Source of the DNA: Mimachlamys varia
Lineage: Eukaryota > Mollusca > Bivalvia > Pectinida > Pectinidae
Assembly: GCA_947623455.1 (NCBI GenBank)
Contig: OX392530.1
Location: forward strand, 35,247,405-35,311,404
DNA length: 64,000 nucleotides
Reading direction: 5' to 3'
The position numbers were made by a program, and so were the translations under genes. The notes under the pieces are model-generated. The model searched no databases and was not told where the DNA came from. It worked only from the letters and a program-made list of their open reading frames with translations. Positions 1 through 64,000 of the stretch are shown in pieces (within the stretch, counting starts at the first letter, position 1; each line of letters starts with the position of its first letter).

Positions 1-3000
1 TAGTCCACCCAAAATTGCAGTGTGTAGAATCACAGACTGTACTTACAGTGGTTGCAATACACTTGTCCAGTCCACACCGCACTACAGTGTGTAGAATCAC
101 AGACTGTACTTACACTGGTTCTAATACACTGGTCCAGTCCAACCAACACTACAGTGTGTAGAATTACAGACTGTACTTACACTGGTTACAATACACTGGT
201 CCAGTCCACCCTGCACTACAGTGTGTAGAAGCACAGACTGTACACTATACTTACACTGGTTACAATACACTGGTCCAGTCCACTCCACACTACAGTGTGT
301 AGAATCACAGACTGTACGTACATTGGTTACAATACACTGGTCCAGTCCACCCTGCACTACAGTGTGTAGAAGCACAGACTGTACACTGTACTTACACTGG
401 TTACAATACACTGGTCCAGTCCACTCCACACTACAGTGTGTAGAATCACAGACTGTACTTACACTGGTTACAATACACTTGTCCAGTCCACACCGCACTA
501 CAGTGTGTAGAATCACAAATTGTACTTACACTGGTTACAATACACTGGTTACAATACACTGGTTTAGTCCATCCAACACTACAGTGTGTAGAATCACAGA
601 CTGTACTTACAATGGTTGCAATACACTGGTCCAGTCCACCCCGCGCTACAGTGTGGAGAATTACAAACTGTACCTACACTGGTTACACTACATGTACACT
701 GGTCTAGTCCACCCCGCACTACAGTCGGTAGAATCAGAGACTGTACTTACGCTGGTTACAATACACTGGTCGAGTCCACCCCGCACTACAGTGTGTAGAA
801 TCACAGACTGTACTTACTCTGGTTACACTTTGTGTATACTGGTCTAATTAACCCTGCAGTGCAGTATGTAGAATCATAGACTGTATTTACACTGGTTACA
901 ATACACTGGTCCAGTCCACCTCGCACTACAGTGTGTATAATCACAGACTGTACTTATACTGGTTACAATACACTGGTCCAGTCCATCCCGCATTACAGTG
1001 TGTTTAATCACAGACTGTACTTACGCTGGTTCCAATACACTGGTCCAGTCCACCCCGCACTACAGTGTGTAGAATCACAGATTGTACTTACACTGATTAC
1101 AATACACTGGTTAGAATACACTGGTCCAGTCCAACCCACACTAGAGTGTGTAGAATACCAGACTGTACTTACACTGGTTACACTATATGTATACTGGTTT
1201 AATCAACCCCGCAGTTCAGTATGTAGAACCTAGACTGTATTTACACTGGTTACAATACACTGGTCCAGTCCACCTCGCACTACAGTGTGTATACTCACAG
1301 ACTGTACTTACATTGGTTACAATACACTGGTCCAGTGCCCCTCCCCGCACTACAGTGTGTAGAATCACAGATTGTACTTACACTGGTTACAATACAGTGG
1401 TTAGAATACACTGGTCCAGTCCACCCCACACTACAGTGTATAGAATCACAGACTGTACTTACACTGGTTACAATACACTGGTCAGGTTCACCCAACATTA
1501 CAGTGTGTAGAATCACAGACTGTACGTACATTGGTTACAATACTCTGGTCCAGTCCACCCCGCACTAAAGTGGGTAAAAGCACAGACTGTACTTACACTG
1601 GTTACAATACACTGGTTTAGTCCATCCCGCAATACAGTGTGTAGAATCACAGACTGTACTTACACTGGTTACAATACACTTGTCCAGTCGACACCGCACT
1701 ACAGTGTGTAGAATCACAGACTGTACTTACACTGGTTACAATACACTTGTCCAGTCCACACCGCACTACAGTGTGTAGAATCACAGATTGTACTTACACT
1801 GGTTACAATACACTGGTTACAATACACTGGTTTAGTCCACCCAACATTACAGTGTGTAGAATCACAGACTATACTTACAATGGTTGCAATATACTTGTCC
1901 AGTCCACACCGCACTACAGTGTGTAGAATCACAGACTGTTCTTACACTGGTTACAATACACTGGTCCAGTCCACCCTGCACTACAGTGTGTAGAAGCACA
2001 GACTGTACACTATACTTACACTGGTTACAATACACTGGTCCAGTCCACTCCACACTACAGTGTGTAGAATCACAGACTGTACGTACATTGGTTACAATAC
2101 ACTGGTCCAGTCCACCCTGCACTACAGTGTGTAGAAGCACAGACTGTACGTACATTGGTTACAATACACTGGTCCAGTCCACCCTGCACTACAGTGTGTA
2201 GAAGCACAGACTGTACACTGTACTTATACTGGTTACAATACACTGGTCCAGTCCACTCCACACTACAGTGTGTAGAATCACAGACTGTACTTACACTGGT
2301 TACAATACACTGGTTTTGTCCACCCCGCAATACAGTGTGTAGAATCACAGACTGTACTTACACTGGTTAGAATACACTGGTTCAGTCCATCCCACACTAC
2401 AGTGTGTAGAAATATAGACTGTTCTTACTCTGGTTACACTATATGTACACTGGTCCAGTCAACCATGCAGTTCAGTATGTAGAATCATAAACTGTTCTTA
2501 TTCTGGTTACACTATATGTACACTGGTCCAGTCAACCGTGCAGTTCAGTATGTAGAATCACACACTGTACTTACACTGGTTACAATACACTGGTAAGGTT
2601 CACCCAACATTACAGTGTGTAGAATCACAGACTGTACGTACATTGGTTACAATACTCTGGTCCAGTCCACCCCGCACTACAGTGGGTAGAAGCACAGACT
2701 GTACTTACAATGGTTACAATACACTGGTTTAGTCCACCCCGCACTACAGTGTGTAGAATCACAGATGGTACTTACACTGGTTACAATACACTGGTCCCGT
2801 CCACCCCACACTACACCGTGTAGAAGCACAGACTGTACTTACACTGGTTACAATACACTGGTCCAGTCCACCCAACACTACAGTGTGTAGAATCACAGAC
2901 TGTACTTACACTGGTCACCATACACTGGCCCAGTCAACCCGGTGCTACAGTGTGTACAATCACAGACGGTACTTACACTGATTACAGTACACTGGTCCAG

Positions 3001-5046
3001 TCCACCCCGCACTACAGTGTGTAGAATCACAGACTGTACTTACATTGGTTACAATACACTGGTCCAGTCCACCCCGCACTACAGTGTGTAGAATCACAGA
3101 CTGTACGTACATTGATTACAATAGAATGGTCCAGTCCAGCCCGCCATACAGTGTGTAGAATCACAGACTGTACTTACACTGGTTACAATACACTGGTTTA
3201 GTCCACCCAACACTACAGTGTGTAGAATCACAGACTGTACTTACACTGGTTGCAATACACTGGTCCAGTCCAACCCGCGCTACAGTGTGGAGAATCACAG
3301 ACTGTACTTACACTGGTTACAATACACTGGTCCAGTCCACCCAACACTACAGTGTGTAGAATCACAGACTGTACCTACACTGGTTACACTACATGTACAC
3401 TGGTCTAGTCCACCCCGCACTACAGTCGGTAGAATCACAGACTGTACTTACATTGGTTACAAAGCATTGGTCTAGTCCATCCCGCACTACAGTGTGTAGA
3501 ATCACAGACTGCACTTACACTGGTTACAATACACTGGTCCAGTCCACCCCACACTACAGTGTGTAGAATCACAGACTGTACTTACACTGGTTACAATACA
3601 CTGGTCCAGTGCACCCAACACTACAGTGTGTAGAATCACAGACTGTACTTACACTGGTTACAAAGCATTGGTCCAGTCCACCCCACACTTCAGTGTGTAG
3701 AATCACAGACTGTACTTACACTGGTTACAATACACTGGTCCAGTCCACCCAACACTACAGTGTGTAGAATCACAGACTGTACTTACATTGGTTACAAAGC
3801 ATTGGTCCAGTCCACCCCACACTTCAGTGTGTAGAATCACAGACTGTACTTACACTGGTTACAATACACTGGTCCACTCCACCCAACACTACAGTGTGTA
3901 GAATCACAGACTGTACTTACACTGGTCACCATACACTGGCCCAGTCAACCCGGTGCTACAGTGTGTACAATCACAGACGGTACTTACACTGATTACAGTA
4001 CACTGGTCCAGTCCACCCCGCACTACAGTGTGTAGAATCACAGACTGTACTTACATTGGTAACAATACACTGGTCCAGTCCACCCCGCACTACAGTGTGT
4101 AGAATCACAGACTGTACGTACATTGGTTACAATAGAATGGTCCAGTCCAGCCCGCAATACAGTGTGTAGAATCACAGACTGTACTTACACTGGTTACAAT
4201 ACACTGGTCCAGTCCACCCCGCATTTCAGTGTGTAGAAGCACAGACTGTACTTACACTGGTTACAATACACTGGTTTAGTCCACCCAACACTACAGTGTG
4301 TAGAATCACAGACTGTACATACAATGGTTGCAATACACTGGTCCAGTCCAACCCGCGCTACAGTGTGGAGAATTACAAAATGTACCTACACTGGTTACAC
4401 TACATGTACACTGGTCTAGTCCACCCCGCACTACAGTCGGTAGAATCACAGACTGTACTTACATTGGTTACAAAGCATTGGTCTAGTCCATCCCGCACTA
4501 CAGTGTGTAGAATCACAGACTGTACTTACACTGGTTACAATACACTGGTCCAGTCCACCCCACACTTCAGTGTGTAGAATCACAGACTGTACTTACACTG
4601 GTTACAATACACTGGTCCAGTGCACCCAACACTACAGTGTGTAGAATCACAGACTGTACTTACACTGGTTACAAAGCATTGGTCCAGTCCACCCCACACT
4701 TCAGTGTGTAGAATCACAGACTGTACTTACACTGGTTACAATACACTGGTCCAGTCCACCCAACACTACAGTGTGTAGAATCACAGACTGTACTTACATT
4801 GGTTACAAAGCATTGGTCCAGTCCACCCCACACTACAGTGTGTAGAAGCACAGACTGTAATTAAACTGGTTACAATACACTGGTCCAGTCCACCCCGCAC
4901 TACAGTGTGTAGAATCACAGACTGTACTTACATTGGTTACAAAGCATTGGTCCAGTCCACCCCACACTACAGTGTGTAGAAGCACAGACTGTAATTAAAC
5001 TGGTTACAATACACTGGTCCAGTCCACCCCGCACTACAGTCGGTAG

Positions 5047-7229
5047 AATCACAGACTGTACTTACACTGGTTACAATACACTGGTCAGGTTCACCCAACA
5101 TTACAGTGTGTAGAATCACAGACTGTACGTACATTGGTTACAATACTCTGGTCCAGTCCACCCCGCACTAAAGTGGTTAAAAGCACAGACTGTACTTACA
5201 CTGGTTACAATACACTGGTTTAGTCCATCCCGCAATACAGTGTGTAGAATCACAGACTGTACTTACACTGGTTACAATACACTTGTCCAGTCGACACCGC
5301 ACTACAGTGTGTAGAATCACAGACTGTACTTACACTGGTTACAATACACTTGTCCAGTCCACACCGCACTACAGTGTGTAGAATCACAGATTGTACTTAC
5401 ACTGGTTACAATACACTGGTTACAATACACTGGTTTAGTCCACCCAACATTACAGTGTGTAGAATCACAGACTGTACTTACAATGGTTGCAATATACTTG
5501 TCCAGTCCACACCGCACTACAGTGTGTAGAATCACAGACTGTTCTTACACTGGTTACAATACACTGGTCCAGTCCACCCTGCACTACAGTGTGTAGAAGC
5601 ACAGACTGTACACTATACTTACACTGGTTACAATACACTGGTCCAGTCCACTCCACACTACAGTGTGTAGAATCACAGACTGTACGTACATTGGTTACAA
5701 TACACTGGTCCAGTCCACCCTGCACTACAGTGTGTAGAAGCACAGACTGTACTTACACTGGTTAGAATACACTGGTTCAGTCCATCCCACACTACAGTGT
5801 GTAGAAATATAGACTGTTCTTACTCTGGTTACACTATATGTACACTGGTCCAGTCAACCATGCAGTTCAGTATGTAGAATCATAAACTGTTCTTATTCTG
5901 GTTACACTATATGTACACTGGTCCAGTCAACCGTGCAGTTCAGTATGTAGAATCACACACTGTACTTACACTGGTTACAATACACTGGTAAGGTTCACCC
6001 AACATTACAGTGTGTAGAATCACAGACTGTACGTACATTGGTTACAATACTCTGGTCCAGTCCACCCCGCACTACAGTGGGTAGAAGCACAGACTGTACT
6101 TACAATGGTTACAATACACTGGTTTAGTCCACCCCGCACTACAGTGTGTAGAATCACAGATGGTACTTACACTGGTTACAATACACTGGTCCCGTCCACC
6201 CCACACTACACTGTGTAGAAGCACAGACTGTACTTACACTGGTTACAATACACTGGTCCAGTCCACCCAACACTACAGTGTGTAGAATCACAGACTGTAC
6301 TTAAACTGGTCACCATACACTGGCCCAGTCAACCCGGTGCTACAGTGTGTACAATCACAGACGGTATTTACACTGATTACAGTACACTGGTCCAGTCCAC
6401 CCCGCACTACAGTGTGTAGAATCACAGACTGTACTTACATTGGTTACAATACACTGGTCCAGTCCACCCCGCACTACAGTGTGTAGAATCACAGACTGTA
6501 CGTACATTGATTACAATAGAATGGTCCAGTCCAGCCCGCCATACAGTGTGTAGAATCACAGACTGTACTTACACTGGTTACAATACACTGGTTTAGTCCA
6601 CCCAACACTACAGTGTGTAGAATCACAGACTGTACTTACAATGGTTGCAATACACTGGTCCAGTCCAACCCGCGCTACAGTGTGGAGAATCACAGACTGT
6701 ACTTACACTGGTTACAATACACTGGTCCAGTCCACCCAACACTACAGTGTGTAGAATCACAGACTGTACCTACACTGGTTACACTACATGTACACTGGTC
6801 TAGTCCACCCCGCACTGCAGTCGGTAGAATCACAGACTGCACTTACACTGGTTACAATACACTGGTCCAGTCCACCACACACTACAGTGTGTAGAATCAC
6901 AGACTGTACTTACACTGGTTACAATACACTGGTCCAGTGCACCCAACACTACAGTGTGTAGAATCACAGACTGTACTTACACTGGTTACAAAGCATTGGT
7001 CCAGTCCACCCCACACTTCAGTGTGTAGAATCACAGACTGTACTTACACTGGTTACAATACACTGGTCCAGTCCACCCAACACTACAGTATGTAGAATCA
7101 CAGACTGTACTTACATTGGTTACAAAGCATTGGTCCAGTCCACCCCACACTTCAGTGTGTAGAATCACAGACTGTACTTACACTGGTTACAATACACTGG
7201 TCCAGTCCACCCCGCACTACAGTCGGTAG
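5047..7229. repeat. Higher-order repeat, copy 1 (~2.18 kb)
   Basis: A block of about 32 units is repeated almost verbatim immediately downstream at an offset of 2183 bp. Diagnostic variants recur in the same order, such as the CAGGTTCACCCAACATTAC unit, the ACTATATGTAC units and the CACCATACACTGGCCC unit. Parts also match 1.7-4.3 kb at offsets near 3400-3600 bp. Boundaries are approximate. Confidence 0.8.
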
Positions 7230-9440
7230 AATCACAGACTGTACTTACACTGGTTACAATACACTGGTCAGGTTCACCCAACATTACAGTGTGTAGAATC
7301 ACAGACTGTACGTACATTGGTTACAATACTCTGGTCCAGTCCACCCCGCACTAAAGTGGTTAAAAGCACAGACTGTACTTACACTGGTTACAATACACTG
7401 GTTTAGTCCATCCCGCAATACAGTGTGTAGAATCACAGACTGTACTTACACTGGTTACAATACACTTGTCCAGTCGACACCGCACTACAGTGTGTAGAAT
7501 CACAGACTGTACTTACACTGGTTACAATACACTTGTCCAGTCCACACCGCACTACAGTGTGTAGAATCACAGATTGTACTTACACTGGTTACAATACACT
7601 GGTTACAATACACTGGTTTAGTCCACCCAACATTACAGTGTGTAGAATCACAGACTGTACTTACAATGGTTGCAATATACTTGTCCAGTCCACACCGCAC
7701 TACAGTGTGTAGAATCACAGACTGTTCTTACACTGGTTACAATACACTGGTCCAGTCCACCCTGCACTACAGTGTGTAGAAGCACAGACTGTACACTATA
7801 CTTACACTGGTTACAATACACTGGTCCAGTCCACTCCACACTACAGTGTGTAGAATCACAGACTGTACGTACATTGGTTACAATACACTGGTCCAGTCCA
7901 CCCTGCACTACAGTGTGTAGAAGCACAGACTGTACTTACACTGGTTAGAATACACTGGTTCAGTCCATCCCACACTACAGTGTGTAGAAATATAGACTGT
8001 TCTTACTCTGGTTACACTATATGTACACTGGTCCAGTCAACCATGCAGTTCAGTATGTAGAATCATAAACTGTTCTTATTCTGGTTACACTATATGTACA
8101 CTGGTCCAGTCAACCGTGCAGTTCAGTATGTAGAATCACACACTGTACTTACACTGGTTACAATACACTGGTAAGGTTCACCCAACATTACAGTGTGTAG
8201 AATCACAGACTGTACGTACATTGGTTACAATACTCTGGTCCAGTCCACCCCGCACTACAGTGGGTAGAAGCACAGACTGTACTTACAATGGTTACAATAC
8301 ACTGGTTTAGTCCACCCCGCACTACAGTGTGTAGAATCACAGATGGTACTTACACTGGTTACAATACACTGGTCCCGTCCACCCAACACTACACTGTGTA
8401 GAAGCACAGACTGTACTTACACTGGTTACAATACACTGGTCCAGTCCACCCAACACTACAGTGTGTAGAATCACAGACTGTACTTACACTGGTCACCATA
8501 CACTGGCCCAGTCAACCCGGTGTTACAGTGTGTACAATCACAGACGGTATTTACACTGATTACAGTACACTGGTCCAGTCCACCCCGCACTACAGTGTGT
8601 AGAATCACAGACTGTACTTACATTGGTTACAATACACTGGTCCAGTCCACCCCGCACTACAGTGTGTAGAATCACAGACTGTACGTACATTGATTACAAT
8701 AGAATGGTCCAGTCCAGCCCGCCATACAGTGTGTAGAATCACAGACTGTACTTACACTGGTTACAATACACTGGTTTAGTCCACCCAACACTACAGTGTG
8801 TAGAATCACAGACTGTACTTACAATGGTTGCAATACACTGGTCCAGTCCAACCCGCGCTACAGTGTGGAGAATCACAGACTGTACTTACACTGGTTACAA
8901 TACACTGGTCCAGTCCACCCAACACTACAGTGTGTAGAATCACAGACTGTACCTACACTGGTTACACTACATGTACACTGGTCTAGTCCACCCCGCACTG
9001 CAGTCGGTAGAATCACAGACTGTACTTACATTGGTTACAAAGCATTGGTCTAGTCCATCCCGCACTACAGTGTGTAGAATCACAGACTGCACTTACACTG
9101 GTTACAATACACTGGTCCAGTCCACCACACACTACAGTGTGTAGAATCACAGACTGTACTTACACTGGTTACAATACACTGGTCCAGTGCACCCAACACT
9201 ACAGTGTGTAGAATCACAGACTGTACTTACACTGGTTACAAAGCATTGGTCCAGTCCACCCCACACTTCAGTGTGTAGAATCACAGACTGTACTTACACT
9301 GGTTACAATACACTGGTCCAGTCCACCCAACACTACAGTGTGTAGAATCACAGACTGTACTTACATTGGTTACAAAGCATTGGTCCAGTCCACCCCACAC
9401 TTCAGTGTGTAGAATCACAGACTGTACTTACACTGGTTAC
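7230..9440. repeat. Higher-order repeat, copy 2 (~2.2 kb)
   Basis: This is the second copy of the block at 5047-7229. The offset is 2183 bp through about 8990 and 2250 bp afterwards, so copy 2 gained one 67-bp unit. Sequence around 9874-10155 additionally matches 4296-4577 at an offset of 5578 bp, showing more than one round of large-block duplication. Confidence 0.75.
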
Positions 9441-12400
9441 AATACACTGGTCCAGTCCACCCAACACTACAGTGTGTAGAATCACAGACTGTACTTACAC
9501 TGGTCACCATACACTGGCCCAGTCAACCCGGTGCTACAGTGTGTACAATCACAGACGGTACTTACACTGATTACAGTACACTGGTCCAGTCCACTCCGCA
9601 CTACAGTGTGTAGAATCACAGACTGTACTTACATTGGTAACAATACACTGGTCCAGTCCACCCCGCACTACAGTGTGTAGAATCACAGACTGTACGTACA
9701 TTGGTTACAATAGAATGGTCCAGTCCAGCCCGCAATACAGTGTGTAGAATCACAGACTGTACTTACACTGGTTACAATACACTGGTCCAGTCCACCCCGC
9801 ATTTCAGTGTGTAGAAGCACAGACTGTAGTTACACTGGTTACAATACACTGGTTTAGTCCACCCAACACTACAGTGTGTAGAATCACAGACTGTACATAC
9901 AATGGTTGCAATACACTGGTCCAGTCCAACCCGCGCTACAGTGTGGAGAATTACAAAATGTACCTACACTGGTTACACTACATTTACACTGGTCTAGTCC
10001 ACCCCGCACTACAGTCGGTTGAATCACAGACTGTACTTACATTGGTTACAAAGCATTGGTCTAGTCCATCCCGCACTACAGTGTGTAGAATCACAGACTG
10101 TACTTACACTGGTTACAATACACTGGTCCAGTCCACCCAACACTACAGTGTGTAGAATCACAGACTGTACTTACACTGGTTACAATACACTGGTCCAGTG
10201 CACCCAACACTACAGTGTGTAGAATCACAGACTGTACTTACACTGGTTACAAAGCATTGGTCCAGTCCACCCCACACTTCAGTGTGTAGAATCACAGACT
10301 GTACTTACACTGGTTACAATACACTGGTCCAGTCTACCCAACACTACAGTGTGTAGAATCACAGACTGTACTTACATTGGTTACAAAGCATTGGTCCAGT
10401 CCACCCCACACTACAGTGTGTAGAAGCACAGACTGTAATTAAACTGGTTACAATACACTGGTCCAGTCCACCCCGCACTACAGTGTGTAGAATCACAGAC
10501 TGTACTTACATTGGTTACAAAGCATTGGTCCAGTCCACCCCACACTACAGTGTGTAGAAGCACAGACTGTAATTAAACTGGTTACAATACACTGGTCCAG
10601 TCCACCCCGCACTACATTCGGTAGAATCACAGACTGTACTTACATTGGTTACAATACACTGATCCAGTCCATCCCGCACTACAGTCGGTAGAATCACAGA
10701 CTGTACTTACATTGGTTACAATACACTGGTCCAGTCCATCCCGCACTACAGTCGGTAGAATCAGAGACTGTACTTACACTGGTTACAATACACTGGTCCA
10801 GTCCATCCCACACTACAGTTTGTAGAAGCACAGACTGTACTTACACTGGTTACAATACACTGGTCCAGTCCACCCAACACTACAGTGTGTAGAATCACAG
10901 ACTGTACTTACACTGGTCACCATACACTGGCCCAATCAACCCGGTGCTACAGTGTGTACAATCACAGACGGTACTTACACTGATTACAGTACACTGGTCC
11001 AGTCCACCCCGCACTACAGTGTGTAGAATCACAGACTGTACGTACATTGGTTACAATACACTGGTCCAGTCCACCCCGCACTACAGTGTGTAGAATCACA
11101 GACTGTACGTACATTGGTTACAATAAAATGGTCCAGTCCAGCCCGCAATACAGTGTGTAGAATCACAGATTGTACTTACACTGGTTACAATACATTGGTC
11201 CGATCCACCCCGCATTTCAGTGTGTAGAAGCACAGACTGTACTTACACTGGTTACAATACACTGGTTTAGTCCACCCAACACTACAGTGTGTAAAATCAC
11301 AAACTGTACTTACAATATTTGCAATACACTGGTCCAGTCCACCCCGCACTACAGTGTGTAGAATCACATACTGTACTTAGCTGGTTGCAATACACTGGTC
11401 CAGTCCACCCCACACTACAGTTTGTAGAAGCACAGACTGTACTTACGCTGGTTACAATACACTGGTCCAGTCCACCCCGCACTACAGTGTGTAGAATCAC
11501 AGACTGTACTTACGCTGGTTACAATACACTGGTCCAGTCTAACCCGCACTACAGTGTGTAGAATCACAGATTGTACTTACACTGGTTATAATACACTGGT
11601 TTAGAATACACTGGTCCAGTCCACCCCATACTAGAGTGTGTAGAATCCCAGACTGTACTTACTCTGGTTACACTATATGTATACTGGTCTAATCAACCCT
11701 GCAGTTCAGTAAATAGAATCATAGACTGTTCTTACTCTGGTTACACTATATGTACACTGGTCCAGTCAACCCTTCAGTTCAGTATGTAGAATCCTAAACT
11801 GTATTTACACTGGTTACATTACACTGGTCCAGTCCACCTCGCAGTACAGTGTATAGAATCACAGACTGTACTTACATTGGTTACAATACACTGGTCCAGT
11901 CCACCTCTCACTACAGTGTGTATACTCACAGACTGTACTTACATTGGTTACAATACACTGGTCCAGTGCCCCCCCCCGCCCTACAGTGTGTAGAATCACA
12001 GATTGAACTTACACTGGTTTCAATACACTGGTTAGAATACACTGGTCCAGTCCACCCCACACTACAGTGTGTAGAATCATAGACTGTTCTTACTCTGGTT
12101 ACACTATATGAACACTTGTGCAGCCAACCCTGCAGTTCAGTATGTAGAATCATAGACTGTACTTACACTGGTTACACTATATGTACACTGGTCCAGTCCA
12201 CCCCACACTACAGTGTATAGAATCACACACTGTACTTACACACTGGTTACAATACATTGGTCAGGTTCACCCCACATTACAGTGTGTAGAATCACAGACT
12301 GTACGTACATTGGTTACAATACTCTGGTCCAGTCCACCCCGCACTAAAGTGGGTAAAAGCACAGACTGTACTTACACTGGTTACAATACACTGGTTTAGT

Positions 12401-13699
12401 CCACCCCACAATACAGTGTGTAGAATCACAGACTGTACTTACACTGGTTACAATACACTTGTCCAGTCCACCCCGCACTAAAGTGGGTAAAAGCACAGAC
12501 TGTACTTACACTGGTTACAATACACTGGTTTAGTCCACCCCACAATACAGTGTGTAGAATCACAGACTGTACTTACACTGGTTACAATACACTTGTCCAG
12601 TCCACCCCGCACTAAAGTGGGTAAAAGCACAGACTGTACTTACACTGGTTACAATACACTGGTTTAGTCCACCCCACAATACAGTGTGTAGAATCACAGA
12701 CTGTACTTACACTGGTTACAATACACTGGTCCAGTCCACCCCGCACTACAGTGTGTAGAATCACAAACTGTACGTACATTGGTTACAATACACTGGTCCA
12801 GTCCACGCTGCACTACAGTGTGTAGAAGCACAGACTGTACACTGTACTTACACTGGTTACAATACACTGGTCCAGTCCACTCCACAATACAGTGTGTAGA
12901 ATCACAGACTGTACTTACACTGGTTACAATACACTGGTTTAGTCCACCCCGCAATACAGTGTGTAGAATCACAGACTGTACTTACACTGATTACAATACA
13001 TTGGTCAAGTCCACCCCGAACCATAGTGTGTATAATCACAGACTGTACTTACACTGGTTACAATACATTGGTCCAGTCCACCCCGAACCACAGTGTGTAG
13101 AATCACAGACTGTACTTACACTGATTGCAATACACTGGTCCAGTCCAACCCGCATTACAGTGTGAAGAATCACAGACTGTACTTACACTAATCGCAATAC
13201 ACCGGTCATGTCCACTCCGCATTACAGTGTGTAGAATCACAGACTGTACTTACGCTGGTTACAATACACTGGTCCAGTCCACCCCGCACTACAGTGTGTA
13301 GAATCACAGACTGTTCTTACACTGGTTACAATACACTGGTTTAGTCCACCCCACAATACAGTGTGTAGAATCACAGACTGTACTTACACTGGTTACAATA
13401 CACTGGTCTAGTCCACCCTGCACTACAGTGTGTAGAATCACAGACTGTACGTACATTGGTTACAATACACTGGTCCAGTCCACCCTGCACTACAGTGTGT
13501 AGAAGCACAGACTGTACACTGTACTTACACTGGTTACAATACACTGGTCCAGTCCACTCCACACTACAGTGTGTAGAATCACAGACTGTACTTACACTGG
13601 TTACAATACACTGGTTTAGTCCATCCTGCAATACAGTGTGTAGAATCACAGACTGTACTTACACTGGTTACAATACACTGGTCCAGTCTACCCCGCACT

Positions 13700-15110
13700 A
13701 CAGTGTGTAGAATCACAGATTGTACTTACACTGGTTACAATACACTGGTTAGAATACACTGGTTCAGTGCACCCCACACTACAGTGTGTAGAATCATAGA
13801 CTGTTCTTACTCTGGTTACACTATATGTACACTGATCCAGTCAACCATGCAGTTCAGTATGTAGAATCATAAACTGTACTTACACTGGTTACACTATATG
13901 TACACTGGTCCAGTCAACCGTGCAGTTCAGTATGTAGAATTATAGACTGTTCTTATTCTGGTTACACTATATGTACACTGGTCCAGTCCACCCCACACTA
14001 CAGTGTATAGAATCACACACTGTACTTACACTGGTTACAATACACTGGTCAGGTTCACCCCACATTACAGTGTGTAGAATCACAGACTGTACGTACATTG
14101 GTTACAATACTCTGGTCCAGTCCACCCCGCACTACAGTGGGTAGAATCACAGACTGTACTTACACTTGTTACAATACACTGGTCAGTCCACCCCACACTA
14201 CAGTGTATAGAATCACAGACTGTTCTTACACTGGTTACAATACATTGGTCAAGTCCACCACGAACCACAGTGTGTATAATCAAAGACTGTACTTACACTG
14301 GTTACAATACACTGGTTAGAATACACTGGTCCAGTCCACCCTACACTACAGTGTATAGAATCACAGACTGTACTTACACTGGTTACAATACACTGGTCAG
14401 GTTCACCCAACATTACAGTGTGTAGAATCACAGACTGTACGTACATTGGTTACAATACTCTGGTCCAGTCCACCCCGCACTAAAGTGGGTAAAAGCACAG
14501 ACTGTACTTAAACTGGTTACAATACACTTGTCCAGTTCACACCGCACTACAGTGTGTAGAATCACAGACTGTACTTACACTGGTTACAATACACTTGTCC
14601 AGTCCACACCGCACTACAGTGTGTAGAATCACAGATTGTACTTACACTGGTTACAATACACTGGTTACAATACACTGGTTTAGTCCACCCAACACTACAG
14701 TGTGTAGAATCACAGACTGTACTTACAATGGTTGCAATACACTGGTCCAGTCCACCCCGCGCTACAGTGTGGAGAATTACAAACTGTACCTACACTGGTT
14801 ACACTACATGTACACCGGTCTAGTCCACCCCGCACTACATTCGGTAGAATCACAGACTGTACTTACGCTGGTTACAATACACTGGTCGAGTCCACCCCGC
14901 ACTACAGTGTGTAGAATCACAGACTGTTCTTACTCTGGTTACACTTTATGTATACTGGTCTAATCAACCCTGCAGTTCAGTATGTAGAATCATAGACTGT
15001 ATTTACACTGGTTACAATACACTGGTCCAGTCCACCTCGCACTACAGTGTGTATAATCACAGACTGTACTTACACTGGTTACAATACACTGGTCCAGTCC
15101 ACCCCGCACT
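13700..15110. repeat. Higher-order repeat, 1411-bp copy 1
   Basis: A 1411-bp block (about 21 units) is repeated in direct tandem with the next entry. Several independent landmarks, at 14080, 14249, 14595 and 14732, all recur exactly 1411 bp later. The two copies look nearly identical by eye, so this duplication is probably recent. Confidence 0.85.
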
Positions 15111-16470
15111 ACAGTGTGTAGAATCACAGATTGTACTTACACTGGTTACAATACACTGGTTAGAATACACTGGTTCAGTGCACCCCACACTACAGTGTGT
15201 AGAATCATAGACTGTTCTTACTCTGGTTACACTATATGTACACTGATCCAGTCAACCATGCAGTTCAGTATGTAGAATCATAAACTGAACTTACACTGGT
15301 TACACTATATGTACACTGGTCCAGTCAACCGTGCAGTTCAGTATGTAGAATTATAGACTGTTCTTATTCTGGTTACACTATATGTACACTGGTCCAGTCC
15401 ACCCCACACTACAGTGTATAGAATCACACACTGTACTTACACTGGTTTCAATACACTGGTCAGGTTCACCCCACATTACAGTGTGTAGAATCACAGACTG
15501 TACGTACATTGGTTACAATACTCTGGTCCAGTCCACCCCGCACTACAGTGGGTAGAATCACAGACTGTACTTACACTTGTTACAATACACTGGTCAGTCC
15601 ACCCCACACTACAGTGTATAGAATCACAGACTGTTCTTACACTGGTTACAATACATTGGTCAAGTCCACCACGAACCACAGTGTGTATAATCAAAGACTG
15701 TACTTACACTGGTTACAATACACTGGTTAGAATACACTGGTCCAGTCCACCCCACACTACAGTGTATAGAATCACAGACTGTACTTACACTGGTTACAAT
15801 ACACTGGTCAGGTTCACCCAACATTACAGTGTGTAGAATCACAGACTGTACGTACATTGGTTACAATACTCTGGTCCAGTCCACCCCGCACTAAAGTGGG
15901 TAAAAGCACAGACTGTACTTACACTGGTTACAATACACTTGTCCAGTTCACACCGCACTACAGTGTGTAGAATCACAGACTGTACTTACACTGGTTACAA
16001 TACACTTGTCCAGTCCACACCGCACTACAGTGTGTAGAATCACAGATTGTACTTACACTGGTTACAATACACTGGTTACAATACACTGGTTTAGTCCACC
16101 CAACACTACAGTGTGTAGAATCACAGACTGTACTTACAATGGTTGCAATACACTGGTCCAGTCCACCCCGCGCTACAGTGTGGAGAATTACAAACTGTAC
16201 CTACACTGGTTACACTACATGTACACCGGTCTAGTCCACCCCGCACTACATTCGGTAGAATCACAGACTGTACTTACGCTGGTTACAATACACTGGTCGA
16301 GTCCACCCCGCACTACAGTGTGTAGAATCACAGACTGTTCTTACTCTGGTTACACTTTATGTATACTGGTCTAATCAACCCTGCAGTTCAGTATGTAGAA
16401 TCATAGACTGTATTTACACTGGTTACAATACACTGGTCCAGTCCGCCTCGCACTACAGTGTGTATAATCA
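15111..16470. repeat. Higher-order repeat, 1411-bp copy 2
   Basis: This is the second copy of the 1411-bp block. Identity fades near 16470, where this copy continues into a unit order that resembles 0.9-1.5 kb instead. The right boundary is approximate. Confidence 0.8.
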
Positions 16471-19444
16471 CAGACTGTACTTATACTGGTTACAATACAC
16501 TGGTCCAGTCCACCCCGCATTACAGTGTGTTTAATCACAGACTGTACTTACGCTGGTTACAATACACTGGTCCAGTCCACCCCGCACTACAGTGTGTAGA
16601 ATCACAGATTGTACTTACACTGATTACAATACACTGGTTAGAATACACTGGTCCAGTCCAACCCACACTAGAGTGTGTAGAATCCCAGACTGTACTTACT
16701 CTGGTTACACTATATGTATACTGGTCTAATCAACCCCGCAGTTCAGTATGTAGAACTTTGACTGTATTTACACTGGTTACAATACACTGGTCCAGTCCAC
16801 CTCGCAATACAGTGTATAGAATCACAGACTGTACTTACATTGGTTATAATACACTGGTCCAGTCCACCTCGCACTACAGTGTGTATACTCACAGACTGTA
16901 CTTACATTGGTTACAATACACTGGTCCAGTGCCCCTCCCCGCACTACAGTGTGTAGAATCACAGATTGTACTTACACTGGTTAGAATACACTGGTTAGAA
17001 TACACTGGTTCAGTCCACCCCACACTACAGTGTATAGAATCACAGACTGTACTTACACTGATTACAATACACTGGTCAAGTTCACCCAACATTACAGTGT
17101 GTAGAATCACAGACTGTACGTACATTGGTTACAATACTCTGGTCCAGTCCACCCCGCACTAAAGTGGGTAAAAGCAGAGACTGTACTTACACTGGTTACA
17201 ATACACTGGTTTAGTCCACCCCGCAATACAGTGTGTAGAATCACAGACTGTACTTACACTGGTTACAATACACTTGTCCAGTCCACACCGCACTACAGTG
17301 TGTAGAATCACAGACTGTACTTACACTGGTTACAATACACTTGTCCAGTCCACACCACACTACAGTGTGTAGAATCACAGATTGTACTTACACTGGTTAC
17401 AATACACTGGTTACAATTCACTGGTTTAGTCCACCCAACACTACAGTGTGTAGAATCACAGACTGTACTTACAATGGTTGCAATACACTGGTCCAGTCCA
17501 CCCCGCGCTACAGTGTGGAGAATTACAAACTGTACCTACACTGGTTACACTACATGTACACTGGTCTAGTCCACCACGCACTACAGTCGGTAGAATCACA
17601 GACTGTACTTACATTGGTTACAAAGCATTGGTCCAGTCCATCCCGCACTACAGTGTGTAGAATCACAGACTGTACTTACACTGGTTCCAATACACTGGTC
17701 CAGTCCAACCAACACTACAGTGTGTAGAATTACAGACTGTACTTACACTGGTTACAATACACTGGTCCAGTCCACCCTGCACTACAGTGTGTAGAAGCAC
17801 AGACTGTACACTATACTTACACTGGTTACAATACACTGGTCGAGTCCACTCCACACTACAGTGTGTAGAATCACAGACTGTACTTACATTGGTTACAATA
17901 CACTGGTCCAGTCCACCCTGCACTACAGTGTGTAGAACCACAGACTGTACACTGTACTTACACTGGTTACAATACACTGGTCCAGTCCACTCCACACTAC
18001 AATGTGTAGAATCACAGACTGTACTTACACTGGTTACAATACACTGGTTTAGTCCACCCGGCAATACAGTGTGTAGAATCACAGACTGTACTTACACTGG
18101 TTAGAATACACTGGTTCAGTCCATCCCACACTACAGTGTGTAGAATCATAGACTGTTCTTACTCTGGTTACACTACATGTACACTGGTCCAGTCAACCAT
18201 GCAGTTCAGTATGTAGAATCATAAACTGTTCTTATTCTGGTTACACTATATGTACACTGGTCCAGTCAACCGTGCAGTTCAGTATGTAGAATCACACACT
18301 GTACTTACACTGGTTACAATACACTGGTCAGGTTCACCCCACATTACAGTGTGTAGAATCACAGACTGTACGTACATTGGTTACAATACTCTGGTCTAGT
18401 CCACCCCGCACTACAGTGGGTAGAAGCACAGACTGTACTTACACTGGTTACAATACACTGGTTTAGTCCACCCCGCACTACAGTGTGTAGAATCACAGAC
18501 TGTACTTACACTGGTTACAATACACTGGTCCAGTCCATCCCGCACTACACTGTGTAGAATCACAGATGGTACTTACACTGGTTACAATACACTTGTCCAG
18601 TCCACACCGCACTACAGTGTGTAGAATCGCAGACTGTACTTACACTGGTTACAATACACTGGTCCAGTCCACCCCACACTACAGTGTGTAGAAGCACAGA
18701 CTGTACTTACACTGGTTACAATACACTGGTCCAGTCCACCCAACACTACAGTGTGTAGAATCACAGACTGTACTTATTCTGGTCACCATACACTGGCCCA
18801 GTCAACCCGGTGCTACAGTGTGTACAATCACAGACGGTACTTACATTGATTACAGTACACTGGTCCAGTCCACAACGCACTACAGTGTGTAGAATCACAG
18901 ACTGTACTTACAATGGTTGCAATACACTGGTCCAGTCCACCCCGCACTACAGTGTGTAGAATCACATACTGTACTTAGCTGGTTGCAATACACTGGTCCA
19001 GTCCACCCCACACTACAGTTTGTAGAAGCACAGACTGTACTTACACTGGTCACAATACACTGGTCCATTCCACCCCGCACTACAGTTTGTAGAATCACAG
19101 ACTATATTTACAATGGTTACAATACACTGGTCCAGTCCACCCCGCACTGCAGTGTGTAGAATCAGACTGTACTTACACTGGTTACAATACACTGGTCCAG
19201 TCCACCTCGCCCTACAGGATGTAGAATCACAGATCGAACTTACACTGGTTACAATACACTGGTCCAGTCTACCCCACACTACAGTGTTTAGAATCACAGA
19301 CTGTACTTACATTGGTTACAATACACTGGTCCAGTCTACCCCACACTACAGTGTTTAGAATCACAGACTGTACTTACATTGGTTACAATACTCTGGTCCG
19401 GTCCACCCTGCACTACAGTGTGTAGAATCACAGACTGTACTTAC

Positions 19445-19582
19445 ATTGGTTACAATACTCTGGTCCGGTCCACCCTGCACTACAGTGTGTAGAATCACAG
19501 ACTCCGTTGTCAGGGTTACAACCGTGTTTACAGTTGGTACAACTGTGTTGACACTGGTCACCATACTTATATGTAAAGCAAC
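19445..19582 (-). CDS. Gene A exon 4: EGF-like module that seeded the satellite
   Basis: A 138-bp phase 1-1 exon, with acceptor CTTGCCAG before GTTGCTTTAC. It encodes a cysteine-rich EGF-like module running from GCFTYKYGDQC through CKHGCNPDNGVC to CDSTHCSAGWTGPEYCNQ. The donor is AAT|GTAAGT at 19444. Its last ~55 bp and the donor are the source sequence of the adjoining array. Confidence 0.85.
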
Positions 19583-22500
19583 CTGGCAAGTTAATTGTCT
19601 AAGCTGACTTTATATTATTCACAAACATTTTGAAAAAAATATATATACATTTCTAAAATGACATTCAAATGTATTAAAATAACCAATCAATGATTTAATG
19701 TGACGTTCCGATGACTAGTTCGTTGTATACCTTTTCACCTTCATCAGACAAATGACCAGCAAAGCCTATGCAAACTAAGGGGTACATTTTGTACGAGTTG
19801 GTAATCGTTCGTTACGTCTACGCTGTTAGGCGTATGTACAATAGTAAAGTTCGCCCGATCAGAAAAGAAACAGGCGAATTGGAATCTAAGATATACAAAT
19901 CAGCAATCACAAACCATGCCATACAGAGAAAGTATGTGATTGACTGGGAAAATGCCAAAGTGATAGGCAGAGAGCAATCTGCTAAAGCGGCAGATAGAAG
20001 AGGCCATCCAGATACGCCGCAGTCGACCGGTTCTAAATCGAGAAGAGTGGGCTTACAGACTCTCTCATATATAAGACCAAGTAGTAAACAAGGCGTAGCT
20101 GAATCGAGTTACTTCGGTACAATAATTTTAATTTGTCATTACCGATTCATAAACAATTTAAACCGTATGCATACGCTTTGCTCGTCATTTGTCTGATGAA
20201 GGTGACAGGGTACACAATAATTATAAAATTTTATATTTGTACCAGGGAAATTTTCCCACTTGATGAAATAAATAAATAATAAATATGAGCGACGGTATCA
20301 TTTACAAAATAGATTACATTCCAAGCAAGTTGAAAGTGAGCCTGGGAAGCTCATACCCTTATGTTGTATGACAGTAATAAGTTGTTTCTTATTCTTATTC
20401 TCAGTCATCTTCTACGTTAAGTAACGCATCAAATACACTATTACCATACACGTCCACCTCACACACGTCCATATAAGCTGTGTCTGGTGGTGTCCTGGTG
20501 ATGATGATTATCACTCTCTGACCGGTTACGTTACACGAGGTGATGTTTTGAGTGACGTTAGGTGTACCGGCGTCCACATCCTCGTAACATTTGTTACCAG
20601 ACGGTATACCTGTATCGTTTGATATCCACAAGGCAAAGCCATCGGCACGATCTGTTGATGAGAAACGTAAGATACAAAATACAAGAGTCAAAATGAAAGA
20701 CCAAACTTGAACACAATTATGTATACCTTTGTACGTAATACTGTCTTTGTTTTACCTTGGATGATATTCCGGTCTAGTACATTGTAAATTTTAACCTTCA
20801 CAACTGACAAACAACTTCATTAATACTTGACATGATAAACATTTAATATTGCATCTTGTAATATAGATTGGAGTATGTAGTGTAACTAGTTATGTATTGT
20901 ATGTATCGCTGACAGAAAGACAGAAAAGTAGTTGGAAGATTTTCACTTTAACTACATAACAGGTATATGAAAGTTTGTATTGCCTTTAGCTAAGAAGGTA
21001 ATGAATGAGATACACTGTATCACATGACATTTGTATGATGGTCTCCTTTTAACCCAGTGTCAATCTGGATGATATTCATAACAGTATAGATACAGTCCAG
21101 ACCACCGGATAATACTATGACGTCAAGGTGGCTCCATGTTAACCTACAATACGTCAACACATATAACGACGCCTCCGATCATACATATTATAACTACCGG
21201 TATGTTAACATAAAAGAGAAAAAAACTAAGAAATAATTGCTTTGATAATGTATTAAATACTATCTGAATGTTTAGATATCCATTGGACATTTATTATATT
21301 GTATTTAAGTTTATGTATATACAATCGGTATTCAGATAATTAGAATGACGTTTTATGACGTCCTGATATCCTATTCATCCGTCACCCAGATTGCATTAAA
21401 ATTAACATTGAATATAATGTGCCATTTATTATGATCAATATTTAAATACATGTACATACTTTCTAAATATAAGCTTTATAAATCACGCTATAAGTTATTG
21501 GTATCCCCCGTAGATATTGCTTCGGCGAGCGAAATGTAAATTGTTTACGTCGGTCATACCAGCCCAGTGAAGCTTGTGTTGATTTGGTGTACCTGACATG
21601 CTGACTTTAGATAATTGTCTTATTTCTTTGTTTGTGTTGATTTAGTGTACCTGACATGCTGACTTTAAATAATTGTCTTATTTCTTTGTTTGTGCTGTGT
21701 ATTGAAAAGTAGTGACAACTCCAATCGGTTCTCCTAACAAATGTTGTCATCTAATGTGACGATGGTCACTTTCCTGAACCTCTAACTACATTATGTAAGA
21801 ATGTCAATTGTTTTCATACAACGACACTGAAAACTAGTTACCATACAATTACGGTTAATCCGTTAAAAACGATAGTTGATGAAGAAGTTGGATAATCATT
21901 ATTGTCACATTGTATATGTTTTATAGAGTTGTTATTATGCTGTCTTTTTTCCGTTATAAAGTCACGGATTCTTGCGACTCCCAGGGAAAATCTGCTGACA
22001 ACTATTGTAAAGCAACAGGCAATTGTAGTGTATGGCGTGTTTGCTAACTCTTGGTTTCATGCGGTTAGAAAAAACATCAAAACACGTGCTGTACCTTAAA
22101 TCAGTCACAACATACAACGAAAGTGAATTATGATCACACAATATGTTACATGGCACTTAAAGTATCACTTTTGGTGCAATGACATAATTGCCCACTTCAC
22201 AAAGATATAACCCTCGATTCGTACATGTAGTGCCAAAGTCTAAACCATTTTTTTGTATATATTTCAGTATAGTTGTCAGTGTCAACTACATTTCCTATAG
22301 ATTCAGTACTTATTCAGTCTATAGTTCCCATATGGTCCTGTTTTACGTTGTATCAGCAATTTAAAATTATTTACGATATTTGTAATAATTACAGACTCTC
22401 CGAATCCGAGTTCAATACAGGGAAATTTGTAGGACCGGGTACATTTGTACGTGTAAAGACATAGCTTAGCGGTAACGTAGCAGTGTACAGCGGCTTGTAA

Positions 22501-25500
22501 TGGGGTTCCAAGCGTGAAATACAGTTTGTTGTAAGTGCAATAGCATTCCTTCATGTATATCCCATATGCATGTTATATATGCCCTGAATTCTGTTGCGTT
22601 TGCATTTAATCCTATACATGAATATCATATTGTAGACCAATGCGTACGACTCATACCGTCAATACAACGTATATATACACCGTGTATGGCACAATCCGGA
22701 AATAGCTACTTTTCCTCTCTGTTCGGCCTGATCGGAGACCTGGACACGATAATAACAACGTCTATTTTTTAGTGTTACAGTGTATACAAACATATTTCAA
22801 GTTGCCTCGTAATTCAACACTTTACCAAACTATTTAAAACATAAAGGATTACTTGGTAAGCGCTTTTAATTAAATAACAGATAATCACATTGGTTACTTC
22901 GTACCTGATAAATCTGACCTGCATTCACGTTCAATGATGAATTATATGATTTTATTGATCCTTCTTTGCCAAATTTTTATTTGTTATATCATCTATGTTA
23001 GTTCCTCAGGCAGAATGCAAAATATTTTGTTGATTGAACTGTTAATAGTACGTCAAATTTAATCAAACAATTTCCGCTGGTGTACAGGGGCTAGTAAAAA
23101 AAACAGAATGAGGTTTTTCACTGTACGGGGGATATGTATACCATCATTTATATGATTTATATGATATAACTTATTGTCTGTAAAAAGGATATTTTGAAGC
23201 ACAGGAGCACTATATATAATATTGCTTTGTAGTTTGAGTTTCCTGTTTATCCTGCATGTGACTTATTGTCAATCTGATTGAAATAGCGATCCTAATTGTA
23301 TCTCCGTTATTCTCCGCATACAGCTTCCATAAGGGGTCACATCCTGGTGACCTTGTCCATTAACCAATCGAATACCGCTTACTGGTCGACGACAAAAGTT
23401 GTATAATTGAAATGACTTAGTGCAGATTGCATCGTCAATTAGATAATCCGCATTGAATATGAAAAACAGAAGGTTCAGAGGTCATCAGAACATGACCTCT
23501 TTTGAGATATATTCAGATCCTTATATAACGGAGTGAGAATAACGATCTGCTTTTTAATCAGACTAACTTATTGCCTACTTATAGTGACCTGCGTAATGTG
23601 TGTGTAAATAGTAACGATGACGCACGGTGTTATGTATAATATTTCTCAACAAACTGTCATTGGTTGCAAAATCCCGTTTGACTTTTTATGAATAGTTATG
23701 ATTCTCTTTCTATTAAGTCATACAAAAGGGGATAGCATAGAATAGCATACAGCATATAATAAGCTCGTGAAGTCGACAACAGAGCTTATTGGAATATTTT
23801 TATTATACCCATATTACCTGGTCATAAGTAATGTCGCACCTTATCTCTCCCCTATTTAGTTAAGTGTATTTCGACCAATTTTGAAATAGTCATCATACAA
23901 TAACTGCTTGACACATTTCCATTATTTTTTTGTTGTCAATTTTATGCTGATTGTAGTTTCCAAAACATATTTTAATGCAAATGTAGACCGTGGGCTATGT
24001 TGTTGATGTGTTTAAAGGAGAAATGACATCTGTAAACGTCTCACCTGACGTCAGTGTTAATTTCATGGGAATGAGCTTAAGATTTGAAACCATAAAAACA
24101 ATATTTTTGGCTGTTCGGGCTATACAAAGGAGCAACGAACGGACAATACCACAGTGAATACTCAAGAAATGCGGTATATCTCAGGTCATAAAGAGGAGCC
24201 AGGTACAATGTTTAAATCTGTCTTGATGTGTCAACAACATAAACAAATTCGGAGATTGTTTGTTATATAGTAATCACTTTGTCTGTGCATCCAGCCCGTG
24301 GGTCTGGACATTGTGTACAACATATATTTAAAAACATGGTCAGATTTGGTTAACATTCACACCATAGCATCACACGTTCAAGGTCTACACCTTATTCATT
24401 GTTGGTTGTCATTGGTAAAAGATAAAGGTCAAATATCGCCGTTGATCATTTTTATACTAAAAGGTTGTGCAAAAGATATTTTATGAACTTCTTGACATAG
24501 CTTGATGTTCTCAGAATATCGCATAGCTGATGTGGTAAAGTCAAGATTAACAACAACAGTAGAAAACAGATTGTTCAATAGAGAAACGTAATTATTCCTC
24601 GATCAGATTATGTTCGGTAAAGCTTGTAATAATAATTAAAATAATAAACTTTATTTATTGAGGATAAAAAACCTGTTTAGCAAAGCTAATCTTCCACAAG
24701 GTCCTCTTGTTAGTAAAAGGATTAGTTAAAACAATAATCATTACAGTTAAGATAGCCGAAATATTTGTGTGGCATGCTAAACTACCATAATTAAATTAAA
24801 TACATCATTTAAAGGATCATTTACACAATATCATTTAAAATATCACAGAAATAAAAAGATAAAATATGGTACTCGTATTATTATCACAACACAAGTATAC
24901 ATGTACAATAAAGTTAAATTAATATAATTTCAATTATTTAAATTACTGCAGTTATAATTAGACTAAGTATTCAATATACAAGTAAAGGGTCATTTACACA
25001 ATTTCATTAAAATTATCACAGAAGCAAAGATTTACTATTCCAAGCTTAACCAAATGTCTAATTTACATATATGCTAATGTAGCAAAAAATAAAAATTGAC
25101 AGTATATACGCTAGTATAGCATTATATATATATAAAACAGAAAGCAATATTTAAGAGGTTTCTTTGATAAAAATAAATGTATTCAAACTGCATATTGTTT
25201 CCAGCCATTTTTTGTTTAAACCTTGGAAGGGGGGATGCAAGTCTAACTTCAACTGGTAGGTTGTTCCAAATTTGGCTCCCTTCTACTACAAACTGCTTTG
25301 AATAAAATAGAAAGTGCGGTGTCTTGGAACTTGTATAAACTTTTGAGAAGCAGATCTTGTACGACTGTTGTCAGAGAAATCAAATTGTCTTGCCAGGTAT
25401 TCAGGTACAAGATTATTGACACATTTATACACCATTACACCTCTTTTAAATTTCAAATAGTCACTGATTGGTACCCATCTCAGAGTAAACAATTCTGCAG

Positions 25501-27108
25501 ATAGGGTGTCAAATGGAGCATCCAATAGCAAGGTCTGACTGCAACTTTTCTTGAATAACATGAATAGTTGAGCCAGATGAACTTAAAGTTGAGTCGTCGG
25601 CATACATATCAATGGAAGACTGAAGTTTAAGTGGAAGATCATTTATGAAAATGAGAAAAATGAGGGGACCCAATATTGACCCCTGAGGTACACCATGTGT
25701 AATAGGCTTACTGCCACAGATTTTACTAGATACACAAACGTTTTGAAATCGATCCGAAATGTAGGAATTAAACCAACTCAAAGATGTGCAATCATATTCA
25801 TATAAAGCTAACTTTCGAATAAGGACTTCATGATTGACCATATCAAATGCTGTTTCTGAAATCTATAAATACCACACCATTGATATTTCTTTTGTCAATT
25901 TCTTTTGCCCTATTATTGACAATGCTGAGAAGGGTAGTTTCACAAGAGTAATGTTTACGAAATCCAGATTGTGAGGCAACTAATAAATTATGTTGATTTA
26001 AAAAAAGCATTAGGAAAACTACCGTGTGTATTACTTCTTTGACCTACAACGTTTATATATATATATATATATAAATGTATTGATTATGTACATGTATCAG
26101 CGAATTACATGCAAACGTGTGATACAAAGTGTCAATATTATTGAAGTTACCTTGATTAATAGCACGTGTAATTAATTTGATAATACACATAATTGTATTG
26201 ATTTTGATACGTAGTAAACATATATACCATCGTATAGGAACACTGAGGGATGATTAACAAATTGATGAGGTAAATGCATTTATCATATTTGGTCGTGCTC
26301 GTCCAAATTACAGGTAGAGGCACGCATTAACCAATGACTCACCTGGACTTCGAAATACGATGTCGATTTTCTGTATTCTTGCCCTCGAAGGTAATGTTCC
26401 TCTCCACCAAACACTAGTTGCACCAATAGAGGCCATACACACATTTTTAGCAAAAGGGCCGTAGACTCCATCTGTTGTACCGGACACTGGGAAATCTGTA
26501 CTCGTAATCTTTGTTGCATCAAGTGCCAACTGACTCTTCAGGTTGACTTCAAGTGTGAAAATGACAGCATACATATCTTGATTTATATTACATAATTATA
26601 CGATTATATGTTTCACAAGGTACTCTATGTCACAGTTTCGATAATCTGTTGCTAAACTGTATATAAAAATATATAAGTCATTGCTTGGTTACATCGCAGT
26701 AATTTTCCCGAAAAGTTGCCTCTAAACCGCTACATAGGAACAAGATATGAGACGATTTATATTTTTGTGCTTTTTCATAACAAAATTCAATACATGTAAC
26801 ATGTAACTTCAAACGAGAGCACCAATGATATGTTTGATATATCAGTATTTCCTTTTCTGAAATACTTACTTAATAAACTCATCACGACCACAGCCGAAAC
26901 GAAGTCCATACTTCAGGTAACTTGTGTTCCGTTTTTGTATGATCAAACATACCAACATGAAATGAACCTCATTCTTACTAAGTCATGACTGACACTCAAA
27001 ACTTTAAACAGTAAACAATGTAAACTTACTACTCGTTTGAATCCCTGGAAACAAACTCAACAGAAGTGTCCCAAACACTAGGAACAAAGCTCCTACAGGC
27101 CTCTCCAT
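19445..27108 (-). CDS. Gene A: lectin-like/EGF receptor, 5' part (exons 1-4)
   Basis: Paralogue of gene B, partial because it runs off the left edge. Exons by spliced reading on the minus strand: 27030-27108, 26343-26546, 20445-20651 and 19445-19582. All junctions are phase 1. Together they encode about 209 residues: a signal peptide starting MERPVGALFLVFG, a two-exon FTP / F5/8C-like domain, and one EGF-like module rich in cysteines. Exons are bounded by AG and by GTAAGT, GTGAGT or GTAATA. By homology to gene B, further EGF exons, a membrane helix and a tail should follow, but only after more than 19 kb of satellite. Reading through the first donor meets a stop after CKYSL, which would leave a short secreted protein. 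The start was chosen for its signal peptide and its match to gene B. Which ligand it binds is unknown. Confidence 0.8.
19724..20214 (+). mobile_element. 491-bp inverted-repeat-flanked retroelement fragment with an open frame
   Basis: Two nearly identical ~52-bp inverted repeats, both containing CTTCATCAGACAAATGAC, bound the segment. Between them a plus-strand frame of 142 codons (19768-20196) includes KSAITNHAIQRKYVIDWENA. That phrase resembles the C-terminal endonuclease-side region of Penelope-like or related retroelements, from memory of family style only. I saw no equivalent at the matching place in gene B's intron, so it probably inserted after the duplication. It could instead be a different DNA element carrying retroelement sequence. 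Confidence 0.5.
20445..20651 (-). CDS. Gene A exon 3: second half of FTP-like domain
   Basis: A 207-bp phase 1-1 exon encoding RADGFALWISNDTGIPSG and then a stretch ending CEVDVYG. The CEV.VYG ending is typical of the last strand of F-type lectin / F5/8C-like domains. It has two NxT/S sites and differs from gene B's exon at about a dozen residues. Confidence 0.85.
20652..24629 (-). other. Gene A intron 2, duplicated then unmatched AT-rich DNA
   Basis: From the exon to about 22800 the sequence is collinear with gene B's intron (38906 to about 40940). A matching pair is the block at 21960-22160 with 40230-40430. From about 22800 to 24630 there is no counterpart in gene B, and I see no gene, RNA or clear repeat in that part. 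Short open frames here lack splice or domain support. Confidence 0.6.
24630..26030 (-). mobile_element. Dead non-LTR (LINE) retrotransposon, 5'-truncated
   Basis: The minus strand encodes reverse-transcriptase motifs: SGFRKHYSCETT, VFIDF, then GVPQGSILGPLIFLIFINDL and MYADDST. A C-terminal region follows with DAPFDTLSAELFTLRWVPI and VYKCVNNLVPEYL. Frameshifts break it near 25850, between the RT core and the C-terminal part at about 25510-25560, and near 25290. The 3' end falls at about 24630-24660 in an AATAAATAAAG / TAA-rich tail. It lies inside gene A's intron 2, has no match in gene B, and is oriented like the host gene. Confidence 0.85.
26343..26546 (-). CDS. Gene A exon 2: first half of FTP-like domain
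   Basis: A 204-bp phase 1-1 exon encoding GTTDGVYGPFAKNVCMAS, then VWWRGTLPSRARIQKIDIVF. The WWR followed by a strand is the usual lectin-like jelly-roll signature. The donor is CCAG|GTGAGT. It is 3 bp longer than the gene B exon. Confidence 0.85.
27030..27108 (-). CDS. Gene A exon 1: start codon and signal peptide
   Basis: Encodes a 26-residue hydrophobic leader, MERPVGALFLVFGTLLLSLF then PGIQTS, ending in phase 1 at GTAAGT. The ATG is shared with gene B at the same spacing from conserved 5' flank, which supports the start. Confidence 0.85.
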
Positions 27109-27240
27109 TTCTTGCGATTATATATCACTAACAGTGGTTAAAAAACAAAACTCCTGTCCCGATAGAATGACCATACCATTTGGTCGTACGTATACACCAG
27201 CACTACACCTAGTGTAACAGATTCTGACCAGGAAGTAGTC
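27109..27240 (-). promoter_or_regulatory. Conserved 5' flank of gene A with ETS-like site
   Basis: This stretch is collinear with 45271-45395 upstream of gene B. It keeps CAGGAAGT (27229-27236), a consensus ETS-factor site, and the blocks AAATGGTATGGTCATT and CACTAGGTGTAGTG on the minus strand. Conservation may only reflect recent duplication. No TATA box was assigned. Confidence 0.35.
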
Positions 27241-28610
27241 TAAATATGTAACGGGCAACACAGTAGTTTATAAATGTACACTTAAAAAGGTTACAGCTTA
27301 TTAGTATTATGACTGTTTATGGACGCATTCCATAGGTTTTCTTATGATTTGAATTCTTAACCTCGATCTTTTTAACAATATCAAAGCAAACCTATCGATT
27401 ACATTATTACGTTATACACGGAAAAGCTGCCAGACCGATTGTTAAGAAGATAGGTTAATTCGTTTCATGTGCACATGTACAGTAGTTTGATACCCTGTAT
27501 GCACACCACAGTACATGTGGAGAACAAAACTAGCTAGAAGCTACCATTCATCGACCTGGGATCTCATAACTTAATCTGTTTGATTGTAAATGTAAAGAGT
27601 GACCTAACTCTTTGTTGAATGCCAGCGATTCAATATGACATTTAAGGCAGTTTTATGCAATACCCGTTATGCATCATTAATGTTATTAAGTCATACGCAG
27701 TTGGTTTTTACCAATACAGAACCTCAAACCGTCTGTCTTCATCATCAGCGAAAGCATTACAGGCATTGCACTATAGTTAATTTGTTAAGTTGTAATTTAA
27801 ATTTAATCGAGATATGTACTGTAGAATGAACTATTTATACAATTATGTATATTTGTCTTTGTTCCAAAACATACATAATATTTCCAACGTGGTAGTGGAA
27901 CAAATATATCAATAAAACAATTCGAATATCAATTGGATGAACATTGGAAAAATCAACCACAAAAGTACTGTTTCAAAGAGAAAATCAAGCTGTGAATTAA
28001 ATCATTATTTATTACTTCAGTAACTTTATTACGAGCTGACAATCAAAGGATGTAAATCCTATACATATTTTGTTTTATGTATGCTGTCAGAATATATCTA
28101 TGTATCTATGTAAATATAAGTCTATATATAGCAGTCTTACTGGTAACCCAACCGCACATAGTAAAGCAACTTGTGTATGCATAATAAATACAATTATATA
28201 CATATGGTATCAGGGTTACACCAGCATTTTTAACAGAAGTATTACACATGAGGCTACCTTACTCACACAAACATCTACTCTGTACATTGTACGGACCCAT
28301 GACTGATCAGGTGTTTTATTGTTCATTGTGCTTAATTGGTCGACCGGTATTGGGCAGTCACGCAACACGTTGTATTCAAAACCGTTTATATTACGACAGT
28401 CCCGACTCTTTCACTCCCTTAACCTAAATGCATAAATATCACGTATACACAATAACATATCCTTAGTAATCATATGCATATATCGAGGGTTAACATGTAA
28501 GAATCACACAAAAAGTAGTGACTAACAAATGCGCAAGGGTTAAATACCTAGATTATACATAAAATAAATATTTTTGATGTATCCACACCTTTCTCCTTTC
28601 TGATGATAAT
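27241..28610. other. Duplicated upstream intergenic DNA
   Basis: Matches 45400-45930 and about 46560-47055 in the gene B copy, with a ~600-bp insertion in the latter. A shared landmark is TTGGTCGACCGGTATTGGGC at 28337. No gene or RNA was recognised. Confidence 0.5.
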
Positions 28611-28614
28611 GTTA

Positions 28615-29640
28615 TGCTGTCTACCGTATGCGTTCTGATGTCTACTGTACACGTTCTGATGTAAACTGTACATGTTCTGATGTCTACTGTACACGTTCTG
28701 ATGTCTACTGTACACGTTCTTATGTCTACTGTACACGTTCTGTCATCTACTGTACACGTTCATATATCTATTTAGACAGTTAAATGTCTACTGTACATGT
28801 TCCGATGTCTACTGTGCACGTTCTGATGTCAATTATGCACGTTTTGATGTCCACTGTATATGTTCTGTTGTCAACTTTACACGTTCTGATATCTACTGTA
28901 CACGTTCTGATGTCTACTGTACACGTAATGTTGTCTACTGTACACGTTCTGATGTCTACTGTACACGTTCCGATGTCTACTGTACACATTCTGATGTCTA
29001 CTGTACACATTCTGATGTCTACTGTACACGTTCTGATGTCTACAGTACATGTTCCGATATCTACTGTACCCGTTCTGATGTCTACTGTACACGTTCCGAT
29101 GTCTACTGTACACGTTTTGATGTCTACTGTACATGTTCTGATGTCTACTGTACACGCTCTGATGTCAATTATGCACGGTTTGATGTCTACTGTACATGTT
29201 CTGATATCTACTGTACACGTTCTGATGTCTACTGTGCACGTTTTGATGTCTACTTTACACGTTCTGATGTCTACTGTACATGTTTTGATGTCTACTGTAC
29301 ACGTTCTGATGTCTACTTTACACGTTCTGATGTCTACTGTACATGTTTTGATGTCTACTGTACACGTTCTGATGTCTACTGTTCACGTTTGTATGTCTAA
29401 TGTACACGTTCTGATATCTACTGTACACGTTCTGATGTCTACTGTTCATGTTCTGATGTCTAATGTACATGTTCTAATGTCTACTGTCATGTTTTGATGT
29501 CTACTGTACCTATTCGGATGTCTACAGTACACGTTCTTATTTCTAATGTACACGTTCTGATGTCTACTGTACACGTTCTGATGTCTACTGTACACGTTCT
29601 GATGTCTACTTAACATGTTCTGTTGTCTACTGTGCACGTT
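28615..29640. repeat. 21-bp minisatellite, copy upstream of gene A
   Basis: About 48 degenerate copies of GTTCTGATGTCTACTGTACAC, all in one orientation. The period is a multiple of three, so four of six frames stay open for long stretches, for example a 237-codon frame of MSTVHVL repeats. I regard these as by-products. The sister array lies at 47059-48165. Confidence 0.9.
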
Positions 29641-29686
29641 TCGAGGTTACCGAGAATTATTGGGTCAATCTGTGAACAATATACAA

Positions 29687-29824
29687 TTATTGCTTTTTGT
29701 TGAGGTGTACACGAGGCTATACGGACCTGGGCAAGAGTTTGTTCATCGAGGCCGAAGGCCGAGGTGAACAAACTCTTGCCCAGGTCCGTATAGTCTCATG
29801 TACACCGAAAACAAAATGCAATAA
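29687..29824. repeat. Near-perfect hairpin / MITE-like palindrome
   Basis: Arms of about 65 bp face each other. TGTACACGAGGCTATACGGA on the left mirrors TCCGTATAGTCTCATGTACA on the right, and the centre reads GAGGCCGAAGGCCGAGG. The outer ends TTATTGC...GCAATAA also mirror. It could be one end of a larger element that includes the frame just to the right. Confidence 0.75.
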
Positions 29825-29884
29825 CTGCTTTGTAATATGACCAAATAAAACAAATGAATAACATAGCATGTTTAAAGTCCGTTG

Positions 29885-30071
29885 ACTGATCTTTGGCACC
29901 TAAATATTGCCTAAATAATTTCGCAGCGCCATCAGTGTTCTTGCGTGTGTTCTTTGCATCTTTTTTCTTCAATAGATAATTAAGTTCTTCGTTTATTGTA
30001 GCAAAGCATTCTGTGGGTTGACCGTCTGCCATATTGTAAACAAAGTGATTCCAAACGATCGCTTGTATCAA
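29885..30071 (-). pseudogene. Fragment resembling the N-terminus of a Crypton/tyrosine-recombinase-like protein
   Basis: A minus-strand frame includes EELNYLLKKKDAKNTRKNTD followed by GAAKLFRQYLGAK. The charged helix with K.A.NT.K and F..YL resembles the N-terminal segment of KIAA1958-like/Crypton recombinases. It loses this character where it meets the hairpin, so it is a fragment. The family guess is from memory of sequence style and is weak. Confidence 0.35.
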
Positions 30072-30133
30072 GCATTCTTATTGGCTCAAAACTAACGCGT
30101 TGCGCGATTGGACAACAGGGAAGCAAAGATTGC

Positions 30134-30220
30134 AGACCTGTTCGTGCTAAAAATAGCACGAACCGGTCGGCAATGTGTAGGGAATTTCCCAGTCGAGTTA
30201 TTTTGAGCACGAACAGGTCT
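30134..30220. repeat. Inverted repeat with nested stem
   Basis: AGACCTGTTCGTGCT at 30134 is the exact reverse complement of AGCACGAACAGGTCT at 30206. A second inverted copy, AGCACGAACCGGT, lies between them. It is probably part of the transposon remains starting at 29687. Confidence 0.65.
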
Positions 30221-31490
30221 ACTCACAAACAGGTGCTGGAGAAGAAAACATGAAGTGGGCCAATGAGTATAAAGCAAACACTCAAGTCATATTACAAGGG
30301 TATATGCTGGCTGGATAGAGTTAACAGCAGTAGAAGAGAAAAAATAAGATAACATGTTGCAGTTAAAGATTAGTTGAGTAAAAAATTGTTTTATTTGGAG
30401 GACATTTTGGTTTTGATTTTCAATATCCATAATTTTGTGTTTTACTTACTCACAGTTAGGTTAACATACACATCTGTACGTAACTGTGACACTGTGTCAA
30501 TCGTACATGTACGGATATCAGCTTTAAACGTGCCTGGGTTTGCTCAAACAAATGATAGGTGAACGTTTCATTTGTTGAAAAGAAGAAGCAAGAGCTCAAT
30601 CTTCGGAATAAATCTATAGCATCTGCTCTACCAGTCTCTAGCCATTGCGTATTAAACTAATCAGGTATGAAGTTACTTTTCGTGACGTTTTCTATGATTG
30701 GCTAAGTGACAACTTCAGCCAATTTAAACCTGACACAACTTCAGCCAATTTAAACCTAACATCTTAGTGCTTGATGAACATACTTTTAATATTTAACAAC
30801 TCATCTTTAGGTTTAACGTAGCCGAGAGAATTAGGGATGGTTGTACTAAAATATGTTTTTAAATCTTCTTGACAATAAAAGATGATCATTTTAGTATCAC
30901 ACAATTGTAAGCTTAATATCATTGGTAAGTGATGCTCAAGAGGAACATGTTTACTTCATTTCATTATTTGTGTTCTCTTCGAAGTGAACTACGAATATGT
31001 TGTATTGATATCGTAATAATTATTGCGAACTACTTGGATCTTGACCTGTTAATAAATACATATATTTTGATATCATCCCCCCACCCCCCTTAAAAAAGGA
31101 AAAGACAATTCAAATATATGTGTATACATGGCATTTTACATTTATTAATATGCAATCAATGCAATATATGTAATACGTATATAAAACAATATAATAATCG
31201 GTCGATCCCTTCGTTAGAAATGATATATCTCTTGACATTGCAATGTTATATAATCTAAAATCTTTATTTATATAGAATGCAGATATACATTTCATACAGT
31301 AAGACACCCATTTGCACATCATTATCACAAAAAATACGTTTTATAATATGTAATAATACAAAAGTTTGCCCTTTACAGTAAAAGTTTTTTGGATATATAT
31401 TATTTGCAAAACAAAATTTGTTAAATATCATTTCGAAAATACCTGATAAACGGGTGCATTACTGTCTGGTTATATAAACATGGTTTTGTT
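30221..31490. other. Intergenic DNA between genes B and A, no gene seen
   Basis: AT-rich sequence holding a 27-bp direct duplication at about 30705-30765 (ACTTCAGCCAATTTAAACCT twice) and simple A/T stretches. I found no exon, RNA gene or mobile-element coding region. Confidence 0.5.
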
Positions 31491-31495
31491 ACAAA

Positions 31496-31501
31496 TTTAT
31501 T
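31496..31501 (-). terminator. Candidate polyadenylation signal of gene B
   Basis: AATAAA on the minus strand about 146 bp past the gene B stop codon is the first such hexamer I found downstream. The distance is reasonable for a 3' UTR. No transcript evidence is available here. Confidence 0.4.
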
Positions 31502-31646
31502 CATGCAACACATTAAAAACCCTTTCTTTCTAGTCAATATGTTATTCCATGCTTAAACAAGCAACGGAAACGAACAAATACTGATGAAACCGATACGGTA
31601 CAACAACTGGTAAAATGATATATTAGTATTGTAACAAACATAATCG

Positions 31647-31822
31647 TTACGCTGTATTTAGCACCCTGTATTGTGATCCTGCGTCCACGGTAATCCCTAC
31701 GGTATCGTATACGTTAGGGACGGACCTAGTCAGGGAGTTCAGTTTTTCATAATTATCACCTGCTGTTACTCTCTCAGAAGTTGGCTGCACATTTTCAGTG
31801 TCTACAACTTCGTAAGCACAAT
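31647..31822 (-). CDS. Gene B exon 13: cytoplasmic tail with four YxxPhi motifs
   Basis: Encodes the last 58 residues and the TAA stop. Tyrosines 580 (YEVV), 601 (YEKL), 615 (YDTV) and 628 (YRVL) each have a hydrophobic residue at +3. YEKL and YDTV are 10 residues apart, an ITAM-like spacing. SQYRVL fits the ITIM consensus. Whether they are phosphorylated is inference. Confidence 0.8.
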
Positions 31823-34800
31823 CTGAAATATTAAACGGAAATAGATCATTAAAAGGAAAGCAGTTAAAGCATTAAATGTCATTAAATAATGTCACGCTTG
31901 TTATGTAAAAATCAAACTTTGTGTATGAAAACTTAAAGTAAAGAAAAGCCACACAATTAAACAACACAAATCTATTTTTACCAACGGCGGTGAAATTTTA
32001 ATTGATCAGAAACGTTTCGTCTAAAAAATAAAGATGCTAAAACTGACAGGTGTGGTTGTACAAATATATATGATTGTTTCGTACTAACATCTTAACACTA
32101 TCTTTTACTTTTCGTTTTTAATATTACTATTATATAACATTTTCAATTTAATAGTAAGACTAAATGGATATGAATGCTATTAAATAGTTGTTGACGATCG
32201 CGAATCAATATCAACTGATTTAATTTAAGATTTGATTATTAAACATGGATGAACACCACTAACCACCAAAAGAAAACGTTGCTCCGTAACGTTACATAAA
32301 TTACGTAAGTTACCTATATCTGCCGTGAAATCGTGTCCATTAGGTTGCTGTGAGATGTCTGCCATTTGAATAGGTTCCGTAGTGTCTTTGTTCTTCATCG
32401 AGAGGCGCCTGGTCTGTACAATAACTATGATGACCAGCACTATTATGACCACTCCCGATCCAGCACATATCCCGACTGCAGCAGTATTAATTGTGTCCGT
32501 GTCTGTGAGGCATTTATTAAAATAAAAAATGTGAGTTTTTATTTAAAACTGATCATAAATTTTGGTCGCCATCTCGGTCTCATTGAAAAATATTGTAAAC
32601 TTTTGTATACTCAATTAGTGTGCCTTATTATTGAGATTGAGAATAATGCCTCGGTTCTCAGTTTAAGGACTTGATATTACTTGGACGTAACCTACATTCA
32701 CAGGGTGGGTGTCGTCGACGAAACAGAAGACGCGTTCTCCTCCAGAACAAGTAATCTTATTCACTAGTGCTTTTTTCTATGGATTTTCATTTAAAAATTC
32801 TTCAATCATATCTTGTCCATAGTTCAATCGAATTTAAGTTATGATGATGCTTTTTCGACACTTCGATATTCTCTGATGTTTTTTGAAAGTATAATTCTGA
32901 AGTTAATGATAAAAGGTGGCTTATGTAACATTTTTTTACCGACATGTTAATAGTTTTACACATTTGTTGACTTTGAATTAAGATGAATGCTGATACATTG
33001 TACGTATAACGTACTCAAACCTATTGAAGAAGGAAATTAACCGAGTTGTGTAATAGATTGAAAGTCAACCAAGAGCCATTTAGCATAACTCACCTGCACA
33101 ATATCCATTGGTCTGGATACAGAAAATATGATTGCAGTCGTTTGGACAAACTTTCTCACAATTCACTCCGTAGTATCCATTCTGACAATCTGAAAGTGAC
33201 CAGATAACGTCAGTATATATATATTTAGATTGCATTAGAATATTTCGAAAATTCTTATTCATACGTACATGTAATACGTAATTTGATCAGCTGTTATACA
33301 AATGGTGTTATATTTTTGTATCATTACCTTATATAAGTACTGAAAGGGATTGAAAGTCATCGGTTTTGTTTTGATTAAATTATAGGCTGCAAAACAGAGC
33401 CTACAATAACTGAAAGAGAAAAATATCGAGTAACTGGTGCCTACATGCTAAATGTTGCTTTAAGGGCGTTTTTATCCATATTTTCTATTTTCTGTTTGCA
33501 GAACAAATGTTTTTGCTGCTGGTTAACTTTTCGAAAAAGAAATTGACATCATTAATTAGTTAGCGTTATATTAATAAAGAGACAATTTTGAGAACTCACA
33601 TGCACGTTTTTAAAAATCAAATAAAATGAAAACTACCTATATTCAGACAAAGGAATCCATTCGTTATAATTAGATACCGTGTAGCCGATGTCTCCGATGT
33701 AGGCAGTTTAAATAATTGGTAAATCCCGCACCAAATATTACGATATCAAAATTTAGCTCGAAATGTCCGCAACCCCTGGCGCGACCATCTGCATGTGTGT
33801 TATTTATGCAACGAATTTTGTTACAGTCCTATAACACACATTGCTATTAATGACAAACTAAATAAAGCCCTACCTGTAGGGCTTTTTGAAAGTTTGTCAG
33901 CACTAATAATGTGTGTTATAGGACTGTGACAATGTTTGCTAAAATGTTCATTACTTTTATTTATATTTTGATAGAAATTTGTTCTTCATTTAGTTACTTC
34001 GAACCAACTTTGAACAGTAACCAAAGTGTAGACAACAATGAAAGTGATAACGTCACAGCAGAGATTGATGACGTCACAATAGCAACTGCTGTTATAGTCT
34101 GAGGCACTTGGTGTTACAGGCGTATGGCAGCAACTGCCTCTTAGCATTGTGTCAATGGGGAAATGCAGAACAAATGTAAATGTAAACAAATGGACGCAAG
34201 GTCACGCGGAGTTTGATTTCACATGTACTTCTTTCAAAGTATGTTCGATTCAAGAAATACGTTGCCAATTATTATGATATATATAATAAATCTAAAATCC
34301 CACGAGAAATTATGATGGTATACTTCAAACTAAATAAAAGCAGATTGCATTGAACCTCGCAAACACAGGGGCCCCCTGAGAAGAAAGTTGTTAAACTGAA
34401 GACGTGTTCGCTATTCCACATGCTACATATGTATCGAAATAAAAATCGTAGAGAATTTCAGCTATAGAGATGTCGTGAAGAAAGTGCTATAAATTCAGGA
34501 ATTCATCATGTACCTGTACATGAAATACAATGAAATAAGTGCTATGCTTACTTTTATCCAGAGACATATTATTTGACAGACTGCACTTTGATTTTGAAGC
34601 CATTTTAATTGCATCAACGAGGCAGGTCTGCGCTTGTTCCTTGAGGTCAAAATGCTCAGAGATGTTTGTAAGCTCTGTCATTTTCGATAAAGGATTACAT
34701 GATTATCATTGAAAATACATTGTATATAACCCGATATTCTAATGAGAGATATTTACGTTCACTACATGTGACCCCCATCCAGCCTGGCAGACATCCGGGT

Positions 34801-37800
34801 GTGGAGCAGATCCCTGTCACATGATTACATCCACCATCCTTACAATAGCATTGCTTCAAACAGCTAACACCAAAATGGCCGGATCTGCATTCTGGCGAAA
34901 TAAATGAAAACGTGTTGCATGTGTTCCATATTTGTAATGTTTCGTTTTAATTCCAATAAAGTATTTTCTATGATAAAAATCCGCGACTATCTTTCAATTG
35001 AAATTATCATTTTGATTAACAGATATGATGACTGAACGAATGACTTTTGCTGGGTGTTTATCATAAAGAAGGTTTCACGGTAAGTGTTTACAAAGACAGT
35101 GTGTACATGGATATTGATAAGGAAGTTTCATTCAAATTGTTTAGTGTATTTAATAAAAAAAAATATATCTCGGCATACCAAAAATGCATTAATACTTCAA
35201 AATGCCTGGCGTGACCTCCCAGAGGTCTGAACATTCCTGTAAGCTTTAAGCTTTAAACTGATCTGATGGTCATTCTTACTTGTACTGCACGAGCCTCCAA
35301 TATATCCAGCACTACAACCATCTGATGCGATACAAGTCCCATTAAAACGGTTACATCCAGGTGTCTTACAATGACAAGTGAAAAGACAGTCTTCTCCAAA
35401 CAGGTTTTCGGGACATTCTGGAGTTAAGCATTTCATAATTGCAAAGAGTATGTTTTTGCATGTCGTAAACAAAACAACATTTACTGCACGGATGAAAATA
35501 GATGATCTTTCATGAGGGACAATGTAATATGGAATTTAATGAACGAGTCCAAAAATTTGATATGATACGCAGCATTTAGGCAAGTGACGTACTAAATTTT
35601 TGATAGAGTTTAATAAATTCCATATAACATTGGCAAAAGTGTACGATTCTTTTGATCACATAACATATATTCATGGGAAAATGCATCAAACCCACCGAGT
35701 TCATTTCTTTAGAAGAAAGATATTTCTTTCTATTTTGACGTTACGGAGACAATCCTTTGACATTTTAAAGACTTTTCTATTTTTGACGCCACAATAGCGT
35801 TTTAACACGTGTAATTATATGATAATAAAAAGGTAGGACTTGGCTGTATGACATCACTGAACGAGTAAATTATATGTGATATGTGATAACGATATATTAT
35901 AGACGACATTCAATGTTCGAATGATATAGTTTATAACAATAAATGGTACATGTAACAAGTAAGTCTTTAGTTAATATGTATTTACGTGTTGAGCATGACG
36001 TTCCCATCCATCCAGATATACATCCGGGTAACGTGCATGTCCCATTGACATGGTTACATTCAACTCCTCTGCATCTGCATTGTGATGAGCAATTCTTTCC
36101 AAAAAACGGAGCAACACATGCTAGAGAAAAATATATAAAACAAGCATTAAGTATTTGTTCTGTTAATTTATTTCTTTTAAAGATAATAAATTCCGAACCC
36201 AGTAAAGTGATCATTTTAAATTAAGCTGGGATCTTATCTAAGTTGGAAATTTGTATAATATAATAATGATCATTCAGAGTTTCAGTTAAATGGCGCATAT
36301 TTACCCTGACTACAGGAGGAACTAATCCAGCCATCTATACATCCTGTATTTGTATCATAACAGATACCAGTTGTCTTATTACATCCAGGTAAGGCGCAGT
36401 GACATCGGTTGGTACATTCTTTGCCGAACATACCGCCAGAACAAGCTAATACATACAGCACACCATTAGTTAAGAATACACATTTTTTGTAGTTCTCATT
36501 CCCAAGTGATATAATGACGATTTCAGTTATACACGAGCATAAATTAGATCTAGTTCCTCGCAAAAATCATCCAGCATCGCTAACAAATCAATAATGATAT
36601 CTCTTCATTTAAAACCGTGCAATATAAGCTTTATCTGCTAAGTTGTTTCAACATATTTTGTTTCGTGCTTTTAGGTATTCAGATTCTTCAGAAATTAAAA
36701 ATATGTTCCGCAATACACAGCGTTGATTGATCAAATATAAAATTCAATGGGTTTACAGTTAAGCTTATTGAATAATTATGATTTGACTAATGACTACGTA
36801 AACATGATTTTCGTTAAAGCAAATAAAAAGTAAGTATTGTTGAATTCGTGCAACTTACGTGTATTACATGACTCCCCCATCCAGCCGGCCGTACATCCGG
36901 GTACGTTACAATGCCCTGTTACTGTGTTACAACCAGGGGTATCACAGTGACACGTGGATAAACAGTTTTCTCCAAAGTTTGTGTTGGAACAAACTAAAAG
37001 TAAGGAAACACAATAACTGATACTGGGTCAAAATAAAGACTATCCACTGGCCTCTTACACAATGTATATGTGACAATGAAATAAATTCTGACGTTGTTCA
37101 CATAAATAAGTTTAATCTGTAACCTCTTAATAAAATATAGAGAATACCAAAGCGTCAACAAAACCTTACTCCGAACTCAAAGTCGATTAAACTAGAGGCA
37201 AAATATGACCAAGGAAAGATTTATATAGAGTACAAGAGAAGAAGACTAGGTGTTTTGTAAAAGTAAGTGTCTTCTGCTTTATAGACGACACACGCCATGT
37301 AAATGAAAATACTCGAAAACATTTCTGTACATTTTCTCTCCTTAGTGTTGTATTCCAGATATATTTTCCAGGAATAACGTAATTGATACTTTATATATTG
37401 ATAAAGATGTTGATGATAAATGCCATTGAATTGTAATTTCAGTGAAAAAGAAATAAAGAATACGATACTACTGCTACAAGTGCCATGACCGACCTTGACT
37501 ACAGCTACTGCTATGGTAACCAGCCTGACACCCTGGTGTTGCACAGAGTCCAGTTATTTCATCACATCCGGGCGTCTTACAATGGCATTCCTCAATACAG
37601 TTCTCTCCAAATGTAACAGATGAACAAGCTGATTTAAGGATTGGTTGTAATATTTTTGACATTCATTAGTGTGTAGCATACACTAGCGCACCTACGTATT
37701 GGATATGTAGGTGCGCCAATGTATGTTAAACACCACTGAATGTCACAAACATGTAGTAGCTTCATATAGTCTCTTTGCAGTGGAAATGTAAATATATTTC

Positions 37801-40800
37801 TATATCAAATGAATTAAAAACTTTGATGCCGAGGAAATTTTGTCTCCCTTGCTCGATTTGTATGCTTTTCTGAATTGTTCTTATCGCTACGTACAATGAT
37901 TACAATACACTGGTCTAGTCCACCCCGCACTACAGTGTGTAGAATCACAGACTGTACTTACACTGGTTATAATACACTGATCCAGTCCACCCCGCACTAC
38001 AGTGTGTAGATTCACAGACTGTTCTTACACTGGTTACAATACACTGGTCCAGTCCACCCCGTACTACAGTGTGTAGAATCACTGACTGTACTTACACTGG
38101 TTAAAATACACTGATCCAGTCCACCCCGCACTACAGTGTGTAGAATCACAGACTGTACTTACACTGGTTACAATACACTGGTCCAGTCCACCCCGCACTA
38201 CAGTGTGTAGAAGCACAGACTGTACTTACACTGGTTACAATACACTGGTCCAGTCCACCCCGCACTACAGTGTGAAGAATCACAGACTGTACTTACATTG
38301 GTTACAATACACTGGTCCAGTCCACCCCGCACTACAGTGTGTAGAATCACAGACTCCGTTGTCAGGGTTACAGCCGTGTTTACAGTTGGTACAACTGTGT
38401 TGACACTTGTCACCATACTTATATGTAAAGCAACCTACCAAGTTAAATGTTTAAACTTATTGTATATTATTCACAAACATTTTGAGAACAATTTGTTTTC
38501 TTAATTGATACTTAGATTCTTAGAAATATGAGCTACCGTACCATTTTCCAAACATAATACATTTTAAGCAACATGATATTGAGCCTGGGAATTGCGTCTG
38601 GGAAGCTCATATGTTTACATTATATGATATTTATAAGCCGTTTCTTATTCTTCAAATCAATAATCTCTTACGTTATATAACATTCAATAACATATTACCA
38701 TACACGTCCACCTCACACAGCTCCATATACGCCTGGTCTGGTGACATCCTGGTGATGATGATCATCACTCTCTGACCAGTTAAGTTACACGAGGTGATGT
38801 TTTGAGTGACGTCAGGGTAGCCGGCGTCCACATCCTCGTAACATTTGTTACCAGACGGTATACCTGTATCGTTTGATACCCACAAGGCGAAGCCATCGGC
38901 ACGTGCTGTCGATGAGAACCGTAAGATACGAAATACAAGAGTCAAAACGAAAGACAAAAAACAAAATTATGTATACCTTTGTTCAAATGTAATACTGACT
39001 TGGTTTTATCTTGGATGATATTCCGATTGTGTTTGCTGAAATACCAGTAAATGTTAACCTTCACAACTGAAAGACACATTCGTTGTTAATTGAAATGATA
39101 AGCAATTACAACTGCATCTTGTAATATGGATTACAGTATCTAGTATAACAGTTATATATCGTATGCATCGCTGACAGAAAATAGGGTAGTACATGTAATT
39201 GTAAGATATTGGCGCAATGACATTAAATACATTACAGGTACACTGTATATGAATGTTTGTATTGTTTATCTTTACTTTTGAAGATAACGAATGAGATACA
39301 TTGACAAATGTCATTTACAGTTTTATACAATGTATTTGCATTTTGCAGGGTGGCATCCCTTTAAACCAATGTTAATCTGGATAATATTCACAACAGTATT
39401 GATACAGTCTAGACCACCGGACAATACTATGACGTCATGTTGGCGCCATGTTAACCTGTACTTTATGTCAGCAATGATCACGGCGCTTCAGATCATACAT
39501 ATTATAACTTCCGGTATGTAAACAATAATTGAATAGAAATAATGGATGTGATAATGAATTACATAATATCTGAATGTTAATACAACCATTGGACTTGTTC
39601 AGATTGTATGTAAGTTTATAGAAATTTAATCTGTGTGCCAGATAATTAGAATGACGTTTAAGACGACCTGTCATTCTATTCATCTGTCACCAAGGTTGCA
39701 TTGAGATCGACATTAGATATAATCTGGAAGATGATCAATGGTTAAATACATATACATAATTTCTAAATGTAAGCTTTAAAAATCACGCTACACGTTTTTA
39801 TTATTATTTCCCCCCGTTAATATTGCTTTGGCAAGGGAAATTTAAATTGTAAATTAGATTTTATTTTGCATATATGTTAAAGTCGGTCATACCCGCTCAG
39901 TAAAGCTTGTGTTAATTTGAAGTGTCTGATATGGTGCCTTTAAATGAGTGTCTTGTAGTTTCTTTGTTTGTGTTGTGTATTGAAAAGTGGTGACAACTCC
40001 AATCAGTTCCCCTTACAAATGTTTTCATCTAAGGTGACGATGGTCACTTTTCTGAACCTCTAACTACCTTATGTAAGAATGTAAATTGTTTTCATACAAC
40101 GCCATTTAAAATTAGTTACCATACAATTACGGTTAATCAGGTAAAAACGATATTTGGATAATCAATATTGTCACATTGTATATGTTTTATAGAGTGTTCA
40201 TAATGCTGTCTTTTTTTTCGTTATATAGTCACGGATTGTTGCAACTCCCCGGGAAAGCCTGCTGACAACTATTGTAAAGCAACAGGTAATTGTAGTGTAA
40301 GGCGTGTTTGCTAACTCTTGGTTTCATGCGGTTAGAAAAAACATCAAAACACGTGCTGTACCGTAAATCATTCACCAAATACAACAAAAGTGAATTATGG
40401 TCACACAATATGTGACATGGAACGTGAAGTATCACTTTTGGTGCAATGACATAAAAGCCCACCTCACAAAGATACTGCCCTCCATTGGTACATGTAATGT
40501 GACAGTCCAAACCATATATATAGTTTGTATATATTTCAGTACAGTTGTCGGTATCCACTACATTTTGCTATAGATTCAGTACAAATTCAGTCTATAGTGT
40601 ACATATATGGTCCTGTTTTACTTTGTATCACCAATTTTAAATCTACTTACGATATTTGTAAAAATCTCCAGATCCGAGTTCAATACAAAGAAGTAAGTAG
40701 GGCCGGATACATTTGTACGTGTAAACACATAGCTTAGCAGTAACGTAGCAGTATAAATCGGCTTGTGATTGGTTTCCCAAGCGCAAAATACAGTTTGTGG

Positions 40801-43800
40801 TGAGTGCAATAGCATTCCTTTATCCCATATGTATTTTAAATATGTCCTGTAATATGTTTGCATTTGTATTTGAATCCTATACATGCGTATCATATGGTAG
40901 ACCATATGCACAACTCATACCGTTAATACACTGTACAATGTATAAACAAAATGTATTGCTGATATATCAGCGAATTACATGCATAGGTGTGATACAGAGT
41001 GTCAATATTGTTGAATTCACATAATAACGAGGGTAAGCAATTTGGCAAGTTTGATAAATATAAACTTAGTACAGTACATAATTGTATTGATTCTGATAAG
41101 TAGTACAGTATACATGTATAGCATCGTATAGAAGCAATGAAAGACGTTCAATGAATGGGATGTGTAAATGTATTTGTCACATACATACTACTTTACACTT
41201 CCTCCCGGTAGCATGACAAACTCAATATCATGAACTAACAGTGTAAGAGAAGTTGAGAGAGACTTGAGAAGAACTTGAGAACGCTTTGTTCCCAAAAGAA
41301 CGTCTGCCCGCGATTACATGACGTCACTTCCGGTATAGTATCCCACCAAAAGTTATCCGCGTCAGAAAATAGTCCGTCATTAAAATATCAATAAAAAAAC
41401 ATTTTGAGAATACACCATTTCAAGCGTAAATATGATATAATAAAGTCAATGACAAAATCTTTATTTTTGAATGATTTTTTTCCACATAATTTTAGTGTTC
41501 ACTGTATTCCTCCGGGCCAATTTTCAGTTTGTTTACGTTCGCCAAAAAAAGATTGCGATCGATGACAGTAGAAGTCGTTTCAAAACGATGGTGTTTAATT
41601 GACATTTCTTATAATAAGAGATATATAAGGTATTGTGTATAGATGATAAACAGATTATCACACAGTATTTTCAGGGTTTGTCGCCCGAACATTTTTTTCA
41701 TGGCTCACACGTGGATAAAATCTCGAGTCCACATACAGAACCTCCCGATTTTATCCACGTGCTCGCGATGAGAAAATTGTTTTCACGACAAACCCTGAAT
41801 ATACAGTGTAATAATCTATACTTATCAAATATGGTTATAGTTTGTACTATACAATATCTATATAACATAATGAGGAAAATATAGATATATATCGCTATTT
41901 ATATCGTTACAACACATGATGGTATCAGTCATTGGTGACGACATTGCATAGATGAGTAGACCGAGTAACCCGATGTATGGTACTTATTAATGCCCTGTGT
42001 GGACGTCGCAATGGAATAAAGTGTGTGATCTGGGGATCATCTTGACCGTCATTGACTTGCTATTATTAAAACTGGTTGATTGCAGACCACTTACCTGATG
42101 GCTATGGCTAGCCGTTTGGGTTATTATCTATTGAAATGAAGATATCTCTATTCAATTATCGATCTCTCTTTTTAATTAGAGATATCTGTTATTTAAATAA
42201 AAAATATACCATTTAAATACAGATATGTCTGGTTGAAATACAGATATCTTTATTTCTAATGCAAATAGAGACATCTTCATTTAAAATACAAATATCTCTA
42301 TTTGAATTACAGATATCTTTATTTCTTGTCCGATTACAGATATCTTTATTTGAAATAGAAATATCTGTATTTGAATTAAAGATATCTATATCTAAGAATA
42401 AAGATATCTTCAATTATTGTTTAAATATGGATATTTACATTTGAAATAGAAATATCTCTGATTGAAATAGATATATCTCTAATTGAATTACAGATATCTC
42501 TATTTTTATAGAGATATCTGTATTAATTACAAAAAAAAAAAACCAGAAATCTTTATTCGAAATTTTCTGTCGACTAACGGTTTTTCTTATATGCATTTTT
42601 GAAAAAGGGAGTGTATTGCATAGTAGAAAATGCAAAAAGAAATGCATGGTAGTGAACTCGTTTTTGTGCTATGCTTGGTCAAAGATACCAAAATGAGCAA
42701 AACACGCGATTAATGTGAAAAATGCTGTTTTGGCCAATTGCAGGATAATTTCATTCAATATCTTCCAGATTTGTGATCAGATATGTATGAATATTTGCAG
42801 AATTGACAAAAAAGTATTTTCTTATTAATGATGGAAGAAAAATTCTTTGAATTATTCTTTTATTTCAAAAAATAAATTTTGGTAACCCCCATCCCTTTTT
42901 TTCTAATGAGAAAATACACCATTTTCCCTATTTTTTGCAGATTTAATGCTTTATAAAAAATCTGGCGACTAGCTTTTTTAGATATTTGACAGATCAAGAG
43001 AAAATGGGTTTCTCAGTCATAAAAACTTGGGAGTAGCCGGGTTGGTGTTTTCGTCCCATTATCAAATGTGTTATTTTTCACTTTTCTAGAGTCAAAAATC
43101 AAAAGCGCTTCAATTACACCAAATATCTTAAACAAACCCAAAATGTAAAAAAAAAATATATCATTGTTGCACAATAGTTGCTTTCTTATGAACATAAAGA
43201 AGTTGTACAGCAAAAATGAACTGGCTGTAATGAAAAATGGCGACACACTGACGATTTTAAATAATCAATTAAGCACAAAACTCATGAAATTTTTGGCCGT
43301 TCATGAAGTGGAAGAAATACATAGAAATACTAAATTTCCAAATGGCTGCCATAATGATCATTTTTAAAAAAAATCTTTTAAAAAATGTTCTACAAATAAC
43401 AGACATTTAATTTTTTTGCTTCATTTTTCAGATGCATATTTGCTATTGAAATTGGTAATAAACTGTTACATATTACAAAGATATATCACTTGAGATCAAA
43501 ACAAGATTTGAACGTGATTGAAACATCACAAGAGCAGATCCTTAAATACAGATATCTTTATTTTAAATACAGATATCTGTATTTACGCGTGTTTGCTAAG
43601 TTTGAAGATGAGTGTATAAACACAAGAAAATAATGATTACTCCCGGATCCTGATCAGTGTTAATGAAACGCTTGTAAGTAACGAGAATACTACACTATTT
43701 TATTTGTGCCTCCGGATAAATTCCTTCCTGATAAATGTCATCAGTCACTTCCTCCCTCGCTGTTCTTAAGGACGCTATAGCAGTGTTAGGACATTCAGCA

Positions 43801-45270
43801 ACACTCCATCTGTATGTCTGGCCATTTTGCGTCACGGCGGCTTTTCTTCCGTTATGCGCAAGAACGAGCCAAGGGAGCAATCGTTTTTCCTATTTGATGG
43901 TTAAGTACAAATACCTCTCGTTCCTGTCCAATAGAGATATATCTCATTGAAATGAAGATATCTGTATTTAAAATAAAGATATCTGTATTTCTATTACAAT
44001 TATAGATATATGTAATTAAAATAGAGATATTTGTAATTGAAATAGTGATATATGTATTTTAAATACAAATATATCTATTCATAATACATATATCTTTATT
44101 TTTAATACAGATATCTTTATTTTTAATACAGATATCTTTACTTACAATGAAAAGCAGCTATTTTGTTATTGAAATAAAGATATATGTAATTTAAATTGAG
44201 ATATCTGCATTTTAGATAGAAATATCTTTATTTCAAATAGATATATCTTTTTTTAAATTAGATATATCTCTATTTCAATTACATATATCTCTATTTTAAT
44301 TAAATATATATATATTTGTTTTATATTAATAAAAAAATATCTTTATTCATAATAGAGATATCTGTATTTAATGGGTAAAAACCCAAACAGCTTGCCATAG
44401 AGGGCCGGAGAACTGTAAGAGAGTGAGAGAGATGTTTTAAAGATATAAATATGTACAAGTAGTGTAACAAAATTAATACATGTGTATAGTGTATATCTGG
44501 TGGTTGACCCTTCTTGTTACATTGTGTTAGCGCTGCTAGCCGTGCTGGTCCAAGTTACAGGAAGTGGTACATGTAAACCAATGACTCACCTGGACTTCGA
44601 AATACGATGTCGATTCTCTGTATTCTTGCCCTCGAAGGTAAAGTTCCTCTCCACCAGACCATAGCTGCACCATCAGAGGCCATACAAATAGTTTTAGCAA
44701 AAGGGCCGTAAACTCCATCCGTTGTACCGGACAATGGGAAATCTGGATTTACAGGCGTTGAATCAAGTTCAAACTGATTTTTCAGGTTTACTGTAAGTGT
44801 GAAAATAATTATCGCATCAACTTCTTTTTAAATAAGATAAATGACTTAATTCATATCACATAGCAATGAGTCACAGTTTTGATCATTTGTTGTTATATGA
44901 AAATATAAAAATTGTTTCTCGATGAGAACAGTTTACATTATAGCTCATAAAAGACGTGTCTAAGAAGTAGCCTCTAAACTGCTATATGCGATATGTATAT
45001 ATTTTCTTTTCTTAAATGATTGATTCAATTTTTTAAATAATGTATCACGATCACAGCTAAAGCAAATGTCAATATATTTGAGATCATTGTGTTCTGGTTT
45101 TGCTGCCAAATATACAAATTGAAGTTCACTTTATTCTAATTGAGTAATAGCTGACAGTAATCACCTTAAACAGTAAACAGTGTAAACTTACTACCCGTTC
45201 GGATCCCTGGAAACAAACTCAACAGAAATATCCCAAACACTATTGACACAGTCCCTTTGGGCCTCTCCAT
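31647..45270 (-). CDS. Gene B: FTP-like/EGF type I membrane receptor, 634 aa, 13 exons
   Basis: Exons: 45192-45270, 44590-44790, 38699-38905, 38297-38434, 37494-37628, 36859-36993, 36305-36445, 35986-36120, 35280-35417, 34757-34891, 33094-33189, 32314-32502 and 31647-31822. All introns are phase 1 and the sum is 1905 bp. Order: signal peptide (1-26), FTP / F5/8C-like domain (27-162), eight EGF-like modules (163-513), membrane helix (~521-542), and a ~90-residue cytoplasmic tail. The modules follow the CxCxxxGCNxxxGxC...GCxxGWxxxxC pattern of MEGF10/Draper/scavenger-receptor-F ectodomains. The tail carries YEVV, YEKL, YDTV and YRVL. A surface recognition receptor is the natural reading; ligand and partners are unknown. 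The lectin fold is recognisable, but I cannot find the canonical fucose-binding motif. It was duplicated with gene A, which has a far larger fourth intron. Confidence 0.85.
32314..32502 (-). CDS. Gene B exon 12: transmembrane helix and juxtamembrane
   Basis: Encodes TAAVGICAGSG and then VVIIVLVIIVIV, a single hydrophobic helix followed by QTRRLSMKNKD, the usual positive stop-transfer on the inner face. Acceptor CCTCACAG, donor GTAACT; phase 1-1. Confidence 0.85.
32700..32757 (+). mobile_element. Short remnant of the retroelement seen at 48971-49717
   Basis: GTGTCGTCGACGAAACAGAA and the following ~30 bp match, in plus orientation, the 3' region of the reverse-transcriptase element at 48971-49717. 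It lies in intron 11 of gene B. Confidence 0.5.
33094..33189 (-). CDS. Gene B exon 11: membrane-proximal EGF-like half-module
   Basis: A 96-bp exon encoding DCQNGYYGVNCEKVCPNDCN and then FCIQTNGYC. It is shorter than the other modules and probably truncated. Phase 1-1, donor GTGAGT. Confidence 0.8.
33818..33932. repeat. MITE-like palindrome in intron 10 of gene B
   Basis: Arms of about 42 bp (AGTCCTATAACACACATTGC mirrored by AATGTGTGTTATAGGACT) enclose a second perfect stem, AAAGCCCTAC...GTAGGGCTTT. It has no coding capacity. Confidence 0.75.
33933..34551. other. Intron 10 of gene B, nothing firm seen
   Basis: A plus-strand frame from 33911 (63 codons, hydrophobic start, then an acidic N-glycosylation-rich segment) overlaps the palindrome and has no splice or homology support. 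The rest is AT-rich. Confidence 0.4.
34552..34674 (-). CDS. Possible cassette exon of gene B (uncertain)
   Basis: A 123-bp open segment has an AG acceptor (ATGACAG) and a good donor, AAAA|GTAAGC. It is phase 1-1, so it could be inserted between exons 10 and 11 without breaking the frame. It encodes ELTNISEHFDLKEQAQTCLV and more, with two cysteines and no EGF pattern. The polypyrimidine tract is weak. It may be chance or a transposon remnant, and it was left out of the 634-residue model. Confidence 0.3.
34757..34891 (-). CDS. Gene B exon 10: EGF-like module 7
   Basis: A 135-bp phase 1-1 exon with CRSGHFGVSCLKQCYC, then GGCNHVTGIC and GCLPGWMGVTC. It has a full set of cysteines. Confidence 0.85.
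35280..35417 (-). CDS. Gene B exon 9: EGF-like module 6
   Basis: A 138-bp phase 1-1 exon with CPENLFGEDCLFTCHC, then GCNRFNGTC and GCSAGYIGGSC. Donor GTAAGA. Confidence 0.85.
35986..36120 (-). CDS. Gene B exon 8: EGF-like module 5
   Basis: A 135-bp phase 1-1 exon with CVAPFFGKNCSSQCRC, then ECNHVNGTC and GCISGWMGTSC. The acceptor is TCTCTAG, the donor GTAAAT. The plus-strand frame over it is antisense. Confidence 0.85.
36305..36445 (-). CDS. Gene B exon 7: EGF-like module 4
   Basis: A 141-bp phase 1-1 exon with CSGGMFGKECTNRCHC, then GCNKTTGICYDTNTGC and GWISSSC. It is two residues longer than most modules, from DTNTG. Confidence 0.85.
36446..36858 (-). other. Intron 6 of gene B, nothing seen
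   Basis: AT-rich intronic sequence between two EGF exons, without recognisable repeats or coding signal. Confidence 0.6.
36859..36993 (-). CDS. Gene B exon 6: EGF-like module 3
   Basis: A 135-bp phase 1-1 exon with CSNTNFGENCLSTCHC, then GCNTVTGHC and GCTAGWMGESC. Acceptor TTTTAG, donor GTAAGT. Confidence 0.85.
37138..37302 (-). mobile_element. 3' remnant of the reverse-transcriptase element
   Basis: AGAGAATACCAAAGCGTCAA and the following ~150 bp, ending ACGCCATGTAAAT, match 48984-49100 with an internal difference. This is a second truncated copy of the same retroelement 3' end, in intron 5 of gene B. Confidence 0.65.
37494..37628 (-). CDS. Gene B exon 5: EGF-like module 2
   Basis: A 135-bp phase 1-1 exon with CSSVTFGENCIEECHC, then GCDEITGLC and GCQAGYHSSSC. 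The inferred donor is CAAG|GTCGGT, unusual at +3, but length and phase match the neighbouring modules. Confidence 0.8.
37658..37743. repeat. Hairpin element in intron 4 of gene B
   Basis: GACATTCATTAGTGTGTAGC and onwards is mirrored by a right arm ending CACCACTGAATGTC. The central stem is GCGCACCTAC against GTAGGTGCGC. It lies right beside exon 5 and looks like a short MITE. Confidence 0.7.
37897..38344. repeat. Short (~7 unit) EGF-exon-derived 67-bp array in gene B
   Basis: Same unit, same orientation and same position (intron 4, abutting exon 4) as the giant array of gene A, but only about 450 bp. It ends at about 37897 in unrelated unique intron sequence, so both borders are visible here. 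Each unit again contains GTAAGTACAGTC or a close variant on the minus strand. Confidence 0.92.
38297..38434 (-). CDS. Gene B exon 4: EGF-like module 1
   Basis: A 138-bp phase 1-1 exon encoding GCFTYKYGDKCQHSC, then CKHGCNPDNGVC and CDSTHCSAGWTGPVYCNQ. The gene-proximal donor AAT|GTAAGT at 38296 gives the right phase for exon 5. Later donors in the array would shift frame or meet a stop. Confidence 0.85.
38699..38905 (-). CDS. Gene B exon 3: second half of FTP-like domain
   Basis: A 207-bp phase 1-1 exon with RADGFALWVSNDTGIPSG, a cysteine pair NKCYE...TSC, and the ending LCEVDVYG. Donor GTAATA, as in gene A. Confidence 0.85.
38906..41651 (-). other. Gene B intron 2, part collinear with gene A
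   Basis: About 38906-41170 aligns with gene A's intron (20652-22800, then 26090-26270), confirming the duplication. No exon is recognised inside. From about 41190 the sequence is specific to gene B. Confidence 0.6.
41652..41818. repeat. MITE-like palindrome in intron 2 of gene B
   Basis: AGATTATCACACAGTATTTT then CAGGGTTTGTCG is mirrored by CGACAAACCCTGAATATACA and ATAATCT. An inner stem is CACGTGGATAAAATC against GATTTTATCCACGTG. It is absent from gene A's intron. Confidence 0.75.
42102..44400. mobile_element. 2.3-kb foldback-type element with palindromic satellite ends
   Basis: The ends are inverted repeats matching 19 of 21: CTATGGCTAGCCGTTTGGGT at 42102 and the complement of ACCCAAACAGCTTGCCATAG at 44381-44400. 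Inside each end lie many ~23-bp units, each a palindrome centred on GATATC with A/T-rich arms (42130-42530 and 43930-44370, plus two units near 43555). The ~1.4-kb middle is AT-rich with one short open frame. This resembles foldback transposons. I could not see a convincing target duplication. It is absent from gene A. Confidence 0.7.
43695..43880 (-). CDS. Short open frame inside the foldback element
   Basis: A 61-codon frame contains GRKAAVTQNGQTYRWSVAEC, then PNTAIASLRTAREEVTDDIY. Its composition is more protein-like and GC-richer than its surroundings. I do not recognise the family. It may be a captured gene fragment or an exon of the element's own protein. Confidence 0.3.
   Translation of the reverse strand: MLPWLVLAHNGRKAAVTQNGQTYRWSVAECPNTAIASLRTAREEVTDDIYQEGIYPEAQIK
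44590..44790 (-). CDS. Gene B exon 2: first half of FTP-like domain
   Basis: A 201-bp phase 1-1 exon with GTTDGVYGPFAKTICMAS, then VWWRGTLPSRARIQRIDIVF. Acceptor CTTACAG, donor CCAG|GTGAGT. Confidence 0.85.
45192..45270 (-). CDS. Gene B exon 1: start codon and signal peptide
   Basis: Encodes MERPKGTVSIVFGIFLLSLF then PGIRTG, a standard secretory leader, ending in phase 1 at GTAAGT. Confidence 0.85.
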
Positions 45271-45395
45271 TTCTAACAAGTATATGTCACTGACAGTGGT
45301 CATACTCCTGTCCACGTTAAAATGACCATACCATTTCGTCGTGCGAATACACTGCACACCACACCTAGTGGAACAGATTCAGACCAGGAAGTAGT
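45271..45395 (-). promoter_or_regulatory. Conserved 5' flank of gene B with ETS-like site
   Basis: Collinear with the gene A flank. CAGGAAGT (45385-45392) and the AAATGGTATGGTCATT block are retained. Promoter status is inferred only from position. Confidence 0.35.
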
Positions 45396-45964
45396 CTTAA
45401 TACGTAACGGGCACCACAGTGGGTAGTTTGTACACTTAAACAGGTTAATTACGGCTTATAAGTATTATGACAGTTTTACAGACGCATTCCAAAGGTTTTC
45501 TTTTGATTTGAATTCTTTACCTCGATCTTTTTAACAATATCAAAGACAACCTATCGATTACATTATAACGCTATACACGGAAAAGCTGGCAGACCGATTG
45601 TTAAGAAGATAAGTTAATTCGTTTCATGTGTACATGTACAGTACTATGATACCATGTATGTACACCACTGTGCACGTGGAGAACACAACAAGCTAGACGC
45701 TACCTTTCATCGACCTGAGATCTCATAACTTAATCTGTGTGATTGTTAATGTAAAGACTAAGAGTGACCTAACTCTTTGTTAAATGTCAGCGATTCATTT
45801 GGACTTTTTAGGCAGTATTATGCAATACCTGTTATGCGTCATTATTGTTATAAGTCATACGCAGTTAGTTTTTACCAAAACAGAAGTTTGATATGTCTGT
45901 CTTAATCATCAGCTAAACCATTACAGGCATTGCACTATACCGTCGAAATCACAACCGATCGGGT

Positions 45965-46372
45965 TCAGTACACAGCTGATTGGGATACGTTGATCGGAAA
46001 AGTTGAACCATTCTCATCTTCCAATTCATTACTTATTAAATCCTGCAGCAGTATCTCATCAATAACTACTGCTGTTGTCATTTCTTCAAGATCATCTTTA
46101 CCAAATAGACAAGTACTAGCAGGCGACAACAATGCCGAGCCTCCAATGCCAAGGGAAATGGAGGAGTTCGATTCGATCAAGGGGAATAACTCATACAAAA
46201 GTTCCGGTGTAACGTGAAAAAAATGACCCGGGTGTAAAACTTCCCACCGTTGAAATCTACGGTTGGTCACACTCATAGGACGAATTACATAAATATCGAG
46301 TGGCTCATTGTTGTACAGATGGCCGTGTAAGAATTCTACTGTGAAATAACGACCACGGGTAACTTCTGTCAC
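45965..46372 (-). CDS. Uncharacterised intronless open frame, 135 aa
   Basis: A clean frame with mixed amino-acid content (RGRYFTVEFLHGHLYNN, then FHVTPELLYELFPLIESNSS and an acidic C-terminal third). It sits in DNA at about 45932-46540 that is absent from the paralogous flank of gene A, so it probably arrived with an insertion. The GC content looks higher than the flanks. I recognise no family and see no signal peptide or helix. It may be a transposon-derived gene fragment. Confidence 0.35.
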   Translation of the reverse strand: MTEVTRGRYFTVEFLHGHLYNNEPLDIYVIRPMSVTNRRFQRWEVLHPGHFFHVTPELLYELFPLIESNSSISLGIGGSALLSPASTCLFGKDDLEEMTTAVVIDEILLQDLISNELEDENGSTFPINVSQSAVY

Positions 46373-46437
46373 GTAGAATAATTACCCGGGTAGTGTTTTG
46401 ATGCGGGGTCACATTTTCACGCTACACTACTGACAAA

Positions 46438-46500
46438 CCCTTATATTTTCACTGCAAAATCTTATAGTTTCACTGCAAAATCTTATATTTTCACTGCTCA
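46438..46500. repeat. Three tandem ~21-bp TTTCACTGCAAAATCTTATA units
   Basis: Short tandem run at the right end of the insertion carrying the 135-codon frame. Its mirror TGCAGTGAAAATA follows at 46503, so it may form that element's terminal stem. Confidence 0.6.
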
Positions 46501-47058
46501 TTACTGCAGTGAAAATAGAAATGTTATCAGTTTAATAATTTTCAATATTTCAAAGGCAAATATGTAATAAAAGTCTATATATAACAGTCTTACTGTAAAC
46601 ACAATCCGCACATAGTAAAACAGCTTATGCATGTATAATAAATACAATTATATACATATTGTACCAGGGCTACACCAGCATTTTAAAAGAAGTATTACAT
46701 ATGAGGCTACCTTACTCAGACAAACATGTACTCTGTACATTGTACGGACCCATGACTGATCGGTGTCTTATTGTTCATTGTGCTTAATTGGTCGACCGGT
46801 ATTGGGCAGTCACGTAATCCTTTGTATTCAAAACCGTTTATATTACGGCAGTACCGACTCTTTCACCCCCTTAACCTAAATGCATAATTGTGATTTATAC
46901 ACCATAACATATCCTTAGTAATCATATACATATATAGAGGGTGAACAATGTATGAATGACACAAAAAGTAGGGACTTACACATGCGGCAAGCGTGAAATG
47001 CCTAGATAATACATCAAATAAATTTGATGTAACCACATCTCCTGCTGATAAGTCTAGA

Positions 47059-48165
47059 TGTTCTGATTTCTACTATTCACGTTCTGATATCTACTGTACA
47101 TGTTATGTTGTGTATTGTACGCGTTCTGTTGTCTATTGTCCACGTGCTGCTGTCTACTGTGCACGTGCTGTTGTCTTCTGTGCAAGTTCTGATATATATT
47201 GTACACGTTCTGATGTCTACTGTACATGTTCTGATGTCTACTGTACATGTTCTGATGTCTACTGTACACGTTCTGATGTCAACTGTACATGTTCTGTTGT
47301 CTACTGTTTCTGATCTGATGTCTACAGTACACGTTCCTATGTCTACAGTACACGTTCTGATGTGTACTGTACACGTTCTGATGACATGTGTACATGTTCT
47401 GATGTTTACTGTACATGTTCTGATGTCTACTGTACACGTTCTGGTGTCTACTGTACACGTTCTGATGTCTACTGTACATGTTCTGATGTTTACTGTACAT
47501 GTTCTGATGTCTACTGTACACGTTCTGGTGTCTACTGTACACGTTCTTATGTCTACTGTACACATTCTGATGTCTACTGTACATATTCTGATGTCTACTG
47601 TACATGTTCTGATGTCTACTGTACACGTTCTGGTGTCTACTGTACACGTTCTGATGTCTACTGTACATGTTCTGATGTCATGTGTACATGTTCTGATGTT
47701 TACTGTACACGTTCTGGTGTCTACTGTACACGTTCTGATGTGCATTGTACATGTTCTGATGTCTACTGTACACGTTCTGATGTATAATGTACACGTTCCG
47801 ATGTGCACTGTATATGTTCTGATGTTTAATGTACGCGTTCTGATGTCTACTGTACACGCTTTGGTGTCTACTGTACATGTTCTGATGTCTACTGTACATG
47901 TTCTGATGTCCACTATACATGTTCTGATGTCTACTGTTCATGTTCCATGTCTACTGTACACGTTCTGATGTCCACGGTACATGTTCTGATGTCTACTGTA
48001 CACGTTATGATGTCTTCTGTACACGTTCTGATGTCAACTGTACATGTTCCGATGTCTACTGTACACGTTCTGATGTCTACTGTACACGTTCTGATGTCTG
48101 CTGTTCATGTTCTGATGTCTACTGTACATATTCTGATGTCTACTGTACATGTTCTGATGGATACT
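47059..48165. repeat. 21-bp minisatellite, copy upstream of gene B
   Basis: About 52 copies of the same GTTCTGATGTCTACTGTACAC family as 28615-29640, in the same position relative to the gene and the same orientation. It gives long apparent frames on both strands (287 and 278 codons), which I treat as by-products of a period divisible by three. Confidence 0.9.
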
Positions 48166-48519
48166 GTATACATTACAGAATTTTAGTTCTAACTAACTTA
48201 AAGTCAATTAAAGTTTTTGCAAAATTTGTACAAAACAATTAAACGTATTTTGTTTTTTAAAGCCACCACATCTTTATGCGGTTTGGTCATACTACTCCCA
48301 TACTACGTTTATGAACATCTTTGACATCGATTGCCGTTATTTCGTAATTAGGGTTTTTCACCAACTGGTGAAAAAAAGTCGTTTTGTTTCTGTCCTGTTT
48401 CTTTTCTTATTATTCTTCCCACGAAATTTGTGGAGTCTATATCTTGTAATCTATAAGGTATATATTAATAATCTTTATGCATATTATAGATGATTATGTA
48501 ACGGTGTCAACCTCGGTAT
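48166..48519. other. Unique AT-rich spacer, nothing seen
   Basis: No gene, repeat or RNA recognised between the minisatellite and the ~430-bp repeat family. Confidence 0.5.
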
Positions 48520-50613
48520 TTTAAAGTAGGTATAAAATCCAAGATGGCCGCGATGACGTAAAACAGCCATATTTCAAAAACCGTTTGTTGTTCAGAGCTT
48601 ATGTAATGATATTATTGTAGGCATATGCCAAATCTAGGGGTTTTTTTGTCACACATATAGGTACAAAAAAAGTTCACCATTGGGTCAAGTTTTCAAAAAT
48701 TAAAAAAAAAATTAAGTTTTTGTATTTTTCATTTTTTTTTGGAAAATTGTTTTCACTAATCAATACAAAAAAATCTTTCTGATGAATTTGATGATTTCAG
48801 TTTTTCTGTAACACATGCGGTTTCCGGTATACGCAATTTTGAATTTTCCCCTATATCTAATATGATCGTGGGATAGTCCCGACTAAAATTTGATATTTTA
48901 AGTTGATTCATAATCCAAGATGTCCGCTATGACGTCATACTTTAAAATGTTAAAATGGCTATATCTCAACAAAGAAAAATCAGAGAATACCAAAGCGTCA
49001 ACAAAACCATAATCCGAACTCGAAATCGATTAAACCAGGGACCAGGTGTTTCGGAAGAGTAAGCGTCTTCTGCTTCTTCGACGACACCCGCCATGTAAAT
49101 CTAGGTCACATCCAAGAAAGCATCAATCCTCAAAATGAGAACCGAGTCATCATTGTCATTGTACAACAAGTAAACACACTATCAAGCAAATTCAAAAACG
49201 TCCATCTTCATATCACACATAGATACAGAATATGTCTCGATGATATCAAGATGGCGACCATAAAACTTGCCCATAGTCTTCATCAACCTGCATTTCTCGA
49301 ATACCTGTGCCGTTCGTCAGCAGTCGACATCTATCACGAAAATCGCGATATTCAGAGCAAGCCCTAGAATAACGAATCAACTACGACATGTAAACGCCAT
49401 AGGATGGAGAAGCAGGGTTTTTACTATCAAGAAAGGGAAAGTTCACGATCGGAAAATCGAAATCGTTACGTTTATCATACAGCTTAGTATTAAGTTGCCC
49501 GTGTTGGTCATAGTAAGTAAGTAAAGATCGAGGTAAGAAGCTGATGTAGGAGAGTATGTTGTGTCTTTAATCTCAAGTTCAGTAGGGTATATACGATCGA
49601 CTAGGTCAGCAAACTTCTTGTTGTTTATAGACAACACATCGTCGATATACCTGAAAGTGAAATTGAAAGATTTGGCAAGGTTTTTGTTACCCGTCCTGAT
49701 AAGCCCCTCGACAACACCGTTTAATGTCCTGATGTTATAATTGTATCTTATTGTAGATTACATCTTTGGAAAAGTTTCTTGTTCTACAAGTTATTAGAAA
49801 ATATGTCTCGTAAAAAGCGCAGCAGAGTTCAAAGTTAATCTATTTTTAGAAATGCTTAATTTTTCATTATTTTTGATTTTTTTTTGACAGACCAATAGAG
49901 TATGCAATTCCAATAAAATGGATGGCTTCAGTGTCTTGATAGCACTTTCGGTTAAGGTAGTACGTCATTTTGAAAACTTCCCTTTATATCCTATATTAAA
50001 AATCGTTTTACATTTTAAACTTCTTCTCAAATTTCAACGTTGGGATTCAGCTCAAACTTGTCAAAAATGATCGTGGGATAGTCCCGACTAAAGTTTGATA
50101 TTTTTAAATTGATTCAAAATCCATGATGGCCGCCATGACATTTAACCGTTTAATGTACCGATGTTACAAAGGTATATTATTGTTGATTATATCTGGGGAA
50201 AAATTTCTTGTTCTACAAGTTATTACAAAATATGTCTTGTAAAAAAGTGGATTAAAGGTCAAAGTAAATCTATATTTAAACTTTTTTTATTTTTATTTTT
50301 TGGAAAAAAACTGATTATACAGATAAAGCATGTCATTCCGATGACATTAAAACCTGTGTTGTCTTGATAACACTTCCGGTTAAGGTACATTGTAGTATAC
50401 CATTTTGAACATGTCCCTATATATTCTATATTAAAAATCGTTTTACATTTTAAACCTCTTCTCAAATTCCAACCGTGGGATTCAGCTCAGCTCATCCTGA
50501 GATAGTCCCGACAAAAGTTAGCAATTTTAAAGTTGATTCAAAATCCAAGATGGCCGCCATGACGTCATAACTAAAATTGTTAAAATAACTATATCTCAAA
50601 AACCGTTTAATGT
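48520..50613. repeat. ~430-bp tandem repeat family, interrupted
   Basis: Copies share AAAATCCAAGATGGCCGCCA, TATATCTCAAAAACCGTTTA, GGGATAGTCCCGAC and TTGTTCTACAAGTTATTA. Landmarks recur at 49720, 50147 and 50604 (spacing 427 and 457). Degenerate pieces lie at 48520 and 48890. A further piece resumes at 52352 after the inserted element. No coding signal. Confidence 0.75.
48971..49717 (-). mobile_element. 5'-truncated dead reverse-transcriptase element
   Basis: The minus strand encodes KSFNFTFRYIDDVLSINNKK, then FADLVDRIYPTELEIKDTT and ASYLDLYL. After a frameshift it continues NPASPSYGVYMS, a stop, LIRYSRACSEYRDF, and ends FYGRHLDIIETYSVSM...FEFA-stop. YIDD is the polymerase catalytic box. The pattern is that of a Penelope-like or related retroelement family with a YIDDVL...YGVY.SQLIRY order. 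The insert splits the 430-bp repeat between CTCAA and ACCGTTTAATG. Confidence 0.75.
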
Positions 50614-52347
50614 GTAGTCGGGACGGGTTATTCACTAGTTTCAATGACTTACATTGTTATAGATGTCACACGGTAGATAATTTTACAAATACTCTCAGTC
50701 TGGCGTGGTACAGATTGTTGATACAGCGTCATGGTTTATAGAATATTGGTTGTAGGGATTTTTGTTGTTCTCTCAGGTAGTGTTTATACCGATAGTCGGC
50801 CATATTGGCACTTTGTTTTTGTCTAGTATAGTTATAGTAAGCTCATTCCCATTGGCGGAATAAAAGCGATCCACCGATGAGAATCGCCCGGGGTTTATAA
50901 AAAGCCGAGATTTTACATGTGCGGTGCAGACAGAGCCAGACAGCTCGTCACGCAAGACCTATGTCCAGATAAGGATGGGTTGACTGCCACGTTAGTTATT
51001 AGGGCTGGACGGCCTATGGGTATAGTTATCCAGTATCAGCGGTGACATATTGCACGTGAATTTATAAGGTGTCATGTCTTGTTATCCAACATGCAAAACA
51101 GCTGATAGCAGAGCTGGTACAGCTCATGTTTCCTTCCGTATGTTATAGCAGGGCTGAGGACAGCTCACATATTTCTCTTCTGTTTGTTGTAATAGACCTT
51201 TTAGCACTTAAATAGGCCTCACTAGTGTCTAGTTGGCAGTTTTATCGACTTCAGAGAGAAACACTATAGCAGTATAGGAGCTTTTTAGGTGACACATATA
51301 TATATATGTATAGAAAGGCTGGGCTTTAACATAAATTTAGTGTTGGGAAGAAATATTGATACTTAAGCTTCTTGTAAAATATAAGCTATTGCAAAGATAT
51401 TACTTAGCCATAGTTCAGGTTCACCTGTATCGAACCGTCCAGAACATAACCTCCCACTACCACAATTGGTACAATTTTGACAGATTTTCAGTGATATCTA
51501 CAAATTCAGATATTGTATTTGGAATGTTTCTTGATTTTTGACAAAGAGTACTATGTTGGTTCATTTTCAGAAATAAAAATTATACTATGTGATTTTGTTT
51601 TAAAAATATAACGCAAAACTTTCAAGGGAATTTTGTCCGTTTTTCAGCCATGAGCCCTACCCCAATTGGTACACCGTATCACAGGTCATGGAATCTGTTT
51701 TTATTTCGATTCATGAATGTGTCTATTGCAACAACAAAAAATCTGCTAATTTAAACACCATACTAAACTACAGTTTTACCTATCCACTTTGATATTTTTC
51801 GGTTATAAGGACCAAAAATCTACATTTAAATTTGCTTAAAATTACCCCTTCAAAATTCGCCAAAATGTCGTCGACGTACGGCGTTTTTACTGGGTTTCTG
51901 ATATATTGACGTTGATGGCATCGTGTGGTTGTAAATTGTTTCCAGAAAATAACAATATTCATTTTCAAGAACTTTTCAACCATTTTGTGACCGTGTACCA
52001 AATGGGGTAGCGTGATGTTAGGAATACTGTAGATCAAATTAGGTTGTTAATTTATTTTTTTATATTACTTTTGTACACGTCCCTATTCTGCAAAGGCAAC
52101 TTTCTTTATAATTGTTACTGTTTGATTATTTTACACTGTTGATAAATTCTGGCACTGTTATTTCTGACTCGAAGTTTTCATTTCTTTAATCTCCCGCCTG
52201 ATAGAAAAGAACCCGGTAGAAGAGGGATGATGAGGAATAGGTGTCTGACATATGAGATCACAAAATAATACACAACGCAAAGTACATTTCATGCCAATTA
52301 TATCCGGGATTGACACCTATTCAACATAAATCCCCACTTCTACTACA
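50614..52347. mobile_element. 1734-bp TG...CA element (solo LTR or short LTR element)
   Basis: Starts TGTAGT and ends ACTACA, perfect 6-bp inverted ends, and is flanked on both sides by AATG (50610-50613 and 52348-52351). Its removal restores the repeat order CCGTTTAATG / ACCGATGTTACAAAGG seen intact at 50147. GGTTTATAAAAAGCC at about 50893 is a TATA-like promoter. No open frame of note, so a solo LTR is the best reading; a non-autonomous element is the alternative. Confidence 0.7.
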
Positions 52348-52351
52348 AATG

Positions 52352-52620
52352 AACCGATGTTACAAAGGTATATTATTATAGATTACATCTGGGGACAACC
52401 TTTTTCTTCTTCAAGTTATTACAAAATATGTCTTGTAAAAAAGTGGGTCAAAGGTCAAAGTTAATCTATATTTAGAATTTTTTAATTTTTTTTTATTATA
52501 CAGATCAATTGAGCATGTCATTCCGATGACATTAATACCTATGTTGTCTTGATAACACTTCCGGTTAAAATAGCATGCCATTTTAAAAATTTCGCTTTGT
52601 ATTCTTTTTATAAAAACGGT
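52352..52620. repeat. Displaced right part of the 430-bp repeat
   Basis: ACCGATGTTACAAAGGTATA, ACAAAATATGTCTTGTAAAA and CACTTCCGGTTAA follow in the same order as at 50155-50390, confirming that the TG...CA element split a repeat copy. Confidence 0.75.
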
Positions 52621-53599
52621 TTTGGTTAGGGGTAGCTCGCTATCAGTGGTAGAAGGGAAGTAGTTCTTAAAGTGTATGTAAAAGCCCTTTAAACAATCTT
52701 CTTCTCACTAACCGAAAGACCATAGGTGCTGATGTTTGGCCAGTGCGTTCCGGCAACAGATTGCTACAAAGATTCCCCATATAAATGACCTGTTAAACTT
52801 TCAAGGTTACAGGGGTCATATACTTGTATGTAGATAACTTTGAATAACTTCGCAATAACCAACAACAATGATTTAGATTATAGGTGAAAAGCCCATCAAA
52901 TTGTTAGCCAACAATTTCTAGTTTCACATCAGAATTAATGTATCATTGATTACTATATCAACGAAATGAACGTATGCTACATGTACATTTGATATGTATT
53001 TGTTTCGCTTTAATTAATGACTGAATTACTTCAGACAACACAAAAGGTTTGCTGTTTCAATGCATATTAGCTATAATATTTGAAACATTTTGGGCATCTA
53101 TGTTTTCGTGGGATATAAAAACATGCACTGCGAGGAATAAACTTGATAGAAATTTCTCTTTAATTTTTTTTACACATAAGTTCCACGGAAAGTCTGGCCA
53201 TGATCTATCGTCCTGAATATATTTTCTAAAGCGAAAATATATATTTTACTCATGCAATATTTCTTCACGAAAATTTCAGGCGAAGTTCGGTAAAAAAGGA
53301 AACACGTAAAAAGTTCACGTGGAATTCATATGAAATATTCAAAGTGAAATTCATGTGAACAAAATGCATTTGAAGTATATGATATGAAAAAGCATGCTGC
53401 ATTAATAAATACGATTCCTTTCTTTACAAGCGACTGTAATACAATTATGCGATTCTTTATTGTGCAGAACGTATGACATAGTATTAAATATAATTTCTAT
53501 ATTATATGTTAGTATGCCATATTATTAAGTATGATGCTTATACACTTTAGGTTAGGGTAGTATGATATATTATAGTGTAACTTGTTTAAACCGGATGTT
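52621..53599. other. Intergenic DNA, nothing firm seen
   Basis: AT-rich spacer between the repeat nest and gene C. No exon or RNA recognised. Confidence 0.5.
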
Positions 53600-53705
53600 A
53601 TTTATTTATTGTTTTATCTGTGTTCAGAGGGAACTATTGGGACCGATCTGTAAGGCCGGAATAGACAGAGAGTCAGATTAGACAGGGACCATTTAGACAA
53701 GTTAT
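53600..53705. repeat. Dispersed repeat, copy 1
   Basis: GACCGATCTGTAAGGCCGGA and GATTAGACAGGGACC...TTTAGACA correspond to 55390-55470. It is a short interspersed family with TTTAGACA/GGACC motifs. Confidence 0.5.
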
Positions 53706-53851
53706 ACTGTATCAAGTATGATTCTTTATGATTATAACCAAATACTATTTTTATCCAACATCCTATGACAGCTTTTCATTTCTGGCACACAGGTTAAAAC
53801 TTCTAGGAATTTAAAACGTTTTGGTTCCAATGAAAGGAATTTAATGTCATA

Positions 53852-53857
53852 TTTATT
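53852..53857 (-). terminator. Candidate polyadenylation signal of gene C
   Basis: AATAAA on the minus strand about 360 bp past the stop codon. Tentative. Confidence 0.35.
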
Positions 53858-54214
53858 TTATTATCTTTAGTGAAATTAAAAAAAAATCAAGAGATTGCGT
53901 CTATAATGATAAAAAATGCACTAATTTAAGTAATGTGGTACTCATCATTCGTTTGAAAACCTCTACATATCAGTAATATTATTCTCTACATGTAAATACA
54001 ATGGCAAATCCTCAGGTAAGGTATCAAGACAAGTGTACTGAAGCTGTGAACAAACAGGACCATCACAATTTCCTCACCAAGTGTTGGAACAAACCTCCAG
54101 AGTCAGGTTATTATCGTGATCATCATCAACCTTCTGTTATTCGATAAGTTAGAAGCTGTAAACACAGAAATGTAACACTTGTGTCCAGAAAAAACAATGC
54201 ACAGAATCTTTACA

Positions 54215-57200
54215 TCATGGATTGTTCTGGTAAACTGCTTCTTCGTTTTGGTATGCGTTGTAGCAACTGTTGTTCATTGTTCGAAAATAGGCTTTCACAG
54301 CATCCCATGTATATTGGTACTGGTCCTGAAACATCAACATCAGTAAAACAATTACATTTCATCATATAAATGTATTCAATTGTTACAGTAGGACTAAATA
54401 TGACACGATCTTAAACATTGCTTTTTCTATGTAACTATATCCTTTTAGGTTGTATAGTGTGATATATGAAATAATAAATACCATAGAAGCAACAAACTGT
54501 GGACGCCGGATCTGCAGCTGCCTTGTGGTAGCGTACACGTCCATATCTGACTCAGTGTCCAGTCTCTCCAACGTTGTACTAATCAGACAATACAGGCCAC
54601 AGCGTTTTGATCCATCCCTGAACAACAACACAAATCCAATATCAATAGCTACCTGCAGTAAACATATTTAAATTTTGTGGAGAAGTAGTTTCCACATTTA
54701 TTTTCTTAAAAAGGTTATCTTTTCATGAGAGAAAATATAACGCTCTTTAATAATAAAATCATTCCTTTGTACATATTACGACTTTCTATAGCGTATAGGC
54801 TATTCACAATCAATAATAATAGTATATTCCTTTGTTCATATAACGACTTTCTATAACTTATATAATATGCATATTCAATGATAATAATTTTCCTTTATAC
54901 ATATTATGACTTTCTATAGCTTATATGGTATGATAATCTTTGCTCTGAGTAGGAATTCTTCTAGAAGGTATCTGAAAAAAATTAATTTGATTGTATTGTT
55001 TTTGAACGATGACGTACACACACGTAACCACGATTGGTGCGTCCTCCTGAGACATCATCCATGCCTCTACCAGATAATGGAGTTTACACAGGACAATCTG
55101 ATTTGATGGAATGGCCGAATCCTTTGTCCAACTATTGACCTGGAACAGCTTGACACTATGATTAGTCTGACATTGCTGAAACGAAACCAACACTATATAT
55201 TATAATTTGATCAGCTACTGCTTTCTGATATATACAAAGGATGCATAATGCAGGGATGAAGAAAGTACGGTTAATGGGAATATATTTAATGTAAAATGTA
55301 TTTACAGCAAAATCTGTTTAAACCTGATGTCGACAGGACCAAAACATTGACTAGTTTACACAGTTGTCCGAAATAAGATATATATTAAGAGGGAAATACC
55401 GGGACCAAATAATAAGGCCGGGATATATAGGATTTCGGATTAGACACGGGGCTGGTTTAGACAGGTCTGACTTGTACACAATGTTTGTATTAACCTTATG
55501 ATTGATCTCCAGCATTGATGCAGTGATGCCATCATCACATTGTTCAACTGACATCGACCGTATCTCAAACGGAGGAGCAGACTTGACCTTGGATTGCTCG
55601 GGCCACCACGGAGTTTCCTGATATAACAAAATGTTTTTCACATTTTGATTATTTTATACAGTCGTAAAGTTTGAAGTTTGTAAAAATGTTTCAAACACAC
55701 CTATAGTATTTTTTTATTTTGATTTTATCTAAGTTTATTGTGACTGCACATGTTTAATTTTCCAAGTGTCGGAAATTTTACATATATTTGTATGTAGAGT
55801 CTATTCGTCCCAAATCATTTATCAATTCCTTATAAATTATTGGCTGAAGTTAACTTAGAGAGATGAGTGCGCTTCTTTAAATAATTAAAATGTGTATCAA
55901 TATATATTATTTTGTAAAGGTGATAAATCAGTCACTGGTATAAATTTGTTAGCTACTGTTAACAGAATGTTCAGAGAGTTGATAATGGTTTTAATGGAAA
56001 CTACATTTACAATGTACAAGTCACAGAGAGTTGTATTTATTCTGATACAGCTAATATATTACATGCACATGTAGCCAAACATGTAAAAACAGCAGTCATG
56101 ACTTCAATATGAATATTTTTTGGGGAAAAACACAATAACAACCTTTGAATGAGAGACCCGTTAATGATCCTGGTATCAACCGACCTTTCCGTCAACAGAA
56201 TCCTCCAGACAGACGATAGTACTTGAGCGATAGTCATTCACCATGGTCCAGAAATTCACAAGTGTATGTGGCAGAGGGAACTGAGTTACCAAGTACTTCA
56301 GATGGTGCCGGAAGCTCTGGTGTTCATGCATGAAAACAAGTTTTAACTTTAACAAACACTCATAAAAAGGAGAGGTTTTAGGGCGTCAACATAAGGAATG
56401 TTTCGTTTGGGGAGGTTGCAGAATGTCAATTTCGATGAATGTTTAGGAATTTAAAGTTTACAAATGTGCAAATGAAATATTAAAACAAATGAAGCATTGA
56501 ATAATAAAGATATTTTTTTCACTGAAGTAAACTATTTAAATTATATAACTAATAACGGAATTGCCTGGTGCTGCATTGCACCTTTGGCCTCTGCAGGTAT
56601 ATGCAGATGGCAAATGTGATGAGCCGAACATGAATTAATATCTTGCGTCGAATCCAATGCCATGACACAATAATATCTGCGATATTTGCTAGGACATTAT
56701 GAAAAATACATTTGAATTCTTCGTAAAATCCAATTTTTATTGCAATTTTGAAAAAAAATCATCACACTCGAAAATCCTACTATATGTTACATGTAAATGT
56801 TGTATATAACGAAACATTTAATTAATATGTGTATCAATATAACGCGTAGAGATGGACTCTACAATTGTATCTGCAATGTGTTCATACCGGAAGTTTAACG
56901 GCGTTGATGTAGTTAGTCGTCTGAGAAATCACCGAGCATAAGATTACTCTGTAATTGTCGTCTGTTACAAGAAACAAATGCACATATCAAATGTGAAACT
57001 AAAATTAATTTTTTTAGAAAAAATATTTATGATAATACTGACAGAGTTGCCGTTTCTTTAATTGACATTAAGAAACGAAAATTTTCATAATTAAAACAGC
57101 TATTCAATTCTCTATTTTATCCTGTATTTGAAATGTCAACTCTTACAAGGTATTGTAATAATAACGTTAATTTCATTACGGAAAACAATGTCGAATGACA

Positions 57201-57408
57201 TTTGTTTTTAATGTATAATATCAAAGAAACCTTAGAAAATCGTCTGATATTTTTTAGACAAGGCCCCTTCATATACATATAATCGTTTAAGTAAGTATTG
57301 TGTACCTGGTAGAATATCCATGTCGCGGTTCTTGTCCCTGTTCTCTGTAGACTTGGCAGACACGTATTTTAAACGTTTCTCACTGAATGCCTTGACGTCT
57401 TTAAGAGT
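54215..57408 (-). CDS. Gene C linker and D2: pseudo-phosphatase domain exons
   Basis: Seven exons beginning with the linker ENRDKNRDMDILP. D2 replaces the WPD loop by SWTKDSAIP and the HCSAGxGRTG loop by TCVDGSKRCG, with no Q-loop motif evident. It ends QYQYTWDAVKAYFRTMNN and then a short acidic tail with EAVYQNNP. Loss of the WPD loop predicts a non-catalytic, regulatory or binding role, as in most receptor-phosphatase D2 domains. Confidence 0.85.
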
Positions 57409-60400
57409 CTGTGAAATAATTATTTAATTAATAATCATTTCAGATTGAAAAGAAGGAGGAAAATGAATAAGTCTCCATGTAAATCTTTCCTTTGTTCATA
57501 TTTTGCCCCAAGTTTGATCGATTTTCAGTTCGGATTAAGATTTTGTTACTGCCTCGGTATTCTCTTATCTTTTTTTAGTGGTGATATTGAGCGTTTCTTA
57601 AATTATTCTGATGTACCTGGAATTCCTTACTGCGTTGTTTTTGATTTACAGGAACTTCATAAACATCGCTTTCGCCTGAGCTGATTACTTCTGTCTTTGT
57701 TTGAAGGCTGTTCGGGAAGTTGAGTCCTTCTAGGAGAGCCAGATGGAGTGCTTTGTATTGTTTCTGGAAATATACACACAGCTTTGATCGTAAGGCAAGA
57801 TTGTAAAATCATGGTAATGTTACTGGATTATACAGTCCACACTTAATGAGAATGTCGATTCTCAAGAGACGTTTTATTTAACTCAATTTAGATATCCTAC
57901 ATATCTTTAATTTTTTTTTGTGTATTATATAACAAACACACTGGTCATTGTATAATACATACCACAGTTTGGACCATATTCATTCGATTGTTCCTCATGA
58001 TTTTAACATATCCATGCATGTCTATCATGTCTGCCGTCTTTCCTGCTTCCAACAAGGCATCTAATGCTATCAGAGTTCCTGTCCTCCCGATTCCAGCACT
58101 GTGCAAAATATGATACATATTTTGAGATTATATTATTTAGATTTAAATATGACACTTATTTAGAGATAGTATGATATAAGTTTGATATATATTTAGAGAT
58201 GCTATGATTTAAATATGGCTCGTATTTACTGATGATATGATTCAAATATACGTACGACATTTATTTAGTGATGATATAATTGGAATATGACACATATTTA
58301 CTGATGACATTCTGTTAGTATGGTACTCGTTTAGAGCTATGATTTTAAAATGACACTTATTTATAGATAATGTGATTTAGGCTAATATAAATATAAAAAA
58401 TGAGCACTATTTGAGTAGATGAAATTCTTGCATCACTTTCGATAAACGATTAGCATTTGCAGTTGAATGAATATTTATTTAGTTTATTTATGAATTTTAA
58501 CAAAAATTACTGCAATAAGATGTTTTGAAGTGTAACAAAATGCTGTGGATATTGTCACTTGAATATATATATTATAACTTGTGTGTCATTTTACCTGCAA
58601 TGGACAACCAGTGGTCCCTCTCCTTTAGTCCGCAAACGCGTCATATGTCGGTGGAACATAACAAGTTCAAACACATCTGGAATGTCGTGGTCAGGCCATT
58701 TTGTGTAGTGAAACTGGTGTACTTGTCGTTCTTTGTGTTCCTGTGTTATATATAACAAATCATCTGTGATAATGTTGCTACCGTTGACATTCGTATTTTT
58801 TTAAAAGTGAATTGCTACATTTAAAACAATTGTCGGCATCTTTATCAATTTCTCCCAATGGCATTATGAACACGATAGACTTTTTAAAATAATCGGCTGC
58901 GTCTTAAAACCTTTTAAACAAAATATAACAATCGTAATGTTATGAAAATTAGGCGTATTTTTTTTTAATTTAAAACATAATTAATTTTAAAAGAATAACA
59001 TATAAATCATTATAAATAATCAGATATACATTTTGTAAGAAGGTAACTGCTGAACCAATAGATAGTCTGCACAATGGAGACAGAACATGCGCTTTAACCA
59101 AAACAATATTTGACTTATTTTGTCTTAAAGATATACGCAAATGTCAGCATTTTAAATTTGTAAAATGTATTGTAAGGAAAACGACGCTAGGCCTAAAAAC
59201 CACACATATTATCTAACCATCAGTGTTTTCAAGTTATGGACATTTCCGATTGGGATAAGGCCAAGATCAATTACAACTTTTTTTAGGTCTACGGAGTTCT
59301 TAACAAATCTCATATGAGTGAACAGGAATAGAATAAATTGATTATCGAACTTTGAAATGATTTTCAGATTATGTTCATGAATTTTGCATCAAAGTAAAAG
59401 TTTAATGAATTTGACTTATTATCACAAGGCCATTTGGATGAAATCCGTCAATCTCTTAGCTTTAACTATTTATCCAATGTTTCCTCTTGGAAGACGGCTT
59501 CTTCCTATCAACTGCGAACTTGTTATCATCATGATAACTAGAGTTGTATTACATATCATAAAAGATAATTAGGAAAGGATACGATTCGTAGACTTGACAT
59601 ATATACATGAACAGCCTACTAGACAGATCCATACATTGTAATACTTACACGTCTATGTTTAAGCGTGATGACCCTCACGACGTAGAAGGCGTAATGTTTT
59701 TCGGAGTTCAGGGTGATGTTGAATGTCGCAGTGTTGATCGGGTCGTCCATGTTGGGCCAATACTTGTAGCATTTGTTCTGATTTAACAGTACGAGGAATG
59801 GAAACTCGGTTATAAACACTGTTTTATTGTTTCAGAATTACTAATTCAACACATCAAACAATTTATTTTATGTGATAATGATTTAAATTTTAACAAAATA
59901 GCAAATGGACTTATATTTTGATAAAATCAACGTGTAAGCTGTTATTAATTTTAAGTTATATTTTTGTTAAATCTATAGAAAACACATATAGCTTTACTTT
60001 TCCGAGGGTTTCATTTAGCTTAATTATAATCATGCAATATTTGTTGCATAAAAATCTTACTTTTCCATTTTCGTATAAATTAGCCAACATCGCTATCGTT
60101 TGACATTTCTGTTGCCAAATCATCAGCCAATACGTCTCATAAGTCTTTGTCTTTGGACCTACATTAAAAAAATTGCATAGTTTTAAATTATCCTTTTATT
60201 AACTCGTATGGTTTTCATTAAATATCTACTCTACTTGATAAAATGATATTGCTAAATGCAAAGGTATTGAACATAATTATAGATAAATTTCGTATGACCT
60301 ATTCAATCAATGCACTTTATTAAGAATGATTAAGAGTAATCAAGTTACCTTGAACTGCAATGTAGACTTTTGATCTGGATGTGCTCTACAAAAGTAAAAT

Positions 60401-63400
60401 TGTATTATAATAAAAAGGTCTTTTCATCCTAATTAATTACTGAGGACATATTAATATTGTTACAAATAGCCAAAACGGCACAAATTATATCAGCATACGA
60501 GAGAAACGTTTCGAGCTGTGCATTTGAAATTACCTCACCGAATGGGGTCCTCAGTGGAATAACCTTTACAAATCTGGTCAAATTACATATATCATTTTAT
60601 TAGAAAATATATACTTATTAATTTTGTTGACGTTGCTTTATCAAATTGTTTGTCTGCTTACTTTTAGCAATTACAAACCATAACGCGTTTATTTTATATT
60701 AATATAGAGAATCAAGATCTTACGTCGTCGATATAGTTTGCGTTGATATAATCTGATCCCGGTTTCGAACCCTGATCCTTGATAATCACCCTGGAGTGGT
60801 CGTCTGCAGAAAAGCAATGGAATTACGTTAAACTATTGGTACCACATGTATGTATATCAGGCATGGTCGGGTGTATTATGCAAATTGAAATTTCTTTAAT
60901 TCCACCGCGTTATCTCAATATTAACGGCACGGCAATAAAAACAAACTTCGAGACTTCTGAGTATTCGAGTAACGTGAGTTTTAATGTAAAAGCTGAAGGT
61001 TGGCTGGACCCGAGAAAATATTTCGAATTTAGTAGAGTATTTGAGTTATTGATGAGTTCAATAATGAAATATTGGGCTGTATCATTCATTCAATCATTAC
61101 ACAATTAACTTACTGATAGGTGTTTTGTAATCATATAATATTCTACAATACAAGTTACAGCCACATTGATATGCATGCTCATTAACTTTTCTTTTTTGTA
61201 AAGTTCAATAAGTTAACACATATTTACATGGAAATGTCGTAGTAAATCTATTTTTGGGGATGTTGTACTCCTTTTTCCCTTCATCATGGGGGTGAACAGC
61301 ACCAAATGGTAAAGTCTGAAATATAAACACATACACTGTAGCAATATACTGAGATCTGCAACCTTGAATTTCACAGTCATCAAATCGAACAGTACAGTAT
61401 ATGTCTAGGTGTTTGATATAAATACTTCAGGTCTTCACTTGATACCAGAAATGTTATAAACTTTACTTCAAATTGATTTTGTGTGTACATGTTATTTGAA
61501 TAGAAAAAAATAAACAGCGTAGGTAACTATCTCCTATAAAGCTTTGATGAAAAATATTTCTCACAATAACAGATAGTTTACAGTAATGCCCATATCAACA
61601 TGGTAAGAAAAACTTGTTTTGCTCTTTCAATCAAAACATTAAAAATGCATTGACAATTTGTTGATATACTTTGGATATCTAGAGAGTTCGTTAATTACCT
61701 GATATTCCTTGTCCAAAAGTTTATCAGCCTCTTTTTGCTCTAAGACAGACCCAAAATTATTCACTGATATCGGAGTAGACAGGTCAAAATCACTCAAGTC
61801 TGCACCAGCGTTGGCATACACATTGTCTTCGTCATTTATGCCAATGCCATCAAACCCTGGTGACCTGGTCTCTTTGCTTCCCGTATTTAAGTAGTTCTGC
61901 TTCTGCACAGAACCATCGCGTTCCTCTTCGGGCAAGTTTTCGTCTATTTACGGAAATAGAGTCGTAGTAGTATTTGACCGTTTAACATATGATGTGTACA
62001 ATGAGTGTAATCAGATACTTTTGACAAAAGTTCAAGGTGATATGTCCCTTCATCAGGACATGAACTTGAAAATTCACATATCATAACATATTAAAGAGAA
62101 AGACAGTCAATATACATAAAAAATGAGTAAGACAAACGAAACAAACAGATGTTACCTACAAAATGTATATCAAATATAATGTTGTAGTTGCATATCTCCT
62201 CGGTTAGTTTGTGACATATTTTTTATAAGAGTATATGCAATATCTCTAAGGAAGTCTACCTTTCTACATGTACCTCTTTATCTAGATGCACTACTATCAT
62301 ACTTTGTACGTCGTGCTATATCATATATTATGACGTCATATTTGAAGACATTACGTAATAGTAGTGTGACTCTGCATTTAAGATCATTGATATAGTGATA
62401 TACTTATTGCCGAAAATCCATATCTATGAAAAAAGATTACGTAACACGCACATGATGCACCCTTTAAATTTAGTGATAGATACTGTATGCCGAAAACTGA
62501 ATTAAAGATGACCAAACACGCACATGTGCTGCACCTTTTAAATTTAGTAATAGATACAGTTTGCCTAAAAAATAAATTAAACAGCATCATGCAGCTGTTT
62601 CGTCCTCTTAGGACTCTTCAGTGATGTTAGAGGCTAAGAGGTGGGAATCCGAAATTTAGAAACTAATGTTAAAGCAGAAGGGTCAGGTGCGTAAAACCCC
62701 TTTAATTTATGAATTTAGAAGTAAAATTAAACTAGTTCTGTATAATTTCAAATCGTGTACTACGCAAATGTGTATATAATCTACCGTGCCACTACTCAAA
62801 TTAGATTAACTGTGGCTATGGAGGCTCTGTATAGTAATACTAGGGGCCAAAAGATGGAAATCCAAAATTTCTAAACTAATATGGAAGCAAAAGGGTCAGG
62901 TGCGTAAAGCTCCTTTAATTTATGAATTTGAAAAGAATTTAATAAGTTCTGTATAATTTTAAATCGTTTACTACGAAAATGTGTATATTATCTACAGTGC
63001 CACTATTAAAATTACTCTGTGGATATAACGTGCATTCAGTGTTACGTGTACATTTAGTAAAATATCGTTAAACTTGTTAACAGATGAATCAAACTGTATT
63101 CAAACCAGGAATTTTAGTAATTCTATTGTGTGACTGTTTTACTATTGAAAGTGTCACGATAACTGAAACTGAAATTATTCCGAACTTTTCTTTTGAACGC
63201 TACCATCGCTAAACCTCTGGATTTGATTCATACATTATGATGGAAATTCGATGCAGTCAGATTATGTTGCCCAATCCGCAATAGAATCACTAAATCAAAA
63301 TACGAACATAATAATGAACATTTTTTCTCGCACCTGTAATCTGCAATATCATTAAAAACAGCGCTTATATTGCGGGTGAAGTTTTGAATAGCATACCAAA

Positions 63401-64000
63401 ATCTAAATGTTGAGAATATTGAAATGAATCATTTTGATTGGCTCGACTGGTAATTTCGTGACATTTTGTTAAACAATTTTACCTAGAATTTGAAGGCAGG
63501 TGGGCGAAAGAAACTAAACAACAGAAGAACGGAGGAACAGGGGTGTTGACCCATTGAAAAGGGGCATCCCACATTTACATACGTGTGTGTGGTTGTAAAG
63601 TATGCGCTAACTTTTATGAATGACAACTTACGCAGTCCGGTATCTTTGTTAAAGTTCATCGTGTTTTGTTTGTATTTAGAATGGCTTTCATTTCCAGATT
63701 GTTGTCGTCTGCAAAAAAAAAAAAAAAAACAAATTAACCACTAGTTTTTGCAGCATACAGAATTTTATTGAATATTTTCAATTGAAAAAAAAAATTGTTT
63801 GGAGAGTTCACAAAATTTCCCTGTTTTAAGTTGGCGGTAATAGATTTGTATTTCCTTCGGGGGCGAATTCGCAAGTGTATAAATCAATCTCTTTCGTTCG
63901 AAATCTGATGGAGCTTTTCATGAAGCTTCTTCTTGGAAATAAAAATTATGCTATATGTATGTAACCTTACCTTTTCAGGAGAATAACGATAACAATGGCT
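54215..64000 (-). CDS. Gene C: receptor-type tyrosine phosphatase, 3' 18 exons (D1 + D2)
   Basis: Exons: 63971-64000(+), 63632-63708, 61699-61943, 61228-61315, 60724-60803, 60349-60385, 60061-60158, 59649-59777, 58595-58740, 57963-58098, 57650-57763, 57306-57408, 56888-56961, 56185-56316, 55495-55617, 55018-55175, 54482-54617 and 54215-54325. They join in frame for 671 residues plus stop; the 5' end lies beyond 64000. The first bases encode AIVIVILLK, the end of a membrane helix. D1 has KNRF, YINANYID, KCYKYWP, the WPD loop in QFHYTKWPDHDIP, HCSAGIGRTG and VQTVKQY, all the parts of an active enzyme. D2 keeps the fold but not the catalytic motifs. The order matches animal two-domain receptor phosphatases, which dephosphorylate tyrosines at the membrane. 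The ectodomain is outside the window, so whether it shares the lectin/EGF design of genes A and B is unknown. Confidence 0.9.
55320..55470. repeat. Dispersed repeat, copy 2, in gene C intron
   Basis: GGGACCAAATAATAAGGCCG and GATTAGACACGGGGC...TTTAGACAGG match the copy at 53600 with differences. It lies just downstream of the exon at 55495. Confidence 0.5.
56317..56887 (-). other. Gene C intron, nothing seen
   Basis: AT-rich intron between D2 exons with no recognisable repeat or extra exon. The flanking exons join in phase. Confidence 0.6.
57650..61315 (-). CDS. Gene C D1: catalytic phosphatase domain exons
   Basis: Nine exons. The signature loop is split by an intron between HC(S) and AGIGRTG (58594/58099). 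Catalytic Cys, P-loop Arg, the WPD aspartate and the Q-loop glutamine (VQTVKQY) are all present. KNRY is KNRF here. It is predicted active. Confidence 0.88.
58105..58400. repeat. Degenerate ~45-bp tandem repeat in gene C intron
   Basis: About six diverged units sharing ATATGACACTTATTTAGAGA and GATATGATTTAAATAT. It sits between the two exons carrying the catalytic loop. Confidence 0.6.
58741..59648 (-). other. Gene C intron, nothing seen
   Basis: AT-rich intronic DNA. Short frames on both strands have no domain or splice support. Confidence 0.6.
61944..63631 (-). other. Large gene C intron with local duplications
   Basis: Contains a ~70-bp direct duplication at 62400-62560 (GCACCTTTTAAATTTAGTAA type) and a ~207-bp direct duplication at about 62640-63020. 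The latter has AAGGGTCAGGTGCGTAAA in both copies, at 62679 and 62891. No exon seen. Confidence 0.6.

Follow-up and report, generated by a model that had tools for sequence, protein, structure and literature searches.

The window, a 64,000-bp stretch of Mimachlamys varia DNA, carries on its minus strand exons of a receptor gene, gene A, and of its tandem copy B (Table 1). Coordinates beyond 1-64000 are given in window units, and the flanks examined comprise 29 stretches of 10 kb. Two exons of an F-lectin-like domain precede the first EGF exon (EGF1) of gene A. When joined, these lectin exons matched PF22633 (galactose-binding, F-lectin-like) with an E value of 1.3e-05 and 26.2 bits, under the 27.8-bit cut-off; taken singly, they gave no Pfam match. 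The joined EGF exons scored 34.8 bits against PF24887 (EGF-like domain), over the cut-off of 27 bits. The genuine donor of gene A EGF1, GTAAGT, starts at 19444.

The gene continues beyond a 70-kb array of repeats. Its EGF2 exon lies outside the window, past the array, at -50961 to -51092. With EGF2 counted, at least nine EGF exons were found on that side, on the same strand (-50961 to -57984), together with matches to exons for the cytoplasmic segment and the tyrosine-phosphatase domain at about -60.3, -64.1 and -64.9 kb, also on the same strand; the phosphatase exons used as queries, which match PF00102, are those assigned by position to gene C. The gene A exons on either side of the array are open in the alignments. 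These EGF and phosphatase exons bear out the original prediction that the array lies inside one gene. Judged by its flanking exons, it occupies a single intron of a predicted F-lectin-like/EGF receptor gene, which spans at least 91 kb; the array makes up roughly three quarters of that length. In place of the phosphatase part, other copies carry a transmembrane exon, together with a short tail in which YxxL-like tyrosines were recognised by eye.

Table 1. Features of gene A and copy B within the window, with the basis of each assignment
Feature	Position	Strand	Basis
Gene A, F-lectin-like domain, first recognised exon (ends approximate)	26335..26529	-	match
Gene A, F-lectin-like domain, second exon, directly upstream of EGF1	20445..20651	-	protein match
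Gene A, EGF1 exon, 138 nt, phase 1-1 (symmetric), codes CFTYKYGDQCQHSCTNCKHGCNPDNGVCDSTHCSAGWTGPEYCNQ	19445..19582	-	sequence
Gene A, unit 0 (last 59 bp of the exon + GTAAGTAC), founding unit	19437..19503	-	sequence
Gene A, in-window satellite within the intron, 282 decoy units	1..19436	-	Tandem Repeats Finder and unit alignment
Copy B, EGF1 exon	38297..38434	-	paralogy to gene A exon
Copy B, array of 7 units (exon end counted), which finishes distally in TGTACGTA before unique intron	37888..38355	-	Tandem Repeats Finder
Copy B, EGF2 exon (protein-match extent), downstream of the array-bearing intron	37495..37626	-	protein match

Anatomy and extent of the array

The repeat unit is 67 bp long and consists of the last 59 bp of the EGF1 exon followed by the first 8 bp of the intron, GTAAGTAC. 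On the minus strand, the gene A exon ends in ...CAAT before GTAAGTACAG (...AACCAAT before GTAAGTAC), and copies of the unit start directly downstream. Because the AGTC that follows GTAAGTAC opens the next exon-derived copy, the unit divides into 59 + 8 bp and not, as first proposed, into about 55 + 12; the proposal that an exon end is joined to its own donor stands.

Tandem Repeats Finder reported arrays of 67 bp and of multiples of 67 across window positions 18-19503. The window holds 283 units with at least 70% identity to the consensus, 266 of them with GT and 202 with GTAAGT (the exon's own counted in each case), confirming that a 67-bp exon-junction satellite lies on the minus strand. GTAAGT occurs on that strand 201 times in 1-19503, compared with 13 times in the remaining window (the small array of copy B excluded). 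Chance origin of the gene A array is excluded by copy number.

The array had been placed at 1-19582, and this extent proved too short. It runs from 19503 leftward out of the window to -50544, a length of 70,048 bp that includes a non-array insert of about 3.37 kb (approximately -38600 to -35232). Over this length, wrap-around alignment recovers 956 units with at least 70% identity to the consensus, including the exon's own. The predicted ladder of donors therefore comprises 955 decoy units, among which GT is kept in 891 and GTAAGT in 710. Identity to the consensus averages 93.2% (954 near-full-length units), and spacings between units are most often 67, 81, 73 or 74 bp. None of the array's 48-mers is present in its reverse complement, so that no inverted copies were found by this comparison, and the units share one orientation, that of the gene, as originally stated.

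Exact 48-mer chaining revealed internal blocks of about 1-3 kb that recur at 96-99.9% identity, mostly at 98% or above (13 most frequent shifts). Several of the shifts lie near 24.2 kb, and repeated blocks reach 2.9 kb in length at 99.1-99.8% identity. The gene A array thus has traits of a satellite: it is long, head-to-tail in a single orientation, and shows higher-order duplication or homogenisation. Duplications of up to 99.9% identity could also point to an assembly artefact that inflates the array, since near-identical duplications on the kilobase scale are hard to handle with reads of HiFi length. We consider such an artefact highly improbable. The 334 kb of joined sequence contain no N; the units, at their mean identity to the consensus, are not identical copies; and separate arrays are found in eight other gene copies. 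The assembly is described as a HiFi assembly at 44-fold (PMC11252643), which also counts against an artefact.

Paralogous copies and the origin of the array

An array sits at the EGF1 junction in all nine tandem copies of the gene for which the EGF1 exon was recovered, and ranges from 5 to about 956 units. The decoys behind EGF1 number about 4, 5, 6, 10, 21, 21, 27, 31 and 955 in the nine paralogs. Seven of the nine (X, Y, Z, B, C, D and F) have a common distal array boundary, TGYACGTA or TTTACGTA, followed by NYRATARRAAYA; in Z, the 200 bp past the array match Y, D, C and F by BLAST, and for B and X the match was judged by eye. The distal ends of arrays A and E are unlike this boundary. The boundary common to seven copies implies that the array is older than the duplication of these copies.

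The intron itself was found in nine of nine copies, with unique intron sequence after the last unit. The sequence suggests that a pre-existing intron was probably lengthened, rather than a new intron created by duplication; intron gain by tandem duplication is what the AGGT model describes. A connection between splice junctions and a further set of 21-bp arrays was considered and rejected, as these arrays adjoin no recognised exon in copies A and B.

The exon half of the unit corresponds to the C-terminal part of an EGF domain and aligns with the gene's other EGF exons. This alignment leads us to regard the EGF exon as the source and the satellite as the product, in agreement with the original prediction of an origin from the exon-donor junction. 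The reverse order, in which an older satellite was exonised or coincides by chance with the exon end, is strongly disfavoured, and we give it scarcely any credence. Not only does the exon half encode the C-terminal part of the domain, with cysteines and a Gly-Trp/Tyr common to other EGF exons, but the arrays occupy one junction in every recovered copy and end, in seven of them, at the same distal boundary.

The relation between exon and array was also examined at finer scale. In gene A, the first intronic unit (19370-19436) equals unit 0 at 67 of 67 bases, and the exon end and this unit share a Val-to-Glu change that is absent from the other eight exons. This identity implies a recent re-duplication of the junction, or that one copy has overwritten the other. 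The base change behind Val-to-Glu is also present in 31 more units of array A, and for B, D and E the exon end has exact counterparts among array units. These similarities raise the idea that the array serves as a store of variants, copied into the exon by gene conversion, and so diversifies the first EGF domain of the receptor. We think this very unlikely. The 31 units of array A lack the exon's complete set of variants. Among eight exons (X left out), pairwise divergence is 0.0527 in the array-homologous part and 0.0522 in the adjacent non-repeated part, which leaves no trace of homogenisation or of added diversity; the comparison therefore does not support regular exchange between exon and array. 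Units 1-3 are only slightly closer to their own exon (0.940, n = 24) than later units are (0.926, n = 81; A left out).

Decoy donors and splice-site choice

Conservation across the gene A array gives the decoy donors no special place. With correction for base type, the donor hexamer ranks 28th among 67 six-column windows. Single donor columns are mixed: two G columns rank 4 and 6 of 20, one A column 15 of 16 and one T column 17 of 19. Selection on the decoy donors, as judged by column conservation, is thus unsupported. Coding constraint on the units was also considered and rejected: the codon-position effect is not consistent, and stop-free units number 750 of 918, compared with 742 +/- 5 in column shuffles, in a test restricted to ungapped units and including about 49 spurious units from the 3.4-kb insert.

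Donor strength was scored with a matrix based on human donors; copy X was left out, and 7 of the 27 D decoys were unscored. By this measure, the decoys that score no lower than the genuine donor of their own copy number 98 among the 949 scored in A; for the other copies the counts are 20/20 (D), 23/30 (E), 9/10 (Z), 1/4 (Y), 1/21 (C), 0/6 (B) and 0/5 (F). Since many decoys match or beat the genuine donor in some copies, strength does not always mark the genuine site. What sets the genuine donor apart is its position, as the first in the array.

If the reading frame runs on beyond the genuine donor, the first stop comes 17 nt later in seven of eight copies and 32 nt later in Y; in X, the stop lies ahead of the first decoy. 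As read from these frames, the use of any decoy, or retention of the intron, would yield a protein that stops after the first EGF domain. The decoys are accordingly best regarded as probably non-productive sites and not as alternative coding exons. Skipping of the 138-nt EGF1 exon preserves the frame.

A rival reading takes the decoys to be functional. Through competition for splicing with the genuine donor, or by retaining U1 on nascent transcripts, they might set the ratio of full-length membrane receptor to a truncated, soluble ectodomain of F-lectin and one EGF domain, with array length tuning the outcome in each paralog. We regard this as unlikely. With a decoy in use, each copy would produce a short and defined truncation, but the stop arises automatically, given a unit length indivisible by 3 and the TGTGAT that the exon itself contains. 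All nine recovered copies retain an array, yet lengths of 5 to about 956 units show no sign of a kept size. By the donor matrix, certain decoys equal the genuine site in strength, among them most of those scored in D, E and Z, and the array has a very high density of U1-type sites and few polyadenylation signals; against this, the donor hexamer is no better conserved than other windows. The bolder proposal, that the donor satellite is at once a length-tunable U1 platform and a decoy ladder setting membrane receptor against soluble lectin-EGF protein, with gene A as the extreme case, appears decidedly unlikely.

Our preferred reading, which we consider probable, is that of a neutral intronic satellite, derived from tandem duplication of the exon-intron junction and tolerated because the most upstream donor is used. 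Tandem duplication of the EGF1 junction would have started the array before the gene copies multiplied, and unequal exchange between units would have enlarged it. In splicing, the EGF1 acceptor would pair with the donor that comes first and lies furthest upstream, on the model of human F7 intron 7, and this would leave the array neutral and tolerated. With many U1-type sites and few polyadenylation signals, the array would also leave the 70-kb intron transcribable. Where a decoy was used or the intron retained, the stop soon after the genuine donor would lead to a truncated ectodomain or to nonsense-mediated decay. The choice of the upstream donor in the gene A family is presumed here by analogy with the human gene. 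The presence of arrays in nine of nine copies is not required of a neutral repeat, and this counts against the neutral reading.

The base content of the array bears on how such an intron might be tolerated. GTAAGT occurs on its sense strand at 10.6/kb, compared with 0.34/kb in 75.7 kb of other cluster DNA. Polyadenylation signals number 0 for AATAAA and 23 for ATTAAA in 66.6 kb, compared with about 1.3/kb of each in cluster DNA. From base composition alone, an array of this kind would be expected to hold about 25 AATAAA and 28 ATTAAA, so the shortage of signals is partly a matter of composition. Both the richness in U1 sites and the poverty in signals follow from the sequence of the unit and need not have been selected. 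In human, mouse and Drosophila, U1 is reported to protect transcripts from premature polyadenylation (PMC5499120). If it does so here, the many U1-type sites would be expected to favour transcription through the intron.

Copy X departs from the other copies at the donor itself. Its genuine donor reads TTAAGT, with TT for GT, and the unit that follows has an intact GTAAGT. By analogy, copy X can be seen as a natural donor mutant, the counterpart of the human F7 donor mutant. It also has a Trp-to-Arg change in EGF1 and a gap in its lectin exon, so this copy may be degenerating.

Precedents and significance

Human F7 intron 7 has 5-8 copies of its repeat. The repeats are 37 bp long, and the donor of exon 7 lies within the first of them; the most upstream donor is reported to be used, a preference termed 'oriented scanning'. 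In a mutant of the +5 donor position, exon skipping and the use of downstream cryptic sites have been described. The arrays reported here resemble this case in several respects. The genuine 5' splice site lies within the first repeat of a sense-oriented tandem array (with TT in X), later repeats are donor-like, as the GT and GTAAGT counts of gene A attest, and copy number is variable, here among nine paralogs. Unlike F7, where a 37-bp unit is present in few copies in one human gene, the present unit has 67 bp, reaches about 956 units and 70 kb, and is found in nine paralogs of a predicted mollusc receptor.

Two further systems offer partial parallels. In human genes within segmental duplications, 27 intron modifications have been attributed to tandem repeats at exon-intron boundaries; these repeats average four 30-bp units, 160 bp in all, and are said to form novel introns (PMC2812944). 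Like the present arrays, those repeats are minisatellites located where exon meets intron, and they differ from one recent paralog to the next. Unlike the human repeats described as forming novel introns (PMC2812944), the arrays here would have made an existing intron grow, by up to 70 kb. The Drosophila Y genes kl-3 and kl-5 are reported to have gigantic introns of simple satellites, such as (AATAT)n, that extend up to megabases (PMC6508621). As in those genes, an intron within the transcription unit, here a predicted one, is mostly satellite DNA; unlike their simple satellites, this one derives from the end of its host exon and covers 70 kb.

The suggestion that no satellite of this kind had been described must therefore be withdrawn in favour of a narrower one, since F7 intron 7 and the repeats reported at boundaries in human paralogs (PMC2812944) precede it. 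In the open-licence literature, we found no junction-derived repeat of satellite scale across a gene family. The architecture thus has precedents in F7 and the human boundary repeats, and the scale is without a known match in that literature. What appears to be new is a junction-derived repeat that reaches about 956 units and 70 kb and that extends across a gene family.

How the spliceosome chooses among near-identical 5' splice sites is an old question, for which the F7 repeats provide one natural case. Nine paralogs with about 4 to 955 decoys, together with the dead donor in X, form a natural test bed for 5' splice-site choice. More generally, the end of a coding exon can seed a satellite of tens of kilobases with the flanking exons still open, and this provides a route both to the birth of a satellite and to the growth of an intron.

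The donor of copy X

In copy X, one of the tandem F-lectin-like/EGF receptor gene copies, the genuine donor of EGF1, the exon at whose donor junction the arrays start, reads TTAAGT rather than the expected GTAAGT, which is intact in the next array unit. The same exon encodes Arg where the other eight copies share a common Trp.

Second array type and other repeats

Upstream of the exons of the F-lectin-like domain, a second type of array recurs in the gene copies; its 21-bp unit reads GTGTACAGTAGACATCAGAAC on the sense strand, and in one copy the array has expanded to 12.3 kb. In copies A and B, no recognised exon adjoins it.

The gene A satellite, built of 67-bp units, contains a 3.4-kb non-array insert with short imperfect internal repeats close to its ends and a longest open stretch of 109 residues. 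Between lectin exons of gene A, the open frames recognised by eye as reverse-transcriptase-like (for example, in a YADDSTL stretch) are probably a decayed retroelement. The AT-rich repeats of copy B are palindromic in part.

Positions of features (window units)
Feature	Position	Strand	Location
EGF1 exon, copy X	about -141805 to -141942		L028 (flanking stretch)
21-bp-unit array	28611-29640		
21-bp-unit array	47060-48168		
21-bp-unit array	-136089, -114120, -71338, 81205, 119700, 144658		
21-bp-unit array	169629-181965		
Non-array insert, 3.4 kb	about -38600 to -35232		gene A satellite, L004 (flanking stretch)
Reverse-transcriptase-like open frames	25125-26043	minus	between gene A lectin exons
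AT-rich repeats, ~21 bp, GATATC-containing	42127-42524 and 43930-44317	both	between copy B lectin exons
Sites of the two kinds of gene copies	31692-31820 and 57948-58800		

Two kinds of receptor copies

The tandem copies are of two kinds. Copies A and C and another near 189 kb, assigned by position, have exons of a tyrosine phosphatase; others have a short tail with tyrosines in what we read as a YxxL-like motif. Together, the two kinds are reminiscent of paired signalling receptors.
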